DNA of 64,000 nt from a virus. The translations under genes and the position numbers were made by a program. This document shows, in pieces, positions 1 to 64,000 of this stretch. The notes below the pieces were generated by a model. It was not told the origin of the DNA. It did not search any database and saw nothing but the letters and a program-made list of their open reading frames with translations. Location: positions 1 through 64,000 of IMG/VR virus record IMGVR_UViG_3300042544_003937; one strand, 5' to 3'. How positions within the stretch are numbered: the stretch's first letter is position 1; every line of letters begins with the position of its first letter.

Positions 1-11
1 AATTTTTTAGT

Positions 12-39
12 TAAAAAAAGACTTACCAAAAAGTAAGTC
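12..39 (-). terminator. Rho-independent terminator
   Basis: A 7-bp inverted repeat (GACTTAC/GTAAGTC, 6-nt loop) at 20-39 is followed on the minus strand by a run of T. It lies just after the stop of the small lipoprotein gene at 48-239 and would end that transcript. Confidence 0.75.
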
Positions 40-47
40 CTAAGTTT

Positions 48-239
48 TTATTTTTTTGTGCAACAGCTCTTCTCAGTTTTCTTTTCAGTTGTGTGACAAG
101 TTTTTTCTGTTTTATTTTTGCAACAAGTTTTTTCTGTCTTTTCTTTACAACAAGTTTTTTCAGAAGTTAAACATTCTTTTGTTGAATGACAGGAAAAAAG
201 TAGAGAAGATGCGATTAGTGTGAATAATATCTTTTTCAT
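48..239 (-). CDS. small Cys-rich lipoprotein
   Basis: A 63-aa protein of unknown function. Residues 1-17 form a classical lipoprotein signal peptide (MKK, hydrophobic stretch, then LLFSC), so Cys17 would be lipidated and the mature 47 residues anchored in a membrane. The mature part is Lys/Thr/Cys-rich and consists of imperfect repeats of the form K-T-C-C-K-x-K-T-E. The CC pairs suggest metal binding or disulfides, but no family is recognised. The gene stands alone with its own TATATA box upstream and a terminator downstream. By analogy with small phage lipoproteins such as T5 Llp it could block a receptor in the infected cell; this is inference only. Confidence 0.7.
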   Translation of the reverse strand: MKKILFTLIASSLLFSCHSTKECLTSEKTCCKEKTEKTCCKNKTEKTCHTTEKKTEKSCCTKK

Positions 240-257
240 GATTTTTAATTTTATTTC

Positions 258-267
258 TATATATAAA
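258..267 (-). promoter_or_regulatory. late-promoter-like TATATA box
   Basis: Minus-strand TTTATATATA, 18 nt before the ATG of the Cys-rich lipoprotein gene. It matches the box seen upstream of most transcription units here, with T in place of the central A. Confidence 0.45.
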
Positions 268-286
268 AAAGGGTTAAAAGTTTTTT

Positions 287-1189
287 CTAAATTTTATTTT
301 CAAAAATAAATAAGTCAAATATTGCATTACCCTTTACTCTTGTAATCTTTTTAAGAACATCACCAGTTGTTGAATCTAAAACCTTAAAAACCCCGAGAAC
401 TATTCCTTTTTCATCAACCACTTTAACAGTGTTGCCCGGTGAACCAAGAGCTCCCAAAATTGCAATATATTTATTACCATAAATGCTTTTCAAAAATGAT
501 ACTCTAAGATTTGTAGTGTCTTTTAGGTTATTAACATAGGGGTTATCCATCGCTTTGTTTAGATCCAATTGAGTATCTGTATTTTTAACTTTCACAGAAA
601 CAAATCCTCTTTCTTCTGAACTAAGTGTAACATCTTCTTTATTTTGAATCTGTTGTTTTTTAACCAAATCCTGTTGATTTTTTCTTATTTGTAAGAAATC
701 CGCCTTTGCTATAATCCCACCTCTCATACCTCTGTCATCCATATTATATCCAGCAGGTGGTAGTCTATAAAAAGATCCGGTAAAAGTAATCGATAGTACT
801 CTATCTAATCTAAACATACGCCAGATTTTATCAATACTTCGGTTATTAGAAACTGACCAACCATTCAAGTGATATCCTCTAACAAGAATATTTCCTTTTG
901 AGGATTTTCCCATAACCATTGGGTAAATAACCCTTTCATGTCCAGCGAAACTATTATCTTTTTCGCCTTTGTAACTGATAAGAAATATCATCCCATATTT
1001 AATTGCTTTGATGATCATTTCCTCAGTTGGTTTCATTGGCTCATTGACTGGAATGTCAGCAATCTGTTTAACGTTCTTCAACTTAAATCTTGGAACATAA
1101 AGATTATCTTCTCTAAGATTATAGTTTTCTCGAATTACATATTCGACTGGTTTACGGTTGTAGTAAGCTCTTACTTCTCTTAAATTCAT
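287..1189 (-). CDS. WYL-like domain protein, function unknown
   Basis: A 300-aa soluble protein. Residues about 60-150 have the look of a WYL-type ligand-sensing domain: an alternating strand I-x-Y-K-G, then R-x-I-x-P, a strand with LVRGYHLNG, and a basic FRLDRV motif, the usual WYL ending. There is no N-terminal helix-turn-helix, so if WYL it lacks the DNA-binding part of host WYL regulators. The middle (about 165-215) is polar and probably helical, and the C-terminus (about 225-300) contains a small beta-rich segment (VKVVDEKGIVLGVFKV). It lies between two small lipoprotein genes, all on the minus strand. The WYL assignment rests on pattern only; a virion role is equally possible. Confidence 0.5.
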   Translation of the reverse strand: MNLREVRAYYNRKPVEYVIRENYNLREDNLYVPRFKLKNVKQIADIPVNEPMKPTEEMIIKAIKYGMIFLISYKGEKDNSFAGHERVIYPMVMGKSSKGNILVRGYHLNGWSVSNNRSIDKIWRMFRLDRVLSITFTGSFYRLPPAGYNMDDRGMRGGIIAKADFLQIRKNQQDLVKKQQIQNKEDVTLSSEERGFVSVKVKNTDTQLDLNKAMDNPYVNNLKDTTNLRVSFLKSIYGNKYIAILGALGSPGNTVKVVDEKGIVLGVFKVLDSTTGDVLKKITRVKGNAIFDLFIFENKI

Positions 1190-1193
1190 AACA

Positions 1194-1203
1194 TATATAT
1201 AAA
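1194..1203 (-). promoter_or_regulatory. late-promoter-like box abutting a start codon
   Basis: Minus-strand TTTATATATA ending 4 nt before the ATG at 1189. With T4 late-promoter spacing the transcript would begin at or next to the start codon. Confidence 0.45.
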
Positions 1204-1220
1204 AATTTTTAAGACAAAAA

Positions 1221-1250
1221 ATAAAAAAAGTCAGAAAATAATTCCTGACT
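1221..1250 (-). terminator. Rho-independent terminator
   Basis: Minus-strand hairpin AGTCAG/CTGACT followed by seven T, downstream of the small lipoprotein gene at 1320-1496. The remaining 1251-1319 is AT-rich with no further signal. Confidence 0.7.
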
Positions 1251-1319
1251 TTCTTATAAAAAGGCCGACAAATTTGTCAAACTCCACCAATTTGTTTTTA
1301 AAAAACAAATAAAATATTT

Positions 1320-1496
1320 TTAGTGATGAGCTTTTTTAGTTGTGTCTGCTTTAGTTGCTGTTGAATCAACTGAAGGAGTAGTTACAGTAGTTGTAGCTGT
1401 AGAATCCTGAGTTGTTTTAGTTTCTTCAGTAGAAGCTGAAGTTGAGCAAGAAGCCAAAATTGCAGTAGCAACGAAAGATAAAAGTAATTTTTTCAT
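1320..1496 (-). CDS. small Ser/Thr-rich lipoprotein
   Basis: A 58-aa gene read directly from the minus strand, starting at ATG 1496 and ending with TAA. The N-terminus is a lipoprotein signal peptide (MKKLLLSFVATAILASC), with the lipobox Cys at residue 17. The mature chain is Thr/Ser/Ala-rich with EE and KK pairs and a C-terminal AHH. This is the low-complexity composition of a flexible surface-tethered peptide. It resembles the lipoprotein at 48-239 in length and layout but not in sequence. A terminator follows at 1221-1250. Function is unknown; receptor masking or superinfection exclusion is a guess. Confidence 0.65.
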   Translation of the reverse strand: MKKLLLSFVATAILASCSTSASTEETKTTQDSTATTTVTTPSVDSTATKADTTKKAHH

Positions 1497-1611
1497 AGTC
1501 TTTTTTAATTTTAATTTTTTTTTGTTAAATAATCTTGATTATATATTCATGTTTTTATTCTTTGTTTTAATTAAAAATAATATTTTTAAAAAATAATTTT
1601 CAAGGTAATCT

Positions 1612-1623
1612 TTTTTATATATA
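1612..1623 (+). promoter_or_regulatory. late-promoter-like TATATA box
   Basis: TTTTTATATATA, 23 nt before the ATG at 1647. The spacing is the same as for several other boxes in the window (22-25 nt). Confidence 0.45.
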
Positions 1624-1646
1624 GTTTAACTAAATTATTATTGAGA

Positions 1647-2408
1647 ATGAGAAAGATAAATGGTAGGTTAGAAGCTAACAAGCTTTATAAAAAAGTTAGA
1701 AAATGTATTGATAAATACAAAAAAGATTATAAAGTAGAATCAAATGAAATCAGAGAATATGTAATTAATAATCTCGATAGATTCATTAATAAATATGGTT
1801 TGTCAGAGATCGATGGTATAAAACAAATAATTATTGATGTAGTTGAACACAAAAATAATATATCTAAAGATAATATGAGAAAAAAATTAATAAAAGAAAT
1901 GATGAGTAATAAAGTAATTAAATTCAGTAATTTCAAAAAGATAAATGAGTCTTTTATCGAAGTTGGAAAATCTAATGTCGAACATGAAAAAGTTTTAGCA
2001 GACTATTTCAACACAAGTCTTGGACACATAGAAGAAGTGGATATGGAAAATCATATCTATAGCGTCGTAGATTTCGGTAAGAGTCAAATGGTGGTAATAT
2101 TCTCAAAAGAAGAAATAGAAAAAATTAGAGAAAAGATAGTTAGTGATTTAGTAATGGAGATCTCCGATAAAAATCTAATTGTCGAAGATGTTGATGGACT
2201 TAAATTCGAAAGTGAGTTTTCAATTCAAATTGGAACAATAATGGATAAATCAAAATTAGAGAATTTTTGCGAAAAACAAATTGATGAAAAAAGAGCAATT
2301 TCTTTAATTGGTTCACACCTTTCTAATGAGATAGTTTTCATGTATAATTTTAAGAAAGTTGAATACATCGATAAGCTTGGTGGATACCATATATGGAAAT
2401 TTGTCTAA
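1647..2408 (+). CDS. hypothetical protein
   Basis: A 253-aa charged protein with no recognised family. The frame is open from a TTG at 1641, but the ATG at 1647 (MRKINGRLEANK) is preferred because it is a normal start with a promoter-like box 23 nt upstream. The N-terminal 95 residues look all-helical and very basic (KKVRKCIDKYKKDYK). The C-terminal half (about 110-253) alternates short strands and helices and ends in an aromatic strand (YHIWKFV). It is the first plus-strand gene before the fibre locus but has its own box, so it need not be functionally linked. Confidence 0.7.
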   Translation: MRKINGRLEANKLYKKVRKCIDKYKKDYKVESNEIREYVINNLDRFINKYGLSEIDGIKQIIIDVVEHKNNISKDNMRKKLIKEMMSNKVIKFSNFKKINESFIEVGKSNVEHEKVLADYFNTSLGHIEEVDMENHIYSVVDFGKSQMVVIFSKEEIEKIREKIVSDLVMEISDKNLIVEDVDGLKFESEFSIQIGTIMDKSKLENFCEKQIDEKRAISLIGSHLSNEIVFMYNFKKVEYIDKLGGYHIWKFV

Positions 2409-2456
2409 AAACATGCAAGATCATGATATATACTAACAATATGACGACTTCTTGTC

Positions 2457-2466
2457 TTAATATATA
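2457..2466 (+). promoter_or_regulatory. late promoter for the fibre locus
   Basis: TTAATATATA, 22 nt before the ATG of the first fibre gene at 2489. It is an exact match to the box core. Confidence 0.6.
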
Positions 2467-2488
2467 ATAAAAATAAACTATTATACTA

Positions 2489-3466
2489 ATGGGACCTTAT
2501 GGTAATCCGAGTTCTCCAACATATTCTTATCCGATAATGGATATCGGGTTAATGTTGTCAGCTTTGCCCGATAATGCTGGTAATGAAATTACTGCAATGA
2601 ATGTTCGTGACGTTGTGTCAGGTCTTTGGGACACTATTGAATTGTTGAGTGTTTCAGTTTCTTCAGTAGGGAGTTCTGCTAGTTTTAATTATACTAACTT
2701 AAATCCAACAACAAATAGGGTTGGTGGACTCGCAACTCAGTCGACATTTTCAAATGAGTCTCTTACAGATATTTTGGATAGAATGTTGTATCCTTATACA
2801 CCACCTGTTTTTTCTTTGTTTGCAAGACCATCACTTTTAGAATTTGGTAATACATCTTCTACAGTGATTCTTTCTTGGTCTATTAACTCGACAAAGAATT
2901 CTGTGGTTAATGGTTTTATAATAAGACCATCTTCTTCAGTGAATGTTAATCCTGGTTTAAGTCCTTTCACTTCAGTAAGTGGTTTATTGGGTTCGAATTC
3001 TGTTTTACCTAATCTACCGACGACTTTTACTTTTAGTGTCAATGATATTAATGTTTTTGTTATTCCAAATACTGGTGCGATTCATCAAACGTCCGTTACT
3101 GTAAATTGGAGTTTGAAAAGATTTTGGGGAACATTATCGAGTGCTAGTCCATTAGTAAGTGTTTCTAGTGCTCCATTTTCTTTTTCTGATGTTTCAACCT
3201 TGTCTTCAGATTTATTGACAGGTTACACTCAATCAAGAAACATAACTACGAATAATAATTATGTTGTATTTGCTTGGCCGACAAATGCTGTTGATTTGTC
3301 AACATTCCCTCCTGTTATGGAAGTGAATGGTTTACCAAATAACGATTGGACTAAAACGAGAAGTGGTGTTGTTTTTACGAATCAGTTTGGATATACAGCT
3401 TCATACGATGTTTGGAGATTTAATTCACTTCAACCCTCTTATACATTAAATTATAAATTATCATAA
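2489..3466 (+). CDS. tail fibre / virion adhesin component
   Basis: A 325-aa Ser/Thr/Asn/Gly-rich beta protein, typical of phage fibres. Residues about 85-145 hold a module (ESLTDILDRMLYPYTPPVFS followed by strands and ILSW) that recurs in diverged form in the 724-aa fibre protein at 6327 (KIPTVLDSILYDS ... SYTFSWIL). The same type of module is common in large-phage structural proteins. The rest is predicted beta-sandwich material with no enzymatic motif. It is the first gene of the plus-strand fibre locus, 15 bp before the next gene. A structural role is likely; position on the particle is not known. Confidence 0.65.
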   Translation: MGPYGNPSSPTYSYPIMDIGLMLSALPDNAGNEITAMNVRDVVSGLWDTIELLSVSVSSVGSSASFNYTNLNPTTNRVGGLATQSTFSNESLTDILDRMLYPYTPPVFSLFARPSLLEFGNTSSTVILSWSINSTKNSVVNGFIIRPSSSVNVNPGLSPFTSVSGLLGSNSVLPNLPTTFTFSVNDINVFVIPNTGAIHQTSVTVNWSLKRFWGTLSSASPLVSVSSAPFSFSDVSTLSSDLLTGYTQSRNITTNNNYVVFAWPTNAVDLSTFPPVMEVNGLPNNDWTKTRSGVVFTNQFGYTASYDVWRFNSLQPSYTLNYKLS

Positions 3467-3481
3467 AAATAATAATAAAAA

Positions 3482-6256
3482 ATGGCTTACGCAACAAATA
3501 GTTCAGGAAATTATAGCGGAACAATAATAGTATCACCAATAAGACCTGCAAATCCAAGCTCAACTATAGCAACAGTTTTTTCAAATGAAATCAAAGGTTC
3601 TCATCATACATATGAAACTATTACTGAACGAGACGCAGTCATTGAAAGCAGAAGAGATTGGGGCATGTTGTGTACGGTCTATAATGATCCAACACCTTCT
3701 AATAACAAAACTTATATTTTAAGATACGGGTTTACATCAACAACACTTTTAGATAATGGCAATTGGATTGAATTTGTGACTACGGGTGCTAATTTTGTTC
3801 CAACAGGTGGTGAATGGCTCAATTCAGTTCAAATAGTTTCTGCCACACCTTCAATTTTAACAGATGGTTATAGATATTTAGTAGATGCTGGTGGTATAGG
3901 TGATTTCTTAGGTCAAGATGGAAAAATTGCCCAATATAATTTAGTTGCATTAACTTTTTCTTTTGTTGAACCAACAGATGGAACAACATTGAGAAATGAT
4001 TCTGAACCTAATGTTGTATATAAATATCAGGGATCATTTTCATCCGGCTCATGGGTTAAAGAATACTTGAATCAAGTAAGATATTTAACTGCATATTCTA
4101 TAGATGGTATGAGTTATTCTGCTACTTCAAGTCAGACACCATTGACTTCCTATTCTGATTCTGTATATTATGTTAATTTCAATATGACTTCTTCTGGAAC
4201 TGTATCTTTGAATATAGATTCAATTGGTTTAGTGGATATAAAAAAATTAGAAAATAACACATTAAGTTTCATAAGTACAAATGAAATAATTCCGAATGTT
4301 CAATATCAGTTATTATATAATTCAGGTATATTTCAAACTGTTTTGCCAGCATCGACAACCACAACAATTGGTCCTGCAGAAGATGGTGACTACACGGATG
4401 GATTATTTACAGATTTTACAACATCAACTCCGATAGGCACTACGGTTGATAGATTTAATGAAGTATTGAAATATTTGGCACCACCTATGGCACCAACTTT
4501 TTCAAGCTGGTCAGCTACAGGTTCTTTCGTCAATGGGGGTCTTTCGTTTGACTCTACTGTTGGAGGTTTTGTTAGTGCGACGGGTTCGCCTTATGGCTCA
4601 GTTGGCAAAGGTGAAACATTCTCGAGTTCATCCAATTATTATAGATTAGGAATAATGTCAAAAGTTAATCAACCTATTACAGGAGATCTTTATTATAAAG
4701 ATATTTCAGGAACTTTCAACATATCAGGGACATCTTCTTATGCTTTTGCTACATATTCTTTTGGATTTGCTACTAACGGAACTGTTTCTCTCTTATTAAA
4801 TGGAATTACGATATCCAGTGTCGGATTGACAAACAGTGGTTCAATCGACACAACTTCGAGTGGGTTAACTTCAGGTGTAAATCTTTCATCAGCTACTTCA
4901 TCAAGATTCTCGACTGGTCAAATTTTTCCTATTTACCAAAACAGAACCGGTACTTATTTGATAAAAAGAGATAATTCGAATATTGTAGATGGATATAATT
5001 ATTTTGTCGCTCGTCATGATACTGATATAAATTCTTACATTTTGAGCCAATTTGAGTTTGTTGCTGATGGAAGTACATCATCTGTCAATCCAGTGACAAG
5101 AGTTGTTTCAAGTGTTACATCACCAAGTAAAAAATTCATTTCCGGTATTGAGTATTATAAAGATCCTATGAATTTTGTTTATACTCTAACTCTTTCTAAT
5201 GTCTTAAGTAATACTTTTAACCAATCACCATCGGCTCTTACATTCAAGGATGTTTCAACTCAAGTTTCTTCTGTTACGAATAGCGTAACTGGGACTTTAA
5301 CAAATAATGCAGCTGTTACTTCGCCAGTTGGATTACCCACTAATCAAGTTTTTTATGTTGTTAATAACCAGTTTTTCACACAAAGTATTTTACCACCTCC
5401 TGGTTTTGTTCCATCAACACCTTTATCTTACAACGTAACATATTCTATTGCTACATCCAGAAGAAGAATCAATGACTCAATTGGTTTCGCAGTTGATTTA
5501 TTGAAAACTGTTCAAGGAACTTTCTCAGGAGCTACTTCTCTTGGAACTTCTGTTCCAGTTAATAATTGGTTTATTGATACTGTGCCGGCTGAGTCTACGT
5601 CAATGATTGAATATTTTTCAGATGAAGTTTATAGAAAAAGAAATGGTTCCAACAAATATAATTCTTTCCTTCTAATTTCGGATGTTAATGTTTTATGGAA
5701 TTCGTCTGGCAGTCTCATCGCGGATACTAATAATTGGAATGGTTTACAAGTAATAAACGGAACACTTGTTTATCCAAAATTTGATTTCAACTCAGTTGGT
5801 TCTGCACAAACAAATCCAAATTTTGGAATTCCCAATAGAAATTATTCTACTTCGAATACACTTTTGACCGGTTTTGGAACTAGTTCCACAAGTTCACCAA
5901 CAAATTACAGAACTTACACTAGATATTTCAACCAAGCTGTGGCTAACAGAGCCACTTGGAGAATTTCTATTGACTTTGTTGGGACAACTTTTGTAAATTC
6001 AAATTCACCTTTGATTGGAAATACACCAGTTTGGATTGAAGTTAAAGTTGCAACACAAACTGGTTGGCTTGATCTTACGAAACCTTATATTTCACCAAGA
6101 ACTTCAAATGGTGATGGATGCTACACAAGATACAATTTACTTGGCAACACTTTGAATATAACTTTTACACTCGGAGTGACCTCAAACTTTTTTCTCTTTA
6201 GAGTAACCGCTAATCCAGATTGGACCGGACATATTAGAAGAATAACTGTGTCATAG
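3482..6256 (+). CDS. large tail fibre / adhesin protein
   Basis: A 924-aa Ser/Thr/Gly-rich, beta-predicted protein. Near residues 290-345 it carries the module DGLFTDFTTSTPIGTTVDRF followed by NEVLKYLAPPMAP, also present near the N-terminus of the 595-aa protein at 13961 (SDAIDKIAGVLDRLAPAKSP). The two proteins also share a C-terminal layout: a WRISIDF/WATFNI strand, GWLD or GWID, a P-Y/W-turn, a NGD motif and a final basic beta-strand. They are therefore paralogues, probably with alternative receptor-binding tips. No hydrolase motif was seen. The gene lies 15 bp after the previous fibre gene and is followed by an 70-bp spacer with a late-type box. Confidence 0.65.
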   Translation: MAYATNSSGNYSGTIIVSPIRPANPSSTIATVFSNEIKGSHHTYETITERDAVIESRRDWGMLCTVYNDPTPSNNKTYILRYGFTSTTLLDNGNWIEFVTTGANFVPTGGEWLNSVQIVSATPSILTDGYRYLVDAGGIGDFLGQDGKIAQYNLVALTFSFVEPTDGTTLRNDSEPNVVYKYQGSFSSGSWVKEYLNQVRYLTAYSIDGMSYSATSSQTPLTSYSDSVYYVNFNMTSSGTVSLNIDSIGLVDIKKLENNTLSFISTNEIIPNVQYQLLYNSGIFQTVLPASTTTTIGPAEDGDYTDGLFTDFTTSTPIGTTVDRFNEVLKYLAPPMAPTFSSWSATGSFVNGGLSFDSTVGGFVSATGSPYGSVGKGETFSSSSNYYRLGIMSKVNQPITGDLYYKDISGTFNISGTSSYAFATYSFGFATNGTVSLLLNGITISSVGLTNSGSIDTTSSGLTSGVNLSSATSSRFSTGQIFPIYQNRTGTYLIKRDNSNIVDGYNYFVARHDTDINSYILSQFEFVADGSTSSVNPVTRVVSSVTSPSKKFISGIEYYKDPMNFVYTLTLSNVLSNTFNQSPSALTFKDVSTQVSSVTNSVTGTLTNNAAVTSPVGLPTNQVFYVVNNQFFTQSILPPPGFVPSTPLSYNVTYSIATSRRRINDSIGFAVDLLKTVQGTFSGATSLGTSVPVNNWFIDTVPAESTSMIEYFSDEVYRKRNGSNKYNSFLLISDVNVLWNSSGSLIADTNNWNGLQVINGTLVYPKFDFNSVGSAQTNPNFGIPNRNYSTSNTLLTGFGTSSTSSPTNYRTYTRYFNQAVANRATWRISIDFVGTTFVNSNSPLIGNTPVWIEVKVATQTGWLDLTKPYISPRTSNGDGCYTRYNLLGNTLNITFTLGVTSNFFLFRVTANPDWTGHIRRITVS

Positions 6257-6293
6257 ATTTTTTTGTTTATTATGTGAAGAGTGGTTTTTATTT

Positions 6294-6304
6294 TTTTATA
6301 TATA
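6294..6304 (+). promoter_or_regulatory. late-promoter-like TATATA box
   Basis: TTTTATATATA, 22 nt before the ATG at 6327. It would give the second part of the fibre locus its own transcript. Confidence 0.45.
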
Positions 6305-6326
6305 AAATAAAAAATTAAATCCAAAT

Positions 6327-8501
6327 ATGGCTTCTTTCTCAACTGATACGTTGGCAGTCTATTCGTTTAAGAAATTACAGGGGAGATCTTTATCTGACAC
6401 TAATTTAGAGTTAGTTGATATTATAAATGAACCCTTTTCGTCTTCGATAAAACCGTATGCTTCTGAAGTATGGACATCTCAAATTCCCAACTCTGCGGAT
6501 ATAGCGGAGGCTCAAGGAATAGCTCTTAAAATAACAGCAGATTTACAACCAATTGATATTTCTAATGGAAAAGCCTATTCAGCTCATTGGCCGTCGACTT
6601 TACCTGAATCTTTAGATATCAAAACAGGATTACAACTGACTTATGATCAAGGTTCGTTGTTAGGAATTACAGCAGGTTCAAAAATAAATAATATAATACC
6701 TAACAGATTCGGAACTGAATACTTTCCGGTTGTTTATACAACTTATCCTTCAGATATAATTGGCACTGGTGAGTTGTGGTTATTTGATTCTGAATCTTCC
6801 TGTTTATATATTGAAGATCTTACAATCGGGACACCTTCAAAAATTGATGTTTATACTTATTTAGGTTCTACTCTACCTCTAAATAACACTGAACAAAATA
6901 TTAGAGTTTATGCTACAGGAACAAATAGTTATAGTGCAACAACATCTTTCCCAACAATTGCTACTTATTCACAAAACCATATTTATATTGTCGAATTCGA
7001 AAATGCAAATACCGGTAACGTTGAATTAAATATCTCTGGATTAGGAACTTATTCAGTAAAAAGTGGTGGATTAGAATTAACAGCTGGTGAAATTATTAGT
7101 GCAACTGGAGGAACAGGCCCAGCTTATTTCTTAACTTTCAAAAATGGCCAATTTCAATTTTATACGAAACTTCCATCATCTGGTTCATCGACATATACAA
7201 ACTTGGATTTTTCAACTGTTAATATAGGTGACCTACCAGAACAAATTTCATTTGAAGATACAAAAATCCCAACTGTATTAGATAGTATTCTTTATGATAG
7301 TTATGGAAAAGTTGAATCTTTCGAATTAGAAGATTATAATGTACTGGAAGTTGGTCAAGAAATAATTCCAAACTCATATACATTTAGTTGGATTCTATCT
7401 GGAACAGAATCTTTTGAAGACAACTCTGTTAAAATTGTTAGACAGAATTATGGCGAAATAGTAAAAGATAATTCACTCATAAGTCCTTATTCTTGGGTTC
7501 TTTCTACAACAATGAGTTATACTTCTTCAAACTCTGAGACATTCAGTATTTATGTTAGAAGAAATAATGGAACAACAATAGGTCAAAACTATGTTCTAAA
7601 TTGGAGATTTCCTGTTTATTATGGTTCAACCTCTTCTCAATCACTTACATCAGCTGATCTTCCTGGTTCATTTTCACGAGCTTATTTCACAAGTTCAAAT
7701 TTCAATGTCAATATTTCGGGTGACGGTTATAAATATATTGCAATGGAAGAAAGTATATCACCACCGTATTCACTAACAATAAATAGTGTTCCGGTTTCTA
7801 TGGCGGGAACTGCACAAGGATATACTTATTCTTCACAAATTATAGGGAATTACGGTGCAACTGTTACTTCTTTATATTATTCAAAAATATATGTGACTTC
7901 ATCTAATGGTGTTGGAGCGACGTATAATGTTTTCAGAACTTATAATAGTATATACTCCGGAATTGATATTCTTTCTGAATCTTATCAGACCTCTACTTCA
8001 AGGTTGATTTCTGGTCGAGATGGAACAGATGGTATAAATGGTGTGACAGGTTCAACAGGTGCGACTGGTGCTCCCGGAGCAACTGGATCACAAGGTGCTA
8101 CAGGACCGAGTGGTGGACCTATCGGACCAACAGGTCCTACTGGTTCAGTAGGGGCTACTGGAGCAACCGGTAATGTAACAGATATAGGAGTTAATTTTAT
8201 TTCTTCGACTGTTAGTAATATTTATTCTCTATCTTTGAGTGATGTGAATAATGTTTTATCATTTAGTCACTCTGATACTGTAACTATATCAATTCCAACT
8301 TTTGCTGAAGTTGCTTTTGCTACTGGGTCTCAAATAATGATTGTGAATTTCACAGTGGCTACTCTTTCGGTTGGACCTACATCAGGTGTAACATTAGTTA
8401 GTGCGGATGGTGCTAGAACATTAAGAACCACATATTCAGTTGGAACTCTTATTAAATTAACAACTAATACTTGGTTGTTAACGGGAGATTTAAAAATTTA
8501 A
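6327..8501 (+). CDS. tail fibre with collagen-like stalk
   Basis: A 724-aa fibre protein. Residues 1-150 match the N-terminus of the 320-aa protein at 15767 (NEPFSSSIKPYASEVWTSQI against the EEPYSSNLSILSSDIWSQSD type), so both probably use the same attachment domain. A middle beta region contains the module shared with the 325-aa gene at 2489. Residues about 562-615 are a collagen-like Gly-X-Y run (GATGAPGATGSQGATGP and similar), which should form a trimeric stalk. The last 110 residues (about 615-724) form a small beta head domain with conserved G-T-L-I-K-L-T endings, like phage trimeric tips. A trimeric adhesin is the best reading; its receptor is unknown. Confidence 0.75.
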   Translation: MASFSTDTLAVYSFKKLQGRSLSDTNLELVDIINEPFSSSIKPYASEVWTSQIPNSADIAEAQGIALKITADLQPIDISNGKAYSAHWPSTLPESLDIKTGLQLTYDQGSLLGITAGSKINNIIPNRFGTEYFPVVYTTYPSDIIGTGELWLFDSESSCLYIEDLTIGTPSKIDVYTYLGSTLPLNNTEQNIRVYATGTNSYSATTSFPTIATYSQNHIYIVEFENANTGNVELNISGLGTYSVKSGGLELTAGEIISATGGTGPAYFLTFKNGQFQFYTKLPSSGSSTYTNLDFSTVNIGDLPEQISFEDTKIPTVLDSILYDSYGKVESFELEDYNVLEVGQEIIPNSYTFSWILSGTESFEDNSVKIVRQNYGEIVKDNSLISPYSWVLSTTMSYTSSNSETFSIYVRRNNGTTIGQNYVLNWRFPVYYGSTSSQSLTSADLPGSFSRAYFTSSNFNVNISGDGYKYIAMEESISPPYSLTINSVPVSMAGTAQGYTYSSQIIGNYGATVTSLYYSKIYVTSSNGVGATYNVFRTYNSIYSGIDILSESYQTSTSRLISGRDGTDGINGVTGSTGATGAPGATGSQGATGPSGGPIGPTGPTGSVGATGATGNVTDIGVNFISSTVSNIYSLSLSDVNNVLSFSHSDTVTISIPTFAEVAFATGSQIMIVNFTVATLSVGPTSGVTLVSADGARTLRTTYSVGTLIKLTTNTWLLTGDLKI

Positions 8502-8512
8502 TTAACTTGTAG

Positions 8513-9397
8513 ATGATTATACCTTTAAATAGCGCAGTAAATTCTTCCTTGTTAGATCCGGATGCTTTAGCTTTTATAAAAGAAGCTGAAATAACTGATA
8601 GTTTTGCTATTAGTGCACTAAATGTTTTGTGTAAAGATTTAAAAAGAGAAGGAATTTGGGACAGTCTGTATTATGCTTTTCCAATGGTTTTTACTGGTAT
8701 AACTGCAAGTATGTTACTTGATCTAAAAAATAGAGTTTCCTTGATAGAAATTCTACCACTAACTGGTTCTACGGCTGGTGTGACTTATTCATCTAATGGG
8801 TTTCAGTATAATGGTGGTGTTTATCATGCTTTGTCGGAAATTACCCTAAATCCTTCCCCACTTTCTGACACACCTCCAGGTCATATATCGATTTATAACA
8901 GAACAAATCATGTGACTGCTGGTCTAACAGTTTCAACTGGACATGGATATTATGAATCATCGAATGGAAATAAATTCTCTATTGAGTTTTCAACTACTGG
9001 TGTTTCTGGTTCAATTTGGAATGCAACTTATTCTACAATTGGATTCACAGTTTCGAATACAACAGGATTTTATATCTTCAGTAATGTGTTTGATAATTTT
9101 GGTTTAACATCAAGTTCGGAGAATCCATATCAATTTTATTTAAGTAGAAACGGTGAAATCACAGGAACAAGTTACAGTTATAAAAATTCTCAAAGATGGG
9201 GTTCGGGTGTTGTTATAGGTTCACTATCTCAAGGTTATGGATTTCCACTTTCAAGAAGTTTCGATCAAATTTGTTGGTATTCATGTGGAGTTGGTTTTCA
9301 AGGTAGCTCAAGGGGCGCTCACATAGATTCAAGTAAGGCGGAAGTTTTTTACAATATTGTTCAAAATTTTCAAAAGGCACTCGGAAGAGAAGTTTAA
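8513..9397 (+). CDS. virion structural / fibre protein, LGR-V family
   Basis: A 294-aa protein of a type I recognise in many phages. The N-terminal block has DPDALAFIKEAEITDSFAIS and a helical KREGIWDSLYYAFPMV segment. It is followed by a lectin-like beta sandwich with short YSS-NG-Q-NGG repeats. The C-terminal tail (SKAEVFYNIVQNFQKALGRE and a last V) matches the widespread ending of the form Y-x-x-V-Q-x-F-Q-x-x-L-G-R-x-V. These proteins sit in fibre and baseplate gene clusters and probably bind glycans through the concanavalin-like fold (family knowledge, moderate certainty). It lies 11 bp after the collagen-stalk fibre gene and is probably co-transcribed. Confidence 0.7.
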   Translation: MIIPLNSAVNSSLLDPDALAFIKEAEITDSFAISALNVLCKDLKREGIWDSLYYAFPMVFTGITASMLLDLKNRVSLIEILPLTGSTAGVTYSSNGFQYNGGVYHALSEITLNPSPLSDTPPGHISIYNRTNHVTAGLTVSTGHGYYESSNGNKFSIEFSTTGVSGSIWNATYSTIGFTVSNTTGFYIFSNVFDNFGLTSSSENPYQFYLSRNGEITGTSYSYKNSQRWGSGVVIGSLSQGYGFPLSRSFDQICWYSCGVGFQGSSRGAHIDSSKAEVFYNIVQNFQKALGREV

Positions 9398-9410
9398 CAT
9401 AAAATAAAAT

Positions 9411-9420
9411 TTAATATATA
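9411..9420 (+). promoter_or_regulatory. late promoter predicted to give a leaderless mRNA
   Basis: TTAATATATA whose last A is exactly 5 nt before the ATG at 9426. In T4 the late box covers about -13 to -6, which places the predicted +1 on the A of the start codon. Confidence 0.55.
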
Positions 9421-9425
9421 GAATT

Positions 9426-10127
9426 ATGAGTTTCAAAATAACAGGTTGTGTAGAACCATTCAATACTTCAGATACTTATCCTGTCATTGATCCGACTTGG
9501 GGAATTGATGGACTAAGATGTGTTTCTTCTCTCACAGAAATGTATAATATTTCACTTGAAAGAAGAAGAGGTGGTATGATTGTAGGTGTTCAAGATTCAA
9601 TTCTTAATATAACAGATTATTATACACTAAAGCCCGGTGTAACTTGGAGTGTTGGTACACTTTCTGTTACTGATTGGGATCCACTTTTTATTTATGGAAC
9701 AGGTGCAAGCGCCATAGGTGTGAGATATAATATTGCAAATGAAACTGTTGTAGTAGCTCCAAATCATCAATATCTTCTTTATGGTAATCTGACTATAGGA
9801 ACAAGTGGAGTTTTTCAAAGTTATGGTGAAACAGTTATTATAAACGGATCAATAGTTTTAGCTGGTGATGGAACTTATTCTGTTGGTGGTTCCGGAACAA
9901 TTAGTTATGTTAGTTTGTCACAAACAGATAAATACACAGCTACTTTTTCAGCGAGTCCAGATGCTACTTTGAATTTTAATCATTCACTTGGTTCTGAAGA
10001 TATTTTTTGGTCTGTAAGAGACGGTAATAATTTTATCTATCCAAACGTTGAAATTGTAGATTCTAATAATATATCATTATACACGACAGGAACCATTAGC
10101 AATGGTAGAATAAATATTTTGAAATAA
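9426..10127 (+). CDS. fibre-locus structural protein
   Basis: A 233-aa protein with a globular N-terminal part (about 1-100, including SLERRRGGMIVGV), then a short beta-helix-like or spike-like repeat region (about 105-160: GNLTIGTSGVFQSYGETVII) and a C-terminal beta domain (about 165-233). The composition is Gly/Ser/Thr-rich without a signal peptide, which fits a virion component. It lies between two fibre genes and ends one base before the ATG of the 1263-aa fibre. A short connector or tip protein of the fibre is plausible; no specific family is recognised. Confidence 0.6.
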   Translation: MSFKITGCVEPFNTSDTYPVIDPTWGIDGLRCVSSLTEMYNISLERRRGGMIVGVQDSILNITDYYTLKPGVTWSVGTLSVTDWDPLFIYGTGASAIGVRYNIANETVVVAPNHQYLLYGNLTIGTSGVFQSYGETVIINGSIVLAGDGTYSVGGSGTISYVSLSQTDKYTATFSASPDATLNFNHSLGSEDIFWSVRDGNNFIYPNVEIVDSNNISLYTTGTISNGRINILK

Positions 10128-10128
10128 A

Positions 10129-13100
10129 ATGTCAACTAATAAATTCTTTTATGTACCAGAATGGCAAACAACAGCAACAGTATCTGCACCTGATGTGGGT
10201 TTTGTTAAGATATACACAAAATCAACTGATGGTTATCTTTATTTAGCTGATAGTAGTGGAAATGAGAAAAGAATAGAATTCGCACTTTATCCTAAAAACG
10301 GTCTAACCGTTACAAACTTTCCAAGTACAAATCCACTCGGATATCAGTTAGACCTATCGATAGGTGCTGGTCTAACATTTGCTGGTAATTATGTTGGTTC
10401 TTCCGTCAGTGTTTATAATGTTGAACCTAATATGTTAAAGTCAACAGGTGGTGCAACTTCTGGATATCTTCTTTCAACCGATGGTTCAAACTTTGTTTGG
10501 TCACCTTTTTCTTTTCCGGGTGTAAGTGGTTCAGCAGGAAAAATTGCTAAATTTACTTCGAGTTCAACTGTTGGAGATTCACTTATATCAGATGATGGTT
10601 CAATGATTGTTATTGGTTCAACTCCTTCTTTTGCGGTTAGCACAGTAAACATCGTTGGTAGTGTTTCACTTATTGGTAATATCTACATTAATGACGACAA
10701 TAATGTCTTCTTGAAACATGATAATGGATTCTTTTTCCAAACAGATGAAAATTTTATTGTTGTTGACGAGAATGGGTACTCATATTTAAGATTAATGACT
10801 GATAATGTTTCAGTTTATACTTATTCAGTGATGGAAAATGCTCTATTCATCAGTGATGATGGATCATATAAATTTTTAACTTCTAATTTAGATAAGGCTA
10901 ACTTTGGTTCAACCTCATCAACATTCACCTTTAGTATTTATTCTGATACGGCAGGTGCAATCGAAATAAAAGATGGAACAGAAGGTTCAAACAAATTATT
11001 GACTTCCGATTCTAATGGTGTTGGAACTTGGCAAAACCTAAATGAAGGTGCTGGTATTAATTTAAATGGATTAACAATTTCAGTTGGTCTTACTGGTTAT
11101 GGATTAACTATCTCCGGTGATGCACTTACTTTTGATTATTCAATTATCGGAACTTCCCTTACACATTCAACTGGTATTATAAACATAAATAACAGTGGAG
11201 TTACGGCTGGTTCTTATGGTGGATCAGGTTCTACTACTGCTATAACCGTTGATACTTATGGTAGAGTAACAAATATTTCCTCGTTTACAATATCTTTACC
11301 AACATTCGATGATTATATAAATTATCCTGGTGATAAAGGATTGACTGCAAATGATGTTACTCAAGATGGAGGAACGGCAAGTGACACACCAATCAGTCAA
11401 ACACCAATTGGATATGTTTCAGTTTATGTACTGGGTCAATATCTTGCAGTCGGTGACGGTACAACTAATTCAAGTTGTTATTTTGGAACAAATTCAGGAT
11501 CACCTAAAAGTTTTTCGGGTCCGAATTCTATTCAGGCAGGTGATTATCTTTATTGGAATCCAAGTATCGCGGGTTTCAACTTAGAAAGTGACTTTATAAT
11601 TTCATTAAATTATGTTGTGACTCCCGGATCTTCTGGTTTATTTGGTATAACAGGTTCGACAGGTCCTATTGGATTAACTGGTTCAACGGGTGCGACTGGC
11701 TCAGTGGGCGCAACTGGAAGTGATTCATCAAATTCTTCGAGATGGATATTCTCAACAGCATCGGTTCCACCAACCGTTGATCCTGGTTTTGGATATTTTA
11801 TTTGTGATTCAGTCACATTTTCAAGTATTTTAACAGTTGGTATTTCAAGTTATGACGCTAATAATATAAATTATAATGTATGGTTATCTAATTTATATAC
11901 AAATTATACGGCTGGTAGAAAATCTTATTTACAAATAGTTGAAGTAGGTTCTTCTGATATAATAGGTTTGTTTGAGGTTACGAGTGTAACTGACTGGGTT
12001 ACATACTTTGATGTTAACATATCTCCTATTTCTGTAAATGGTTCATTAATAAATGATAGCCTGTATTCAATATCTTATGTTTATAATGGAAAAGATGGTT
12101 CAGACGCAGGTGTTGGTTCTCAATGGGAGTGGAGAAATTCACCTACGGCTCCTGCTGATCCGAATTTTAATAGATTCATAACCGATTATACCGATTTGGC
12201 TTCAGTTAGTAATGTAAGTATTTCAATCTACAATAAAGACGCTGTTTTACATTATGATTGGTTAGACTATATCAATACCGCATCAACATCTGGAAGAGAA
12301 GTTTTAATTCAGATAACAGATATTAACGAGCCTAATAAGTTTGGTGTTTATAAGATCGGTGCGGCAACTAATAACACAAGTTATTTTGATTTCACTATCG
12401 CATCTGTTTTAAGTGCAACTGGTAGTTTTGATCAATATGATAACTACATGATATCATTCAACGTTTCTGGTTTAGCAGGTGCTACAGGTGCGGGTATAAC
12501 CGGAGGTGTCGGTGCTACGGGTATAGATTCTGCGAATTCTGTTAGATGGATTTATAGTAATTTGGCTACCCCACCGTTAAATGATCCTGGTGCAAATTAT
12601 TTTTATACAGATAGTTCAGGATTAGGTTCAACTACCATTTTAGGAATTTCCAAGGATGATATAAACAGTATAGATGTCTATTCTTGGTTATCTCTTATGA
12701 ACAATCTTTACAATTCAAATAATCCGATTTATCTTAAAGTTGAGGAGTTAGGTAATCCTTCTGTAAACGCTTATTTTGAAGTAGTCAGTGTAGCTGATAA
12801 TGTTAATTATTTTGATATTACAGTTTTGAATCAAATCGGTAATGGGTCTTATACAAATGGTTCGATCTATTCTATTTCTTTTGTTCATAATGGTATAAAT
12901 GGAAATGATGGTGGCAATGGAAGTAAATGGAACTATGAAATAAGTTTGACTTCTCCAACAGACCCAGGAATAAACAAATTCTGTACAGACACCTTCAATA
13001 TTGGTTCAATTAGTAATATAAGTATATCAACAACTGATGTTGATCTGAATGATTATACAGCTTGGATGTCATATTTAGAAAGTGGAGTTTCTTCTGGAAG

Positions 13101-13920
13101 AGAATTGTTTTTGGAAATAAATGAGAGAGGAAATAGTTCGGTTAAGGGTGTTTTTCAAATTGGTTCAATTGCTAATAGTGGTGGATATTTTGATTTCTCA
13201 GTATCGAGTGTGATTGCTTATTATAGTGCTCTAACAGATGGAAGAGATTATTCGATTTCTTATAACATATCAGGTAGTGTCGGACCTACTGGTTCAGGAT
13301 CTGCCGGTGCAACAGGCGCAACAGGTGCTACAGGGCCGATCGGACCAACAGGTCCAGTGGGACCGACCGGACCTTCTGGTGCAGGAAGTTTGCAAGATAC
13401 ACTTGCGGTAGGAAACACAATGGGAACTTATTCAATCTATATGGATAATGGTAAGTTATTTTCTACAAATGGAACTTCATCTTTTGCGATGAGTGACACT
13501 TCAACTATAAATCTTACACCTCAACAAGAGTTTAACAAATTAAATTATACCTTCGGTTATAATGAAATTAAAACTATGGTGGAAACTTCCACGACAGGAA
13601 CTGTATCTGCAACAGTCTCTACAATTGCGAATTCCAATTTTCCAACTGAAAGTGTTTTTACAATACAGGTTATTACTCAAGCTGTCGATCCTACTAATGC
13701 ACTTTATTATTCAAATAATATGTTCGCTTTCTTCTGGATTACAGGTGGTGTAGTTACACAGATAGGAAGTACTGATATAAATGAAAGAACTAATATGTCT
13801 ACCGGGACTGCTGACATTACAACTGACGGTACTGATGTAAATATTGTTGTTCAAGGTGATAGTGGTTCGAGTTTATATTGGTCTACAAGGATAATTTACC
13901 AAATTTCTACAGCGGTTTAA
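10129..13920 (+). CDS. very large repeat fibre with collagen-like linkers
   Basis: A 1263-aa adhesin, the largest in the locus. Residues 1-500 are beta-rich fibre shaft (YVSVYVLGQYLAVGDG near 430). Residues about 503-533 are collagen-like (GSTGPIGLTGSTGATG). Four tandem copies of a domain of about 120 aa follow (about 535-1050). Each starts with (S/G)-x-(R/K/Q)-W-x-(F/Y/E), contains P-x-(V/A/N)-DPG-x-x-x-F and ends in S-x-x-Y-x-I-S. A second short collagen-like linker lies at about 781-800 and a third at 1049-1087 (GPIGPTGPVGPTGPSG). The last 175 residues are a tip domain. The repeats probably act as spaced binding domains on a long trimeric rod. Confidence 0.75.
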   Translation: MSTNKFFYVPEWQTTATVSAPDVGFVKIYTKSTDGYLYLADSSGNEKRIEFALYPKNGLTVTNFPSTNPLGYQLDLSIGAGLTFAGNYVGSSVSVYNVEPNMLKSTGGATSGYLLSTDGSNFVWSPFSFPGVSGSAGKIAKFTSSSTVGDSLISDDGSMIVIGSTPSFAVSTVNIVGSVSLIGNIYINDDNNVFLKHDNGFFFQTDENFIVVDENGYSYLRLMTDNVSVYTYSVMENALFISDDGSYKFLTSNLDKANFGSTSSTFTFSIYSDTAGAIEIKDGTEGSNKLLTSDSNGVGTWQNLNEGAGINLNGLTISVGLTGYGLTISGDALTFDYSIIGTSLTHSTGIININNSGVTAGSYGGSGSTTAITVDTYGRVTNISSFTISLPTFDDYINYPGDKGLTANDVTQDGGTASDTPISQTPIGYVSVYVLGQYLAVGDGTTNSSCYFGTNSGSPKSFSGPNSIQAGDYLYWNPSIAGFNLESDFIISLNYVVTPGSSGLFGITGSTGPIGLTGSTGATGSVGATGSDSSNSSRWIFSTASVPPTVDPGFGYFICDSVTFSSILTVGISSYDANNINYNVWLSNLYTNYTAGRKSYLQIVEVGSSDIIGLFEVTSVTDWVTYFDVNISPISVNGSLINDSLYSISYVYNGKDGSDAGVGSQWEWRNSPTAPADPNFNRFITDYTDLASVSNVSISIYNKDAVLHYDWLDYINTASTSGREVLIQITDINEPNKFGVYKIGAATNNTSYFDFTIASVLSATGSFDQYDNYMISFNVSGLAGATGAGITGGVGATGIDSANSVRWIYSNLATPPLNDPGANYFYTDSSGLGSTTILGISKDDINSIDVYSWLSLMNNLYNSNNPIYLKVEELGNPSVNAYFEVVSVADNVNYFDITVLNQIGNGSYTNGSIYSISFVHNGINGNDGGNGSKWNYEISLTSPTDPGINKFCTDTFNIGSISNISISTTDVDLNDYTAWMSYLESGVSSGRELFLEINERGNSSVKGVFQIGSIANSGGYFDFSVSSVIAYYSALTDGRDYSISYNISGSVGPTGSGSAGATGATGATGPIGPTGPVGPTGPSGAGSLQDTLAVGNTMGTYSIYMDNGKLFSTNGTSSFAMSDTSTINLTPQQEFNKLNYTFGYNEIKTMVETSTTGTVSATVSTIANSNFPTESVFTIQVITQAVDPTNALYYSNNMFAFFWITGGVVTQIGSTDINERTNMSTGTADITTDGTDVNIVVQGDSGSSLYWSTRIIYQISTAV

Positions 13921-13931
13921 AAGTTTTTGAA

Positions 13932-13942
13932 TTTAATATATA
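13932..13942 (+). promoter_or_regulatory. late promoter
   Basis: Exact TTTAATATATA, 18 nt before the ATG at 13961, between the 1263-aa fibre gene and the next fibre gene. Confidence 0.6.
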
Positions 13943-13960
13943 AAATAAAATATTTTAGAA

Positions 13961-15748
13961 ATGTCTCGACAATTAAATGGAAATCAAATTTTAGTAGGAC
14001 AAACAAGTGATTTGAACTATGGTCTATCACCAAGTAATGCTAATTTACCTGGGGTTTTAAGTACCGATAAACTTTCGGACGCAATAGATAAAATCGCGGG
14101 TGTCTTAGACAGACTCGCTCCTGCTAAAAGTCCATCATTATATACAAAATATTTATCACTAATCGGAACATTTTATTCTGCTAGACATGTTGCAACTGGT
14201 TCAACTGCTGGTAATACTATTTGGTTATCAAGTTCGACACAATCAACAGCTACAGCTTCCGAAATTTATAATTATGTTTATTTTGGTTCTAATCCTGTGG
14301 TTAGAGTTGCTGATTCAGCGACTGAAAATTCTAACCTAGCAACTTTTTCGGATGGTCAATTTGGTTATCTACAAGCTGATATAGACTTTGTTTCGATAAT
14401 TCAAAAAAGTTTAGATCCAACATATCATCCGCAATATGACAATACATCAGTCGATATCGGAACTTGGGGTGATGTCTTGACAATAAATTTTGATGCTGAT
14501 CCATATTTATATCCACCAGATTCTGGATTCTGGACATCTTTAAAAGCTACAATGAGCGGTTCACAATCCTTTGTCAGTGGAACTGAATGGGATGGTGTTG
14601 AGCATACTTATCAAATGTCACATTTAATTACTGGTTCGACTCCTGTGTTTCAATTTATCTGTGACAATGGAAATGCAACTCCACCAACTTCACTTGCTGG
14701 AAATCCTTATTTCACTGTTATAACTCAATCATCAACAAAGTGGATATCAGGAATACCAAGTCTTCAAATTGGAGATTTAGTTTCAGCTTCTTATTCAGTT
14801 AATAATACTATAAGTGGTGGTTCTTATCCACTAATATCAAGATTTTATAATTCGACAAGAATTACAAGATTCGAATTATCTGCGATAGTTCAATCATTCA
14901 AAAACGACTTAGAAAATGGAATTCCGGTTATTGGTGGAGCATCAGCTATTCCTAATGCTTATCAATCAGTTTGGTCAGTATCGGGATTAACAGTTTCTGT
15001 TATTTCTGATATGTATGATAATGATGCTTGGTTTTCATTCAGAACTTATAATCCAGCAAATGTATCTTCAGCTGTAGTAACTGCTTATAATATAGGTGGA
15101 TATGGAGCAAGTGCTAGTCAAAAACTTTATATTGATACAATATCTGATGAAAGTTCAAGAAGTCGTTCTGGTAATGGTCAATATCCAAGTTATGGAACTG
15201 GTTCCTATCAATTTGGAGAGTCATATTCACCGACCTATTCGATGATTTCTATTTATGGGACAATACCTTCAGTCAGTGGAGAAATGATGTTACAGGGTGG
15301 TTTTTACAAATACCCAACTGGTGACTATGATGTAAATTATCCAGTATCTGGTTTTACATATTCAACTCTTTATCATGATCCTATCGCTTATGGAACATAT
15401 AGATGGGCAACTTTCAACATTGGTTCGATAACAAATAAGTCCGCGATTAGAATATTATTGAATGGAACAACTGGGGTAAATGATTTAATTCAAAGTGGGA
15501 TGGCATTATATGTTACAGTTGTAAACGCTGGCTCTCAAGTTATTGGATGGATTGATGCAAATTCACCTTGGGTAACTGGAACACCATCTGCAAATGGAGA
15601 TTCTGCTTTAGTTATTGCGAATAGCACTGCTACAAATAGATATATAACTTTCGGTGGAACAACAAGAACTGGTGATGTTTGGGTAAGAATTGGATTTCCA
15701 TCAGTAAGCTCAAGAAAATTCTCATCGATAACTTATCAGTCAGTTTAA
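13961..15748 (+). CDS. tail fibre / adhesin protein, paralogue of the 924-aa fibre
   Basis: A 595-aa beta-rich protein. The N-terminal module (SDAIDKIAGVLDRLAPAKSP, about 35-55) matches the module in the 924-aa fibre gene at 3482. The C-terminal 130 residues share its WATFNIG ... GWIDANSPW ... SANGD layout. The two genes therefore encode related fibres with diverged middle regions, as expected when receptor specificity is under selection. No enzyme motif, signal peptide or membrane segment was seen. It is followed after 18 bp by the 320-aa fibre gene. Confidence 0.65.
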   Translation: MSRQLNGNQILVGQTSDLNYGLSPSNANLPGVLSTDKLSDAIDKIAGVLDRLAPAKSPSLYTKYLSLIGTFYSARHVATGSTAGNTIWLSSSTQSTATASEIYNYVYFGSNPVVRVADSATENSNLATFSDGQFGYLQADIDFVSIIQKSLDPTYHPQYDNTSVDIGTWGDVLTINFDADPYLYPPDSGFWTSLKATMSGSQSFVSGTEWDGVEHTYQMSHLITGSTPVFQFICDNGNATPPTSLAGNPYFTVITQSSTKWISGIPSLQIGDLVSASYSVNNTISGGSYPLISRFYNSTRITRFELSAIVQSFKNDLENGIPVIGGASAIPNAYQSVWSVSGLTVSVISDMYDNDAWFSFRTYNPANVSSAVVTAYNIGGYGASASQKLYIDTISDESSRSRSGNGQYPSYGTGSYQFGESYSPTYSMISIYGTIPSVSGEMMLQGGFYKYPTGDYDVNYPVSGFTYSTLYHDPIAYGTYRWATFNIGSITNKSAIRILLNGTTGVNDLIQSGMALYVTVVNAGSQVIGWIDANSPWVTGTPSANGDSALVIANSTATNRYITFGGTTRTGDVWVRIGFPSVSSRKFSSITYQSV

Positions 15749-15766
15749 AAATAAAATATTAAAAGA

Positions 15767-16729
15767 ATGGCACTCACACAATCGGCATCAGTTGATATAT
15801 TAGAAAAGAAAATAATATGGAATAAATCTACCACAGAAGTGGGTAGAGAATATTTTGAAGAACCTTATTCATCAAATTTATCTATTCTATCAAGTGATAT
15901 ATGGTCACAAAGTGATGAACTTCCTAATACAGCTGCAACCGTTTCTGGACTTTTAAGTTTGGTTACAGCGACGCTAAGTTATGTAAATGGAACTAAAGGT
16001 GGTTATGTAAACACAAATTTAAAAAACGCTGTTCCTTTTTGGTTTGGTGATGGTGCTTCATACAGATGGAAGGTTTATAGAAATGATGGTGTGACAGAAA
16101 TATATCCAGGTGAAGGTCTTTGGATGTTTGATAATGGTAGTGGTGTTTTAAACTTCCTTTCGGCAACTTCCGGAGATGGTTTAGTTTATAATGGTGATGG
16201 TGCTATTATAGCTTCTCAGTCGGCACCTCCTGTAATGCAGGTTTGGAAATATGAAGGTAAATTAGGTGTATTACCTAATATAGGTTCTGGTTTAACTTAT
16301 TCTGGTGGAACTCTTTCAGTGATACCAACTATTTCGGGTTCTTATTTAGAATATAAAGCTCTTTTGACTCAGACAGGAACTGCTTCTCCAACTGATAATA
16401 TTTTAGTAAATTCGTTATCAGGAACATGGTCTTATGTTTCGGATGGAATTTATTATTTCACTTCGACTGGAAACTTTACAGATGTAACAAAAGTAGAGGT
16501 TTATATCCCAGGTGTAACTATACTCGGTTACGCAATGACTAATAATTTGTTTCATATCAAAAGTGCTTCAAGATTAGATAATGATCGTGTAGAAGTTAGA
16601 ACCGGTTTATTGACTAACTTTTATGCGGATAAATATGTGACTTTTGATACATCTGGTGGAGCTCCTAGTGATATCTTAAAGAATGATGTTTTGTCTTATA
16701 CTCCTATTACGATCAGAGTATGGTCATAG
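15767..16729 (+). CDS. short tail fibre / attachment protein
   Basis: A 320-aa protein. Its N-terminal 150 residues are paralogous to the N-terminus of the 724-aa collagen-stalk fibre (EEPYSS ... DIWSQSDELPNTAAT), suggesting the same docking site on the baseplate. The C-terminal half is a separate beta domain (about 190-320) ending ITIRVWS. Because it lacks the stalk it may be a capping or short fibre version. The stop overlaps the start of the SET-domain gene by 10 bp, so the two are probably translationally coupled. Confidence 0.6.
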   Translation: MALTQSASVDILEKKIIWNKSTTEVGREYFEEPYSSNLSILSSDIWSQSDELPNTAATVSGLLSLVTATLSYVNGTKGGYVNTNLKNAVPFWFGDGASYRWKVYRNDGVTEIYPGEGLWMFDNGSGVLNFLSATSGDGLVYNGDGAIIASQSAPPVMQVWKYEGKLGVLPNIGSGLTYSGGTLSVIPTISGSYLEYKALLTQTGTASPTDNILVNSLSGTWSYVSDGIYYFTSTGNFTDVTKVEVYIPGVTILGYAMTNNLFHIKSASRLDNDRVEVRTGLLTNFYADKYVTFDTSGGAPSDILKNDVLSYTPITIRVWS

Positions 16730-17019
16730 TTAAAGAGAGTTCGATTCATGGTAAGGGTGCTTTTGCTCTCAAAGATTTTGTGAAAGATGAAATTCTAGAG
16801 TGTGATGTTTTAGAAATTACAAAATCACCGTTAGTTGAGAATTATATTTTTCCATTTATCGGAAGCAGAGTTTGTATTCACGTTGGGTGGGCGTCTTTTC
16901 TCAATAGTAGTGAACGACCAAATTTGAGACATTTGAGAATTGATACTAATAGAAAGATTAGTTATTTCGAGGTTATAGAAAACATAATCACTGGTGATGA
17001 GATTACATTGAGATATTAA
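16720..17019 (+). CDS. small SET-domain protein (predicted lysine methyltransferase)
   Basis: A 99-aa minimal SET domain. It has the opening S-x-x-H-GKG-A-F-A motif (residues 8-16), ILECDVLEI as the next strand, VGWASFLNSSERPN (56-68) in the place of the usual N-H-S-x-x-PN cofactor motif, and a terminal GDEITLRY (92-99) matching GEE(L/I)-x-x-x-Y with the catalytic-site Tyr. The normal His of NHS is Ser63 here, so activity is not certain. SET proteins transfer methyl groups from S-adenosylmethionine to lysine side chains. The start overlaps the preceding fibre gene by 10 bp, which suggests the target might be a virion or host protein needed late, but this is inference. Confidence 0.75.
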   Translation: MVIVKESSIHGKGAFALKDFVKDEILECDVLEITKSPLVENYIFPFIGSRVCIHVGWASFLNSSERPNLRHLRIDTNRKISYFEVIENIITGDEITLRY

Positions 17020-17278
17020 GAAAATTTAAAATTATATCTAAATTCTTTTTGTTGAAATCTGAAATTTGTTCAACTCCGCCATTTTTAAGATATCCATTGT
17101 GTAAGTCTTTGAAATCATCTTCAGTGTAAAAATTCCCATCTATTCCTAATAGAACATTAGTGTGTTGAGATGTGATAGTATTATGTACTTTCAATCGAGG
17201 TGTTAATGGCATAGAACCATTCCATAAGTCTACACCATTAGCAGCTTCATTAAATCTTTTGAAGTTCATTATTCTCAT
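17003..17278 (-). CDS. small protein with capsid-targeting-like N-terminus
   Basis: A 91-aa protein with two possible starts. ATG 17278 overlaps the stop of the upstream gene as ATGA; ATG 17269 gives MNFKRFNEA. Either way the N-terminus fits the recurring pattern M-x-x-K-x-F-N-E seen in about ten proteins of this window, resembling the T4 internal-protein targeting peptide (type MKTYQEFIAE) with a possible cut after FNE. The remainder (about 13-91) is a small alpha/beta domain (VLLGIDGNFYTEDDF) with no known family. Its end overlaps the convergent SET-domain gene by 17 bp. Confidence 0.6.
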   Translation of the reverse strand: MRIMNFKRFNEAANGVDLWNGSMPLTPRLKVHNTITSQHTNVLLGIDGNFYTEDDFKDLHNGYLKNGGVEQISDFNKKNLDIILNFLNISM

Positions 17279-17688
17279 TTATCTATAATTATTTTTTCGA
17301 AATATTCATCTTGTATAGTAAGGGAATAATAATTTTTTTTATTTATAAAATTGATATTGTATAAAAATTTATCGTGTAATTTAGTAAATTTTCCATTTTT
17401 AAGTTTCAAAATAGAAAACTCGGAATCTATGTCACTTTCAATTGAGAGAATTTCTTCTCCAATTTTCCCATCTCGATCTGTTAAATTACAGATTACTCTG
17501 ATTCCTTTGGTTATAAATTCTTTTATCAATATTTCAACAGCCATTTTTGATAGATATAAATAGTCCTTTAATTCACTATCGTGTAGTGTGTCAAACTTCG
17601 ATAGGTGACTGAATTCTTCCATACTTATGTTCTTCTCTTCCATAGTTTTATCTATATTTTTTTCTAAAAAGTCTGATTGTAGTTTCAT
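17275..17688 (-). CDS. hypothetical protein
   Basis: A 137-aa charged protein, no family recognised. The first half is predicted helical (MEEKNISMEEFSHL), the second half beta with I-C-N-L-T-D-R-D-G-K and a Tyr-rich strand. The stop overlaps the ATG of the next gene as ATGA, indicating translational coupling with the 91-aa protein. A perfect TTTAATATATA box on the minus strand lies 12 nt upstream of the ATG. Confidence 0.6.
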   Translation of the reverse strand: MKLQSDFLEKNIDKTMEEKNISMEEFSHLSKFDTLHDSELKDYLYLSKMAVEILIKEFITKGIRVICNLTDRDGKIGEEILSIESDIDSEFSILKLKNGKFTKLHDKFLYNINFINKKNYYSLTIQDEYFEKIIIDK

Positions 17689-17700
17689 AAGTCTCTATAC

Positions 17701-17711
17701 TATATATTAAA
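17701..17711 (-). promoter_or_regulatory. late promoter
   Basis: Minus-strand TTTAATATATA, 12 nt before the ATG at 17688. A weaker TTTTATATATA on the plus strand at 17724-17734 may serve the tape-measure gene at 17796. Confidence 0.55.
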
Positions 17712-17795
17712 GGATTAAAATAATTTTATATATACTTATTATAGAATTTCTTGTATTTAAGTTCTATATCAAAAATATAACGGAAATTTTTATCG

Positions 17796-20700
17796 ATGGA
17801 TAAGAAGTTATTAAGCGCTCTTGAAAATTTATCTTTTGCTCTAGAAGAAATAGCGGCAGCCATAGAAAAATCTAAAACTGATAAACCTAAATCTGAGGTT
17901 GGTGGTGCTTTGACTGCTGGTGATTTAGATAAAAAAATTGAATTAATAGATAAGGGTATAAAACAGTTGATGAAAGATAATAAGACCATTATCAAAAATC
18001 AAGAAACCCTTATAAGTTTAGCAAAAAATAAAAAAGAAGAGAGTGTAATTTCCGAATCCGGTGATAAAAAGAAAAGTTCAAAAATAAAAGATGGTTTAGC
18101 CACTGTTATGGCAATAGCTGTTGGTGTGTTAGCAATTGGACTTGCATTTAAAATAGTAGGTCAAATTGATTTTGTGTCAGTTATGGCTTTAGCACTTGCT
18201 CTTCCATTATTAGCATTTGCTTTTGAAAAAATTGCGGAAGTTGGGTATTATACCAGTCCTATGAGATTGATACTTATAACTGTTGCTATTGCGATGTCGG
18301 TTTCGATGGCTTCTTCTATTTTAAGTACAGTTAGACCAGTTAGTTTAATAAAATTACTAACTGCTATCGCGATTTCTGGAGTTTTAGTGGTTTTGTCTTT
18401 TGCACTTGGTAAAATAATGGAAGGCGTTTCTAAAATTACTGGTGTGGGAATATTGAAACTTTTTCTGTTACCGGTGGTTTTCTATTTTTTATCATTGGCT
18501 ATTGCATCATCGTCAGAAGTATTAAGAGGTGTTAAGCCAGTAAATGCACTTAAACTATTTAGTGCGATATTGATCGCTGGTATGTTCGCAGCATTAGGAT
18601 TCGCTTTAGATAAGATAGTCAATAGTATGGCGAAAATAAATGTTCTGGGTGTCGTTAATTTATTCCTGATGCCTCTTATATTTGTCGCACTTTCTATGGC
18701 TATTGCACAATCATCAGAACATCTTAGAGAAGTTAAACCAGTAAATCTTCTGAAATTATTAACAGCGATTTTAATTGCGGGTGTTTTTGCTGTTCTTGGA
18801 TATGGATTGGGTAAAATTTTAGAAGGATTCAAAGGAATGGATCCTATAACTATAGCAATAGCAGCTTACGCAATGCCTATTGTATTAGTTTCATTGGCTG
18901 AGTCAATTGCGAAATCATCAGTTCACATGAAAGAAGTTAAGGTGGTAAACTTATTGAAACTATTAACTGCTGTTGCGATTGGTTTTGTTTTCGTAGTTCT
19001 ATCTTTTGCGGTTGTTCAGATTTCTAAGGCGATGGAAAAAGTTAGTATAATAGGTATAGTTTTAATGCCTTTTATCTTAGTTGCATTTGCAGAAGTGGTA
19101 TACCGAACATCATTAATTTTTGATAAAACTGTTGAAATACCTTATACTAAATTATTAAATATTTTAACGATGGCTGGAGTTATTTCAGCAATAGCATTTG
19201 TTTTTGGTAAATTAACTCAGATGGTTTTAAGTAAACTAACTATACTCGAAGTTCTAAAAGGGGCTGCTATGTTATTGATCATCGCAGGAACTATTACTGT
19301 TGCTTCGTGGATTCTAAATGAAGGAACATATGAAAAAGAAAAATATCCTGATGTTTTTTGGGCAGCTGGTGTTGGTCTTTCACTTGGAGTATTTGGTTTA
19401 GCGACTGTTGCCTTGGGTGCTGTTGCACTTACTGGTGTGGGTGCTGCTGCATTTTTGGTGGGTCTACCCATGATACCCTTACTTGCTGGAACAATCGTAG
19501 AAACATCAAAAATTTTGGCGGGTGGTAACTTTCAAGTTCCTGGAATGTTGGAGTGGGCGGTGGCTACTGCTCTATTATATGCGACATTCACACCTATAGT
19601 TCTAATAATGGGTGCGCTTGGTATGGCGGCTAAGGCGATGAGTTTTTTCTCAGGTGGTCGCCTGAATCCTATGACTGTTGCAGGTGAAATGATTGTAGCT
19701 ATGGCACAAACTATGGTTAATGTTTCTAAAAAACTTAAGGAAGGTGACTACACGGGTGGTCCGACTATGGAATGGGCGGGTGGAGTCGCCATAGCGATTG
19801 GAGCATTCTCACCGTTATATGCAATGTTGATTGCGAATAAAGTATTGCGTGGTGGTGTTGGTCCTACTGAATTCAATACAGCTATCGAAACTGTGGTTGG
19901 TGGTATAGTAACAGCAGCTGGTCTATTCGCAGGAACAACAGCCTTTCAAAATGGTCCTAAAAAAGAATGGGCCGAAGGTGTAGGGGGTGCGATTGGTGCA
20001 TTTTCTCCATTATATGGAATATTACTTAAGAATAAAGTATTAAAAGGTGGTGTTGGCCCGGAGGATTTTGTGACAGCTATCCAGACTATTACAACCGGAA
20101 TAATTAAGGCGGCGAAGGATTTTAATAAAAACAGTGCTGCTTTCGATTTGGAAAAAACACCGAAGAAAGAATGGGCTGAAAGAGTTGGGGCTGCTATTCA
20201 AGCTTTTATGCCAGCACTAGACTTTGTTTCAAAAAATAGTGGCATATTCTCAGGTGATGGTTCTAAAAATTTAAGAAAAGGTTTAGATGCTACTACTGAC
20301 GGTATTGTATATGCCGCTAAAACTCTCGGTGATGCTGATTATAGTAAAGTTATACCTGAGACTTGGACTAAAGGTTTGGTCGGTGCTGTTACTAGTTATT
20401 TGGATTTGACTGCAAATAAGGTTTATCCAAAGAGAGAGTGGTTATGGGATGCTCTCGAAAAAATGAAAATGGTTGTGAATAGTATCTTGTTCACATCAAA
20501 AAGATTCAAAAAAATCAATAGTAATGTTAGTGGGTTCGATTCGGAATGGATAGGTGGATTTGACAAAGTTGTTAGAACTTATGTGGACTTACTTTCATAT
20601 TATATCTACCCTAAGAGAGAATGGATTTGGGACGCGATTGATAAATTGAATTGGGTAACTTATGATATAAAATTCACAGCTGAAAGATTTTCTTATATTT

Positions 20701-21278
20701 CAAAAATCACGTCAAATATTAAACCGGATTGGATGACAAACGTTGATCAGAATATAAGAACGTATATCTCTTTAGCTGATTATTTGAGTTCAACAGATAC
20801 TGATTATTCTAAAGTCTCAACCGCAGTTTCAAGTTTAGAAAAGATGTCGAAAGGTTATTCAGAATTAGCAAAGGGTGTTAGCAAATTGAGCACTGAATTA
20901 GAAAAGATAGACATGGAAAAACTTACAGCACTGAGAAGTTTGACTGGTTCAATAATTCTAATGTCTTTAATGGATTCGGATCAATTCAAAGAAATGATGG
21001 ACGCTCTCGAGGACAAAGCTAAGATTTTTGTGGATGTAATCAATGAATTAGAAAGTAAAACCGAAAAATCAAAACCAGGTAAAGAATTAAAGTCAGGTAT
21101 TGGTGTCAAAAGTGGAGGTGGTGAAAAGAGGGCTCCCGAAAAAACGATATCTGATTTATTCGGTGTGATGGAGTCTATAGACATGAAAATGCAAGAACTT
21201 GTAAACTCAAATGATAACCTATCTAAATATGTCGATGAAATTAGAAGCGATGATATAGATTTAAAGAAGAAAAGATAA
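17796..21278 (+). CDS. probable tail tape-measure protein
   Basis: A 1160-aa protein with the layout of a tape measure. A helical, coiled-coil-like N-terminus (1-90) is followed by a long hydrophobic centre (about 98-480) built from four to five tandem units of about 75-80 aa, each with (V/L)-x-P-V-N-L-L-K-L-L-T-A-I and a following S-S-(E/V)-H/L-x-(R/K)-E/G-V motif. A second repeat set (about 621-811) has (K/T)-x-EWA-x-x-V-G-A-A/I-I-x-A-F-S-P-L-Y three times. Residues about 860-960 contain two YPKREW units, and the C-terminus is charged coiled coil. At about 0.15 nm per residue the length would fit a tail near 170 nm. An alternative is an internal membrane-active virion protein. Confidence 0.65.
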   Translation: MDKKLLSALENLSFALEEIAAAIEKSKTDKPKSEVGGALTAGDLDKKIELIDKGIKQLMKDNKTIIKNQETLISLAKNKKEESVISESGDKKKSSKIKDGLATVMAIAVGVLAIGLAFKIVGQIDFVSVMALALALPLLAFAFEKIAEVGYYTSPMRLILITVAIAMSVSMASSILSTVRPVSLIKLLTAIAISGVLVVLSFALGKIMEGVSKITGVGILKLFLLPVVFYFLSLAIASSSEVLRGVKPVNALKLFSAILIAGMFAALGFALDKIVNSMAKINVLGVVNLFLMPLIFVALSMAIAQSSEHLREVKPVNLLKLLTAILIAGVFAVLGYGLGKILEGFKGMDPITIAIAAYAMPIVLVSLAESIAKSSVHMKEVKVVNLLKLLTAVAIGFVFVVLSFAVVQISKAMEKVSIIGIVLMPFILVAFAEVVYRTSLIFDKTVEIPYTKLLNILTMAGVISAIAFVFGKLTQMVLSKLTILEVLKGAAMLLIIAGTITVASWILNEGTYEKEKYPDVFWAAGVGLSLGVFGLATVALGAVALTGVGAAAFLVGLPMIPLLAGTIVETSKILAGGNFQVPGMLEWAVATALLYATFTPIVLIMGALGMAAKAMSFFSGGRLNPMTVAGEMIVAMAQTMVNVSKKLKEGDYTGGPTMEWAGGVAIAIGAFSPLYAMLIANKVLRGGVGPTEFNTAIETVVGGIVTAAGLFAGTTAFQNGPKKEWAEGVGGAIGAFSPLYGILLKNKVLKGGVGPEDFVTAIQTITTGIIKAAKDFNKNSAAFDLEKTPKKEWAERVGAAIQAFMPALDFVSKNSGIFSGDGSKNLRKGLDATTDGIVYAAKTLGDADYSKVIPETWTKGLVGAVTSYLDLTANKVYPKREWLWDALEKMKMVVNSILFTSKRFKKINSNVSGFDSEWIGGFDKVVRTYVDLLSYYIYPKREWIWDAIDKLNWVTYDIKFTAERFSYISKITSNIKPDWMTNVDQNIRTYISLADYLSSTDTDYSKVSTAVSSLEKMSKGYSELAKGVSKLSTELEKIDMEKLTALRSLTGSIILMSLMDSDQFKEMMDALEDKAKIFVDVINELESKTEKSKPGKELKSGIGVKSGGGEKRAPEKTISDLFGVMESIDMKMQELVNSNDNLSKYVDEIRSDDIDLKKKR

Positions 21279-21308
21279 ACTTTTTGTGATTAAAGAAATA
21301 TAAATCAC

Positions 21309-21737
21309 ATGAAAAAAATTTCATTTTTTAAAAAAGTTTCACTATTTCGGTTTTGGAGTAAAACCGTAAAGTCAAAAAGAGAAGAACTACTTCAAAATTT
21401 CAATACTCGAGTTGATACTTCGAGTCGTCTTTATACAGTTATAAATATTCCCCCTACTCTTATTGAAGAACCTTATAATCTGAGAAAGTCTGATATTGAT
21501 AACTTAGCTCGTAGTTCCGTAACGGAATATTCTTCCAAAATTTCAACGTATCTAAACTCTTTGGGTCTACTGGAATTATATGATTATTATGAGGTAAAGA
21601 AAGTTGATAAGTATAGTTATCTTGTTGTTTTTGGATTCTCTCTATTCAAGTCACATATCTTTTTGAGAAATCTTTACATTTGTGGATTTTCTATTTCTCT
21701 AATTTCTCTAATTACTCTTTTATTTCTAATTTTCTAA
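21309..21737 (+). CDS. small protein with C-terminal membrane segment
   Basis: A 142-aa protein: basic N-terminus (MKKISFFKKVSLFRFWSK), a central domain (about 30-105) and one strongly hydrophobic C-terminal helix (about 118-142, ISLISLITLLFLIF). It is thus a predicted tail-anchored membrane protein with no signal peptide. It lies 30 bp after the tape-measure candidate and 44 bp before the next gene. A membrane-channel or lysis accessory role is conceivable but nothing specific is visible. Confidence 0.6.
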   Translation: MKKISFFKKVSLFRFWSKTVKSKREELLQNFNTRVDTSSRLYTVINIPPTLIEEPYNLRKSDIDNLARSSVTEYSSKISTYLNSLGLLELYDYYEVKKVDKYSYLVVFGFSLFKSHIFLRNLYICGFSISLISLITLLFLIF

Positions 21738-21781
21738 ACTTTTTAATTTTTTAATTTTATAATATAAAAAATTCTTTTAAT

Positions 21782-22207
21782 ATGAGTAAATTCTATTTTT
21801 TATCAGAAGATACAATCGACACTTTCATGAAAGTTTATAACAAAAAAGCTTTCTCAATCAATGTGAATTTCGAATTTGTAGGTTCTGAGACACAAAAATC
21901 ACTTATCAAAATTTCTAAATTAGCAGATCAATTTTCATTCATTCTGAGCAAAGATGTTATTGTAACAATCAACGAAGACCTAATGAGTGTATTTGATGAT
22001 GAGTCGGTTGAAATTCTAATTGAACAAGAAATTGATAAAATAACAACTAATATCGAAACTGGAAAAATTCGTTTAGTGAAACCAGACTTAACAACTTTTT
22101 CTGGTCTTATTAACAAATATGGTATTGAAAAAATTGCTAAGGCTAATAAAGTAGAAGAACTTTACGCTCAGCAAAAACAGGATCAAGAAGAAGGATTCAT
22201 AATTTAA
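21782..22207 (+). CDS. hypothetical protein
   Basis: A 141-aa acidic protein with no recognised family. It looks like an alpha/beta domain (about 1-75), then a helix-rich part with EQEIDKITTN and a C-terminal helical tail (AKANKVEELYAQQKQDQEEG). It lies between the tail-anchored protein and the 217-aa gene, 20 bp before the latter. Its place after the tape-measure candidate makes a tail-assembly role possible. Confidence 0.6.
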   Translation: MSKFYFLSEDTIDTFMKVYNKKAFSINVNFEFVGSETQKSLIKISKLADQFSFILSKDVIVTINEDLMSVFDDESVEILIEQEIDKITTNIETGKIRLVKPDLTTFSGLINKYGIEKIAKANKVEELYAQQKQDQEEGFII

Positions 22208-22227
22208 TAAAAATAATTTAAACAAAA

Positions 22228-22881
22228 ATGGATAAAAAAAATCAATTTGAAACAAGTGTGGTTAAGCCAAGTCTTTCTTTCTTTGAAAAAGAACAAGAAT
22301 ACAGACTAGTCGACTTCTCAACTGAGATGGCATTAGACTCTAAAATTACTGAAATTGAGAACTTCATGAGAAGTAATCATGGAGAAGGAGAATCAGATGA
22401 AGTAAAAGACAGACTATATGCAAATGCAATTCAACTTTGGGATGAATATGCTTCAATTCTCAGAAACTGTAAATATACATTCTATCTAAACAAAAAACAA
22501 TATCAATTCTTAACTGATTTGTTGATTGAGAAAATGGATTATGATGTAAACACAGTATTCTTTGCAATCGAATTAACAGATATGTTGGGAACATGGAGAA
22601 ATGTTGGAACTAACAAAGATGAGAATTTCTTACAATCTTATCAAACAAATGCTACAGAAATTACTTATATTTACCACTTAATTTCTAAATATAAAGTAAA
22701 AGGTTTAAGTCATGCTTCTTACCGTTTTGCTGAAGTTCTTAGAAGAATTGGTTCTATTTCAAAAGTTATCGGTTATTACGATACGACCGCGAAAAACCTT
22801 TCTAAAGAAATTCAAGACTGGGTTGCTTCTTTTGACCCTGAGTTGATAACAAATTCAACAACTGAAACACAATCAGCTTAA
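22228..22881 (+). CDS. hypothetical, helix-rich protein
   Basis: A 217-aa predicted all-helical soluble protein without a known family (LYANAIQLWDEYASIL, LNKKQYQFLTDLLIEK, SHASYRFAEVLRRIGSI). The C-terminus is a Thr/Ser tail (NSTTETQS). It is the last gene of the 17.8-22.9 kb run and ends at a strong bidirectional terminator. Position near tail genes suggests a tail or head assembly factor, by inference only. Confidence 0.6.
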   Translation: MDKKNQFETSVVKPSLSFFEKEQEYRLVDFSTEMALDSKITEIENFMRSNHGEGESDEVKDRLYANAIQLWDEYASILRNCKYTFYLNKKQYQFLTDLLIEKMDYDVNTVFFAIELTDMLGTWRNVGTNKDENFLQSYQTNATEITYIYHLISKYKVKGLSHASYRFAEVLRRIGSISKVIGYYDTTAKNLSKEIQDWVASFDPELITNSTTETQSA

Positions 22882-22882
22882 T

Positions 22883-22917
22883 AAAAAAAAATCCTCTCTT
22901 TAAGAGAGGATTTTTTA
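22883..22917. terminator. bidirectional terminator
   Basis: A 10-bp stem (ATCCTCTCTT/AAGAGAGGAT) flanked by A and T runs on both sides. It lies between the 217-aa plus gene and the end of the giant minus-strand baseplate gene and serves both. Confidence 0.85.
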
Positions 22918-22919
22918 AT

Positions 22920-25900
22920 TTATGGGAAAATGATACTTGGTGAATTAGAAAGTTGACTAGGATTTCTACTGGTCTGCACTGAACCCAGTATCGTAACAAC
23001 CGGACTTTTAATTTGTGTAATCGGAGTGAATGGTTCAATTTTCTCACCTTCATATCCTGTGAATAAATCATTCAACCCCCTTATTTCATAGTTTTTCTTT
23101 TGTGTAAAGATTTGACCATAACCATTATCGCTTGTGACCTCAATCACTACGAATGGATCTATATTCGAATCTATCGTAAAATTATATGAGTTCAAATCAT
23201 TTCTCCATTCTTTTAGGGTCTGAACAGGCTCTATTTCGATTTTTCTCCATTCGGTGTTATCCATCCAACTTGCTAAAGAACCATTCGTAGTAATATCAGC
23301 AAGTGGTGTTAACAGATTTGAAGAAGTTCCGGATTGTGAGAAAGAGGATTGAGTGCCGATATATTGATAAATAAACTCGTCATATGCCACAAATTGTCCT
23401 AAAAGATAATTTGTTTCTGTTGACCAATCTGGTGCGTTTTCGTACTTTCTTGGATTTTTCAATCTGTTTCTACTAATTTTGGATTCCCAGATATCATCAA
23501 AATATGAAACCTTGTCTCCGATATTATATGTTGTAAATGGATTCCATTCTCTATAGGTCTTATAAGTTCTTATACAAATGTCAAATGAATCTGGTAATTC
23601 ATCTTCGATGGCGTAATAAAAATCAACTACACAAGTATAAACTGTACTTCCACTATTTACCGGCATCAAATACGCTTCAGATAAAACAAAATCTATCGGC
23701 GTCATAGACTGTCTTACGTTTAATATCTTAACGTCATAATTTCTATGTGTTATTCCGGTTGTGTTAGTCCAGTCCGCTCTACCAGTTATATCTAATATTT
23801 TATGTGTAATAGGAATTACCTTTCTTTGTAGCCAATATTTTAGTCCTTGTAATTTTAAAATTACCTCATTCAGTGAATATTGTAGAACATTATTACCTTC
23901 TTTATCGGTAATTTTGAATGTTAGATTAAATAAATTAGTCAGTTCAAAATTACTATTTGGTAACAGGTGTTTTATAAAATCGTTTGATTTCCATCCAGCT
24001 ACACTATTATCAAAAATATCAGGAATTTCAACTTTATAAAGTTTGAAAAAGTCTGGAGATGAAATATTGACATTTCTATAATATTCATACAACTCTAAAT
24101 CATTATATCCAAAATAATTAATCGCGTTTATAATTGCCTTATATGATCCGACATACGGAAATATGTCATTTCTCACCATCAACATCTCCTTCCTTTTCTT
24201 GTTAAGATAAGTCCAATCTATACCCTGTTCATTTATGTCGTAAGGCTTGAAGATATAAACATCATCCGGGTCAATTAAGTGTCCTGTATTTGAAAGCTCA
24301 ACTTTATATCTTATGTCTTCTATCTCGGTTTGTCCATAAACAGTAAACCTACCAATAGTTGCATCTAAAACCGAAATCTTAACACTCAAAAATGTTGTGC
24401 TTCCGTTTGTTGGATAATTTTGTATAACATTTTTTTCAGTAATCATCAAATCGATAAAATCTACCTGAATTTCTCTTGAACTAATTCTTCTAATTTTAAA
24501 TGTTCTTCCATTGTTTTGAGAAAGAAATTTAGTTCTGACATTTGTTATATCGGTAATTGTTACTTGAATCATCTGACCCGGTTTCAATCCTCTTGGAACC
24601 CCATTTGCATCGTAGGTGAAAAGAGAGGTCGAATTCAAATCCAATTTTATTATACCATAGAATTCTCCAGATGTAGTTGTTGTGAATTCTATAATATCAT
24701 TGTTTGTTAATGTTGGTGTGATTGTAAATGAAATATCTTCTCTTTTAATCAACAACAGTGTTGATGTTAAAACTCCCTCATCATCACTTCTGAATCCTAA
24801 AAAAGTTTGTAAAGGTTCTGGTACAAATGTTAAGTCAGTCTCAGAGTCAACATGTACAAGTTCAGTCACAATCTCATCAAAGATAGTTTGTTGGTATTCA
24901 GGTAAGGAAACTTTTGTAATATCTCTATTAGGATTTCTATTTAATGTCACTAAATCCAATGGTTTGGCTCCCGTATAAGCATAAGAACCTGATATAGGAA
25001 GTTGGTCACCACTAAAATCAAAAAGAAACATTTGCGGATACTCATCAGTCTCCCATTTCCATAAATATTTAACAAATGGTTCATCATTATAATTCTCTCT
25101 AGGTTTTCTCAAATATTCTCTCGTATTCAACCACAAGTCTGGATGTGGAATATAGTCCGGACCTAACGTTCCAAGTTGATTGTTATAATTATTTGAGAAT
25201 GTTGCTAATAACTGCTCATAAACATCAGCAAGAACAACAGAAATTTCAACAAGTGTATTTGTTCCGGGTTGAATTCCAAACATAGAATTTCTCTCAGGAT
25301 CAAATATCATCTTCGATACTGGACTATTAACAGTCTGAGCCCTCACAACATTTGAATTCTGTTTATCGAGTATAAAAACAACTGGATTAGTTATTGATGG
25401 TAAATATGTATTTTCGTCATAATTACTTACAGCTAAGTTACCATAGTTGGTCGTTGTGAAAGTGTTGGTCAAAGTATTAGATAATGTAATCTGTGATAGC
25501 TTCGTATTTTGTGAAACTACAAAAACCCCAGAGTTATGATTATATGCAATGCTTTTAAAACTTGACGTTCCTGAAAAAACCGGAACAGTGATATTATTAT
25601 TAATATTTTTTAATCCAACTGAGTCGAAATAATAAACGGAAGAATTTATAGAATCATAAAATAATTCTGGATTCAATCCAGTGATTGAATAAGTTGCAAA
25701 AACTGTTCTTCCGGTCAAATCTATTCTCAATAGATTATTGTCATCTTGACTAAGATAAATATCATTTTCACTTGGGTTGTAAACTAATCCTTTCCCAAAT
25801 CCAGAAAGATTTATTGTTTTGGATGGAACTGAAGTAAAGTTGTTGAAATACCAAATATCCACTATTTGAGCATTGTCATAGGTAACAAAAACATCTCCAT

Positions 25901-28679
25901 TAGAATCACCAATCTCAATACTATTTGCGTCTGAACTTAATGTTATTGAATAAACTAAATCATTTATAACCGGATCGATCACATATAATTTATTTTTCGT
26001 TAAACAATACAAATAATTGTTGAAACTATTCCATTTGAAAATTTTCGATGTTGCGGTTGATAAACCAGGTAAAGTTATTGTTTTTAATAGTAGAGTAGAA
26101 CTTGCATCAACCACACTAATCGAGTCTCCCAAAATATACATTGATCCGGAAATTCTCAAATAAATTATATCTACAATATTTGAATTGCCAGGTAGAAGAT
26201 AGTTGAGAAATGAATATGTATTTAATGTTAAATTCGTCAAACTGAACGACTGTGTGAATTGTTGTAAATTAAAATTACCACCAATTGAAGCAGTTGGAAC
26301 AATTACTGGAACACATCCTGTTGCTCCGAACCCTGTGTTGAACGCAATTGTAACATATGGTGACACATCGCATCTTGGGTCGGTTGTTCCCCAGAAAGGA
26401 CCTTCATAACTCAAAACTAAGTGATATGGTCCTAGATATAAAATATTGTATTCTTGATTATTATAGGGATAAGAAGTATTGTTGATTGTAACAATTTGAC
26501 CAGTAGCAAAAGGATTATCCTCAAATGAAGGAGTACCACCATCTGGTAAAACTATTGCATTAGAAGTCATAAGTGCTCCAAATTTACCCAACATCTTTCT
26601 TTCCACTTTGAATAAATCTAGTCCGGGTAAACTTGATTTACCAACGCTTATTACATAATCTACTCTTTGATTTTGTCTTTTGACTCTAAATTCTAATTTT
26701 TGATTTACATTAGATACATAAATGCCCCAATCGTCTAATTCTGTTGAATACTCATTTACCCAATTTTCTAAAGCTTCTACAATATTTGCTGTTCCACCAA
26801 TCACATTTACTGGTTGTCCATAACTTCTATCATTGATTGTTAGGTTGAGATAATTAGACATGTCATAGAAAATTATGTCAGAATGTTGGATATAATAGTC
26901 TGCGGTTGTTCCTACTTTAACTTCAAATTGAAGAGGAACATTTGGATATTCAGTGCTTAAGTTTATTGAATTATAATAGATTGAACTCGCTCCTCCAACA
27001 TATTGTAGTGTTGAAAAAATTCCGAGTGAAACGAGTCTTGTGTAGTGTTCGGATAGCCAATTTCTAAGAGTTCTATCAATGGTTCTTGGTAAATCGACTG
27101 ATAGACCAACATAAATAAAATCTATCTGCTCTTCATATTCCTGTCCATTGATTCTTATTTTCAAACCATATTCGTCCAAATCTGTGAATACTATGTTATA
27201 ACTGAAATTTTCACAGATATCTTCATTAACTTCTGGTTTCAATTCCTCTAACACACCTACATTTTGTTCGTAGATTATTTTTGAAGATCCGGAGCTAACT
27301 GTTCCGAAGTTTGTTGTGTTAGATTGTGTGAAAAGATAATAATTTACAATTGCATATGGGCTCGGATAAACGAGGTCAGCATAAAGAATTGAGTTTTCCA
27401 AATAAAAGTCCACATTGAAGAACGCCAAATCAGCTGCATATGTCTCAACAGCTGAACCCATAGTTGTAAGAGAACTTTGTGTGAAGTTTGTAATATAGTA
27501 TAACTTATTAGTTGTTAAATGAATTTCTGTCAAGATAAATGTTTCATTTATCAATTGAGTGTTAACTGTTAAATAAGTTGGTTCTCCCCAAAGACTTGTA
27601 TTATCTGGTGTTGGTAGATTAAATGGATCGTAATTGCTACTATCTGGTGACCAAGTAAATGATTGAATAGTTTCATATATTCTATTTTGCCATATTACTT
27701 GAGAACCAGTTGCGAAAAAAGTTTCATTCGATAGACTTCTATAATTTGGAATTGGTTCAATTCTAACCGGATTCGTATTCTGTGTTGACTGAGCTAGAAC
27801 AATTTCTGTTCCTGGTTTTAACGTAAGTGGTATAGTATCACTAAAATTTATTTTATTGCCAACTATATCCAAACCACCTATATATGCAACAGGAAGATCA
27901 GTTTTTAAAATTAATTCAACTGCCAAATTCTGACTTTGTGTGAATTGATTTAGATTCAATTCATATCTCGAATATGCTTTATCGTAAACATCAATATTGT
28001 TGATTGTGTAGATACCATCATTTTTCTCTGTGTTTACGATATTTATTTTTCTACCATTAAAATATCTGTCATAAAAATCTGGTTCGGACCAATCACTAAG
28101 AAGAGGATTTAATTGTGTATCAACATAATTATAAACGCCAATTGAGTTCAAACCACTTATTTTGATGTTTGTATAAGAACTTGTAAGACCGAGTTGAGCG
28201 CCATAAAGACTTATAAATCTTCTGTTGTCAACTGAAGTAATAATCAAAATTGCATTCTTCTTTGTTTGTATAACTGTATAAGAAAGATTTGAAGTACTGA
28301 ATTCGAAAATTGGATTTTCGAAATATACCTGACTACCGATTGGAAATTTTTTCTCAAAATCTTTACCATAGACCCATTTTGAGAAAAATGTAGGATCAGT
28401 ATTCACTGGTTCAATCTTGATTACCTCTTCCTCTGAATATGGACTACCTGTATAGTTGAATCTATATTCGTTGAACAATTGAAATTTCTGTAATTTTAAG
28501 ACACCAGGATTTTCATATTCAAAAGCTTCGACTCTTTCGAACATATATATACCAATTGTTTTGAAAGTGTCATTTCCATTTTCATGAAAGATTAAGTTTC
28601 CTTCCCATCTTTCGTCACCAGGTCTCCACCTGAAATTATAATTATCACCTTCTTTATTAAAGAATACTAATGATTGCAT
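22920..28679 (-). CDS. giant baseplate protein (gp7-like C-terminal part, beta-propeller insert)
   Basis: A 1919-aa protein. Residues about 1485-1525 (RKEMLMVRNDIFPYVGSYKA and IINAINYFGYNDLE) look like the gpI/gp7 type of baseplate wedge segment, where a helical block before a small alpha/beta domain fits the tube-proximal wedge. Residues about 876-1150 form a repeat region of the YVTN/propeller kind (LYVIDPVINDLVYSI, DIYLSQDDNNLLRIDL, VFILDKQNSNVVRA). The rest is multi-domain beta structure, including two or three similar immunoglobulin-like blocks around 500-700. The C-terminus has WNPFTTYNIGDKVSYFDDIW, a carbohydrate-binding-module-like repeat seen twice. T4 gp7 is about 1030 aa, so this is nearly twice as long. 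Baseplate wedge is likely; the exact T4 equivalent is uncertain. Confidence 0.6.
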   Translation of the reverse strand: MQSLVFFNKEGDNYNFRWRPGDERWEGNLIFHENGNDTFKTIGIYMFERVEAFEYENPGVLKLQKFQLFNEYRFNYTGSPYSEEEVIKIEPVNTDPTFFSKWVYGKDFEKKFPIGSQVYFENPIFEFSTSNLSYTVIQTKKNAILIITSVDNRRFISLYGAQLGLTSSYTNIKISGLNSIGVYNYVDTQLNPLLSDWSEPDFYDRYFNGRKINIVNTEKNDGIYTINNIDVYDKAYSRYELNLNQFTQSQNLAVELILKTDLPVAYIGGLDIVGNKINFSDTIPLTLKPGTEIVLAQSTQNTNPVRIEPIPNYRSLSNETFFATGSQVIWQNRIYETIQSFTWSPDSSNYDPFNLPTPDNTSLWGEPTYLTVNTQLINETFILTEIHLTTNKLYYITNFTQSSLTTMGSAVETYAADLAFFNVDFYLENSILYADLVYPSPYAIVNYYLFTQSNTTNFGTVSSGSSKIIYEQNVGVLEELKPEVNEDICENFSYNIVFTDLDEYGLKIRINGQEYEEQIDFIYVGLSVDLPRTIDRTLRNWLSEHYTRLVSLGIFSTLQYVGGASSIYYNSINLSTEYPNVPLQFEVKVGTTADYYIQHSDIIFYDMSNYLNLTINDRSYGQPVNVIGGTANIVEALENWVNEYSTELDDWGIYVSNVNQKLEFRVKRQNQRVDYVISVGKSSLPGLDLFKVERKMLGKFGALMTSNAIVLPDGGTPSFEDNPFATGQIVTINNTSYPYNNQEYNILYLGPYHLVLSYEGPFWGTTDPRCDVSPYVTIAFNTGFGATGCVPVIVPTASIGGNFNLQQFTQSFSLTNLTLNTYSFLNYLLPGNSNIVDIIYLRISGSMYILGDSISVVDASSTLLLKTITLPGLSTATSKIFKWNSFNNYLYCLTKNKLYVIDPVINDLVYSITLSSDANSIEIGDSNGDVFVTYDNAQIVDIWYFNNFTSVPSKTINLSGFGKGLVYNPSENDIYLSQDDNNLLRIDLTGRTVFATYSITGLNPELFYDSINSSVYYFDSVGLKNINNNITVPVFSGTSSFKSIAYNHNSGVFVVSQNTKLSQITLSNTLTNTFTTTNYGNLAVSNYDENTYLPSITNPVVFILDKQNSNVVRAQTVNSPVSKMIFDPERNSMFGIQPGTNTLVEISVVLADVYEQLLATFSNNYNNQLGTLGPDYIPHPDLWLNTREYLRKPRENYNDEPFVKYLWKWETDEYPQMFLFDFSGDQLPISGSYAYTGAKPLDLVTLNRNPNRDITKVSLPEYQQTIFDEIVTELVHVDSETDLTFVPEPLQTFLGFRSDDEGVLTSTLLLIKREDISFTITPTLTNNDIIEFTTTTSGEFYGIIKLDLNSTSLFTYDANGVPRGLKPGQMIQVTITDITNVRTKFLSQNNGRTFKIRRISSREIQVDFIDLMITEKNVIQNYPTNGSTTFLSVKISVLDATIGRFTVYGQTEIEDIRYKVELSNTGHLIDPDDVYIFKPYDINEQGIDWTYLNKKRKEMLMVRNDIFPYVGSYKAIINAINYFGYNDLELYEYYRNVNISSPDFFKLYKVEIPDIFDNSVAGWKSNDFIKHLLPNSNFELTNLFNLTFKITDKEGNNVLQYSLNEVILKLQGLKYWLQRKVIPITHKILDITGRADWTNTTGITHRNYDVKILNVRQSMTPIDFVLSEAYLMPVNSGSTVYTCVVDFYYAIEDELPDSFDICIRTYKTYREWNPFTTYNIGDKVSYFDDIWESKISRNRLKNPRKYENAPDWSTETNYLLGQFVAYDEFIYQYIGTQSSFSQSGTSSNLLTPLADITTNGSLASWMDNTEWRKIEIEPVQTLKEWRNDLNSYNFTIDSNIDPFVVIEVTSDNGYGQIFTQKKNYEIRGLNDLFTGYEGEKIEPFTPITQIKSPVVTILGSVQTSRNPSQLSNSPSIIFP

Positions 28680-28700
28680 TTATTCTTAAAAACTTTTAAT

Positions 28701-28711
28701 TATATATTAAA
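28701..28711 (-). promoter_or_regulatory. late promoter of the giant baseplate gene
   Basis: Minus-strand TTTAATATATA, 21 nt before the ATG at 28679. It forms a divergent pair with the plus-strand box at 28739. Confidence 0.65.
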
Positions 28712-28738
28712 AATTGAGTTTACTTTCAGCATTTATTT

Positions 28739-28749
28739 TTTAATATATA
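28739..28749 (+). promoter_or_regulatory. late promoter of the small head-protein cluster
   Basis: Exact TTTAATATATA, 23 nt before the ATG at 28773. Nothing resembling a Shine-Dalgarno sequence lies between box and ATG. Confidence 0.65.
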
Positions 28750-28772
28750 AGAATAATATAATTTTTTAAAAT

Positions 28773-29357
28773 ATGAAAAAAATAGAACTGTTTGATGATT
28801 TTACGCCAATAAGTGAGAATCTGAAATATCATGTAGATAACAATGTTTCTATCTCTGAATCTATATTTAGACCCTACTCGAAGTCTTTTTATAATTTGAT
28901 GATGGAGGCTCGTAACCTTTGGGATAGCGGCAAAATCAAATTAAATGGTTTAGACGAAGAGTTATTTTCCGAAACTGATTTAGGTCAGTTCGCATATTAT
29001 AACGGTGAGTTAGTTCCACTAGATTTACCAATGTTAGCAATTGATGAAATAAATGAAGCTGAATATAGAGGTAGAAAAGTCAAAATCAATAAACCAATGC
29101 GCAGTTCAGGACCCAAAAAATACAAAGTTTATGTGATGAATCCAAAAACAGATAGAGTGAAAGTGGTTCATTTCGGAGATAAAAAGGGTGGTTTAACTAC
29201 AAAGGCATCAAGTCCTGGTGCTAGAAAAAGTTTTGCAGCGAGACATAGATGTGCTGAAAAGGTCGGAAAACCTGGAGCTAAATTGACGCCTGGTTACTGG
29301 TCATGTGTTCTCCCTAGATATGGATTGTTGAAAGGTCGTACTTCCGGTTATTGGTAA
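28773..29357 (+). CDS. basic virion-type protein with targeting-like N-terminus
   Basis: A 194-aa protein. The N-terminus MKKIELFDDFTPISE fits the recurring capsid-targeting-like pattern, with candidate T4-protease-type cuts (I-x-E) after PISE (about residue 15) and EINE (about 94). Residues about 95-194 form a strongly basic domain: GRKVKINKP, KKYKVYVMNPKTDRVKVVHF, GDKKGG, then SFAARHRCAEK and YWSCVLPRY, whose two Cys and one His may bind metal. I know this domain from uncharacterised proteins of marine T4-like phages. It could bind DNA inside the head. It heads a cluster of similar small genes. Confidence 0.65.
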   Translation: MKKIELFDDFTPISENLKYHVDNNVSISESIFRPYSKSFYNLMMEARNLWDSGKIKLNGLDEELFSETDLGQFAYYNGELVPLDLPMLAIDEINEAEYRGRKVKINKPMRSSGPKKYKVYVMNPKTDRVKVVHFGDKKGGLTTKASSPGARKSFAARHRCAEKVGKPGAKLTPGYWSCVLPRYGLLKGRTSGYW

Positions 29358-29371
29358 AATATAAAAAAGAT

Positions 29372-29635
29372 ATGGAATTACCATTTAAAGAACAAAAGAT
29401 AGAAGAAAATATCTACATAAGAGAATTTAGTCAAGATACTGATTCCTCAGATTTTTTATGGCATCGTGATGGTGAGGATAGAATAATTGAACCTCTTGAA
29501 GAAACAGATTGGTTATTTCAATTAGATGATGAGTTACCTAAAAAGATAGAAGATCAGATTTTTATACCAAAAGAAATATTCCATAGAATAATAAAAGGTA
29601 GAGGAGATTTAAAAATAAAACTAATTAAATTATAA
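29372..29635 (+). CDS. small cupin-like protein
   Basis: An 87-aa acidic protein. ATG 29372 is chosen: a TTG at 29351 would add seven residues but overlaps the previous gene. The sequence (IREFSQD, then WHRDGEDRIIEPLEET, WLFQLDDELP, IFIPKEIFHRIIKGRGDLKI) reads like a small cupin barrel with W-H-R-D and IPKE-x-x-H motifs. Similar short cupins occur in many T4-like phages. His and Asp/Glu suggest metal binding, but the substrate is unknown. It lies between two genes with targeting-like N-termini but does not carry that signal itself. Confidence 0.6.
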   Translation: MELPFKEQKIEENIYIREFSQDTDSSDFLWHRDGEDRIIEPLEETDWLFQLDDELPKKIEDQIFIPKEIFHRIIKGRGDLKIKLIKL

Positions 29636-29644
29636 TAATTCTAA

Positions 29645-29655
29645 TTTAATATATA
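29645..29655 (+). promoter_or_regulatory. late promoter of the ferritin gene
   Basis: Exact TTTAATATATA, 25 nt before the ATG at 29681, in the 45-bp gap after the cupin-like gene. Confidence 0.65.
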
Positions 29656-29680
29656 GATTTATTAAAAAAATATTAAAGAT

Positions 29681-30241
29681 ATGCAAATCAAAAAATTTAT
29701 CAAAGAACAATCTGAAAATAAAGATATTCAGACTACTAAGTCTAACGGATTAGTATCATTAAAAACATTACCAGAGCAAGTAATTTCAATTTTAAATGAA
29801 AGAATTGGTGATGAATATACAGCTTACTATTTTTATAGAAATGCTGCTAACTGGTGTAAAGATAAAAACTACAAAAAAGCTACTCAATTTTTCGAATCAG
29901 AAGCTGCTGGTGAATTAGAACACTCAAAAGGTCTTCAAGATTATTTAACTCAATGGAATACAATCCCGACAATACCTCAAGTAGAAACTGTTCAAGAATT
30001 TGCATCTTTAGTTGACATTATAAATAAAGCTTATGTGTTAGAATATAATTTATTGATGAAATATTCAAAAGATCAACAATCATTTTTGGGTGTGCATCCA
30101 GCAACATTTAATTTTGTTCAGAAATATGTTGACATTCAAAACGGAGAAGTATCTGAATATTCAGATTACATAAATGCCTTGAATTTGATTGATCATAATG
30201 ATAAATTCCAAGTTTTATACTTTGAACAAAATTATTTCTAA
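29681..30241 (+). CDS. ferritin with capsid-targeting-like N-terminus
   Basis: A 186-aa ferritin. After an N-terminal extension of about 30 residues (MQIKKFIKEQ ..., fitting the recurring head-targeting-like pattern with a possible cut after IKE), the four-helix ferritin fold is clear. Glu45 and Tyr52 (DEYTAYYFY), Glu78 and His81 (ESEAAGELEH), Glu121 (YVLEYNLL), and Gln153 with Glu156 (DIQNGE) match the ferroxidase ligands of E. coli FtnA (E17, Y24, E50, H53, E94, Q127, E130) in identity and spacing. It should oxidise and store iron. It is flanked by basic proteins with similar N-termini, so packaging in the virion is plausible but unproven. Confidence 0.9.
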   Translation: MQIKKFIKEQSENKDIQTTKSNGLVSLKTLPEQVISILNERIGDEYTAYYFYRNAANWCKDKNYKKATQFFESEAAGELEHSKGLQDYLTQWNTIPTIPQVETVQEFASLVDIINKAYVLEYNLLMKYSKDQQSFLGVHPATFNFVQKYVDIQNGEVSEYSDYINALNLIDHNDKFQVLYFEQNYF

Positions 30242-30244
30242 TAT

Positions 30245-30802
30245 ATGAAATATCTAAAACTTTTTGAAAACTTTATAAATGATGATAATAATATAGAAAA
30301 GAAATTATCAGAAATTAAAAATAGTTTGCCTGTTGGAGTAGATTTCAATTGGGAAATGCAAGCCGAGGAAATAAATCAATCAAAAAAAGGCAATCTTTTT
30401 ATTAGTCTTTATAAAAATGAACTCGAACTAAACTTACAGTGGAATATCGACTTGAATAATCTACAAATTCAATTTATTGCCGAAGGTACTGACGAATATG
30501 GTGAAAATGTTTCTGAAAAATCTTATAAAATTAAAATAAATAGTATAGACGAAGCCTTAGAACTCGTTAAGCAAAACATAGATGAATGTCTTGGTTTGGA
30601 AATAAAAAATGAGAGAATAGAATTATTTCTCGAAAAGAATGTAGCAAAAGACCAGTCACTTTGGTCTTCTTGTAAAGCTTGGGCAAAAGAAAGATATGAT
30701 GTTTGGCCTTCAGCTTATGCTTGTGGAGCTGCCGCTAAGAGATATAAAGCTAAAGGTGGAAAATGGAGAAAGGCTAAGAAGAGAAAAAATAAAAGAAGAT
30801 AA
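30245..30802 (+). CDS. basic protein with targeting-like N-terminus
   Basis: A 185-aa protein starting MKYLKLFENF, the recurring pattern with a possible cut after LFE. Residues about 20-135 form an alpha/beta domain (VDFNWEMQAEEINQSKKGNLF is part of it). The C-terminal 48 residues are a separate module: DQSLWSSCKAWAKERYDVWP, SAYACGAAAKRYKAKGGKW and a Lys/Arg tail. This type of W-x-x-x-K-x-x-A-K-x-(R/K)-(Y/F)-D-V-(W/Y)-P-S-A-Y-A module is familiar from marine phage proteins of unknown function and is probably nucleic-acid binding. It begins 4 bp after the ferritin gene. Confidence 0.65.
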   Translation: MKYLKLFENFINDDNNIEKKLSEIKNSLPVGVDFNWEMQAEEINQSKKGNLFISLYKNELELNLQWNIDLNNLQIQFIAEGTDEYGENVSEKSYKIKINSIDEALELVKQNIDECLGLEIKNERIELFLEKNVAKDQSLWSSCKAWAKERYDVWPSAYACGAAAKRYKAKGGKWRKAKKRKNKRR

Positions 30803-30805
30803 ATC

Positions 30806-31129
30806 ATGGCTAAAATCAAAAAGTTTGATGAATATTGTGAGGAAATCAACGAAAAGAAAAAATCAAAAAAACCTTATGCGGGCACCAAGGGTGGTCTCGA
30901 TAAATGGTTTAAAGAAAAGTGGGTTGATATTTCTAAAACTAATCCAGATGGAAGTCACCCGCCTTGTGGTAGAGATGACGCTTCCAAAGGTGGATATCCT
31001 AAGTGTAGAAAAGTAAGAGTAGCTGCCAAAATGACTAAGAAATCGAAGAAGGCTTCTGTTGCGAGAAAACGATCTGTTGAGAAAAAAGGAGGAAAAGGTT
31101 CAGGTAGAAAACCAAATTATTCTAGATAA
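30806..31129 (+). CDS. short basic phage protein with targeting-like N-terminus
   Basis: A 107-aa Lys-rich protein (MAKIKKFDEYCEEINEKKK), with a possible I-x-E cut after EINE (about residue 16). The rest matches a widespread small phage family: GGLDKWFKEKWVDISKTNPD, then PPCGR, GGYPKCRK and a Lys/Arg tail ending GRKPN. I associate this with a DUF5872-like family (low certainty on the number). Two Cys could form a metal site. It begins 4 bp after the previous gene and closes the cluster, overlapping the convergent exonuclease gene by 13 bp. Confidence 0.65.
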   Translation: MAKIKKFDEYCEEINEKKKSKKPYAGTKGGLDKWFKEKWVDISKTNPDGSHPPCGRDDASKGGYPKCRKVRVAAKMTKKSKKASVARKRSVEKKGGKGSGRKPNYSR

Positions 31130-31779
31130 ATCTTTTTAGAAACCTCTATACAAGCTAAAATATCTTTTTCACAATAATCTTTAATTGATTCTAATTTATC
31201 ACTCCAATAATAACTATGAACTTGAGAACCGTTCATAGTTTTTTTTGGTGATTCTATATCTAACTCATAACACATCTCCTCAAAAGATGGTGACCAAGCA
31301 AACTTACCTTTCCAATCTTCAAACATATCAACTATTCTCATTTCCCAAGGTTTTTTACTGTAGGGTAAAATGATATTGGCTGGTTTTATTCCATATTTGT
31401 GTAACTTGTGTAATATCCAGGGAATATCAAAATGTGATATTCTAAAACCCGAAAGATTGAAATTTTTTGTTTCAATCTTTTTTAATAGGTCATTAAAATT
31501 TTCAACAATTTCTCTTTCATCTTTACCATAAAAAGATTTTATTTGATAGTTGCCTGTATTAGCAATAAATCCAAATGATATACAGCAGATTTTACCGAAT
31601 GCTGAAATGATACTTGAATTATCGAGATAAGCTTCTTCTATATTGGAATATTTTTCAGACCAACACATTTTTTCAAATTTATTTTCAAAAAGTTTAGATC
31701 CTCTTTCATCTTCTATTTTGAAGGTTTGAAAGTCTGGATAAGAACCGCAAGTCTCAATGTCGAAAAAGAATAAATCCAT
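31117..31779 (-). CDS. DEDD-type 3'-5' exonuclease (PolB-exo-like)
   Basis: A 220-aa DnaQ-fold exonuclease. Exo I is FFDIETCG (Asp7, Glu9), exo II is GFRISHFDIPWI near 111-122, exo III is YCEKDILACIEV near 202-213 with Tyr four residues before the Asp, a DEDDy-like arrangement. The predicted-exonuclease group related to family B polymerase proofreading domains, common in Bacteroidota, fits best. It would degrade single strands or proofread. It lies 3 bp downstream of the gp47-like gene on the same strand, so a role in recombination and repair of phage DNA is likely. Confidence 0.8.
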   Translation of the reverse strand: MDLFFFDIETCGSYPDFQTFKIEDERGSKLFENKFEKMCWSEKYSNIEEAYLDNSSIISAFGKICCISFGFIANTGNYQIKSFYGKDEREIVENFNDLLKKIETKNFNLSGFRISHFDIPWILHKLHKYGIKPANIILPYSKKPWEMRIVDMFEDWKGKFAWSPSFEEMCYELDIESPKKTMNGSQVHSYYWSDKLESIKDYCEKDILACIEVSKKIYLE

Positions 31780-31782
31780 TTT

Positions 31783-32913
31783 TTAATTTTCTATGTGTTT
31801 GAAATTCTGATTATAAACATCTATTATTTTTCCAAATTCATCTAAAATACCTGATTTTATTTTATCTGAATTGTATTTTTGATTATTGATATATTCTTTT
31901 ATTATTTCACCAAACTCAAGTTGAATACTCGGAATCACACCACTCTTCAATTCTTCTTCTGTGATTTCATCAGTTACTGTTTTTACATCTGCACTTTCTG
32001 TTACTATATCATCTAAATATTCAACTGAAGCGAAGTTTCCAGTTTCAAGAATCATCTCTAACTTTCTTCTAAATTTCCTGTTGTTGATTAGAAGTGAATT
32101 TGATATTTTTAAATCAATAAAATCCTTTGTTGAAATTGTATCAAGTGTTAGTATGTCTTCTTCGTTTTTAATCCAAACTTTTTTGAATTTAGGTGAAATA
32201 TCATTTGGTATAAACTCTTCTGAGTTATCAATGGTGTCTAAAATATAGATTCCTTTTTGGTTACCTAAATCATTTCTATCCATTTCAAATGTCGATCCTA
32301 CAAAAGTGAAGTTTTTATTAACTTGTTGTAGATGAATATGCCCGGAGAAGACTTTTTTGAACCCAGAAAACTCTTCAATTCCTATTTTATCATTATTTTT
32401 ATGTGCAACAGAAGTCAAGTGCATTTTTGCGCCATTCAAATCAGAATGACAGAAAAGAAAGTCACATCCGGTGAATTTTTTCATCATCTCAATTTGTTGT
32501 TTCTTTTTTTCAATAAAAGGTAGCATCAAAATTGACTTATCATTGAAATGTATTTTTGTAGGTTCTTCATAGATATGAACATTCGGTATATATTTGAATG
32601 GTCTTAAAGTGTTAATTTCACTTGAACTTTTGTGCCAACAATCATGGTTTCCAACTAAAATGTGTAGAGGTGCAATATTAGAAATATCTTCAATCACCTT
32701 CATTCCAAAATTAAGAATGTTGATTGGTAAGATATTTCTATTATCAAAGAAATCACCTAAATGTATTATAATATCACCTTCTCTAACTTCTTTTTTTAAA
32801 AGAGGTAACAGAAATTCTGAAAAATATTGTTCGTGTATATTAAACCATTTATCTACTGAATTAGGATATCCAAGTCCAACATGACTATCGCCGATCAAGA
32901 AAATTTTACTCAT
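31783..32913 (-). CDS. 47: SbcD/Mre11-type recombination nuclease, T4 gp47-like
   Basis: A 376-aa metallophosphoesterase. ATG 32913 (MSKIFLIGDSHVG) is chosen; the frame is open 52 codons further upstream, but that part is very hydrophobic, AT-rich and holds no box in the right place. Motifs: GDSHVG (8-13), GDFFDNR, GNHDCWHK, FCHSDLNG and SGHIHLQQ, the full set of Mre11/SbcD metal ligands. The C-terminal 110 residues are helical with acidic tracts, as expected for the part contacting the gp46/SbcC ATPase, which is not in this window. It works with gp46 in end resection for recombination-dependent replication. Confidence 0.85.
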   Translation of the reverse strand: MSKIFLIGDSHVGLGYPNSVDKWFNIHEQYFSEFLLPLLKKEVREGDIIIHLGDFFDNRNILPINILNFGMKVIEDISNIAPLHILVGNHDCWHKSSSEINTLRPFKYIPNVHIYEEPTKIHFNDKSILMLPFIEKKKQQIEMMKKFTGCDFLFCHSDLNGAKMHLTSVAHKNNDKIGIEEFSGFKKVFSGHIHLQQVNKNFTFVGSTFEMDRNDLGNQKGIYILDTIDNSEEFIPNDISPKFKKVWIKNEEDILTLDTISTKDFIDLKISNSLLINNRKFRRKLEMILETGNFASVEYLDDIVTESADVKTVTDEITEEELKSGVIPSIQLEFGEIIKEYINNQKYNSDKIKSGILDEFGKIIDVYNQNFKHIEN

Positions 32914-32929
32914 AATGATATTTTTAAAA

Positions 32930-33044
32930 TTTAATATATATAGTATAGAAAAATTAAATAGTTGAACTCTAATAATTAATAGAAAAAAATGACTTTTGGA
33001 ATTAAATATATAATTAATAAAGAGATAAAAAAATTTAATATATA
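32930..33044 (+). promoter_or_regulatory. three tandem late-promoter-like boxes before the tail tube gene
   Basis: TTTAATATATA at 32930-32940, TTAAATATATA at 33002-33012 and TTTAATATATA at 33034-33044, all on the plus strand. The last is 52 nt before the ATG at 33097. The tail tube is needed in many copies, which fits stacked promoters. The rest of this 183-bp gap is featureless AT-rich DNA. Confidence 0.55.
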
Positions 33045-33096
33045 GTTTTATAATTGTTATCTTAAACAATTAAATAAAAAATAATATAACTTAGTT

Positions 33097-33747
33097 ATGG
33101 CAGGAGGATTACCACATTTTTCTAATATTCTTGTTACAGGTCAGCAAGCAGGTCCAGGTGCAGAACCACAGGAACCGTTCTACACAAACCTTTTTGAGGT
33201 TACAGTAAACTTACCAGTAGCATTGCAACAATACAGCGGTCAACAATTATTGTTGATTCAACAAGCTACTAAGATGGGTTCGTCTTTGGCACTTTCTGAA
33301 AAAATCGAGGTGAAAGAACAAAGATATAAAACATCAACAAGAGCTTTCGCAACAATGCCTTCAAAAACACACATTGAATTTAATATTGGTTTTAACGTGA
33401 ATGTTAATACTAATTCTAATGTTGAAGTTTGGAACGTATTGAAAGCATGGTATGATTTAGTTTATAACTTCAATACAGGTACGATGAACTATAAGAGAGA
33501 CATGATTGGAACAGTTATTCTCGATATGCACGACAAAAGAGGTGTTGTTCTAAGAAGAATCACTTATAATAATGCTCAGCTCTTAGCAGTTTCTGGATGG
33601 ACTGAACCAGATTGGTCAAGTTCTGAGATTCACTCATTACAAGCTGACTTTGTAGCAGATTACTGGACAGATGAATATATTGATGATATCAACGGAACTA
33701 ATGGTAATGTACCTAATGGAGTTCTTCCTTATACAGTTTACCCTTAA
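33097..33747 (+). CDS. 19: tail tube protein, gp19-like
   Basis: A 216-aa protein with the tail-tube fold signature: FEVTVNLP (strand), a loop region, then MNYKRDMIGTVILDMHDKRG (about 126-145), V-V-L-R-R-I-T-Y-N-N-A, and SGWTEPDWSSSEIHSL followed by a beta strand and DYWTDEY. This resembles the T4 gp19 family pattern of D-x-x-G-x-V-x-R-x-I/W-x-x-x-x-A and an E-I-x-x-x-x-V-x-F-x-x-D-x-W ending. It would form the inner tube inside the sheath. It has a private promoter array and ends at a bidirectional terminator. Confidence 0.75.
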   Translation: MAGGLPHFSNILVTGQQAGPGAEPQEPFYTNLFEVTVNLPVALQQYSGQQLLLIQQATKMGSSLALSEKIEVKEQRYKTSTRAFATMPSKTHIEFNIGFNVNVNTNSNVEVWNVLKAWYDLVYNFNTGTMNYKRDMIGTVILDMHDKRGVVLRRITYNNAQLLAVSGWTEPDWSSSEIHSLQADFVADYWTDEYIDDINGTNGNVPNGVLPYTVYP

Positions 33748-33754
33748 AAATATT

Positions 33755-33787
33755 AAAACCCAATCTTTTAAGATTGGGTTTTTTTTT
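33755..33787. terminator. bidirectional terminator
   Basis: Stem AAACCCAATC/GATTGGGTTT with T and A runs on either side, between the tail tube gene (plus) and the end of the minus-strand block. Confidence 0.85.
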
Positions 33788-34037
33788 ATCTTTTAAATTT
33801 ACTTGCCATATTGCTCATATTATTCATGTAGGAAGATGGATTAAAGTTTGGCATACTTGATCCCTGTTCGTCTTCCTGCCTCTTTTTTTGTTTTTCTTCT
33901 TCATCAGTCAACTGGTTAACTATTTTGATGTTCTCTTCTAGTAACCAATAAGGCCAATCATCAATAGCCCATTCTTGTAGATGATAGTTTTTCTGTAAAA
34001 GAAGTTTATTCTTCAATAAACTGTTCAAATGCGTCAT
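33786..34037 (-). CDS. small protein overlapping gp26-like gene; possible chaperone part
   Basis: An 83-aa protein starting at ATG 34037 (MTHLNSLLKNKLLL), inside the last 32 bp of the gp26-like gene in another frame. Residues about 20-50 (QEWAIDDWPYWLLEENIKIV) recall the W-x-x-Y-W helical segment of second-frame tail-assembly chaperones. The tail (60-83) is low-complexity with Met/Ser/Asn and ends KFKR. Translation may be by coupling to the gp26-like stop or, less likely, by frameshift fusion. Confidence 0.5.
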   Translation of the reverse strand: MTHLNSLLKNKLLLQKNYHLQEWAIDDWPYWLLEENIKIVNQLTDEEEKQKKRQEDEQGSSMPNFNPSSYMNNMSNMASKFKR

Positions 34038-34956
34038 GAACAACGAAAAGAGCTGACGGTCCGTTGGGAAATATCATGTCGGTGTGCACCTCCAAATTAC
34101 ACACCCCACAATTCTTCTTCAATTTTTGTATACCATAAGTCATCTTTTCAACAGCTGAATTCAAAAACTGAAATGAAATATCATCTAGTTTCTCATATTC
34201 TGTCAATTTTGCCTTGATTCCTTCAATTGTGATAGATGATCTATCAACCAATAAGAAAGGTATGATTTTCAAAAATGAAAGATTAGGCTTTCTTTTTTCG
34301 TTATTTTCCTTAATGATGTATTCAGTAAAGCTTTTTTGAAGACCAATTGTTGGTGGTGCTAAATGAAACGTTCTTCCGTTTTTAATTGTAAATCTAAATG
34401 AAAGTGTTGCAGGATCAAAAAATTTCTCAATTTTCTCAGGTGTTTCATAGTTTCTGAAATTGATCCTTTTAAGTTCTAAATTCACTTCCGATCCACAAGA
34501 ACAAACCGAATTTGTAGTTAGTGAACTACCCTGTTGAAATGTTAGTTCTCTGATTAAGAAAATCAAATAAAATCTATCCGGATCTTTCAATTCCAAATAA
34601 GATCCAACTCTTCCATCTACATATTTAATTCTTACACAAGAAGCCAACATATCATTCATCTTCTCAACGATGTCATAAAAATTATTATCATCAACCATAG
34701 AGTATGCTTGAATCTCTTTAACTTGCGCTGGTCTTACTTGAATAGTTGTACCCGGTGGATAGAATATTCCACAAGGAAATTCTTTGATATCAAATGCAAA
34801 ATATTGAAGATCCGATACCCTTGTATTATCAATTGTAACTTTAGGCTGATTGAAAGTTTGAGTTTGTTGTGTGTTATTTTTCCCTTCAAGTCCTTCTAAG
34901 TGTCTTTTCAAATATTCCTCTTCTGATAAGTTTTGTTTATTTTCTGACATATTCAT
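34006..34956 (-). CDS. baseplate protein, T4 gp26-like, with Cys4 zinc site
   Basis: A 316-aa protein. Residues about 50-150 have the T4 baseplate-family (gp26-type) pattern FAFDIKEFPCGIFYPPGTTI, then IQVRPAQVKEIQAY, ND..D and RELTFQQG. A zinc-ribbon-like site is formed by C-S-C-G (about 156-159) and C-G-V-C (about 283-286). The C-terminal third is helical (IIPFLLVDRSSITIEGIK) and ends DAFEQFIEE. T4 gp26 is smaller (about 208 aa). A baseplate-hub subunit or assembly chaperone is the likely role. A second ATG two codons downstream could also serve. Confidence 0.6.
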   Translation of the reverse strand: MNMSENKQNLSEEEYLKRHLEGLEGKNNTQQTQTFNQPKVTIDNTRVSDLQYFAFDIKEFPCGIFYPPGTTIQVRPAQVKEIQAYSMVDDNNFYDIVEKMNDMLASCVRIKYVDGRVGSYLELKDPDRFYLIFLIRELTFQQGSSLTTNSVCSCGSEVNLELKRINFRNYETPEKIEKFFDPATLSFRFTIKNGRTFHLAPPTIGLQKSFTEYIIKENNEKRKPNLSFLKIIPFLLVDRSSITIEGIKAKLTEYEKLDDISFQFLNSAVEKMTYGIQKLKKNCGVCNLEVHTDMIFPNGPSALFVVHDAFEQFIEE

Positions 34957-35018
34957 ACGTTATTTTTATTTAATATATATTCTATATTTAGGTGCCCCTC
35001 GAAAATTTTTAAAATTTT

Positions 35019-35411
35019 TCATATTGAGTGTAAACCCATTCCATCATTCGAAGATTCTATAGAAATCAATCTTATATTGTGCTCAGAATCTCCCTTCTTT
35101 TTGTATAACTCGTTATATCCACGAGCCGTTCCCCTCTTAAATATTTCTGTGAAATAAGCAAAAGCATTATCAGACTTCTCATCATTAAAATTGTGCCAAC
35201 CAGAAAACATATCTAATAATCCTGTTTGATAACAATCTTTTCTGTCGTCCTCATTATAATAACGCATCTTTTTGATGGTTTTCTTGGCTAATATTTCAAG
35301 CATGAGTTTTGCTTTAGGTGTGAGTTTTCCAAGATGTTTGCTTATAACTATTTCAGAAAATAGATCTTTATTTTGTAAATACAATTTTGAAAAGTTATTT
35401 TTTTTATTCAT
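35019..35411 (-). CDS. 55: late transcription sigma factor, T4 gp55-like
   Basis: A 130-aa sigma-like protein. Residues about 50-105 (RYYNEDDRKDCYQTGLLDMF, then W-H-N-F-x-D-E-K-S-D-N-AFAYFTEIFKRGTARGYNEL) follow the region-2 pattern of T4 gp55: an acidic helix, a buried Trp, then aromatic AFAYF helices that recognise the -10 TATA box. It is shorter than T4 gp55 (185 aa). It would direct host RNA polymerase, with the sliding clamp, to the TTTAATATATA boxes in this window. Its own box-like sequence (GAAATATATATAAC) lies at about 35432-35445. Confidence 0.8.
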   Translation of the reverse strand: MNKKNNFSKLYLQNKDLFSEIVISKHLGKLTPKAKLMLEILAKKTIKKMRYYNEDDRKDCYQTGLLDMFSGWHNFNDEKSDNAFAYFTEIFKRGTARGYNELYKKKGDSEHNIRLISIESSNDGMGLHSI

Positions 35412-35475
35412 GTTTTGAATCCATGAATTTCATGTTATATATATTTCAAAATATTTTGTTTATACAATAAATAAA

Positions 35476-37182
35476 TTATTTTGGATTTAAGATCCATTTT
35501 TTATTACCAGCATTATACAACTTAAAATGACCCATTTCTTCCATTATCTGACTTTCTGACTTACTCATATCAGCACCTAACTTTTTTAATTTGTCTTTTC
35601 TCCAGTTAAACCTGTGTTGTCTTGTGCCATTGATGACCCACCAGTATCCAGGTTTTGAAGTGTGTTGGTAAGTAAATCCCAATTTTTGATATAAGTCACC
35701 AGAAGAAATTAAATTATCAGAATACGTTTGTATTTCTATTGGTTTATAATTTTCTATAAAATACTTCAAAATTTTTGAAGCGGATCCAACAATAACATGA
35801 AAATTCAAATTACAAAATCTTGTCAATTCCCAATAATCTTTCTTATTCTTACCACCAAGTGGTAGTCTAAGTTTAGAAAAGGTCATCAATGAAACTAATT
35901 TATCTTCAAAATAAAGACCAATTCTAACTGATGATTTGCAATCACCTTGAAAATGATTATCCTCTAAAAATCTTTTAGATATTTTTGAATCAACTTCTTT
36001 TATGGAACACTTTCTTGCCCAAATTCTCTTAGAAGTTGCAAGTTTGTTTAACACGAAAGATTCGCAAATTTCTCGTTTTATGCTCCAGTCGTCCTCCCAA
36101 ATATTCACAAGTTTAATCTCCTTTTCTTCACAAAGTTTAAATTTATTTAAATGATAGTCACTTTTTTTAAATTTTTCAGAGTGCCAATAAACACCATTAA
36201 ACTCGAAGGCTAAATTTAATTCGGGTAAAAAAATATCAATTTCATAAGGAGAAATTATATTTTTGTTATTTTGTAAAATTTCTCCTTGATAGTTACTTTT
36301 TATGAAGTTATATAATTCTATTTGTGAAATTGAGATATTCTCGGAGATGGGAAAACAATTGGTACAAATGCTTATATTGCTGTTTCTTCTAAAATAAAAT
36401 TGTTGTGTGTTAATTAAGAACTCTGAGTTACAATCCGGGCATTTAAATATTAAATTTGTAGTTTCGGTTTTATCAAATTTGACAAATTCAAATTTCGTAT
36501 CTTGTATTTTTTCTAAAATTCTTTTTCTGTAACTTTCATAAAACTTTTCAATAGTTTTATCATGTATCTCTTTGCTTTTCCAAGGGTGATCAACTCCATA
36601 TCTTTCTAAACTTGTTTTCTTGTAATTTACTTTATAACTTTCGATATTGGACTTAAATGATTCTATTCTTTTTTGAATTAATTCTTCTGATTTATTCGGA
36701 TTGTCAACTCCCCAATTTTTTTGAAGTGTTTGTTTAGATTTTTCTTGAATTTCTTCAGAACACATTGGTGAATTTGCCCCCCATTTTTCATTATTAGTTT
36801 TAATCATTTTATTTTTAACTAATTGAGATTGGGCAGGTGCTTTTGTTCCAAATTTTTCAAATGATTTATTTTCTTTTAATTTCTTAATTTCAGGGTCGGA
36901 AGAAATACATTTATTTGAACAATATTTCAAATAACCTATTGTCGAATTTCTGAACTTAACTTTGTTATTACAATTTAAATTATTACAGTTTGGAACAGAA
37001 TGAATATTATTCAAAAAAAGAAAAACTCTTTCCTTGAAGGGAATTTCAGAAAGTTCATTTTTATCACTGAAGTCTTTTATTGATTCATAATGATCGGGAA
37101 AATTTTTGATTATATAACTTTCTTTTGACATCTTCCCACTAGGATCTTCCTTCTTGAAATCTTCATAGTTAAGCTCTTGCAT
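35476..37182 (-). CDS. Vsr-like homing endonuclease, free-standing (paralogue 1)
   Basis: A 568-aa protein. ATG 37182 is preferred over ATG 37239, which lies inside the sheath terminator hairpin. Layout: N-terminal part with zinc knuckle C-x4-C-x-x-x...C-x3-C (about 55-85); repeats of the form F-x-(K/R)-(W/F/Y)-G-(V/T/A)-(D/N/K)-x-P-x-x-S-x-E (about 105-225); a C-x2-C and C-x2-C pair (about 250-285); a PD-(D/E)XK/Vsr-like nuclease core IDIFLPELNLAFEFNGVYWH ... YHLNK ... IWEDDW (about 310-375); and a C-terminal GNAT-like domain. Two paralogues sit at 58532 and 61606. It lies between the sheath and gp55 genes, unfixed by operon logic, as mobile genes do. Confidence 0.75.
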   Translation of the reverse strand: MQELNYEDFKKEDPSGKMSKESYIIKNFPDHYESIKDFSDKNELSEIPFKERVFLFLNNIHSVPNCNNLNCNNKVKFRNSTIGYLKYCSNKCISSDPEIKKLKENKSFEKFGTKAPAQSQLVKNKMIKTNNEKWGANSPMCSEEIQEKSKQTLQKNWGVDNPNKSEELIQKRIESFKSNIESYKVNYKKTSLERYGVDHPWKSKEIHDKTIEKFYESYRKRILEKIQDTKFEFVKFDKTETTNLIFKCPDCNSEFLINTQQFYFRRNSNISICTNCFPISENISISQIELYNFIKSNYQGEILQNNKNIISPYEIDIFLPELNLAFEFNGVYWHSEKFKKSDYHLNKFKLCEEKEIKLVNIWEDDWSIKREICESFVLNKLATSKRIWARKCSIKEVDSKISKRFLEDNHFQGDCKSSVRIGLYFEDKLVSLMTFSKLRLPLGGKNKKDYWELTRFCNLNFHVIVGSASKILKYFIENYKPIEIQTYSDNLISSGDLYQKLGFTYQHTSKPGYWWVINGTRQHRFNWRKDKLKKLGADMSKSESQIMEEMGHFKLYNAGNKKWILNPK

Positions 37183-37215
37183 TCTAAATATGTATCTGTT
37201 TTTCCTATTTCTATA

Positions 37216-37250
37216 TAAAAAAAAGAAGAAGTTTTTCAACTTCTTCTTTT
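37216..37250 (-). terminator. terminator downstream of the sheath gene
   Basis: Minus-strand stem AAGAAGAAGTT/AACTTCTTCTT followed by a run of T, 20 nt after the sheath stop codon. Confidence 0.8.
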
Positions 37251-37271
37251 ACTTCCTTTTAAGATTTAATC

Positions 37272-40200
37272 TTATGGGATGATAAAACCACCTGCTTGAA
37301 TAGCTCCTGTTCTAAGAACAGTGATATTGTTTACAATGATTCCCATTCCCTTAATTGGTTCGACATAAGTGTCCAACACACCAATCTGATTATCAATTAT
37401 CTCATTTGTATTATTTTCTTCATCACACTTGTTGAAATAATTATATAAACCATTTTTATTTACATATTTATCACAAATGATATCTGCTCTCAACTTGATT
37501 TCGGCTCTCACATCAGGAGTATTGAATCTCCATTGGAAGTCTAACAACATTGATGATAACTCTCTTTCAAGTTCGATAAGAACCTCTCTAACGTGAATAT
37601 AAGAAAGAGCTGATTTGTAAAGAGTTTGAGCTGTATTTTCAGTTTCGATAACATAACCTCTATTACGTTTGAATACAATTGGATTCATTTGAGCTCCATT
37701 CAAATTCTCAATATCTTCTAATGAGAAGTTTGTTTCAATACCCGCAATATTAACAATTCTACCGTTAGTAACACCCGCAGCGATTGTCCAAGGAACGATT
37801 GAGCTTGCATTTGAATTTAATTTTCTCAAATATGTGTTAGCTACAAACATAGCTGGTGGAACGTCTGTTGGTCTTCCGTTATCATTTACAATAAGGTATG
37901 GAGTGAAATATCCAACACTTGAAACACCTCTACCATCACCAAATGAATATAAGAAAGCTGGACTTGATTCTGGATCACCACCTTGTGCTATAAATGATGT
38001 TTGAACAACACCTTCAGAATCTACAAATGATGGTGAAGTTGAATTCTTGAAAGATTTCATAGAAGGCATATTCAAGAAACCAAAACAATCTAATCTGTCA
38101 CCACAAAGATCAACTAACTGTTGTTTAGATCTCTCGGTTAAACCAAGACCAAATGTGTCAACAACATATCTGAAGTCGATAGCTTCTTTATTTGTTAATG
38201 CTTTTGCCAAAGTTGTTCCTTTTGCGATCAAATTAAGAATTGCAGTTTGTCTTGCTTCTGTTCCATCAGGCATTGAAGCTTCTCTCATTCTAAATCCTCT
38301 CAATGAAATACCTTTATATGTTGAAACATAATCTTCAATTGAAGTATATCTCATTGTTTGAAGGTCTGTTCCAACTGCATATTTTTCAATAGCAGCATCA
38401 CATGTGATTTCAACAAGAGTTGTGTCAGCTGCATATGATCTTTTAGAAAGAATTCTTGTAAGATTTCTTGGTTTTTCACCAGCGACTGGAGTTGTATCAA
38501 CTTGAGCCTCTAAGAAATCACCAACTTTAACTTCTGTATATCTTGAACCTTTAACCAAAATCTTATTAGCAACTTGTGTATAACCTGCTGGTTGCTCGAT
38601 TTCGATAGTTTGTTTGTAATTTAGTTTATTAGACCACACTTCAAATTGAGAATCATTTGTAATATCAATTTGTTCTGATGTAGCTAAAGATGAATCTGTG
38701 AAATCGACAAATAGATTTTCTGAAGAATCTAAATACATTTTAAGATAATGTTTCTTATCAGCATCCCAAATGAATTTAACATTTGATAAATCTTCATTTA
38801 CAACGTCAACACCATCTGTTTTATAGATCTCATAAGGTCCTGGAACATAATAAGTAGCTGTAATTGGGTCAATTAGATCGGTTACTACTACTGGATTTGC
38901 TGATGTCAATTGTATTGCTGCTAGATTAAATGTAGAACTAGGTACATAAATCTTCTTAGTATCATCAACATCAGTTCCTGTTGTAACAATAACATAACTG
39001 AATGTTCCTTCATTTTGGAATACAAGTCTCACTGGAGATGTTGGATCCAAAAGGTTACCGTGGAAATAATCAGCTGTATTGATTTGACCATTATAGAAAT
39101 CTTGGTAGAATCCTGAATATTTAGCAACAACACCAGATGCTGTTGGTACACCAACTGTGTTTTTAGTTTCTAAACCAACCTCGCCAAGAGTCAACTCATT
39201 GTCAATTTTGTAGAATACTAAGTTACCTGCTAAAATATCAGAAGGAGTTGCAGTCAATCCCAATGCAAGTGTGAAACTCTTATCTGATGTTGTTGAATTT
39301 TGAGATGTTGTGACAGAAGAATTTTCTAAAGAGAATTTTTCTTGAGAGTTTAGGTCTCTAATCATAGTTCCTTTCAAAGCATCAACAGATTCGAAGTAGT
39401 TAAACATCTTATTGAATAACCTAACTCTTCTATATTTTTCATAATTTTTAGAAGTAATTGATCCTGAAGTAGCGGTGAATCCAACTTTTATTGTACCGGC
39501 TGTTGTTTGTGTAATTGAATAATCAGTTCCTAAAACTAATGGATTATAACCAGTTGTATTTACACCTATATGTGTTACTGCAATACTACTTGTCACAAAA
39601 TATCCACCTGATGCACTAAACCCTAAATAACTCAAAACTAAGTCTTCGTTTGAAGATGGTGAAGGGAATGTATTTGCAACAGTGCTGTGGGCAACTTCAA
39701 TGTTACCGGTTGTTGCATTAAGATAAGCAACAGAATAGTAACTTTGTGTTGTCGCAGTTGTTGAATACTGTGAAGAAGCAAAAGAAAAAGTATATGTGTT
39801 TGGAACACCATCATTCACTAATACTTTGGTTCCGTTTGTGATGAAATAAGCTTCGGATGTTGTCAAACCACCGCCAATTGTAGCAGTTGTTACATCATAC
39901 CCAAAAGTGATGGATGTCGTTGTTCCAATGAATAAACTAGCACTGTATCCAACTCCATTGATATATTCTTCGTGGAAGAATGCTGATCTATCTTCTCCAC
40001 CCCATACATTTTGCATAAGTGTTGAAACAGATGCACCTAAAGCAAAAACATTTTGACCATCTGAACCACCTGGAATATCTAATGGTGTTGCTTCATATCC
40101 TTTAAATTCAATAAGATTTGCATTATAAGATAGGAAATCAACAGTTGTGATTCCCTGGTCAACTAATCCGTCGGTTGTTACGAGGTTGTTACCAATAAGG

Positions 40201-41120
40201 TCAACCATCAAAGATGGATAATCTTTTTCAAATTTATCCATATTGAATGCGCAGAAAAGACCAGTTCTGTCAGTATCATTATTAACGATTGTTTCGATGA
40301 AAATATTTCTACCATTCAAATCTCTGAAGAATGGAATAAGTGAAAGTCCTTCATAATAAGCAAGAAGATTAACACCTCTGTCGTTAACAAAGTCTCTCAA
40401 TTTATTTTTATCGATACCAGTAGAAGTGAAATATTGTGACCATCTTGGATCAACACTTAATTGTGAATAATTTGTCCAATCACCACCAACTGCTACTAAG
40501 TCGATCATATATTCTGATGCGTAATCTAATTGATTCACATAAAGTGGAACTTTTTCAGCTGATCCGTAGAAGTCTAAAAGAGGTCTATTATAACCAGTCA
40601 ATCTAGTTTTGAATGCGAAAATAGTCACATATCTATCTGACATATTTGTGAAGTGTAGAAGTCTGTCATCATCACCAAGATCGTTTGTTACTAAATTTGT
40701 GAATGATTCAGTGTCTCTTTTCCAGAAACCTGTTGTGTCGAAAAATCTTCTATATGCACCTTCTCTTGTGATGTCATTTGATTTGTCACTTCTGGTAGAA
40801 AAAGATTTATATTCAATTTTATCAAGTGTATCTGAAGTTGAAAGAAGATTCATCACATATACTTGGTTTGATTCAAGTAGTTTCGCAACTGTTCTGTGAA
40901 GAAAAGATCCTTTTCTTTCAAGAGTTCTATCAAGTGGACCGAAAATTCTTTCTAAATCAGCAAGTGTTTGAACTAATACAGGTGTATTAACGGGACCTTT
41001 TTTAGAAAAACCCGCAACAAAAGTTGAAGTTCCAGTAACCGTTGGACTGGTTATTATGGAATTATCGAATTCTTCTATGAAGATACCTGGGCGTTTGTAT
41101 TTACCAATTTGAATTGCCAT
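37272..41120 (-). CDS. 18: tail sheath protein, gp18-like
   Basis: A 1282-aa sheath protein. The N-terminus (YKRPGIFIEEFDNS, TSTFVAGFSKKGPVNTPVLV, then the F-G-x-L-D) is the standard start of contractile sheath proteins. The C-terminus is the conserved core (about 1040-1282: S-S-P-A-F-L-Y, V-P-P-A-x-F-V, PWTIAAG, the VREVLIELERELSS helix, W-R-F-N-T-P and a final GAIQAGGFIIP strand). Standard sheaths are 400-700 aa; T4 gp18 is 659. The extra length, mostly 330-950, is Gly/Ser/Thr-rich beta material of the kind that decorates the outside of the tail. It contracts to drive the tube through the envelope. Confidence 0.9.
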   Translation of the reverse strand: MAIQIGKYKRPGIFIEEFDNSIITSPTVTGTSTFVAGFSKKGPVNTPVLVQTLADLERIFGPLDRTLERKGSFLHRTVAKLLESNQVYVMNLLSTSDTLDKIEYKSFSTRSDKSNDITREGAYRRFFDTTGFWKRDTESFTNLVTNDLGDDDRLLHFTNMSDRYVTIFAFKTRLTGYNRPLLDFYGSAEKVPLYVNQLDYASEYMIDLVAVGGDWTNYSQLSVDPRWSQYFTSTGIDKNKLRDFVNDRGVNLLAYYEGLSLIPFFRDLNGRNIFIETIVNNDTDRTGLFCAFNMDKFEKDYPSLMVDLIGNNLVTTDGLVDQGITTVDFLSYNANLIEFKGYEATPLDIPGGSDGQNVFALGASVSTLMQNVWGGEDRSAFFHEEYINGVGYSASLFIGTTTSITFGYDVTTATIGGGLTTSEAYFITNGTKVLVNDGVPNTYTFSFASSQYSTTATTQSYYSVAYLNATTGNIEVAHSTVANTFPSPSSNEDLVLSYLGFSASGGYFVTSSIAVTHIGVNTTGYNPLVLGTDYSITQTTAGTIKVGFTATSGSITSKNYEKYRRVRLFNKMFNYFESVDALKGTMIRDLNSQEKFSLENSSVTTSQNSTTSDKSFTLALGLTATPSDILAGNLVFYKIDNELTLGEVGLETKNTVGVPTASGVVAKYSGFYQDFYNGQINTADYFHGNLLDPTSPVRLVFQNEGTFSYVIVTTGTDVDDTKKIYVPSSTFNLAAIQLTSANPVVVTDLIDPITATYYVPGPYEIYKTDGVDVVNEDLSNVKFIWDADKKHYLKMYLDSSENLFVDFTDSSLATSEQIDITNDSQFEVWSNKLNYKQTIEIEQPAGYTQVANKILVKGSRYTEVKVGDFLEAQVDTTPVAGEKPRNLTRILSKRSYAADTTLVEITCDAAIEKYAVGTDLQTMRYTSIEDYVSTYKGISLRGFRMREASMPDGTEARQTAILNLIAKGTTLAKALTNKEAIDFRYVVDTFGLGLTERSKQQLVDLCGDRLDCFGFLNMPSMKSFKNSTSPSFVDSEGVVQTSFIAQGGDPESSPAFLYSFGDGRGVSSVGYFTPYLIVNDNGRPTDVPPAMFVANTYLRKLNSNASSIVPWTIAAGVTNGRIVNIAGIETNFSLEDIENLNGAQMNPIVFKRNRGYVIETENTAQTLYKSALSYIHVREVLIELERELSSMLLDFQWRFNTPDVRAEIKLRADIICDKYVNKNGLYNYFNKCDEENNTNEIIDNQIGVLDTYVEPIKGMGIIVNNITVLRTGAIQAGGFIIP

Positions 41121-41148
41121 ATTTTTTTAGATAATTTTTTATTTATTA

Positions 41149-41159
41149 TATATATAAAA
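41149..41159 (-). promoter_or_regulatory. late-promoter-like box of the sheath gene
   Basis: Minus-strand TTTTATATATA, 28 nt before the sheath ATG at 41120. A second register of the alternating TA run is also possible. Confidence 0.5.
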
Positions 41160-41178
41160 ACCAAAAACCATATTTTTC

Positions 41179-41820
41179 TCATTTTTCTGGTTTAGTTTCT
41201 TCTGATGACTTAACTTTTTGGGCTTCTCTTTCCCTTTTCACGTCTAAAATTCCTTTCTGCAGTTCTTTATTCATCAGATTCAATTTGTCTTTTGCGTCTT
41301 TTTCAAGTTTTTTAACTTCTTCACCCAATCTACTTATATCTTTTTGTTTATCTTTCAGTTTTTCTATATCTTGAGTAACTTCTTTTTGTGATAATTCGGA
41401 CGTATCAGGATCTGTATTACTCGATTCTTCAGCTATTTCCCTTTTTAATTTATCAATCTGTTTTTCTAGTTTTCGAATCTCTCTCTTCTTTTTTGATAAA
41501 TTAGCCCATATTCCTAATAAAGGGTTTGGAAACTCTGTTTTAGGTTTTTTTCCAGACTTTAAGGTATCGACAAATAACTTCACGTTAGCTTGATCATTCG
41601 CATTTATCTTTTTGAAAAAATTCGACAATCGAAGATTCAAATCTTTGGGATCTTTTGCGACTATATAAATATTCTCAATTTCTGGTTTGAATTTCTTGAA
41701 ATCATTAATATCTTTCTCTAGGTCATTTAGTCTGTTTACAGTTGAATCTTCTTCGGCTGTATCAGTTGGTTGAGGTATTATTTTCTCTAAAATAAAATCT
41801 TTATATTTTAATATTCTCAT
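41179..41820 (-). CDS. coiled-coil protein with targeting-like N-terminus
   Basis: A 213-aa charged protein. ATG 41820 is chosen because it restores MRILKYKDFILEK, the recurring head-targeting-like start with an I-L-E cut site; the longer frame overlaps the preceding gene. Residues about 105-190 are a long Lys/Glu coiled coil (LEKQIDKLKREIAEESSN; DIEKLKDKQKDISRLGEEVK), the tail is charged. The composition recalls T4 internal proteins or scaffold. It lies 1 bp after the 1137-aa gene and 58 bp before the sheath promoter region. Confidence 0.65.
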   Translation of the reverse strand: MRILKYKDFILEKIIPQPTDTAEEDSTVNRLNDLEKDINDFKKFKPEIENIYIVAKDPKDLNLRLSNFFKKINANDQANVKLFVDTLKSGKKPKTEFPNPLLGIWANLSKKKREIRKLEKQIDKLKREIAEESSNTDPDTSELSQKEVTQDIEKLKDKQKDISRLGEEVKKLEKDAKDKLNLMNKELQKGILDVKREREAQKVKSSEETKPEK

Positions 41821-41821
41821 C

Positions 41822-44800
41822 TTATTTATTGGTATCTGCATATGAAGAAAGAACATTACTTAGGGTATCTATATCTTTCGATAATAAATTTGGATTTCCT
41901 AAAACAATTTTCTCCACATTTGTTTTATCTTTATTTTTAACTAATATTTGAATCGATTCAAAGTCGATTTCTAAGTCTTCAACGGTGCCTACCTTATTTG
42001 ATCCAATTACTTTACCTTCTTGTATCTTAGTTTTTGCTGTTCCTCTGATATCAATAGAATCTCCCATTTTAATTGCGCCTAAGAATAAATCTTTGCCTAT
42101 CTCAAATTTCATTTTCTCATTTTCTTGGAATGATTTTAAGTCCTCTTTTTCATTCTTTAGATAAGTTGAGATTATGCTCTCTTTATCGCCTTTCTCTGAT
42201 TTATTATATTTAATCCAAACTTTATCTCCTTTGGACTGATAAACATACCCAATGAGATATAAAGGTTTTTTATTTTCGAAATATTTTATTTTGAAAAAAC
42301 AATCTTCATATTTTTTGAAAAAGTCAAAAGCTGTTTTACCAAAACTACTATTTTTGAAATTCGGATGACCGATTGGGAAAAAAGAAACTTGACCTTCTTC
42401 ACCGTCACCACCACTTTTCAAAGAATTATTAAAGTTGTAATTATCATATCCCGAGTTGAGTTGTTTCTTATCTTTCTCATCCTTTATAACATCAACACCA
42501 CCAAACCATTCTTTCATGATTTTTCTTCGAGAAGATTCGAATCCTCCTTCTGGGTTTATCATTTCATTTATAAAGTCAAAAAGGCTTCTTCCAACTTTAA
42601 TTTCTCTTCTTGTACTATCAGAATCACCTCTTTCAGCAGTTTTACCAGATCCTTCTACTGCACCTTGATAAATAAATTTTGCATTTTGTAGAATCTCCTT
42701 ATACTTATTGTCTTCTAACATTTCAGTTACTTTATCTTGCCAAGCATTGAAAATCATTTTAATTGCATAAGGGCCCTCACCTGGTGTTGATTGTTCACCA
42801 GACCATTGACCGCCACGACCATCTTTTCCTCCTATGTACTTATATTCTCTGAATGTTTTAAGAGAAACACGACCACCTGGTCTACCCGATGGAATATAAT
42901 CAGTTGCATATAATCTATATGCTCTTCCGAAAGCATTTACGATTCTCATCACATAATCTTTATGTGTTGAATTTCTATTTACATCTATATTAAATTCTTT
43001 TGATAAAGAAGCGTCTGTTTCCTTTCCTAACTCATCAATTTCCTTCTGTTCCTTTTTACTTATGATATACTTATCAACATCGCCTTTATCAAAAGATTTG
43101 TTCCAAGCATCTTTAACTCTGTCATCTCCACCTCCTTCTTCTTCATCATCTTCTAATTCATCTTCTAATTCTTCGAACATTCTGAACTTCTCATAACCAT
43201 ATATGTCACTGAGTCTATTTTCATTCTTACCTTTGTTCGTAACTTTTACCACACCTTTACCAACTCCGACTTTTTCTCCGGATTTCTTTTCATACTCAAC
43301 TAAATCCGGATAGAGTTCTTTAAGGTATTCATATTCATTCAAAAATATTTTGATGTGATCACCCGCTAATCCATAAGCACTAGCCAACCCAACATCATCT
43401 TTGAATCCAAGTAATGTTCTTGCTAATAAAGAGATATGTTTAGCAACAGTTAAAATTTCAAGTTTTTCCTTGATTAGTTCAGCAAAAGAAATAGGTTTTC
43501 CGAGTGTTGCCTCATTTTTGACTACTTCCTTTCCAATTAAAATCAATTTAGAATTATCGAATTCTTCATATTTAAACTTTCTTTTATCTGGGTCTGGAAC
43601 AACAGTGCTAGTTTTAATTATTTCTTTTAATTCAGCAGATAGTTCTTTAAGATTAACATCTTTTTGATTATAAACCCTGAGAACTTTTTTCCAAGCCGCA
43701 ACTGCTTGTTTTTCATCTTTATTTATTATGTTTGTATTAGTTCTACCAACTGCTGGTGTTGTGAGTTCTTTATCAAATCCTGGTGTGTTTTTTGATATAC
43801 CACCTACTCCTGGTTTAGTAGCACCTGTTACTGGATTTAACTCTTCATTTAGTAAACTCACTCCAAATAATGAGAAATAAAAACTTTCGAAATCTTTTTC
43901 TTCAGTTGGTAGCATCTCCATCTCATAAAAATGGTTTTCAAATTTGAAATCATTTTTCCAGAATGAAGCTGGTTGTTTTTCGGTCGAGTCTAATACTGGT
44001 TGTGTTACTCCACCTGCGGAGGGTTTTTTTTCTGTCTCTTTAGGAACCCATTTTAAATTTTTATAATTAGCTACGAAAGGTTTTGAAATTCCGTCAGATT
44101 TAATTCCCTTTGATATTTCTTCAGCAGTGTCGAATTTTCCATTTCCATTACAAACTTTACAAGTACGCTTTTCTACATCTTTTATTTTACCTCTAAGAAC
44201 ATCATTTTTTGCAACCAAATCTTTATATTCCTTTGAGTTTTCTCCAAATTTCTTTTTGACTTCACTCTGAGCCATTCTCCATTTCTGTTTTGTCAGTTGT
44301 ATATCAACTTCGCCAGTTCCTTCACATTTCAAACAAGTTGTTGACACAACAAAAACATTACCATCTTTCAATACTCCGATGGACTTACTGAATTTACCAT
44401 CGGGTCCGGATTGTAGTTCTTTTTCCGTTGATATTAACTTTACAGTAAAGGTTTTTTTAGTTCCTGGATTTGTGTATTGATAATTCTCACCTGGTGTCAA
44501 TTTATGTTTACCCAACATATAAGCTTTCCCAGTATCTTCTCCTTCGATTATAACTCTCTTATTTGTAATTTGTTCTTCAAGTCCTATAATTGATTGAAAG
44601 AGTTTTTTAACAGATGTGTAAAATTCGAATTGAGTTCTTGTGGCGTCCTCTTCTGTAATTTTTGTTTCATCTTTTTCTAATTTTTCACCTATTTCAACTG
44701 GCTCAATTTTATCATTTTTAACTAAGTCTTTTAATAGATCCCTAAATTTTTCTAATTTTTTAATTAATTCATCTCTTTCAGGGAAATCTTCAGTTTTCAT

Positions 44801-45235
44801 TTTTTTAAGTTTCTCGAGTAATTCTCCAACCAAACCCTCGTCACCACCACCAATTAGATTTGTGATTTTAATAGCAACCGTTTCATTTGAAATCACCACA
44901 TTATAAATTTGGGTTAGTAGTGCTCTAAATGTGATGATAGTGGTTCTTTTTTGTAGATCGGGTGATAGTGCGGCAGATTCAACCAAACCATCCATCGCAG
45001 CTTTGAGATCAGCAAAAGGTTTGTTAATCTGTGCATATTTTGTATAAATTCCGGCTTTTCGAATTATCGAATTAATAAGTCTTCCCAAAAGAGATCCGCC
45101 AAAGGTTATGTCATTTGTTACAGATGTTACTGATTCTTTTACTATTTTAGAATTTTTGAAATTTTTTCTAACATTTTCCTTTTCAATTTGAACTTTTTTG
45201 TTCAAAAAATCATTTCTATATTGTAAGTGACGCAT
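41822..45235 (-). CDS. large virion-type protein with DnaJ-like zinc motifs
   Basis: A 1137-aa protein, no clear family. ATG 45235 (MRHLQYRNDFLNK) is chosen; the frame is open 70 codons upstream but runs into a divergent gene and its leader. The start fits the window's targeting-like pattern loosely. At about 297-306 and 357-366 it has two DnaJ-type CxxCxGxG repeats (C-L-K-C-E-G-T-G and C-K-V-C-N-G-N-G), which together can bind one zinc. Other parts: helical N-terminus (IVKESVTSVTNDITFGGSLL), acidic stretch ELEDELEDDEEEGGGDD (about 690-710) and a C-terminal part with small beta domains. Cargo or ejected head protein is possible. Confidence 0.55.
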   Translation of the reverse strand: MRHLQYRNDFLNKKVQIEKENVRKNFKNSKIVKESVTSVTNDITFGGSLLGRLINSIIRKAGIYTKYAQINKPFADLKAAMDGLVESAALSPDLQKRTTIITFRALLTQIYNVVISNETVAIKITNLIGGGDEGLVGELLEKLKKMKTEDFPERDELIKKLEKFRDLLKDLVKNDKIEPVEIGEKLEKDETKITEEDATRTQFEFYTSVKKLFQSIIGLEEQITNKRVIIEGEDTGKAYMLGKHKLTPGENYQYTNPGTKKTFTVKLISTEKELQSGPDGKFSKSIGVLKDGNVFVVSTTCLKCEGTGEVDIQLTKQKWRMAQSEVKKKFGENSKEYKDLVAKNDVLRGKIKDVEKRTCKVCNGNGKFDTAEEISKGIKSDGISKPFVANYKNLKWVPKETEKKPSAGGVTQPVLDSTEKQPASFWKNDFKFENHFYEMEMLPTEEKDFESFYFSLFGVSLLNEELNPVTGATKPGVGGISKNTPGFDKELTTPAVGRTNTNIINKDEKQAVAAWKKVLRVYNQKDVNLKELSAELKEIIKTSTVVPDPDKRKFKYEEFDNSKLILIGKEVVKNEATLGKPISFAELIKEKLEILTVAKHISLLARTLLGFKDDVGLASAYGLAGDHIKIFLNEYEYLKELYPDLVEYEKKSGEKVGVGKGVVKVTNKGKNENRLSDIYGYEKFRMFEELEDELEDDEEEGGGDDRVKDAWNKSFDKGDVDKYIISKKEQKEIDELGKETDASLSKEFNIDVNRNSTHKDYVMRIVNAFGRAYRLYATDYIPSGRPGGRVSLKTFREYKYIGGKDGRGGQWSGEQSTPGEGPYAIKMIFNAWQDKVTEMLEDNKYKEILQNAKFIYQGAVEGSGKTAERGDSDSTRREIKVGRSLFDFINEMINPEGGFESSRRKIMKEWFGGVDVIKDEKDKKQLNSGYDNYNFNNSLKSGGDGEEGQVSFFPIGHPNFKNSSFGKTAFDFFKKYEDCFFKIKYFENKKPLYLIGYVYQSKGDKVWIKYNKSEKGDKESIISTYLKNEKEDLKSFQENEKMKFEIGKDLFLGAIKMGDSIDIRGTAKTKIQEGKVIGSNKVGTVEDLEIDFESIQILVKNKDKTNVEKIVLGNPNLLSKDIDTLSNVLSSYADTNK

Positions 45236-45254
45236 TACTACTTGATATTTTTTC

Positions 45255-45264
45255 TTATATATTA
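45255..45264 (-). promoter_or_regulatory. late-promoter-like box
   Basis: Minus-strand TAATATATAA, 19 nt before the ATG at 45235. Confidence 0.5.
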
Positions 45265-45293
45265 TTTTTATAACCTCAAAAATAAAAAAAATT

Positions 45294-45692
45294 ATGAAAA
45301 GTTTTTCTTTCAACCTACATAAGATAGATTTGAGAATCATCAACACACTTGATAACTGCAAAAGACTGTTAAAAGACAATGATATCAGTGAAGATCTCGT
45401 CAACGCTGAAAAGCTCTTCGATCTAAAACCAACCGTTGATTTCATTTTCTTAGATAAAGAAACCTATTCGATTGTAGCATTTATCAGAAAAAGAGAAAAA
45501 CAAATAGAATTTGTTAAAGAATTATTCGATGAAATGTTTGAAACCAAAACACTAAAATATGTTAAGGTTGAACCGACAATTCAATCAGAAACTCTTAGAC
45601 TAGATTCTATCTTAGAGAAGATTTCAACTAAAGGTATGAATTCATTGACTCCGAGAGAAAGAGAGTTTCTTGATTTACAATCAAAAAAATAA
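45294..45692 (+). CDS. hypothetical protein with Bacteroidota-type C-terminal motif
   Basis: A 132-aa protein. The body is an unrecognised alpha/beta domain with F-I-F-L-D-K-E-T-Y-S-I-V-A-F. The end (LDSILEKISTKGMNSLTPRE, then REFLDLQSKK) matches the short conserved motif I associate with the C-termini of Bacteroidota proteins such as rhomboid-family members (I-L-x-K-I-x-x-x-G-x-x-S-L-T-x-x-E-x-x-F-L-x-x-x-S-K). This suggests acquisition from, or interaction with, a host of that phylum. Divergent from the 1137-aa gene. Confidence 0.6.
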   Translation: MKSFSFNLHKIDLRIINTLDNCKRLLKDNDISEDLVNAEKLFDLKPTVDFIFLDKETYSIVAFIRKREKQIEFVKELFDEMFETKTLKYVKVEPTIQSETLRLDSILEKISTKGMNSLTPREREFLDLQSKK

Positions 45693-45806
45693 TTTAATAA
45701 ATTAATAATTTTAGAATGTCCGAAAAATTTCAAAAAAATATGGAATTGAGATTTTTTGGATTTTTGTTTTTAGAATATATAAAATTATAAAATAGAATTC
45801 TGTAAT

Positions 45807-46097
45807 ATGCGTTTTTTAGAATTAAAATGGAATGATGAAATATTTACTAATAATAGTAAAATCAATAACATTCTCGAACAGGAAAACCTAACCTGGATAC
45901 AAGAAGCAGAAATCGAGAATGCAAAAATCGAAATCAAGAAGAAAACATTAATATGGCATGATGGTTATTTTTTCGGAAATTGGCATTATGGCATTTTTAA
46001 AAATGGAGAATTTCACGGAAGATTTCAAAATGGAATTCTCGAAGGTGGGAATTTTCAGGGAGAATTCATCAGTGGTGTGAACTTGATGACGGTATAA
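45807..46097 (+). CDS. small MORN-like repeat protein
   Basis: A 96-aa protein. The N-terminal half is helical and acidic; residues about 48-90 contain three or four short beta-hairpin repeats with the spacing G-x-(F/W)-x-x-G-x-F-x-x-G (DGYFFGNWHYGIFKNGEFHG), typical of MORN-type motifs that stack as beta hairpins. An AATATATAAAAT box lies at about 45774-45785. Eighteen bases separate it from the next gene. Function unknown. Confidence 0.6.
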   Translation: MRFLELKWNDEIFTNNSKINNILEQENLTWIQEAEIENAKIEIKKKTLIWHDGYFFGNWHYGIFKNGEFHGRFQNGILEGGNFQGEFISGVNLMTV

Positions 46098-46114
46098 AAA
46101 ATTACTTCAACATT

Positions 46115-46558
46115 ATGGGACCAAAACGTCAATCCAAATCCAGCATCAAGTTGCTGAATCAAGGTTTTGTTAAAATCACTAAATCGACAAATGATTATGT
46201 TTTCGAAATTGGTGAATCCATAACAACAGATCCAGCAGAAGCAGTCGCTCTTATGATGAGAACTACTGATTTAGACGAAATGACTTGGAAAAAAGACATC
46301 AAAATCAATCCCGACAAAATTGAACCCAGAAAAGCTCTCTATTGGTTAACTGGTGGCGACTTAGAATGGATAACTCTCGAAAATTATCGAGTGAGTTGGA
46401 ACAACTCGGAATTCATCTGGGAAGAAGAATTTGGATTTATAATAAAATCCATCATACAAAAATCAAAAAATTTAGAAGACATAAGAAAAGGATTTCTAAA
46501 ATATCTGAACCTACCAACACTTTATGAATTCGCACTCGAGAAAAAATTTATACAATAA
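46115..46558 (+). CDS. hypothetical protein
   Basis: A 147-aa protein without a known family. Basic N-terminus (MGPKRQSKSSIKLL), then alpha/beta (VFEIGESITTDPAEAVALMM), a Trp-rich middle (WLTGGDLEWITLENYRVSW) and helical end. It lies 18 bp after the MORN-like gene and shares its terminator. Confidence 0.55.
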   Translation: MGPKRQSKSSIKLLNQGFVKITKSTNDYVFEIGESITTDPAEAVALMMRTTDLDEMTWKKDIKINPDKIEPRKALYWLTGGDLEWITLENYRVSWNNSEFIWEEEFGFIIKSIIQKSKNLEDIRKGFLKYLNLPTLYEFALEKKFIQ

Positions 46559-46566
46559 AAAAATTC

Positions 46567-46592
46567 AACCCACCAAAAATGGTGGGTTTTTT
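46567..46592 (+). terminator. Rho-independent terminator
   Basis: Stem AACCCACC/GGTGGGTT followed by T run, right after the 147-aa gene. Confidence 0.85.
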
Positions 46593-46595
46593 ATT

Positions 46596-46606
46596 TTTAA
46601 TATATA
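46596..46606 (+). promoter_or_regulatory. late promoter
   Basis: Exact TTTAATATATA, 23 nt before the ATG at 46630, directly after the terminator. Confidence 0.65.
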
Positions 46607-46629
46607 CTTTTAAGAAATAAATTTTAATT

Positions 46630-47487
46630 ATGTCCGAAGCACATTTCTATGATATAAGCACCTTAATTCAAATCGAACCAAGCGAAGCCTGGGTTGTTGA
46701 TAAAACGAATCCAAATGTTCCAATAATGAAAATATCAAAATCAGATATGAGATTGATGCAATCCGGAATTTGGAAAAGTCAAGGAAACAAAATTGAATTC
46801 AATGGGAAAACATTCTGGATTCCAACCGAAATATACAACCAAATAAAAATTAAAACCAAAGTTGCAGGAGCAAACTTTGCTAATCTTGCAATATCACTAC
46901 AAGAATTTTTAAATCCCGAATTGATATCCAATAATGATTATAAATTGAGAATGGAGAATATAATGGATCTAAAAAATAAAGTAGAAGATATTTATATAAT
47001 TTGTTCTAAATTAACAAAGAAATTATGGGAACCATTTATTGAAAAACTAATAGAAAAATTAGAAGAAGAAGGTATAAAAATAAAAAACTATTATTATATC
47101 TCAGACCATCCAATTAATTGGGAAAGTGATGAAACAAAATATAAAAAGATAAGACTTCTAATACAACATTTAACTGGTTATAAAACTGATGGTCAAAAGT
47201 TTACGGATGAAAAATTAGATAGATATTCTAAAATTAGTTTTTTTGATACTGAACTAGATACTCTTACTTTAGAAACAAAAATAAATCCCTTTTTGAATTT
47301 TCTAATCCAAAACTCCCCTGATGGATTCAAGTCAATTATTAAAGAAGACTTGAAGGATTTCAAACCTAAATTGACAATTAATAGAATCAATGATAATCTA
47401 TATAATCGACTCGATTCGGTTAATGTTATTTTAGAAGCGGGAAATATTATTAAAGCATTTGAAAATTTTAAATATAAAAGAAATTAA
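46630..47487 (+). CDS. hypothetical protein
   Basis: A 285-aa protein of unknown function. Residues 1-90 are an alpha/beta region (ALISLQE-type helices follow VAGANFANLA). A middle stretch (about 115-180) is helical and Lys/Glu-rich (KKLWEPFIEKLIEKLEEEGI) and precedes a Y-Y-Y-I-S-D strand. The C-terminus resembles a short helical bundle ending NFKYKRN. It has its own promoter and overlaps the convergent 203-aa gene by 4 bp. Confidence 0.6.
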   Translation: MSEAHFYDISTLIQIEPSEAWVVDKTNPNVPIMKISKSDMRLMQSGIWKSQGNKIEFNGKTFWIPTEIYNQIKIKTKVAGANFANLAISLQEFLNPELISNNDYKLRMENIMDLKNKVEDIYIICSKLTKKLWEPFIEKLIEKLEEEGIKIKNYYYISDHPINWESDETKYKKIRLLIQHLTGYKTDGQKFTDEKLDRYSKISFFDTELDTLTLETKINPFLNFLIQNSPDGFKSIIKEDLKDFKPKLTINRINDNLYNRLDSVNVILEAGNIIKAFENFKYKRN

Positions 47488-48095
47488 TCTTTTTTATTTT
47501 TAAGATAATTATCGATCATATTATTGAGATTTCTTGCGTCGAATATCTTACCTTCTTCTTTATCTTCCTCGGTAACATTCTTTTGATTCATAGTCTCTGA
47601 TATTTCATTGAGACCCATATCTCTTCTAGTTTCTTTATAGAATTTTTCTAATTCTGAACGCTGTGATTGAGAAAATTTTATATTATCACGAATCTGTGAA
47701 ATAGATTGATTTATTACTTCGTGCATCCTAGCAGATGTGTCTCCATTATCAACCTGTCTTAATTGAGTTAAAAAGTTCTTTTTAGTCATTTTCTGTAAGA
47801 AGATAGTGTCAGCATAAACTTGAGCATCTTCTTCCATCTTTTTTTGAATGTAAGGATGTTGAACAATGACCGGATTGTCACCCAAATACATATCAACAAG
47901 TGTTCCTAAAACTTCTTTTCCTTGAGCTTTTGCTTCTTCTATATCAGAATCATAATCATACATAACGATTTCACCAAGATCGGGTAAGTCTTCACGTTTG
48001 GCTAAATATTTACTAACATCTAACTCTTTGTTCTCCTCCTGAATTCTTTGAAATTCGTTTTGTAAATCATTTATCTTTTCTTCCTTTTTGCTCAT
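47484..48095 (-). CDS. candidate small terminase subunit or head-assembly protein
   Basis: A 203-aa acidic, helix-rich protein (MSKKEEKINDLQNEFQRIQE; then RDNIKFSQSQRSELEKFYKE). No family is certain. It is divergent from the terminase large subunit gene, sharing the alternating TA run at 48110-48120 as the likely bidirectional promoter. By T4 gene order, the small terminase (gp16, 164 aa) lies next to the large one, so TerS is a reasonable but weak guess. No helix-turn-helix is obvious by eye. Confidence 0.45.
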   Translation of the reverse strand: MSKKEEKINDLQNEFQRIQEENKELDVSKYLAKREDLPDLGEIVMYDYDSDIEEAKAQGKEVLGTLVDMYLGDNPVIVQHPYIQKKMEEDAQVYADTIFLQKMTKKNFLTQLRQVDNGDTSARMHEVINQSISQIRDNIKFSQSQRSELEKFYKETRRDMGLNEISETMNQKNVTEEDKEEGKIFDARNLNNMIDNYLKNKKD

Positions 48096-48144
48096 AGAAG
48101 CCTTTTTTTACTATATATATGTAAAAAATTCGAGTTCCCTCAGA

Positions 48145-48672
48145 ATGGCTAAGAAAGTAGTAAACGAAGAAGAAGAAAGGAAAATTGTTTTTAGTACGAA
48201 ACTTGTTGAAGAAACTACCAACAAAATTAATGATGGTATAATTGTTAAAAGATACCAGAATCCCTGGTTTCAAAATGAAGTTGGTGTTAGAAGAGCAGGT
48301 CTGACATTCAGGATGACCGATGATGAAATTCAAGAGTATATTAAATGTAAATTAGATATAAGTTATTTTGCTGAAAAATATTGTAGGATTAAGACCGAAG
48401 ATGGTTCTGTTCAGAATATAAAATTAAGAGATTATCAAAAAGATGTCCTAAATCTTTATACAAAAAACAGATTTTCAATATTATGCGCATCTAGACAAAT
48501 TGGTAAGTGTTTTTCTTTTAATACAATTGTCTCTTTGAAAATTGACGAAATAGAATTTGACGTGAGAATTGGAAAACTTTATTATGATTTGCTTTCAAAG
48601 GAAAGAAGATTGACTTTTTCCGAGAAAATGAAAATATTTTTTTATGATATTATTTATTTTTTAGATAAATAA
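48145..48672 (+). CDS. 17: terminase large subunit, N-terminal part + N-intein
   Basis: A 175-aa product that encodes TerL residues 1-121 and then an N-terminal intein fragment. The extein matches T4 gp17: a QVLxxF-like adaptor (YFAEKYCRI), KLRDYQKDVLNLY, then the Walker A start CASRQIGK (residues 114-121; T4 has SRQLGKT). Directly after GK comes Cys122 and CFSFNTIVSL, a standard intein block A. The ORF ends at residue 175 with a hydrophobic helix. Block B is absent here and found in the next gene, so this protein must trans-splice to give a functional motor. ATG 48145 (MAKKVVNEEEE) is chosen over an upstream TTG. Confidence 0.9.
   Translation: MAKKVVNEEEERKIVFSTKLVEETTNKINDGIIVKRYQNPWFQNEVGVRRAGLTFRMTDDEIQEYIKCKLDISYFAEKYCRIKTEDGSVQNIKLRDYQKDVLNLYTKNRFSILCASRQIGKCFSFNTIVSLKIDEIEFDVRIGKLYYDLLSKERRLTFSEKMKIFFYDIIYFLDK
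48508..48669 (+). mobile_element. N-terminal half of an atypically split intein (TerL)
   Basis: 54 codons from Cys122 of the first terminase ORF to its stop. Block A only (C-F-S-F-N-T-I-V). The tail LTFSEKMKIFFYDIIYFLDK is amphipathic and hydrophobic, and similar in character to the start of the C-half. Confidence 0.85.
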
Positions 48673-48748
48673 AAATCCTTTTTGAATACTCAAGAAATCG
48701 AAGTTGGGTAAGTGAGCGTAGAAAAAACAAAAAGAAAATAGTTGATAG

Positions 48749-49198
48749 ATGCTTAAATTTTTTAAAAATATAATAATAAATTTTCTTTACTTTCTAATAA
48801 GATCAATAGAAAAGTATGAGTATAGAAATTTTGAATTGGATGAGAATGATATATCAAAGAAGATTTTGAATCAAATTGGTAAACTCAATGTATCTGTTAA
48901 ATCTGATAGTGGATGGGTCAATGCTTCTGATATTTATTTAACTCAACCATTCAGCACTTGGAAAATTGAATTGGAAAATGGATTAATCTTAGAATGTGCT
49001 GATATACATATTGTTTTTGGTGAAAATTTCGAACAAATTTTTTGTAAAGATTTGAAAATTGGTCAGTTGATACAAACGAAATTTGGTCTTTGTTCCGTAA
49101 AAAAGATAACCGAGTTTAGTCGTAAGCAATCCATGTTTGACTTGAGTATTGAACATTCAGATCATAGATTTTATACGAATGGTATATTGAGTCATAAT
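48749..49198 (+). mobile_element. C-terminal half of an atypically split intein (TerL)
   Basis: 150 codons from the start of the second terminase ORF. It includes block B (LECADIHIVF, with the conserved His), block F (DLSIEHSDHRFYT) and block G (GILSHN), ending in His-Asn with Thr as the +1 extein residue. The starting helix MLKFFKNIIINFLYFLIRSI is hydrophobic. There is no homing endonuclease domain. Confidence 0.85.
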
Positions 49199-50995
49199 AC
49201 AATTAACGCCGCAATAGCAATGTTACACTTCATTACTTTCAATAACGATAAAAACATTATGATTGTTGCGAACATTGCCGGAACTACAATTGAGATTATT
49301 GATAAAATAAAAGGTATTTATACACAGTTGCCATTTTTCTTGAAGACTGGTATAAAGAACTGGAATCAGCGTTCAATGATTTTTGAAAATGGATGTCGTG
49401 TCAAATCAGCCGCAAGAAGTAAGACACCAGCAATCGGTTTTACAATAGACTTTCTTTATCTTGACGAGTTTGCACACATTCCAAGTAATATCATAGAACC
49501 TTATTATACAGCAGTATTCCCAACCGTATCAGCAATCGAAAACTCGAAAATCATAATAACTTCTACTCCAAATGGTATGAATCTTTTCTATAAATTATTA
49601 ACAGATGCTGAAAGACCTGCTGGTGACCCACAAAAAAATAACTATAAAGCTATGAGAGTCTATTGGTATCAGGTTCCTGGTAGATTTGTTACTTACTTTA
49701 GGTTAAATGATCATAGAATGTGGGAATGTGGTCTTGATAAAGATGAAGTGTTTAAACAGGCTGTTGAAACATTTGGTGATAAAACGAAGGTTGAAATGAA
49801 ATACATACCAGATATAACGAAATGGGTTATATACGTCTATAATAATGCAGAATGTCCTGATACTCTTGTTAAAAGTTTTCAAGTTATAAAAGATGATAAG
49901 GAAATATCGATATTTTCATTAGCTGAAGTCACGACTTGGAAAGAAGAGGCGATAAAGGACATTGGTGGAGAAGACGCTTTTAATCAGGAATATGGTTTGA
50001 GATTTGTGAATGCGACAAGATCTTTGTTAAACGAAAGTTTGATTGAGAGATTGTTAACAAATAAGAAAAATTATGTTTGGAGAGATTTGGATCAATTCAA
50101 TAAGAGATTGAAATTCTCTTATACTGGTTTACAATGGATTGATGATGAAACAGTTTTTAATCCAGCATTGAGAGAAACATATAAGGGTGTTATGTCTATT
50201 GACATATCTGAAGGATTGGGTCAGGACTACTCAGTTATTAATATTTTCAAAATAAGTCCTAAATCAGATGATATTATAGAATTAAATAAAAAGAAATATA
50301 CAAATATTGCGGACTTTTTCTGTTTAGAACAAATAGCAATGTTTAGAAGTAATTTGGTTTCGGTTAAGCAGTTATCTGAATTGTTTTATGTTTTACTTTT
50401 TGAATATTTTAACTATGAGAATTTTAAAGTTGTTTTAGAGTTGAATAACTATGGAAATGAATTTTTAGCACATCTACCGAATACTTTTGAAGGGAATAAT
50501 AATTATGGATCTTCAGTTTTCTTCCGTTATAAACACAGAGCAGATTCTCCAGATGAAAAAATAGGGTTGAAAGTTGGTGAAAATAAGAATATTTTTGTTA
50601 AAGAATATCAGGATGCTATGCAGAATAATAGTTTTATTATTTCTAATGAAGAAAATGTAAAAGAGATAACTACTTTTGTTAAACATATCACATCTGCGGG
50701 AAACATTAGATATGCTTCGGATATTGGACATGATGATACGGTCATGACATTGGTAGATGGTTCAACTGTTTTTTCTAAACCATCTTATAGAGAGATGGTG
50801 GAGTTATATGCTGAACAAAATATACCTAGAGAAAAATTAAATTATTGGTATTCTATATTAAAAGAATTAGATTACACTGAAATTGTTGATTATTCAACAA
50901 TAATCAACATCAACAAACAAAGGAGACTGAGAGAACAATTGGAAAGTTCCAGAACAAAAGTTTATGGAAATAACGGAAATTGGTTTGGAAAATAA
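48749..50995 (+). CDS. 17: C-intein + terminase large subunit, C-terminal part
   Basis: A 748-aa product. Residues 1-150 are the C-intein; 151-748 are TerL from the Walker A Thr onward. After T151 the sequence follows T4 gp17: INAAIAMLHFITFNNDKN, Walker B FLYLDE (about 235-240), and the coupling motif TSTPNG (271-276). The nuclease domain has SIDISEGLGQDYS (about 483), VVLELNNYGNEF (about 561) and IGHDDTVM (about 660), carrying acidic residues of the RNase H-like headful nuclease. Trans-splicing with the first ORF would give a mature TerL of about 719 aa. A 76-bp spacer separates the two ORFs. Confidence 0.9.
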   Translation: MLKFFKNIIINFLYFLIRSIEKYEYRNFELDENDISKKILNQIGKLNVSVKSDSGWVNASDIYLTQPFSTWKIELENGLILECADIHIVFGENFEQIFCKDLKIGQLIQTKFGLCSVKKITEFSRKQSMFDLSIEHSDHRFYTNGILSHNTINAAIAMLHFITFNNDKNIMIVANIAGTTIEIIDKIKGIYTQLPFFLKTGIKNWNQRSMIFENGCRVKSAARSKTPAIGFTIDFLYLDEFAHIPSNIIEPYYTAVFPTVSAIENSKIIITSTPNGMNLFYKLLTDAERPAGDPQKNNYKAMRVYWYQVPGRFVTYFRLNDHRMWECGLDKDEVFKQAVETFGDKTKVEMKYIPDITKWVIYVYNNAECPDTLVKSFQVIKDDKEISIFSLAEVTTWKEEAIKDIGGEDAFNQEYGLRFVNATRSLLNESLIERLLTNKKNYVWRDLDQFNKRLKFSYTGLQWIDDETVFNPALRETYKGVMSIDISEGLGQDYSVINIFKISPKSDDIIELNKKKYTNIADFFCLEQIAMFRSNLVSVKQLSELFYVLLFEYFNYENFKVVLELNNYGNEFLAHLPNTFEGNNNYGSSVFFRYKHRADSPDEKIGLKVGENKNIFVKEYQDAMQNNSFIISNEENVKEITTFVKHITSAGNIRYASDIGHDDTVMTLVDGSTVFSKPSYREMVELYAEQNIPREKLNYWYSILKELDYTEIVDYSTIININKQRRLREQLESSRTKVYGNNGNWFGK

Positions 50996-51002
50996 ATATA
51001 TA
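50993..51002 (+). promoter_or_regulatory. late promoter predicted to give a leaderless mRNA
   Basis: TAAATATATA spanning the end of the terminase gene, ending 5 nt before the ATG at 51008. Same spacing as the boxes at 9411, 54051 and 63411. Confidence 0.5.
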
Positions 51003-51007
51003 GGATT

Positions 51008-51460
51008 ATGGAAATATTAACATTTAAAAAATTCAATGAGAGTTGGTGGAATGATATTAAAAATTTCTTTCGTCGAGGAGGATTATCAGAACCAAAAACA
51101 GAATATGCTAAAGAATTGAAAGAGTGTGGTTTGTCTCTACATCCTTCTTCAGATCAACAGAGTATGTCTGTAAAAAATAAAGATAGAGTAGTTGCTGAAA
51201 TAACTTTAAATAATGAAGTCCGTGGAAACTATCCGGTTTGGGATTTGTTGGTTTATTTTTATGAAAGTGAGTTACCTAAGGGAGACAAAAAATATAAACT
51301 TCCACAAGGGTTTCCGGGTCAACAAGAACAACCTTATGGAAGAGCAAAGGAAAGTTTTCCGTCTAATACGGATAATGCTTTGAAGGTTTTTTTAGATTGG
51401 TGGAAAAATAACACAAAATCGGGTAGAGCTAAAGATCCAAGATACAGAGTTAGATTCTAA
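51008..51460 (+). CDS. small protein with targeting-like N-terminus
   Basis: A 150-aa protein starting MEILTFKKFNESWW, fitting the recurring pattern with possible cut after FNE. Residues about 20-150 form a compact alpha/beta domain (KELKECGLSLHPSSDQQSMS, VWDLLVYFYESELP, NALKVFLDWWKN) ending basic (DPRYRVRF). No family is recognised. It is the first gene after terminase and overlaps the convergent ClpS gene by 4 bp. Possible head cargo. Confidence 0.6.
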   Translation: MEILTFKKFNESWWNDIKNFFRRGGLSEPKTEYAKELKECGLSLHPSSDQQSMSVKNKDRVVAEITLNNEVRGNYPVWDLLVYFYESELPKGDKKYKLPQGFPGQQEQPYGRAKESFPSNTDNALKVFLDWWKNNTKSGRAKDPRYRVRF

Positions 51461-51738
51461 GCTAATTCCATTGTGACTGTTAATCCTGCAGATTTTAGCT
51501 TATTGTATGCCTCTTGAACTTTTTCATGGCTTCCTCTTTTAACATCACATTTTCCTGTATAATGTACGATAAATGCACATTGTGAGGCTTGTTCGTGTTC
51601 GTGTTTACAATATTTCACAAGACAATCAATAACCCATTCAAATGTATTATATGTGTCGTTATGAAGAATAAGAACGTAAGGACTTGATATTTTCTCTTCT
51701 AATTGTGAAGAGACTTCTTCTTTATAGATTGTTGACAT
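51457..51738 (-). CDS. clpS: ClpS-like adaptor of the Clp protease
   Basis: A 93-aa ClpS. The core LILHNDTYNTFEWVIDCL (23-40) matches bacterial ClpS (V-N-D-D-Y-T-P-M-E-F-V-I-D-V-L): Asn27 and Asp28 are the N-degron ligands (E. coli N34, D35), and His59 in VHYTGK matches H66. Asp36 and Met40 of E. coli are Thr29 and Phe33 here, so specificity may be changed. The N-terminal tail (1-20), which in ClpS modulates ClpA/ClpC, is short and acidic. ClpS delivers N-end-rule substrates to ClpAP or ClpCP. A phage copy may redirect host proteolysis. It lies 2 bp after the HAD gene in an operon. Confidence 0.9.
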   Translation of the reverse strand: MSTIYKEEVSSQLEEKISSPYVLILHNDTYNTFEWVIDCLVKYCKHEHEQASQCAFIVHYTGKCDVKRGSHEKVQEAYNKLKSAGLTVTMELA

Positions 51739-51740
51739 AA

Positions 51741-52271
51741 TTAAAATATTTGTTTTTTAAGGTTTACATTATATATTTTTATTTTAATTGGTTGTTTTTC
51801 TGCCCATTCGCAGAATTTATCGAGATGTTCTTCTCTGTCATCATACATAATAAACTCATCAGAGTCTGGATTTTCTGAAATTATTTTTTCAAACAATTTA
51901 GTTTTGAAATTAAATGTTTCACCACCAGTATTCGTGAATAGATCGTCATATCCGAAAGCTTTTTGGGTTTCTCTTTTAGAGATATTATTAAATTCTAAAA
52001 CTTTTTTTACATCAGATTCTAATTTTTTTATTCTCCCGGTTGCGATAAAAACATAATTATCTTCTGAAGTTGATTTTTTAAATTCTTCAAGTACCCAAAG
52101 ATTTGGCTCTGGTTTATAGATATTTAGATCCAAGGATTCGGGGTGTGACCACCAACCTTTGTGTGGATATTTGTGACCAGTGATTTCTTGCCAGACTTTT
52201 TTTCCTTCTTCTTCGAGTGGTGTCATGATAAGTGTCCCATCGAAATCAAAACTTATTAATTTTTTTGACAT
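51741..52271 (-). CDS. HAD-family phosphatase
   Basis: A 176-aa HAD hydrolase. Motif I is SFDFDGTLI (Asp9 nucleophile, Asp11), motif II ATGR with Thr, motif III a Lys in KTKLFEKI, and motif IV YDDREEHLDKF. The lid is short, as in the RNA-repair or polynucleotide 3'-phosphatase-like HADs found in phages (the swiss-army-knife type); substrate is not deducible. It is upstream of ClpS, separated by 2 bp, so both are made together. Confidence 0.8.
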   Translation of the reverse strand: MSKKLISFDFDGTLIMTPLEEEGKKVWQEITGHKYPHKGWWSHPESLDLNIYKPEPNLWVLEEFKKSTSEDNYVFIATGRIKKLESDVKKVLEFNNISKRETQKAFGYDDLFTNTGGETFNFKTKLFEKIISENPDSDEFIMYDDREEHLDKFCEWAEKQPIKIKIYNVNLKKQIF

Positions 52272-52349
52272 AAAAGTTTATATTTATTTTCGAGTTGTCT
52301 TTATATAATAAAATATTTCGAAAATAAGTTCCCAAAAATCAAATTATTT

Positions 52350-52763
52350 ATGAAAATCGATATAAAAACAATAGTCATAATTTCACTCAGTTTATTAACA
52401 GTTCTTTTTGTTTATTTGTGGTGGAATGGTGGAAATGATTTCTTAGAAAAGGAAAATCGCAGATTAAACACAGAGATCAAGAAAATTCAAGAACAAAGAG
52501 ATTCATTACAAACTGAAAGAAAAATCCTTGAATCAGAATATAAAACTATACAAGAGAGAATAAGGGATAAAGAAAAATTTATTAACAGTTTAAGTCTATC
52601 TATTGAGCAGTATAGAATAAATCTAAAAAATACTCAGGAAGACTTAGATAGAGAAAGAAAGAAACTATCCGAAATAGATAAAGAAATAGAAAAACTAAAG
52701 AAATTTCCTTTTGAAAGAATAGGAGATCAATTATTCAATTCACTTAAAGACAAAATAAAATAA
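52350..52763 (+). CDS. membrane-anchored coiled-coil protein (inner spanin-like?)
   Basis: A 137-aa protein: short N-terminus, a single membrane helix (about 8-27, IVIISLSLLTVLFVYLWW), then a long Lys/Glu/Gln coiled coil (about 33-115). That is the layout of an inner-membrane spanin (Rz), but also of many virion or envelope proteins. The next gene starts 3 bp later and also has a coiled coil plus membrane segment, so the two probably act together. Confidence 0.6.
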   Translation: MKIDIKTIVIISLSLLTVLFVYLWWNGGNDFLEKENRRLNTEIKKIQEQRDSLQTERKILESEYKTIQERIRDKEKFINSLSLSIEQYRINLKNTQEDLDRERKKLSEIDKEIEKLKKFPFERIGDQLFNSLKDKIK

Positions 52764-52766
52764 ACT

Positions 52767-53291
52767 ATGAGAAAAATTATTTTAACACTTATCACCTCAT
52801 TATTATGGTTAGTGGCATTTTCACAAGACTCAACAAGCCGAGACTCACTTAAATTTCCAAGTTGGTTCGTCGTTGAAGGTGATACTATGGGTGTAATATT
52901 CAGTTTGAAACAAGCTCAAAAAATTGACAATGATTTAGAAATGAAGGCTCTTTTAGAAAAAAAGGGATATGCTTGTGACTCAACTCTTTCCAAATACATT
53001 AAATTGGTTGATGATAAAACAGCATTCATTTCATCATTAGATCTAAAGATAAAAAGTCTGGAAGATTTAGCAAAAGATAAGGATTTAGCAATAGACAATC
53101 TAAATGCAAGAATATCCAATTTGAATTTAGATATGATGTTTTCAAATCAGCAAATGATTAGAAAGGATAATATTATACAAAACAAAGATATTCAAATTAA
53201 TACTTTAAAAGTCCAAAGAGCTTGGGCGATTGGTGGTGGAATTAGCGCTCTTCTGGGTGGAATTTTAATAGGTGTTTTATTAATACCATAA
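52767..53291 (+). CDS. secreted coiled-coil protein with C-terminal membrane helix
   Basis: A 174-aa protein. Signal peptide MRKIILTLITSLLWLVAFSQ (cut likely before QD, with FSQ typical of Bacteroidota), a coiled coil (about 90-150), and a Gly-rich membrane helix at about 153-174. No lipobox Cys is present, so it is not a classic Rz1. With the previous gene it could form a two-protein complex spanning the periplasm, perhaps for lysis. Alternative: proteins that modify the host envelope. Confidence 0.6.
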   Translation: MRKIILTLITSLLWLVAFSQDSTSRDSLKFPSWFVVEGDTMGVIFSLKQAQKIDNDLEMKALLEKKGYACDSTLSKYIKLVDDKTAFISSLDLKIKSLEDLAKDKDLAIDNLNARISNLNLDMMFSNQQMIRKDNIIQNKDIQINTLKVQRAWAIGGGISALLGGILIGVLLIP

Positions 53292-53315
53292 AAAGTATAA
53301 AAAACGAGTTTAGAA

Positions 53316-53328
53316 TTAAATATATATA
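53316..53328 (+). promoter_or_regulatory. late-promoter-like box
   Basis: TTAAATATATATA, 28 nt before the ATG at 53357. Confidence 0.5.
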
Positions 53329-53356
53329 CTTATATAAAAAAAATTTTAACGATTAT

Positions 53357-54004
53357 ATGAAACACATTAGAAAATTCGAATCATTTCAGAATAAAATTAG
53401 AAGAGAACAAATTATCAAAGAATCAGTAATTGAAGTTGATGATCTTTACAAAGTGAGAACAACAGTTGATATTCCACAATCTCTTATCAATGCTTATGTC
53501 AAAAAAGTAAAAGAAGTGTCTGGTAAAAACTTGAGACAGTATTTCGGAGATGTTGATATCGCTGAAGAAATCGTAAAATATCTTACAGTCGCTGGTTTAG
53601 ATGTTGAAAAAATCCCAGGGAATGCTATCTTAGGTGGTCCTCAAGCACAACAACAAGCACAACAAGGTCAAACTCAACAAGGTCAGGCTCAGACTGGTCA
53701 GGAAGATGGTGACGACTACGAAGATGTTCAACAAGGACAAGGACAACAAGGTCAGGGTCAGCAAGGTCAACCTCAACAAAAGGCTCAACAAGGACAAGCT
53801 CAGCAAGGACAAGGTCAAGAAAAGGCTCAACAAGGACAGGCTCAACAAGGACAAGGTCAAGAAAAGGCTCAACAAGGACAAGCTCAGCAAGGACAAGGTC
53901 AAGAAAAGGCTCAACAAGGACAAGCTCAGCAAGGACAAGGTCAAGAAAAGGCTCAACAAGGTCAAGGTCAACAAGACGAAGAAGAATTACCTGAAGAAGA
54001 ATAA
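53357..54004 (+). CDS. Gln-rich repeat protein with targeting-like N-terminus
   Basis: A 215-aa protein. It starts MKHIRKFESFQNKI, the recurring pattern. Residues about 30-95 form a small helical/beta domain (VRTTVDIPQSLINAYVKKVK). From about 97 to 207 it is low-complexity Gln/Gly with a 14-residue unit KAQQGQAQQGQGQE repeated four times plus a partial copy, ending in EE-rich acid. The repeats are also tandem in DNA. A stalled or cargo-linker protein inside the head, or a flexible structural spacer, fits; nothing specific is known. Confidence 0.65.
   Translation: MKHIRKFESFQNKIRREQIIKESVIEVDDLYKVRTTVDIPQSLINAYVKKVKEVSGKNLRQYFGDVDIAEEIVKYLTVAGLDVEKIPGNAILGGPQAQQQAQQGQTQQGQAQTGQEDGDDYEDVQQGQGQQGQGQQGQPQQKAQQGQAQQGQGQEKAQQGQAQQGQGQEKAQQGQAQQGQGQEKAQQGQAQQGQGQEKAQQGQGQQDEEELPEEE
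53780..53979 (+). repeat. 42-bp coding tandem repeat, four full copies and part of a fifth
   Basis: Units start at 53780, 53822, 53864 and 53906, each 42 bp in frame (14 codons) with only a few synonymous differences, then a degenerate copy from 53948. Copy number may vary between isolates by slippage. Confidence 0.9.
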
Positions 54005-54011
54005 AAAAATC

Positions 54012-54041
54012 AAACCACTAATTAAATTAGTGGTTTTTTTG
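54012..54041 (+). terminator. Rho-independent terminator
   Basis: Stem AAACCACTAAT/ATTAGTGGTTT with T run after the repeat-protein gene. Confidence 0.85.
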
Positions 54042-54050
54042 TTTGTTGAT

Positions 54051-54061
54051 TTTAATATATA
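54051..54061 (+). promoter_or_regulatory. late promoter predicted to give a leaderless mRNA
   Basis: Exact TTTAATATATA ending 5 nt before ATG 54067. The box overlaps an earlier in-frame ATG at 54061, so the earlier start would be lost from this transcript. Confidence 0.6.
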
Positions 54062-54066
54062 TGAGT

Positions 54067-54696
54067 ATGAAATGGTTAAAATTATTTGAAGACTTCGAAG
54101 AAGTCAAAGGAGATAAGAAAATACTTATAATAATAGACGTGCAGAAAAGTTTTAGACAATACTTTACTGAAATGTATCTCTATAGACTTAAAAAATATTG
54201 TGAAGAATTTGATGAAGTATATCAAATTTTCGATAATCATGTGCATGGAAAAAATCCTGATTTAGACTATCTCTATGATGAAGAACCCGAATCACCTATA
54301 AGTGATGATGTCTATACTTTCCCGAATCAAGTTGAATTAATTGAAAAGCGTTACAACTATGACGTGGATGTTGATTTTTACAAAAATATTTTGAATAGAG
54401 AAACGTATAAATCAATGAAAGAAAAAGAGTCAAGTGGAGAATTAAAAAGAGGTGATCTTTTCTACACAAAAGAAGGAACAATTTTAGTTTTCATTGGAAA
54501 CAATCATCAATGGTTTCATTGTCCTAAGAAACTATATGAATTATTCAAAAAAATGAAAGGTCAAGAAATCAGAATGGTTGGTGGATCTGATCAAGAATGT
54601 TTTTTGGATGTTGAGATAGCTGCGTTATCTATGGGTGTCAAAGCTATAAGAGATTTCAGATATATTTGGTCGGCAACAAATTGTCCTATAAAATAA
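54067..54696 (+). CDS. isochorismatase-like hydrolase with targeting-like N-terminus
   Basis: A 209-aa protein. ATG 54067 (MKWLKLFEDFEE) is chosen from promoter spacing over ATG 54061. After the recurring head-targeting-like start, residues about 18-30 hold the cysteine-hydrolase opening LIIIDVQKSF with the Asp of the Asp-Lys-Cys triad. Near 170-185, RMVGGSDQECFLDVEIAALS follows the C-terminal family pattern (G-G-x-x-x-x-x-C-x-x-x-T/E-x-x-x-A-x-x-x-G), supplying the Cys. The Lys is not placed with confidence. This family includes nicotinamidases and isochorismatases; NAD-related chemistry would be attractive for a phage but is unproven. Confidence 0.6.
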   Translation: MKWLKLFEDFEEVKGDKKILIIIDVQKSFRQYFTEMYLYRLKKYCEEFDEVYQIFDNHVHGKNPDLDYLYDEEPESPISDDVYTFPNQVELIEKRYNYDVDVDFYKNILNRETYKSMKEKESSGELKRGDLFYTKEGTILVFIGNNHQWFHCPKKLYELFKKMKGQEIRMVGGSDQECFLDVEIAALSMGVKAIRDFRYIWSATNCPIK

Positions 54697-54698
54697 TT

Positions 54699-55085
54699 TT
54701 AGATGAAGTCTCCTATTTGTGCATAGACATCATATTCCCCAAACTTAATATTGATAAACATTATATCTTGAAAATTGGCTGGGTCTTGAGCAAACACCAC
54801 ATTAATTGTGTAGGTTGATTGTTCCAATTCTGGTATAAAAAGTGAAATTTGTTCTTGAACCACTCTTTTTACAAATGTATCAGATACTTTTGTTTCGTAG
54901 AGTAATTCTAATAGATTTGCTCCCAAATCAGGTTGTCCTAAAACGTCACCTTTAATTGTGAAAAGAACCATCTCGAGTTTCTGAATTATAACAGAAACAA
55001 CTTCATCTTCTACTATTTCATTTGTTGTGTATTTTGGATGTCCTTGATAAAGTATATAAAAATCAGTAAAATCAGGAGCTGGCAT
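54699..55085 (-). CDS. 25: baseplate wedge protein gp25
   Basis: A 128-aa member of the GPW/gp25 family. The core ILxTxKGDVLGQPDLGANLLELLYE (about 40-65, here LFTIKGDVLGQPDLGANLLE) and the following R-V-V-Q-E-Q-I-S-L-F-I-P-E-L strand match T4 gp25 in order and size (132 aa). It is the sheath-initiating wedge subunit, joining the baseplate to the first sheath ring. Its promoter (55103-55113) lies 17 nt upstream. Confidence 0.85.
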   Translation of the reverse strand: MPAPDFTDFYILYQGHPKYTTNEIVEDEVVSVIIQKLEMVLFTIKGDVLGQPDLGANLLELLYETKVSDTFVKRVVQEQISLFIPELEQSTYTINVVFAQDPANFQDIMFINIKFGEYDVYAQIGDFI

Positions 55086-55102
55086 TTTAATATTTTTTTA
55101 TT

Positions 55103-55113
55103 TATATATTAAA
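55103..55113 (-). promoter_or_regulatory. late promoter of gp25
   Basis: Minus-strand TTTAATATATA, 17 nt before the ATG at 55085. Confidence 0.6.
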
Positions 55114-55126
55114 ATTTATATTCTTT

Positions 55127-56107
55127 TTAAAAAAGTTCTCTGATTTTACCAATTACTGTTATACCAACAATTATCGGATCAATACTTGATTCTAACAGTT
55201 TAGAATTTTCGGTAATAATATATGAAACTTTAAATAATTTTTCTATATTCTCTTTCTTCTCTTCAAACGACCAATTTATAAAATCTCTTCCGAAAAGTGA
55301 AATCATCACATCTATTTTTTCTGCTCCAAAATTATTCATCAAAAAGTGATATATGTCCTCAAATGTTTTTGATTTGTCGTAAACTAAATTATAAAGATCT
55401 AATTTCAACTTAAGATCGGTGGACTTTGTTGATGTATTCGATGATCCCGTGTGTTTGAAATATTCCAGTTCAATCAAAATTGAACGAAAATCTGGAAATT
55501 TCTTATTGACTAAGTTTATAACAGAATCTTTAGAAATCTCAAATTTTTCTGAAGGAGCAATCTGTTTAATTATTTTTTTAGCAATTTCATTTTTTAGAAA
55601 TTTTTCTTCTTCTAAATTTTGACAGTCAAAATTAACTTCAGCCAATCTCGATCTTATTCCAAGTGAAACTTTATTTATGTGGTTAGTGGTAAATATAAAT
55701 CTAACATTTTTAGCTGAAAATTCTTCTATATAAGCTTTTAAAGCATCTTGGTATTGAGTTGATGTTCTATCAAACTCATCGAGAAATACATATTTAATCG
55801 CATCTTTTGACAAATCTTCCGATTCTAAATCAAATCCCATATAAACTTTTGAACAAAAGTCATCAATTTTAGAACGAAGTGTTTCAATAGAAGTATAAAA
55901 AGAGCTGTTCAATTCTAAAAAAGGAGAAGTTTTAGAATATTTCCCAATCAATATTCTAGCTAATGTAGTCTTTCCAGTTCCAAAATGACCATAAAGTAAA
56001 ACATTTTGAGTGAGTCCATTTTTGAAAATTTCTCTTATACGAGGAATTAGAATAACATCATCTAATGTTTTTGGACGCCATTTCTCTGATAGTAGTAATT
56101 GTTTCAT
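55127..56107 (-). CDS. 44: sliding clamp loader large subunit gp44
   Basis: A 326-aa AAA+ clamp loader (T4 gp44 is 319 aa). Motifs: EKWRPKTLDDVILIPRI (RFC box, 8-24), Walker A GHFGTGKTTL (39-48), Walker B VFLDEFDR (about 108-115), sensor 1 IFTTNHINK, and the S-R-L arginine finger (IRSRLAEVNFD). It loads the sliding clamp gp45, which also activates gp55-dependent late transcription. The small loader subunit gp62 is not in this window. It is the only replication gene in the block, upstream of and co-directional with gp25 (41 bp gap). Confidence 0.9.
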   Translation of the reverse strand: MKQLLLSEKWRPKTLDDVILIPRIREIFKNGLTQNVLLYGHFGTGKTTLARILIGKYSKTSPFLELNSSFYTSIETLRSKIDDFCSKVYMGFDLESEDLSKDAIKYVFLDEFDRTSTQYQDALKAYIEEFSAKNVRFIFTTNHINKVSLGIRSRLAEVNFDCQNLEEEKFLKNEIAKKIIKQIAPSEKFEISKDSVINLVNKKFPDFRSILIELEYFKHTGSSNTSTKSTDLKLKLDLYNLVYDKSKTFEDIYHFLMNNFGAEKIDVMISLFGRDFINWSFEEKKENIEKLFKVSYIITENSKLLESSIDPIIVGITVIGKIRELF

Positions 56108-56174
56108 AGATATTTTATTAAAGTTTATTTCTTATGTTTCTATATCCAAAAAGTTTTTGACGGAAGGAATAAAA

Positions 56175-56185
56175 TTCAATATATA
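56175..56185 (+). promoter_or_regulatory. late-promoter-like box
   Basis: TTCAATATATA, one mismatch from the consensus, 19 nt before the ATG at 56205. Confidence 0.5.
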
Positions 56186-56204
56186 AGAAAAATGTTTTTA
56201 TTGA

Positions 56205-57077
56205 ATGATTGGAGAAAGGTTTAATTACGAAGATTGTTTTTATAGGGATCTAACCGTTTGTGTGTTAGATACATTAGAGGGCGAAATTCGTTGGACAAAT
56301 AGATTTTCATCTGGTGATAGAGAAGTAAATGTTCCTTTCTATTATTCTATGACTGGAGATGAAAGATTCCTTTTAGACTCATTTAATGATGATATAGTTT
56401 CTAACAATAGATTTGTTGACGTAAATACTGATATAATTCCAAGAGGACATTTAACCCTAACTGGCTTTGATATACGTTCAGATGAATTTGCAAATCCAAA
56501 TGTTTGGTTGAAAATGGTTGTTGAAAATAAAGAAGAAATCAGAAAAATTTTAACAAAGATTAGAGCGATTCCAGTTTCGGCAAAATATGACCTAAGTATC
56601 TTATTGACTTCTGAAATTGATGTATTCAAATGTAGTCAAGCAATTATGGATACTCTCTGGTTGTATAGATTTATGTATTTCGAGTATAATTTCATGAATA
56701 TTGATGCTGTTATATTGATGCCGGATTCCAATCAAATAGAAATATCAAGAGAAAAAAGTTTATCTTCTGAGAATACAATAAAATTGACTCTTTCTTTTGA
56801 AGTTCAAACTTATTATCCAGCTTTTAGAAAGCCGAAATTTAATTTTGATAGTGATACGTTAAATGGGGTTAGCACACAAAATACTCAAAATGGACAAGAT
56901 GGAACTGGAACAACTTGGCAAAATGCTAACAATGCTTATTCAAACCAATTTGTTTTTAATCCTTTGAATAGTGATGTGTTAGTTTTTCCAAAGAAGACAA
57001 AATGGTATAACAACCTAATTCAAAGTAGAGAAAGGAACGGAAACTCAGGTAATAATAGTGACCCGAGTCGACTTTAA
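56205..57077 (+). CDS. 15: tail sheath terminator/stabiliser, gp15-like
   Basis: A 290-aa protein resembling T4 gp15 (272 aa): REVNVPFYYSMTGDERFLLD near the start; IIPRGHLTLTGFDIRSDEF (about 82-100); KYDLSILLTSEIDVFKCSQA (about 130-150), parallel to the YELSIFTRYEDDMFQ segment of gp15; a following LWLYRFMYFEYNF; and KLTLSFEVQTYYPAF (about 198-212). The C-terminal 70 residues are disordered Asn/Gly. gp15 caps the sheath and tube and joins them to the neck. Confidence 0.75.
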   Translation: MIGERFNYEDCFYRDLTVCVLDTLEGEIRWTNRFSSGDREVNVPFYYSMTGDERFLLDSFNDDIVSNNRFVDVNTDIIPRGHLTLTGFDIRSDEFANPNVWLKMVVENKEEIRKILTKIRAIPVSAKYDLSILLTSEIDVFKCSQAIMDTLWLYRFMYFEYNFMNIDAVILMPDSNQIEISREKSLSSENTIKLTLSFEVQTYYPAFRKPKFNFDSDTLNGVSTQNTQNGQDGTGTTWQNANNAYSNQFVFNPLNSDVLVFPKKTKWYNNLIQSRERNGNSGNNSDPSRL

Positions 57078-57115
57078 AGAATTAATAAAAAAAGTGAAAA
57101 AAATGACTTTTTTTA

Positions 57116-57126
57116 TTTAATATATA
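57116..57126 (+). promoter_or_regulatory. late promoter
   Basis: Exact TTTAATATATA, 23 nt before the ATG at 57150. Confidence 0.65.
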
Positions 57127-57149
57127 ATAAAAAAATAATTATTTTTAAT

Positions 57150-58433
57150 ATGAAGGATCTCAAATTAGAGTTATTCAACTTTAGAAAAAATCTTAGTGTT
57201 GATCAGGATGAAGTATCGACAATCATCGAGAGTCATATAAATGCTTGTAAAGATGTATCAGAAAAAACTATTATTCAATCTTTGAATGAGAAATTAAAAA
57301 TTTACACCTTCGATAACAGTGTTAAAGGATTTTTGGAAAGTTTGAATAATGATTACAAACAATATAATTTAGTTTATGAGTTGAAACATTTATACAATGT
57401 TTTAAACACTAAAAACCAAGGAGAACTTTACAGACAACCAATCAATGTTCTTCTTCAAACAATCAATCTTGATTCAGACCAAGATAAAATGTCCAAAATT
57501 CTTAACGAATTGGCAGTTTATGACTGGGTTCCAGAAATCAAATTGTTCTGTTTAAATCTTACAAAATCACCAGATAAGAAACAAAACTTACTTTCGGGTG
57601 GAAAATCTGAACCAGTTTATACTCTTATTGAAAGAGTTGAAGATGGTTATCTTTGTCACATCAGAGATTCTTGGTTCCTCTTGACAGAAAATAATATCGA
57701 AAAAACTCTTCTCGAGTCTCACGTTAAAGACATGAATAAATTGAGAAGCATCAGAACACTTGAATCAGGTTTGAAATTCGCAACAATCACAGAAGATAGA
57801 GTTAATTTTAGAATTTCAGAAAACCTAACAGTAGGTCTTTCAGTTTCTAAGAAAGGTATCCTTTTCATCAACGACGATGAAATGAACAGTGAAACAACAC
57901 TTGAAAGTCTTTTCCAATCTCCAATCATTCCAATCGTAAATAAGAATTTCTACCCAGTTATTCTTGAAACACAGAATAATATCAATAAATTTGTTGAGTT
58001 GGATGTAGTTAGAAGAGTAACTAATCTAATCAATCCATTCTTAGAAGTTTTTGCTTTCAATTACAAAAAAGGAAACTACCTTTACAGATGTGATGAAAGA
58101 TATGGTAATTCATTCTACAAGTTTGAAAGCGCACTCGAATTGGTTAACGAAACTAAAAATGAGTTGAACTACGACTTGACTTTCTTCTATGAAAACAAAC
58201 TTTCAAGAGAAATCATCACTAAGAGAAAACTTGAAGATAAAGAAAGAGAAATCGTTCTAAAATTAGAAGATGTTCAATTTAATATCGATAAAGTTAAAAA
58301 CTCAATTAAATATATTGGCGAATCAGAAGTTCTTTCTACAGCTCTTCAAAATCTAAACAAAAGAAAACAACAATTAGATTCAGATTTGATGGTGGTTAAA
58401 GAATTAAAATACAAAGAAACAATAAGAAGCTAA
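57150..58433 (+). CDS. hypothetical protein with altered 3' end
   Basis: A 427-aa protein, helical N- and C-terminal parts flanking a beta-rich middle (about 165-290: VEDGYLCHIRDSWFLLTENN). No known family, but high expression signals (perfect box, well-formed terminator, more C-ending codons than neighbours) suggest an abundant late protein. The last 10 codons (ELKYKETIRS) are duplicated in diverged form after the homing endonuclease gene at 60250-60282, so the end may have been replaced when that gene inserted. Confidence 0.65.
   Translation: MKDLKLELFNFRKNLSVDQDEVSTIIESHINACKDVSEKTIIQSLNEKLKIYTFDNSVKGFLESLNNDYKQYNLVYELKHLYNVLNTKNQGELYRQPINVLLQTINLDSDQDKMSKILNELAVYDWVPEIKLFCLNLTKSPDKKQNLLSGGKSEPVYTLIERVEDGYLCHIRDSWFLLTENNIEKTLLESHVKDMNKLRSIRTLESGLKFATITEDRVNFRISENLTVGLSVSKKGILFINDDEMNSETTLESLFQSPIIPIVNKNFYPVILETQNNINKFVELDVVRRVTNLINPFLEVFAFNYKKGNYLYRCDERYGNSFYKFESALELVNETKNELNYDLTFFYENKLSREIITKRKLEDKEREIVLKLEDVQFNIDKVKNSIKYIGESEVLSTALQNLNKRKQQLDSDLMVVKELKYKETIRS
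58401..58433 (+). repeat. 3'-end duplication, upstream copy
   Basis: 33 bp containing the last codons and stop of the 427-aa gene. 29 of 33 bases match 60250-60282; the first 19 are identical. Confidence 0.85.
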
Positions 58434-58437
58434 ATTG

Positions 58438-58467
58438 AAAGTCCTCAAAATATTGAGGACTTTTTTT
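58438..58467 (+). terminator. Rho-independent terminator
   Basis: Stem AAAGTCCTCAA/TTGAGGACTTT with T run, 4 nt after the stop of the 427-aa gene. Confidence 0.85.
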
Positions 58468-58531
58468 ATTGATTTAAAAAATAAATATTCATATATATAA
58501 AAGAAATACCCATATATTTCATATATATAGT

Positions 58532-60256
58532 ATGATAAAAATAAATACAATTAAAATCCCTCTAAAAGATTGTAGAAAATTAGAATATTTTATATCTCTC
58601 GGATATGAATGTATTGATGACTTCATAGAAATAAGAATTGAAGATTTGAATGTTGGTTCTAGAAAAGTTGTTCCAGTTGCATGTGATTTTTGTGAAAATG
58701 AAGTTGAAACCACTTATAAGGAATATTTGAGAAATATAAAAACCGGTGGAAATTTTTCCTGTTCTAAAAAATGTGGATATCTTAAAGCAAAAAAATCAAA
58801 TATTGAAAAGTACGGGGTTGAACATCCTTTAAAATTACAAGAATTTAGAGAGAAGCAATCCAATACTAATTTAGAAAGATATGGTGTTGAATTTCCCCAA
58901 CAATCAAAAGAAATAAGAGAAAAAACAAAAAAATCCTATTTAGAAAATTTTGGAGTTGAACATATTTCGCAGCTAAATGAAAATAGAGAAAGATCAAGAA
59001 ATTGGTTATCTTCAAATGAATTCAGAGAGAAATCAAAAAAAACACTCTTTGATAATTACGGGGTAGATAATCCTTCTCAATCTGAAGAGATACAAAATAT
59101 TATCAAGCTAAATAATATTAGTAAATGGGGAACTGAATATCCTTCACAATCTGATGTGTTCAAAGAAAAAGTAAAGAATGTATTTTTATCAAAATATAAT
59201 GTTGACAACATAACAAAGTCAGAGGAATTTAGAAAAAATAATTTTGGGGTTGCAAAAGAACCTAATTATTTATCTTATGTTGGTGATGGATATAGTCTTT
59301 TTAAATGTGATAATAATCTAGAACATCAATTTTTAATTTCTTGTGATATCTACATAAAAAGAAAGTTGTCAAATAAACTCTGTACAGTATGTTACCCAAT
59401 TGGTGACACACCTTCACTGAGAGAATTGGACCTATTGGAATGGATTAAATCTATTTATTCCGGAGAAATTATAAAATCACATAGAGATGACACGGAAATT
59501 GATATTTATATTCCGGAAATGAAACTGGGATTTGAATTTAATGGTTTATACTGGCATTCGGATAAATTTAGAGAAAAAAATTATCATCTAAATAAAACGA
59601 ATTTTTTCAGAGATAGAGGTATCAGAATTATACACATTTGGGAAGATGATTGGTTAAATAAAAATACAGTCATTAAAAGTCAAATTAGAAATATTTTTAA
59701 GTTGAATGAAAATAAAATATTCGCTAGAAATTGTAAAGTTGAAATATTATCAGATAATAAAATAGTAACAAAATTTCTAAATGAAAATCACTTACAGGGT
59801 GCGGATAAGAGTAAAATTAAAATCGGACTTTTTTATAAAGATGAATTAACTTCTTTGATGACGTTCAATAAATTAGAAGGAAGAAAATTATTGAGTGATG
59901 ATGAATGGAATCTATCAAGGTTTTGCACAAAAATGAATTGTAATGTTATTGGAGGTGCGTCCAAATTATTATCATTTTTTATAAATCAATTTAAACCAAA
60001 AAGAATTATTAGTTATGCTGATAAGGATTGGAGTATGGGAGAACTGTACGAAAATCTTGGATTTATTAAAATATCCGAATCAAAGCCTGACTATAAATAT
60101 GTCACTAATGGAGTTAGAAAAAATAAATCCAATTTTAAAAAATCAAAATTAAACACGAAATTAAGTGAATCATTAGAAATGAAAAATAGAAATATACTTA
60201 GGATTTGGGATTGTGGAAAAATAAAATTTGAATATCTTGTGCGTAAAGAGAATTAA
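58532..60256 (+). CDS. Vsr-like homing endonuclease, free-standing (paralogue 2)
   Basis: A 574-aa relative of the genes at 35476 and 61606. N-terminal Cys pair C-D-F-C and C-S-K-K-C-G (about 50-85), repeats with (K/R)-Y-G-V-E-x-P-x-Q-S-x-E-x-R-E-K and related units from 90 to 240, a C-x2-C pair, nuclease core EIDIYIPEMKLGFEFNGLYW ... YHLNK ... IIHIWEDDW (about 325-370), then the GNAT-like C-terminal domain (NENHLQGADKSKIKIGLFYK, GGASKLLSFF). It is flanked by a duplicated gene 3' end and terminators, the mark of a recent insertion. Confidence 0.8.
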   Translation: MIKINTIKIPLKDCRKLEYFISLGYECIDDFIEIRIEDLNVGSRKVVPVACDFCENEVETTYKEYLRNIKTGGNFSCSKKCGYLKAKKSNIEKYGVEHPLKLQEFREKQSNTNLERYGVEFPQQSKEIREKTKKSYLENFGVEHISQLNENRERSRNWLSSNEFREKSKKTLFDNYGVDNPSQSEEIQNIIKLNNISKWGTEYPSQSDVFKEKVKNVFLSKYNVDNITKSEEFRKNNFGVAKEPNYLSYVGDGYSLFKCDNNLEHQFLISCDIYIKRKLSNKLCTVCYPIGDTPSLRELDLLEWIKSIYSGEIIKSHRDDTEIDIYIPEMKLGFEFNGLYWHSDKFREKNYHLNKTNFFRDRGIRIIHIWEDDWLNKNTVIKSQIRNIFKLNENKIFARNCKVEILSDNKIVTKFLNENHLQGADKSKIKIGLFYKDELTSLMTFNKLEGRKLLSDDEWNLSRFCTKMNCNVIGGASKLLSFFINQFKPKRIISYADKDWSMGELYENLGFIKISESKPDYKYVTNGVRKNKSNFKKSKLNTKLSESLEMKNRNILRIWDCGKIKFEYLVRKEN

Positions 60257-60282
60257 AATACAAAGAAAGAATCAGAGGTTAA
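60250..60282 (+). repeat. 3'-end duplication, downstream copy
   Basis: 33 bp that would encode ELKYKERIRG and a stop in the frame of the 427-aa gene's end. It overlaps the last 7 bp of the endonuclease gene and is followed by a terminator, as the upstream copy is. Confidence 0.85.
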
Positions 60283-60288
60283 AAATTT

Positions 60289-60313
60289 AAGCCACCAATT
60301 TGGTGGCTTTTTT
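60289..60313. terminator. bidirectional terminator
   Basis: Stem AAGCCACC/GGTGGCTT with T run. It is shared by the endonuclease gene (plus) and the 79-aa gene (minus). It may be the original terminator of the 427-aa gene. Confidence 0.85.
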
Positions 60314-60551
60314 ATTTTATCAAAATTTCTAAGCTTTCAATTCTCAACTCATCAATTGTCTTTATTATTAGGTGATCCCTGTAAATTTGATAAAACTCAC
60401 CATTTATTTCAATTTCAACAACATCTTTAAATTTTGTTAAATCACATTCATAAAATTTTCCCTCTTTGAGTGGATATAAATCACTAACTTTCATGTCATA
60501 TATGAAAGATTCATACCAGCAATTTTCATTGATCTTACAAAAATATTTCAT
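60312..60551 (-). CDS. hypothetical protein
   Basis: A 79-aa protein (MKYFCKINENCWYESFIYDM) with a small beta domain carrying K-F-Y-E-C-D and V-V-E-I-E-I-N-G-E-F-Y-Q-I-Y-R-D-H. This looks like a small SH3- or OB-like barrel, unassigned. It is convergent with the endonuclease gene and divergent from the gene at 60585; its start lies near the shared promoter region. Confidence 0.55.
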   Translation of the reverse strand: MKYFCKINENCWYESFIYDMKVSDLYPLKEGKFYECDLTKFKDVVEIEINGEFYQIYRDHLIIKTIDELRIESLEILIK

Positions 60552-60568
60552 ATTTAGAATTCTTTGAA

Positions 60569-60578
60569 TTTATATATA
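60569..60578 (+). promoter_or_regulatory. late-promoter-like box close to a start codon
   Basis: TTTATATATA ending 6 nt before the ATG at 60585, again a nearly leaderless spacing. Confidence 0.5.
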
Positions 60579-60584
60579 GTAAAT

Positions 60585-61619
60585 ATGAAATGGATTAAAA
60601 ACTGGAAAACTATTCAATTAGAAAAAAAAGAGTATTCTAAAAAACTATCACTTATACTCGAAGGGCTCTCCTTAATAGTGACCTCTGATGAGCTTATAAA
60701 TGTTTTAGAAAAAATAAAAGCAAATAGAATCGCAGACGAACTTCTCAGTTTTCTCAATAAAGAAAAAAGAGAAACTTCTTATAATTATCTAAATCTTACT
60801 GATAAAGATGATGAAATAGGATTTCTACCCGATAATCAATTTCAAAGATTCAAAGCAACAACTCAAGATTATAAGTCAAAAACAAGATCATTTGTAAAAG
60901 TCGGAAGGCTAATAACCTCACTATTCTCGGATAACGATATTAGCTATACAAAAGAAGAATTAGATGATTTCATCGATAAATTCAAAGCAGCAAACTCTGA
61001 CTCTCAAAATAAGACTATAGAAATAGTCGAAGGTGATGAAATAGCCTTTTGGTATAACGAAGAAAATTATTTATACAAAGATGAAGGGGGAACACTCTGC
61101 AAATCTTGTATGCGTGAATCTTATAAATCACCCTGGTTTAAAATCTATACCGAGAATCCTGATAAAGTCAAAATGGTGATAATGACCTATGAAGGAAAAT
61201 TATTAGGTAGAGCCTTACTCTGGAAGATCGATTCAGGTGAGTTTTTCTTAGATAGAATTTATACAAGATTCCCCTCTGATGAGTTTGTAATAGATGAATG
61301 GACTAAGAAGAATTACAAAGGTCTAATTTCCTATCAAGATGAAGGTGCTTATCTATGTGTACAAGATCCAGATGAAGTCTTGACAGTATCACTTCAACAA
61401 ACAAATTTTGAAGAATTTCCTTTCGCCGACACTCTCTGTTATCTCTATCAAGAATTAGAAGATGGGCAAGTCACAGGACCTGGTTTTGTTTCAAATAAAT
61501 TAGATAAAATAGGCGGTTACCTCATTTCTAAAATACAATCTCATTTATCTGGTCAGAAAGCTGTGTCTTCACATGTCTGGTCTAACACCACAGGAACATG
61601 GATTTCTAAAAATGTCTAA
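60585..61619 (+). CDS. hypothetical protein with targeting-like N-terminus and Cys pair
   Basis: A 344-aa protein. ATG 60585 (MKWIKNWKTIQLEKKEY) is preferred over an upstream frame start because it fits the promoter spacing and the recurring N-terminal pattern, with a possible cut after QLE. A helical part (about 20-140) precedes a beta domain. C-K-S-C-M-R (about 190) suggests a metal or disulfide site. It contains aromatic motifs (SPWFKIYTENPDKVKMVIM). No family recognised. Its end overlaps the convergent endonuclease gene by 14 bp. Confidence 0.6.
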   Translation: MKWIKNWKTIQLEKKEYSKKLSLILEGLSLIVTSDELINVLEKIKANRIADELLSFLNKEKRETSYNYLNLTDKDDEIGFLPDNQFQRFKATTQDYKSKTRSFVKVGRLITSLFSDNDISYTKEELDDFIDKFKAANSDSQNKTIEIVEGDEIAFWYNEENYLYKDEGGTLCKSCMRESYKSPWFKIYTENPDKVKMVIMTYEGKLLGRALLWKIDSGEFFLDRIYTRFPSDEFVIDEWTKKNYKGLISYQDEGAYLCVQDPDEVLTVSLQQTNFEEFPFADTLCYLYQELEDGQVTGPGFVSNKLDKIGGYLISKIQSHLSGQKAVSSHVWSNTTGTWISKNV

Positions 61620-63405
61620 TCCATTTTTGCATTCCACAGTCATAAATTTTATTGTATCCAAGTTCAGACATGATTTTTGATTCACTTAGTTCTGGATTTG
61701 CACCACCACTTACTAACTTATCTTTTCTATAATTGAATCTATGCTTTCTCAAACCATCAACTATATAATAGTAATTTGTGTCAGATAAATGCGAAAATTC
61801 GAAGCCAAGTTTTTTGTAAAGGTTTCCAGTTGAACGACTATAATCACAAAAACTAATCACAGTTTTTGGTGAATATTTTTTGATGAAGTGTGAGAATAAT
61901 TTAGAAGCACCTCCAACAATAGTTAAACCAATTTTATTAGAAAATCTAAGAAGCTCCCAACTATTGTCACTATTATTATAACCTAAAGATTTTCTTAGGC
62001 TTCCAAAAGTCATCAAACTTACTAACTCGCCCTCATAAAATAAACCTAATTTTATTTTTGAACCAACAAATCCTTGTAAGTGATTCTTTTCTAAAAATTC
62101 TCTGGTCAAATCGTTACCAATGATTTTTATTTCACATTTTCTTGCAAAAATTCTTTTTGTAGTTAAACCTAATTTATTTGAAATGATGGATTTAACTATC
62201 TCTCTCTTATATAACCAATCATCTTCCCAAATATGAATCAACTTAATATCATTAGATTCAAAGAACTTTGTTTTATCTAGATGGAAATTATTCGATTTAT
62301 GTAGATTAGAATGCCAATATAATCCATTATATTCAAATCCTATTTTCAATTCGGGTATGTAAATATCAATCTCTCTTCCTTCTAATCTGAATCTTTTTAT
62401 TATTTCTCCAAAATAAATGGATTCTATAAATTCATAAACTTCTTCTTCAGCACCTGACTTTCCAACATTCAAAGGATTACAATTCAGGCAAATTTCTAAA
62501 TTGGAATTTTTTCTATGAACTAGAAGTTGTCTTGTTATATCAAAATCTTTATCACATTGACAACAATGTATTTTGATGTAGGACTCTGTTTCATTTTGAT
62601 TATACTTTCTATCTATATAAGTAAGATTGCTTGGAAGAATTTCAACAATCTTGCCAGTTATTTTTGATTTATAACTTTCAACTCTCTTTTGAATAATTTC
62701 TTTGGCTGATAAGTGATGTTCTGTTCCAAACTTTCGTAAAGAAGATTCTCTAATTTTTTCATTTCTATGTCTATTGAATTCTTCTAATGAGCCGAAATTT
62801 TCAATTATTGTTTTTCTCTTTTGATTTTCGATTAGTAATTTATCTTCTTCTGTTTTATTTAAAAATTTTTCTTTTCTTGTATTATTTATTTCTTCTTTTG
62901 ATGGATTTTCTTTCCAAGATTGTAGTGACTTTTCACTTATTTCGGAGTTTTGTTGTGCCCACTCAACACCCCACTTTTCCAGCATAGTTTCCTTGAATTT
63001 CGTTTTCACCTCTTCATCGAGCATATAATGTTTACCATTCCATTTCTCTAAGATGTTAGCCTTTTCCTTTTCAATAATTTCTGCTGACTTTTTCGGATTA
63101 TCTACACCCCATTTCTTTATACAAGTTTCCTTTCTTGACTTTACAAAACATTCTTTTTTTCCACAAGTTTTTCTATATCCATTCTTGAATCCAATGAAGC
63201 TAAGATGTGAACCACACTCACAGTTTAATGCTAACTTGATGTCATTGACAAGATAGTAAATTTTTTCAGATAATTGTCTATCTTGTATTTCTTTAGGAAT
63301 ATTGGAATTTATAAAATCTAAATATTCATTGTGATTCTTAACAAAAAGAACAAGTGATCCAATGTTAGATGTTTTATTTATAATTTCTTGAAGTGTCGTA
63401 TTCAT
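61606..63405 (-). CDS. Vsr-like homing endonuclease, free-standing (paralogue 3)
   Basis: A 599-aa paralogue of the genes at 35476 and 58532. Features: Cys pairs (C-E-C-G, C-G-K-K-E-C, about 77-105), (K/E)-K-W-G-V-D/E-x repeats (about 110-250), C-x2-C and C-x2-C pair (about 275-310), nuclease core EIDIYIPELKIGFEYNGLYW ... FHLDK ... LIHIWEDDW (about 340-390), and the C-terminal GNAT-like domain (KNHLQGFVGSKIKLGLFYEG, GGASKLFSHF) with a small final WIRHF. ATG 63405 has a TATATA box 5 nt upstream. It lies convergent with the 344-aa gene, without any operon partner. Confidence 0.8.
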   Translation of the reverse strand: MNTTLQEIINKTSNIGSLVLFVKNHNEYLDFINSNIPKEIQDRQLSEKIYYLVNDIKLALNCECGSHLSFIGFKNGYRKTCGKKECFVKSRKETCIKKWGVDNPKKSAEIIEKEKANILEKWNGKHYMLDEEVKTKFKETMLEKWGVEWAQQNSEISEKSLQSWKENPSKEEINNTRKEKFLNKTEEDKLLIENQKRKTIIENFGSLEEFNRHRNEKIRESSLRKFGTEHHLSAKEIIQKRVESYKSKITGKIVEILPSNLTYIDRKYNQNETESYIKIHCCQCDKDFDITRQLLVHRKNSNLEICLNCNPLNVGKSGAEEEVYEFIESIYFGEIIKRFRLEGREIDIYIPELKIGFEYNGLYWHSNLHKSNNFHLDKTKFFESNDIKLIHIWEDDWLYKREIVKSIISNKLGLTTKRIFARKCEIKIIGNDLTREFLEKNHLQGFVGSKIKLGLFYEGELVSLMTFGSLRKSLGYNNSDNSWELLRFSNKIGLTIVGGASKLFSHFIKKYSPKTVISFCDYSRSTGNLYKKLGFEFSHLSDTNYYYIVDGLRKHRFNYRKDKLVSGGANPELSESKIMSELGYNKIYDCGMQKWIRHF

Positions 63406-63410
63406 AATGT

Positions 63411-63420
63411 TATATATTTA
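63411..63420 (-). promoter_or_regulatory. late promoter predicted to give a leaderless mRNA
   Basis: Minus-strand TAAATATATA ending 5 nt before the ATG at 63405. Confidence 0.5.
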
Positions 63421-63447
63421 GAATCGGTGTTTTTGTCCATCAAATAA

Positions 63448-63458
63448 TTTAATATATA
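63448..63458 (+). promoter_or_regulatory. late promoter
   Basis: Exact TTTAATATATA, 20 nt before the ATG at 63479. Confidence 0.65.
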
Positions 63459-63478
63459 TAGAAAATTATCTTAAAATC

Positions 63479-64000
63479 ATGAGTCAAATAACTATTGAGG
63501 AATTTATTGATTTAATTCAATCAGATGTAACAGTGGGTGGTGCTTTACCAAAAAATTTACCAGACCACTCAATCAGACAATTTGTTGAAACAAGAGCCGC
63601 AAAATGGTTTTGGCAAAATTATCAATATGCTGTCTCCAAAATGTATTATCTTATTAATAAAGAAGCATTCAGCACCGAAGAATATACTAATTATAGATAT
63701 TTGGAACTACCCTGTGAGATTCAATCAATAACTTGGATTTATAAACTAAGTAATCAAAATTTACTTCAATTAGGTATAAACGTTCCTAACTTGTCTGTAA
63801 ATCTGGGTGTTACTAATCAACCTTACCTCTCTTCGTATGTAACCACTATTGGTGAGTTGGGTATCTACAAAACACAAATAGATTCGATGGCAGATATGTT
63901 GAATCAATTAAATTTATATACAACCAAGTTTCACTTCAATCAAATAACTCATAGATTAAATATTTTGACAAATGTTGAACATCACTTAATTTTAGAAGCT
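63479..64000 (+). CDS. partial protein, cut by the window end
   Basis: 174 codons open from ATG 63479 to the last base. The start is MSQITIEEFIDLIQSDVT, then GALPKNLPDHSIRQFVETRAA and WFWQNYQYAVSKMYY, and a middle of alternating strands. It is an aromatic-rich, soluble protein with no membrane segment; by position among tail genes it may be a virion component. No family can be named. Confidence 0.6.
   Translation, partial: MSQITIEEFIDLIQSDVTVGGALPKNLPDHSIRQFVETRAAKWFWQNYQYAVSKMYYLINKEAFSTEEYTNYRYLELPCEIQSITWIYKLSNQNLLQLGINVPNLSVNLGVTNQPYLSSYVTTIGELGIYKTQIDSMADMLNQLNLYTTKFHFNQITHRLNILTNVEHHLILEA

What the first reader, a model, noticed from the sequence alone, without database searches (positions are those of the whole stretch)
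48145..50995. Terminase large subunit is made in two pieces joined by an atypically split intein
The Walker A motif is broken after GK. The first ORF goes on with Cys and block A and ends after 54 intein residues; 76 bp later a second ORF gives 150 intein residues with block B, block F and the terminal HN, then Thr and the rest of gp17. The split lies between blocks A and B, before the usual endonuclease site. This is the arrangement of the AceL-TerL type known from viral metagenomes. Here it is seen in its genomic setting, with gp55, sheath and other genes.
Basis: partly seen in the sequence, partly recalled or inferred. Interest (0 to 1): 0.87.

Follow-up and report, generated by a model that had tools for sequence, protein, structure and literature searches.

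The report
Phage packaging motor spliced from halves
In this phage the gene for the DNA-packaging motor is cut into two genes whose products must be glued together by a split self-splicing element (an intein); relatives show that the cut normally holds a selfish DNA-cutting gene, of which only a 22-codon stump is left here.

Summary
TerL is encoded as a 175-aa N-half (121 aa extein + 54 aa IntN) and a 748-aa C-half (150 aa IntC + 598 aa extein), split at the Walker A K|T, 76 bp apart, with stops in all frames between. At least 55 distinct relatives in IMG/VR have the same split (IntN 44-66 aa; all Cys1, 53/55 SHN|T). Most carry between the halves a free-standing ~330-aa homing endonuclease gene (zinc finger + Vsr/I-Bth0305I-like nuclease). 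The window's spacer keeps that gene's last 22 codons, so this is a fractured gene that has lost its endonuclease. Cassette-versus-extein divergence shows the IntN-HEG-IntC cassette moving as a unit. A contiguous version exists (L136), as do versions whose halves lie 3-172 kb apart, often on opposite strands, including two cultured phages. The nearest solved relatives are the atypically split inteins VidaL and Cat; the split differs from the known sites in lying within an extra helical arm. Splicing itself is inferred, not shown. A new variant of a known kind: fractured genes (Dassa 2009) and AceL-TerL-type atypical split inteins.

The parts
48145..48507 (+). TerL N-extein (121 aa), ends at ..SRQIGK of Walker A
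   Evidence: phrog_5989 E 1.5e-20; 52-88% identical to the same part of relatives with and without intein; contiguous homologue L136 matches T4 gp17 at this stretch
48508..48669 (+). IntN, 54 aa: Cys1 and block A (CFSFNTIVSL), N2-like helix (RIGKLYYDLLSKE), then first half of a helical arm; stop 48670-48672
   Evidence: 44-64% identical to IntN of the close relatives that tblastn aligned, lower in others; all 55 distinct cassettes start with Cys
48673..48748 (+). spacer; position of the endonuclease gene in relatives
   Evidence: gap is 42-284 bp in seven other cassettes and 943-1872 bp in the rest
48705..48773 (+). remnant of the free-standing homing endonuclease gene: last 22 codons (WVSERRKNKKKIVDRCLNFLKI) and stop, overlapping the IntC start by 25 nt
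   Evidence: matches positions 307-328 of the 329-position family HMM, 12.7 bits; 0 of 3000 dinucleotide shuffles reach it, best 9.9; same 25-nt overlap as intact genes in 8 cassettes
48749..49198 (+). IntC, 150 aa: second half of the helical arm, block B (ADIHIVF), N4-like (KDLKIGQLI), block F (MFDLSIEHSDHRF), block G (NGILSHN)
   Evidence: 46-62% identical to IntC of relatives; H87, D131, H139, H149, N150 invariant in 15 aligned; profile hits VidaL, gp41-1, CatC
49199..50992 (+). TerL C-extein (598 aa), starts with Thr+1; rest of ATPase and nuclease domain; stop 50993-50995
   Evidence: Pfam Terminase_6N 2.5e-13, phrog_36964 5.9e-23

Best explanation
The locus is a fractured terL gene. A split intein (IntN 54 aa, IntC 150 aa) interrupts the Walker A motif between Lys and Thr. 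The two halves are translated separately, the intein parts find each other and fold into one HINT domain, and class-1 trans-splicing (Cys1 thioester, Thr+1 branch, Asn cyclisation) ligates the exteins into a 719-residue gp17-type TerL with an intact P-loop. In most relatives the gap holds a free-standing Vsr-type homing endonuclease gene, which is inferred to cut intein-free terL alleles so that the whole IntN-HEG-IntC cassette is copied in. In this phage that gene has been deleted down to its last 22 codons. The element is therefore probably no longer self-mobile, but the phage still depends on trans-splicing. Shown: gene structure, homology, conserved catalytic residues, endonuclease remnant, cassette mosaics and purifying selection in relatives. 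Inferred: splicing, cutting specificity, loss of mobility.
For: Structure and frames. Same split in 55 distinct cassettes, all Cys1, 53 of 55 SHN|T. Conserved catalytic positions. Solved inteins by profile: VidaL 1e-10, CatC 2e-8. AF2 model of the contiguous homologue L136: best Foldseek hits VidaL 6e-6 and many other inteins; VIA Z 9.1 for VidaL, 8.2 for Cat. Intact HEG in the same gap of most relatives, its C-terminal domain like Vsr (Z 11.1) and I-Bth0305I (Z 9.7). HEG remnant in the window; other decayed stages in L115, L159, L011. Mosaics: L142/L145 cassette dS 0.02 against extein 0.55 (p 1e-35); L030-type against L020/L037 extein dS 0.02-0.07, cassette about 0.7. Patchy presence: at least 18 changes on the extein tree. 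Halves far apart or on opposite strands elsewhere, for which trans-splicing is the only intein route to a whole TerL. dN/dS 0 to 0.47 in IntN and IntC in all pairs measured.
Against: No splicing assay. The window's own halves could not be tested for selection: it has no close relative, and its exact spacer occurs in no other contig searched, so a recently dead allele in a defective phage cannot be fully excluded. AF2 confidence for the IntN start in the model is poor (pLDDT under 50). Endonuclease cutting of the empty site is untested. The window's record is a 65-kb fragment, so an intact second TerL elsewhere in the genome cannot be ruled out.
Confidence: 0.88

Rival explanations
1. Gene in pieces without splicing: the two polypeptides assemble non-covalently into a working terminase, as reported for a phage ribonucleotide reductase gene split by an endonuclease gene.
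For: Such a case is cited in PMC10448857. The two genes are adjacent and probably co-expressed.
Against: The break falls between K and T of the P-loop, and both halves carry conserved intein sequence with Cys1 and the terminal HN|T or HN|S kept in all 55 distinct cassettes; a split that does not splice has no reason to keep them.
Confidence: 0.05
2. Decayed, non-functional allele: the endonuclease loss is part of general decay, and this contig is from a defective phage or the genome carries another terL.
For: HEG reduced to a stump; record incomplete (65 kb).
Against: Both ORFs are open, all catalytic residues are present, start and overlap are as in HEG-bearing relatives; alleles of the L010/L011/L012 group, of which L010 and L011 have lost their endonuclease, keep dN/dS of 0 to 0.38 in the intein halves.
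Confidence: 0.05
3. Assembly or sequencing error in a contiguous intein.
For: Metagenomic contig; a contiguous homologue exists (L136).
Against: Different frames, stops in every frame around the gap, the HEG remnant, and the same split in 55 distinct relatives, with opposite-strand and far-apart halves in others.
Confidence: 0.01
4. RNA-level joining (group I or II intron) rather than protein splicing.
For: Phage genes are often interrupted by introns (general knowledge).
Against: No Rfam match up to E 0.1 over 48100-49400; protein-level intein motifs on both sides.
Confidence: 0.01

Closest known systems
AceL-TerL and GOS-TerL atypically split inteins, and the TerL-type consensus intein Cat (PDB 6dsl)
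   Same: TerL host gene, short IntN with block A only, long IntC with blocks B to G; IntC profile matches CatC at 2e-8 and the AF2 model matches Cat at Z 8.2.
   Different: Published atypical IntN are 15-37 aa, split after strand b2 or helix a1 (PMC13014065). Here IntN is 54 aa (44-66 in the family) and the split is inside an extra helical arm beyond a1. GOS-TerL uses Ser1/Cys+1 (PMC10189870); here Cys1/Thr+1.
VidaL atypically split intein (PDB 6vgv)
   Same: Closest solved intein by sequence profile (1e-10) and by model (Foldseek 6e-6, Z 9.1).
   Different: VidaL IntN is 16 aa (PMC13014065); split after strand b2, no helical arm at the split.
Fractured genes with split intein and free-standing homing endonuclease (Dassa et al. 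2009; AceL NrdHF, PMC7891396; MIJ3 PolB, PMC6892783)
   Same: Gene broken into two ORFs, each with an intein half, endonuclease gene between (here intact in relatives; a stump in the window).
   Different: AceL NrdHF is split at the usual site (98 + 48 aa) with a GIY-YIG gene; MIJ3 has blocks A to N4 in the N-part and an HNH gene. Here the split is between blocks A and B and the relatives' endonuclease is Vsr-like.
Contiguous TerL mini-inteins of Ackermannviridae (Klebsiella phage Magnus, Vibrio phage VP-1, and most of about 300 phage records)
   Same: Same insertion point, GK|T; Cys1 and terminal SHN, Thr+1.
   Different: One ORF; 159 aa in Magnus, which lacks most of the helical arm; no endonuclease.
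I-Bth0305I / Vsr (EDxHD) endonucleases
   Same: C-terminal domain of the HEG in relatives: VIA Z 9.7 and 11.1.
   Different: N-terminus resembles a Ros/MucR zinc finger (weak matches); middle part has no confident fold.

Membership tests
Intein (HINT, class 1) | Cys/Ser at residue 1, block B His, block F, terminal HN, C/S/T at +1 | tested here: met
   Cys1, H87, D131/H139, H149-N150, Thr+1; invariant in 15 aligned IntC; Cys1 in 55 of 55 and SHNT in 53 of 55 cassettes, the other two NHNT and SHNS
Intein (HINT, class 1) | HINT fold | tested here: met
   AF2 of the contiguous homologue L136: inteins and Hint relatives fill the top Foldseek hits; VIA Z up to 9.6. The IntN start in the model has low confidence
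Intein (HINT, class 1) | protein splicing activity | not testable with these tools
   needs expression
Naturally split intein | two separate ORFs, each extein half fused to one intein half | tested here: met
   in relatives the halves can lie on opposite strands or 3-172 kb apart
Atypically split intein (AceL-TerL type) | split N-terminal of the usual endonuclease site, between blocks A and B | tested here: met
   block A in ORF 1; blocks B, F, G in ORF 2
Atypically split intein (AceL-TerL type) | IntN of 15-37 aa, split after b2 (S1) or a1 (S2), as in described members | tested here: not met
   54 aa here, 44-66 aa in 55 cassettes; published range from PMC13014065. A description of known members rather than a strict definition, hence filed as a variant
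Atypically split intein (AceL-TerL type) | sequence homology to solved members | tested here: met
   VidaL 1e-10, CatC 2e-8
Fractured gene | free-standing homing endonuclease gene between the halves | tested here: met
   only as a 22-codon stump in the window; intact in most relatives
Fractured gene | endonuclease cuts the intein-free allele and drives homing | tested here: inconclusive
   indirect only: cassette/extein mosaics and patchy distribution; cutting not testable here
Vsr/EDxHD homing endonuclease (relatives' HEG) | Vsr-like nuclease fold | tested here: met
   C-terminal domain, residues about 195-327, mostly pLDDT above 80; Vsr Z 11.1, I-Bth0305I Z 9.7; Foldseek E only 0.02-0.03
T4 gp17-type TerL | terminase ATPase with Walker A SRQ.GKT, followed by the rest of the terminase | tested here: met
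   Terminase_6N, phrog_2 and phrog_5989 matches; T4 gp17 structure hit by the homologue L136

The most novel reading that the evidence does not exclude
This is a distinct subtype of natural split intein in which an extra helical arm between blocks A and B is the entry point for the endonuclease gene and then serves as the docking element of the two halves. Once the endonuclease is lost, as here, the split cannot easily be undone, so an essential motor protein stays dependent on trans-splicing and its two genes are free to drift apart in the genome.
Probability: 0.4. Interest if true: 0.72.

Novelty: new variant of a known kind. Interest (0 to 1): 0.6.

Why it matters
It places an atypical split intein in a genomic and evolutionary setting: one homologous site shows empty, contiguous, split with endonuclease, split with a different antisense endonuclease, split with a stump, and dispersed halves. 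That makes the life cycle of fractured genes, and how a selfish element leaves a host gene permanently split, directly testable. It also offers dozens of new split inteins with an unusual split site for protein engineering. TerL is widely used to classify phages, and split or intein-bearing copies are easily missed or mis-measured by annotation.

Tried and rejected
Single-base error joining the ORFs: rejected. Intron: no Rfam hit. Pfam alone did not detect the intein at its cut-off; the family profile did. Four mixed alignments of IntN and IntC pieces (A3, A4, A6, A7) were misaligned by MAFFT and not used; the AF2 job used A8, without IntN rows, so the IntN part is poorly modelled. The PDB hits 'Tako8' (repeat protein) are several weak repeats summed, judged chance. 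Exact search for the spacer in IMG/VR found no second copy. Bacterial genome contigs gave five weak relatives, one in a Flavobacterium MAG; not followed. Dassa 2009 is not held, so its details rest on citing papers and my own knowledge. DNA conservation at the empty site is not unusually high (0.81 upstream, 0.71 downstream, against 0.63-0.82 nearby), so it gives no support for a particular cut site.

Full report
Observation. ORF 48145-48672 encodes 121 TerL residues up to SRQIGK, then Cys and 54 intein residues in all. After 76 bp, ORF 48749-50995 encodes 150 intein residues ending in SHN, then Thr and 598 TerL residues. Both halves match T4-type terminases. The ORFs lie in different frames and there are stops in all three frames around the gap, so no single error can join them. 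gp55 (35019-35411, phrog_234) and the tail sheath (37272-41120) are in the same record, a 65,324-base virus contig.

Relatives. tblastn-confirmed scans of IMG/VR with the C-half and with an IntC alignment returned 80 loci each, many contigs appearing in both. Among those where both halves lie close together there are 55 distinct split cassettes: IntN 44-66 aa, IntC mostly 143-156 aa, Cys1 in all, SHNT at the end in 53. Another 57 distinct alleles, including some from a later scan, have an uninterrupted terL at exactly this point. The window's exteins are nearest to L001 (79% identity, split with HEG) and, just beyond, to intein-free alleles. Intein presence against absence needs at least 18 changes on the extein tree, 10 of them forced by well-supported branches (FastTree).

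The missing gene. In most relatives the gap holds an ORF of about 323-338 aa on the same strand, between IntN and IntC, often overlapping the IntC start by 8, 25 or 28 nt. It has a Ros/MucR-like zinc finger at the N-terminus (weak match) and, by AF2, a Vsr-like nuclease at the C-terminus (Vsr Z 11.1, I-Bth0305I Z 9.7). The window's spacer, read in the third frame, gives WVSERRKNKKKIVDRCLNFLKI-stop at 48705-48773. This matches positions 307-328 of the 329-position HEG profile (12.7 bits; none of 3000 dinucleotide shuffles in six frames reaches it, best 9.9), and it is the best match in a whole-window scan. The stop overlaps the IntC start by 25 nt, the value seen in 8 intact cassettes. Other stages of loss occur: L115 keeps HEG positions 266-328, L159 keeps 302-327, and L106-L108 and L116 have short gaps. 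In the L010/L011/L012 group a different, antisense endonuclease (DUF7487 + restriction-like domain, 575 aa) fills the gap in L012, is decayed in L011 and is gone in L010; the flanking DNA of the three is about 90-98% identical.

Mobility. Synonymous divergence of the cassette and of the exteins is uncoupled. L142/L145 have cassette dS 0.02 but extein dS 0.55; L152/L153 have identical cassettes and extein dS 0.07. Conversely L030, L097 and L098 against L020 and L037 have nearly identical exteins (dS 0.02-0.07) but cassettes at dS about 0.7. So the IntN-HEG-IntC unit is transferred and replaced as one. These pairs are few and partly related, and homing by the endonuclease is an inference from them. 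dN/dS in the intein halves is below 0.5 in every pair measured.

Is it trans? One homologue, L136, is contiguous: a 194-residue intein in an 801-aa TerL without endonuclease. In others the halves are dispersed: L007 (opposite strands, 3 kb), LR756501 of 735 kb (12 kb apart), a 270-kb contig (about 67 kb apart), a 152-kb contig (about 22 kb apart, opposite strands), and the cultured Vibrio phage vB_VmeM-32 (VmeM32_00107 and VmeM32_00001, about 77 kb apart, opposite strands). In the cultured Salicola phage SCTP-2 TerL is spread over three genes with two split inteins. For these, splicing in trans is the only intein route to a whole TerL. I found no mention of these dispersed terminases in the papers held: the papers on vB_VmeM-32 and on huge phages do not mention inteins; this does not prove that nobody has noticed.

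Fold and place of the split. The IntC profile matches VidaL (1e-10), gp41-1 (1e-8) and CatC (2e-8). AF2 of L136 gives an intein-like beta fold with two helices, model residues 60-73 and 77-108, between blocks A and B; by alignment the split of the other family members falls inside the second helix. Most of this arm is absent from the 159-aa contiguous intein of Klebsiella phage Magnus. Known atypical split sites follow strand b2 or helix a1 and leave IntN of 15-37 aa (PMC13014065). The arm and the longer IntN distinguish this family. That the arm helps the halves associate is a guess.

Mechanism. Best reading: separate translation, association of IntN and IntC, class-1 trans-splicing, ligation to a 719-residue TerL with a complete GKT motif. 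The endonuclease made the cassette mobile; here it is gone. Non-covalent assembly without splicing is the main rival and is unlikely, because the break is inside the P-loop and the splicing residues are kept.

Verdict. The kind of system is known (fractured genes; atypical split TerL inteins), so the finding is a new variant. Its interest lies in the series of states at one site and the documented loss of the endonuclease.

Noticed in passing
L210, L219, L220 (Salicola phage SCTP-2, MF360958: 429356-429748 -, 256428-257321 +, 215993-218077 -): TerL appears to be split over three genes at three places: N-extein + IntN1; IntC1 + middle extein + a second IntN at LLY|C; a second IntC at NVSQ|C + rest of TerL, which also holds a third, contiguous intein (TIS|C...GSN|T).
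   Followed up: partly
L163 and L172 (Vibrio phage vB_VmeM-32, KU160494: 1102-3216 + and 79947-80624 -): Cultured phage with TerL halves about 77 kb apart on opposite strands; the C-half also has a second, contiguous intein after VDE (VDE|C...SHN|C). The paper on the phage does not mention inteins.
   Followed up: partly
L021:7990-9040, L030:8000-9050 and near copies: A second, contiguous intein with LAGLIDADG-like endonuclease motifs in the same TerL, after the nuclease motif (GHDD|C or GNDD|C ... VVHN|C).
   Followed up: partly
L012:4263-5987 (-), L050, L009: A different endonuclease gene (575 aa, DUF7487 repeats, antisense) occupies the gap between the intein halves; decayed in L011 and gone in L010.
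   Followed up: yes
L146 and L148:2153-3079 (-): The gap holds a relative of the Vsr-type HEG on the opposite strand plus a duplicated IntC fragment (positions 11-38) at 3536-3619.
   Followed up: no
35476-37182 (-), 58532-60256 (+), 61606-63405 (-): Three further free-standing homing endonuclease genes of one family (phrog_3339), one of them between gp55 and the tail sheath.
   Followed up: no
L161 (LR756501), end of IntC: The 735-kb phage ends its IntC in ILNLN|T instead of ILSHN|T, so the penultimate His is missing; it also has a second TerL-like ORF at 700703-701029.
   Followed up: no
53357-54004 (+): Predicted protein with a Gln/Gly-rich repeat tract (QGQAQQGQGQEKAQ).
   Followed up: no
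L221 (NZ_JAQTPQ010000098.1): IntC relative (37%) in a contig binned to a Flavobacterium MAG; a possible hint at the host phylum, or a mis-binned phage.
   Followed up: no
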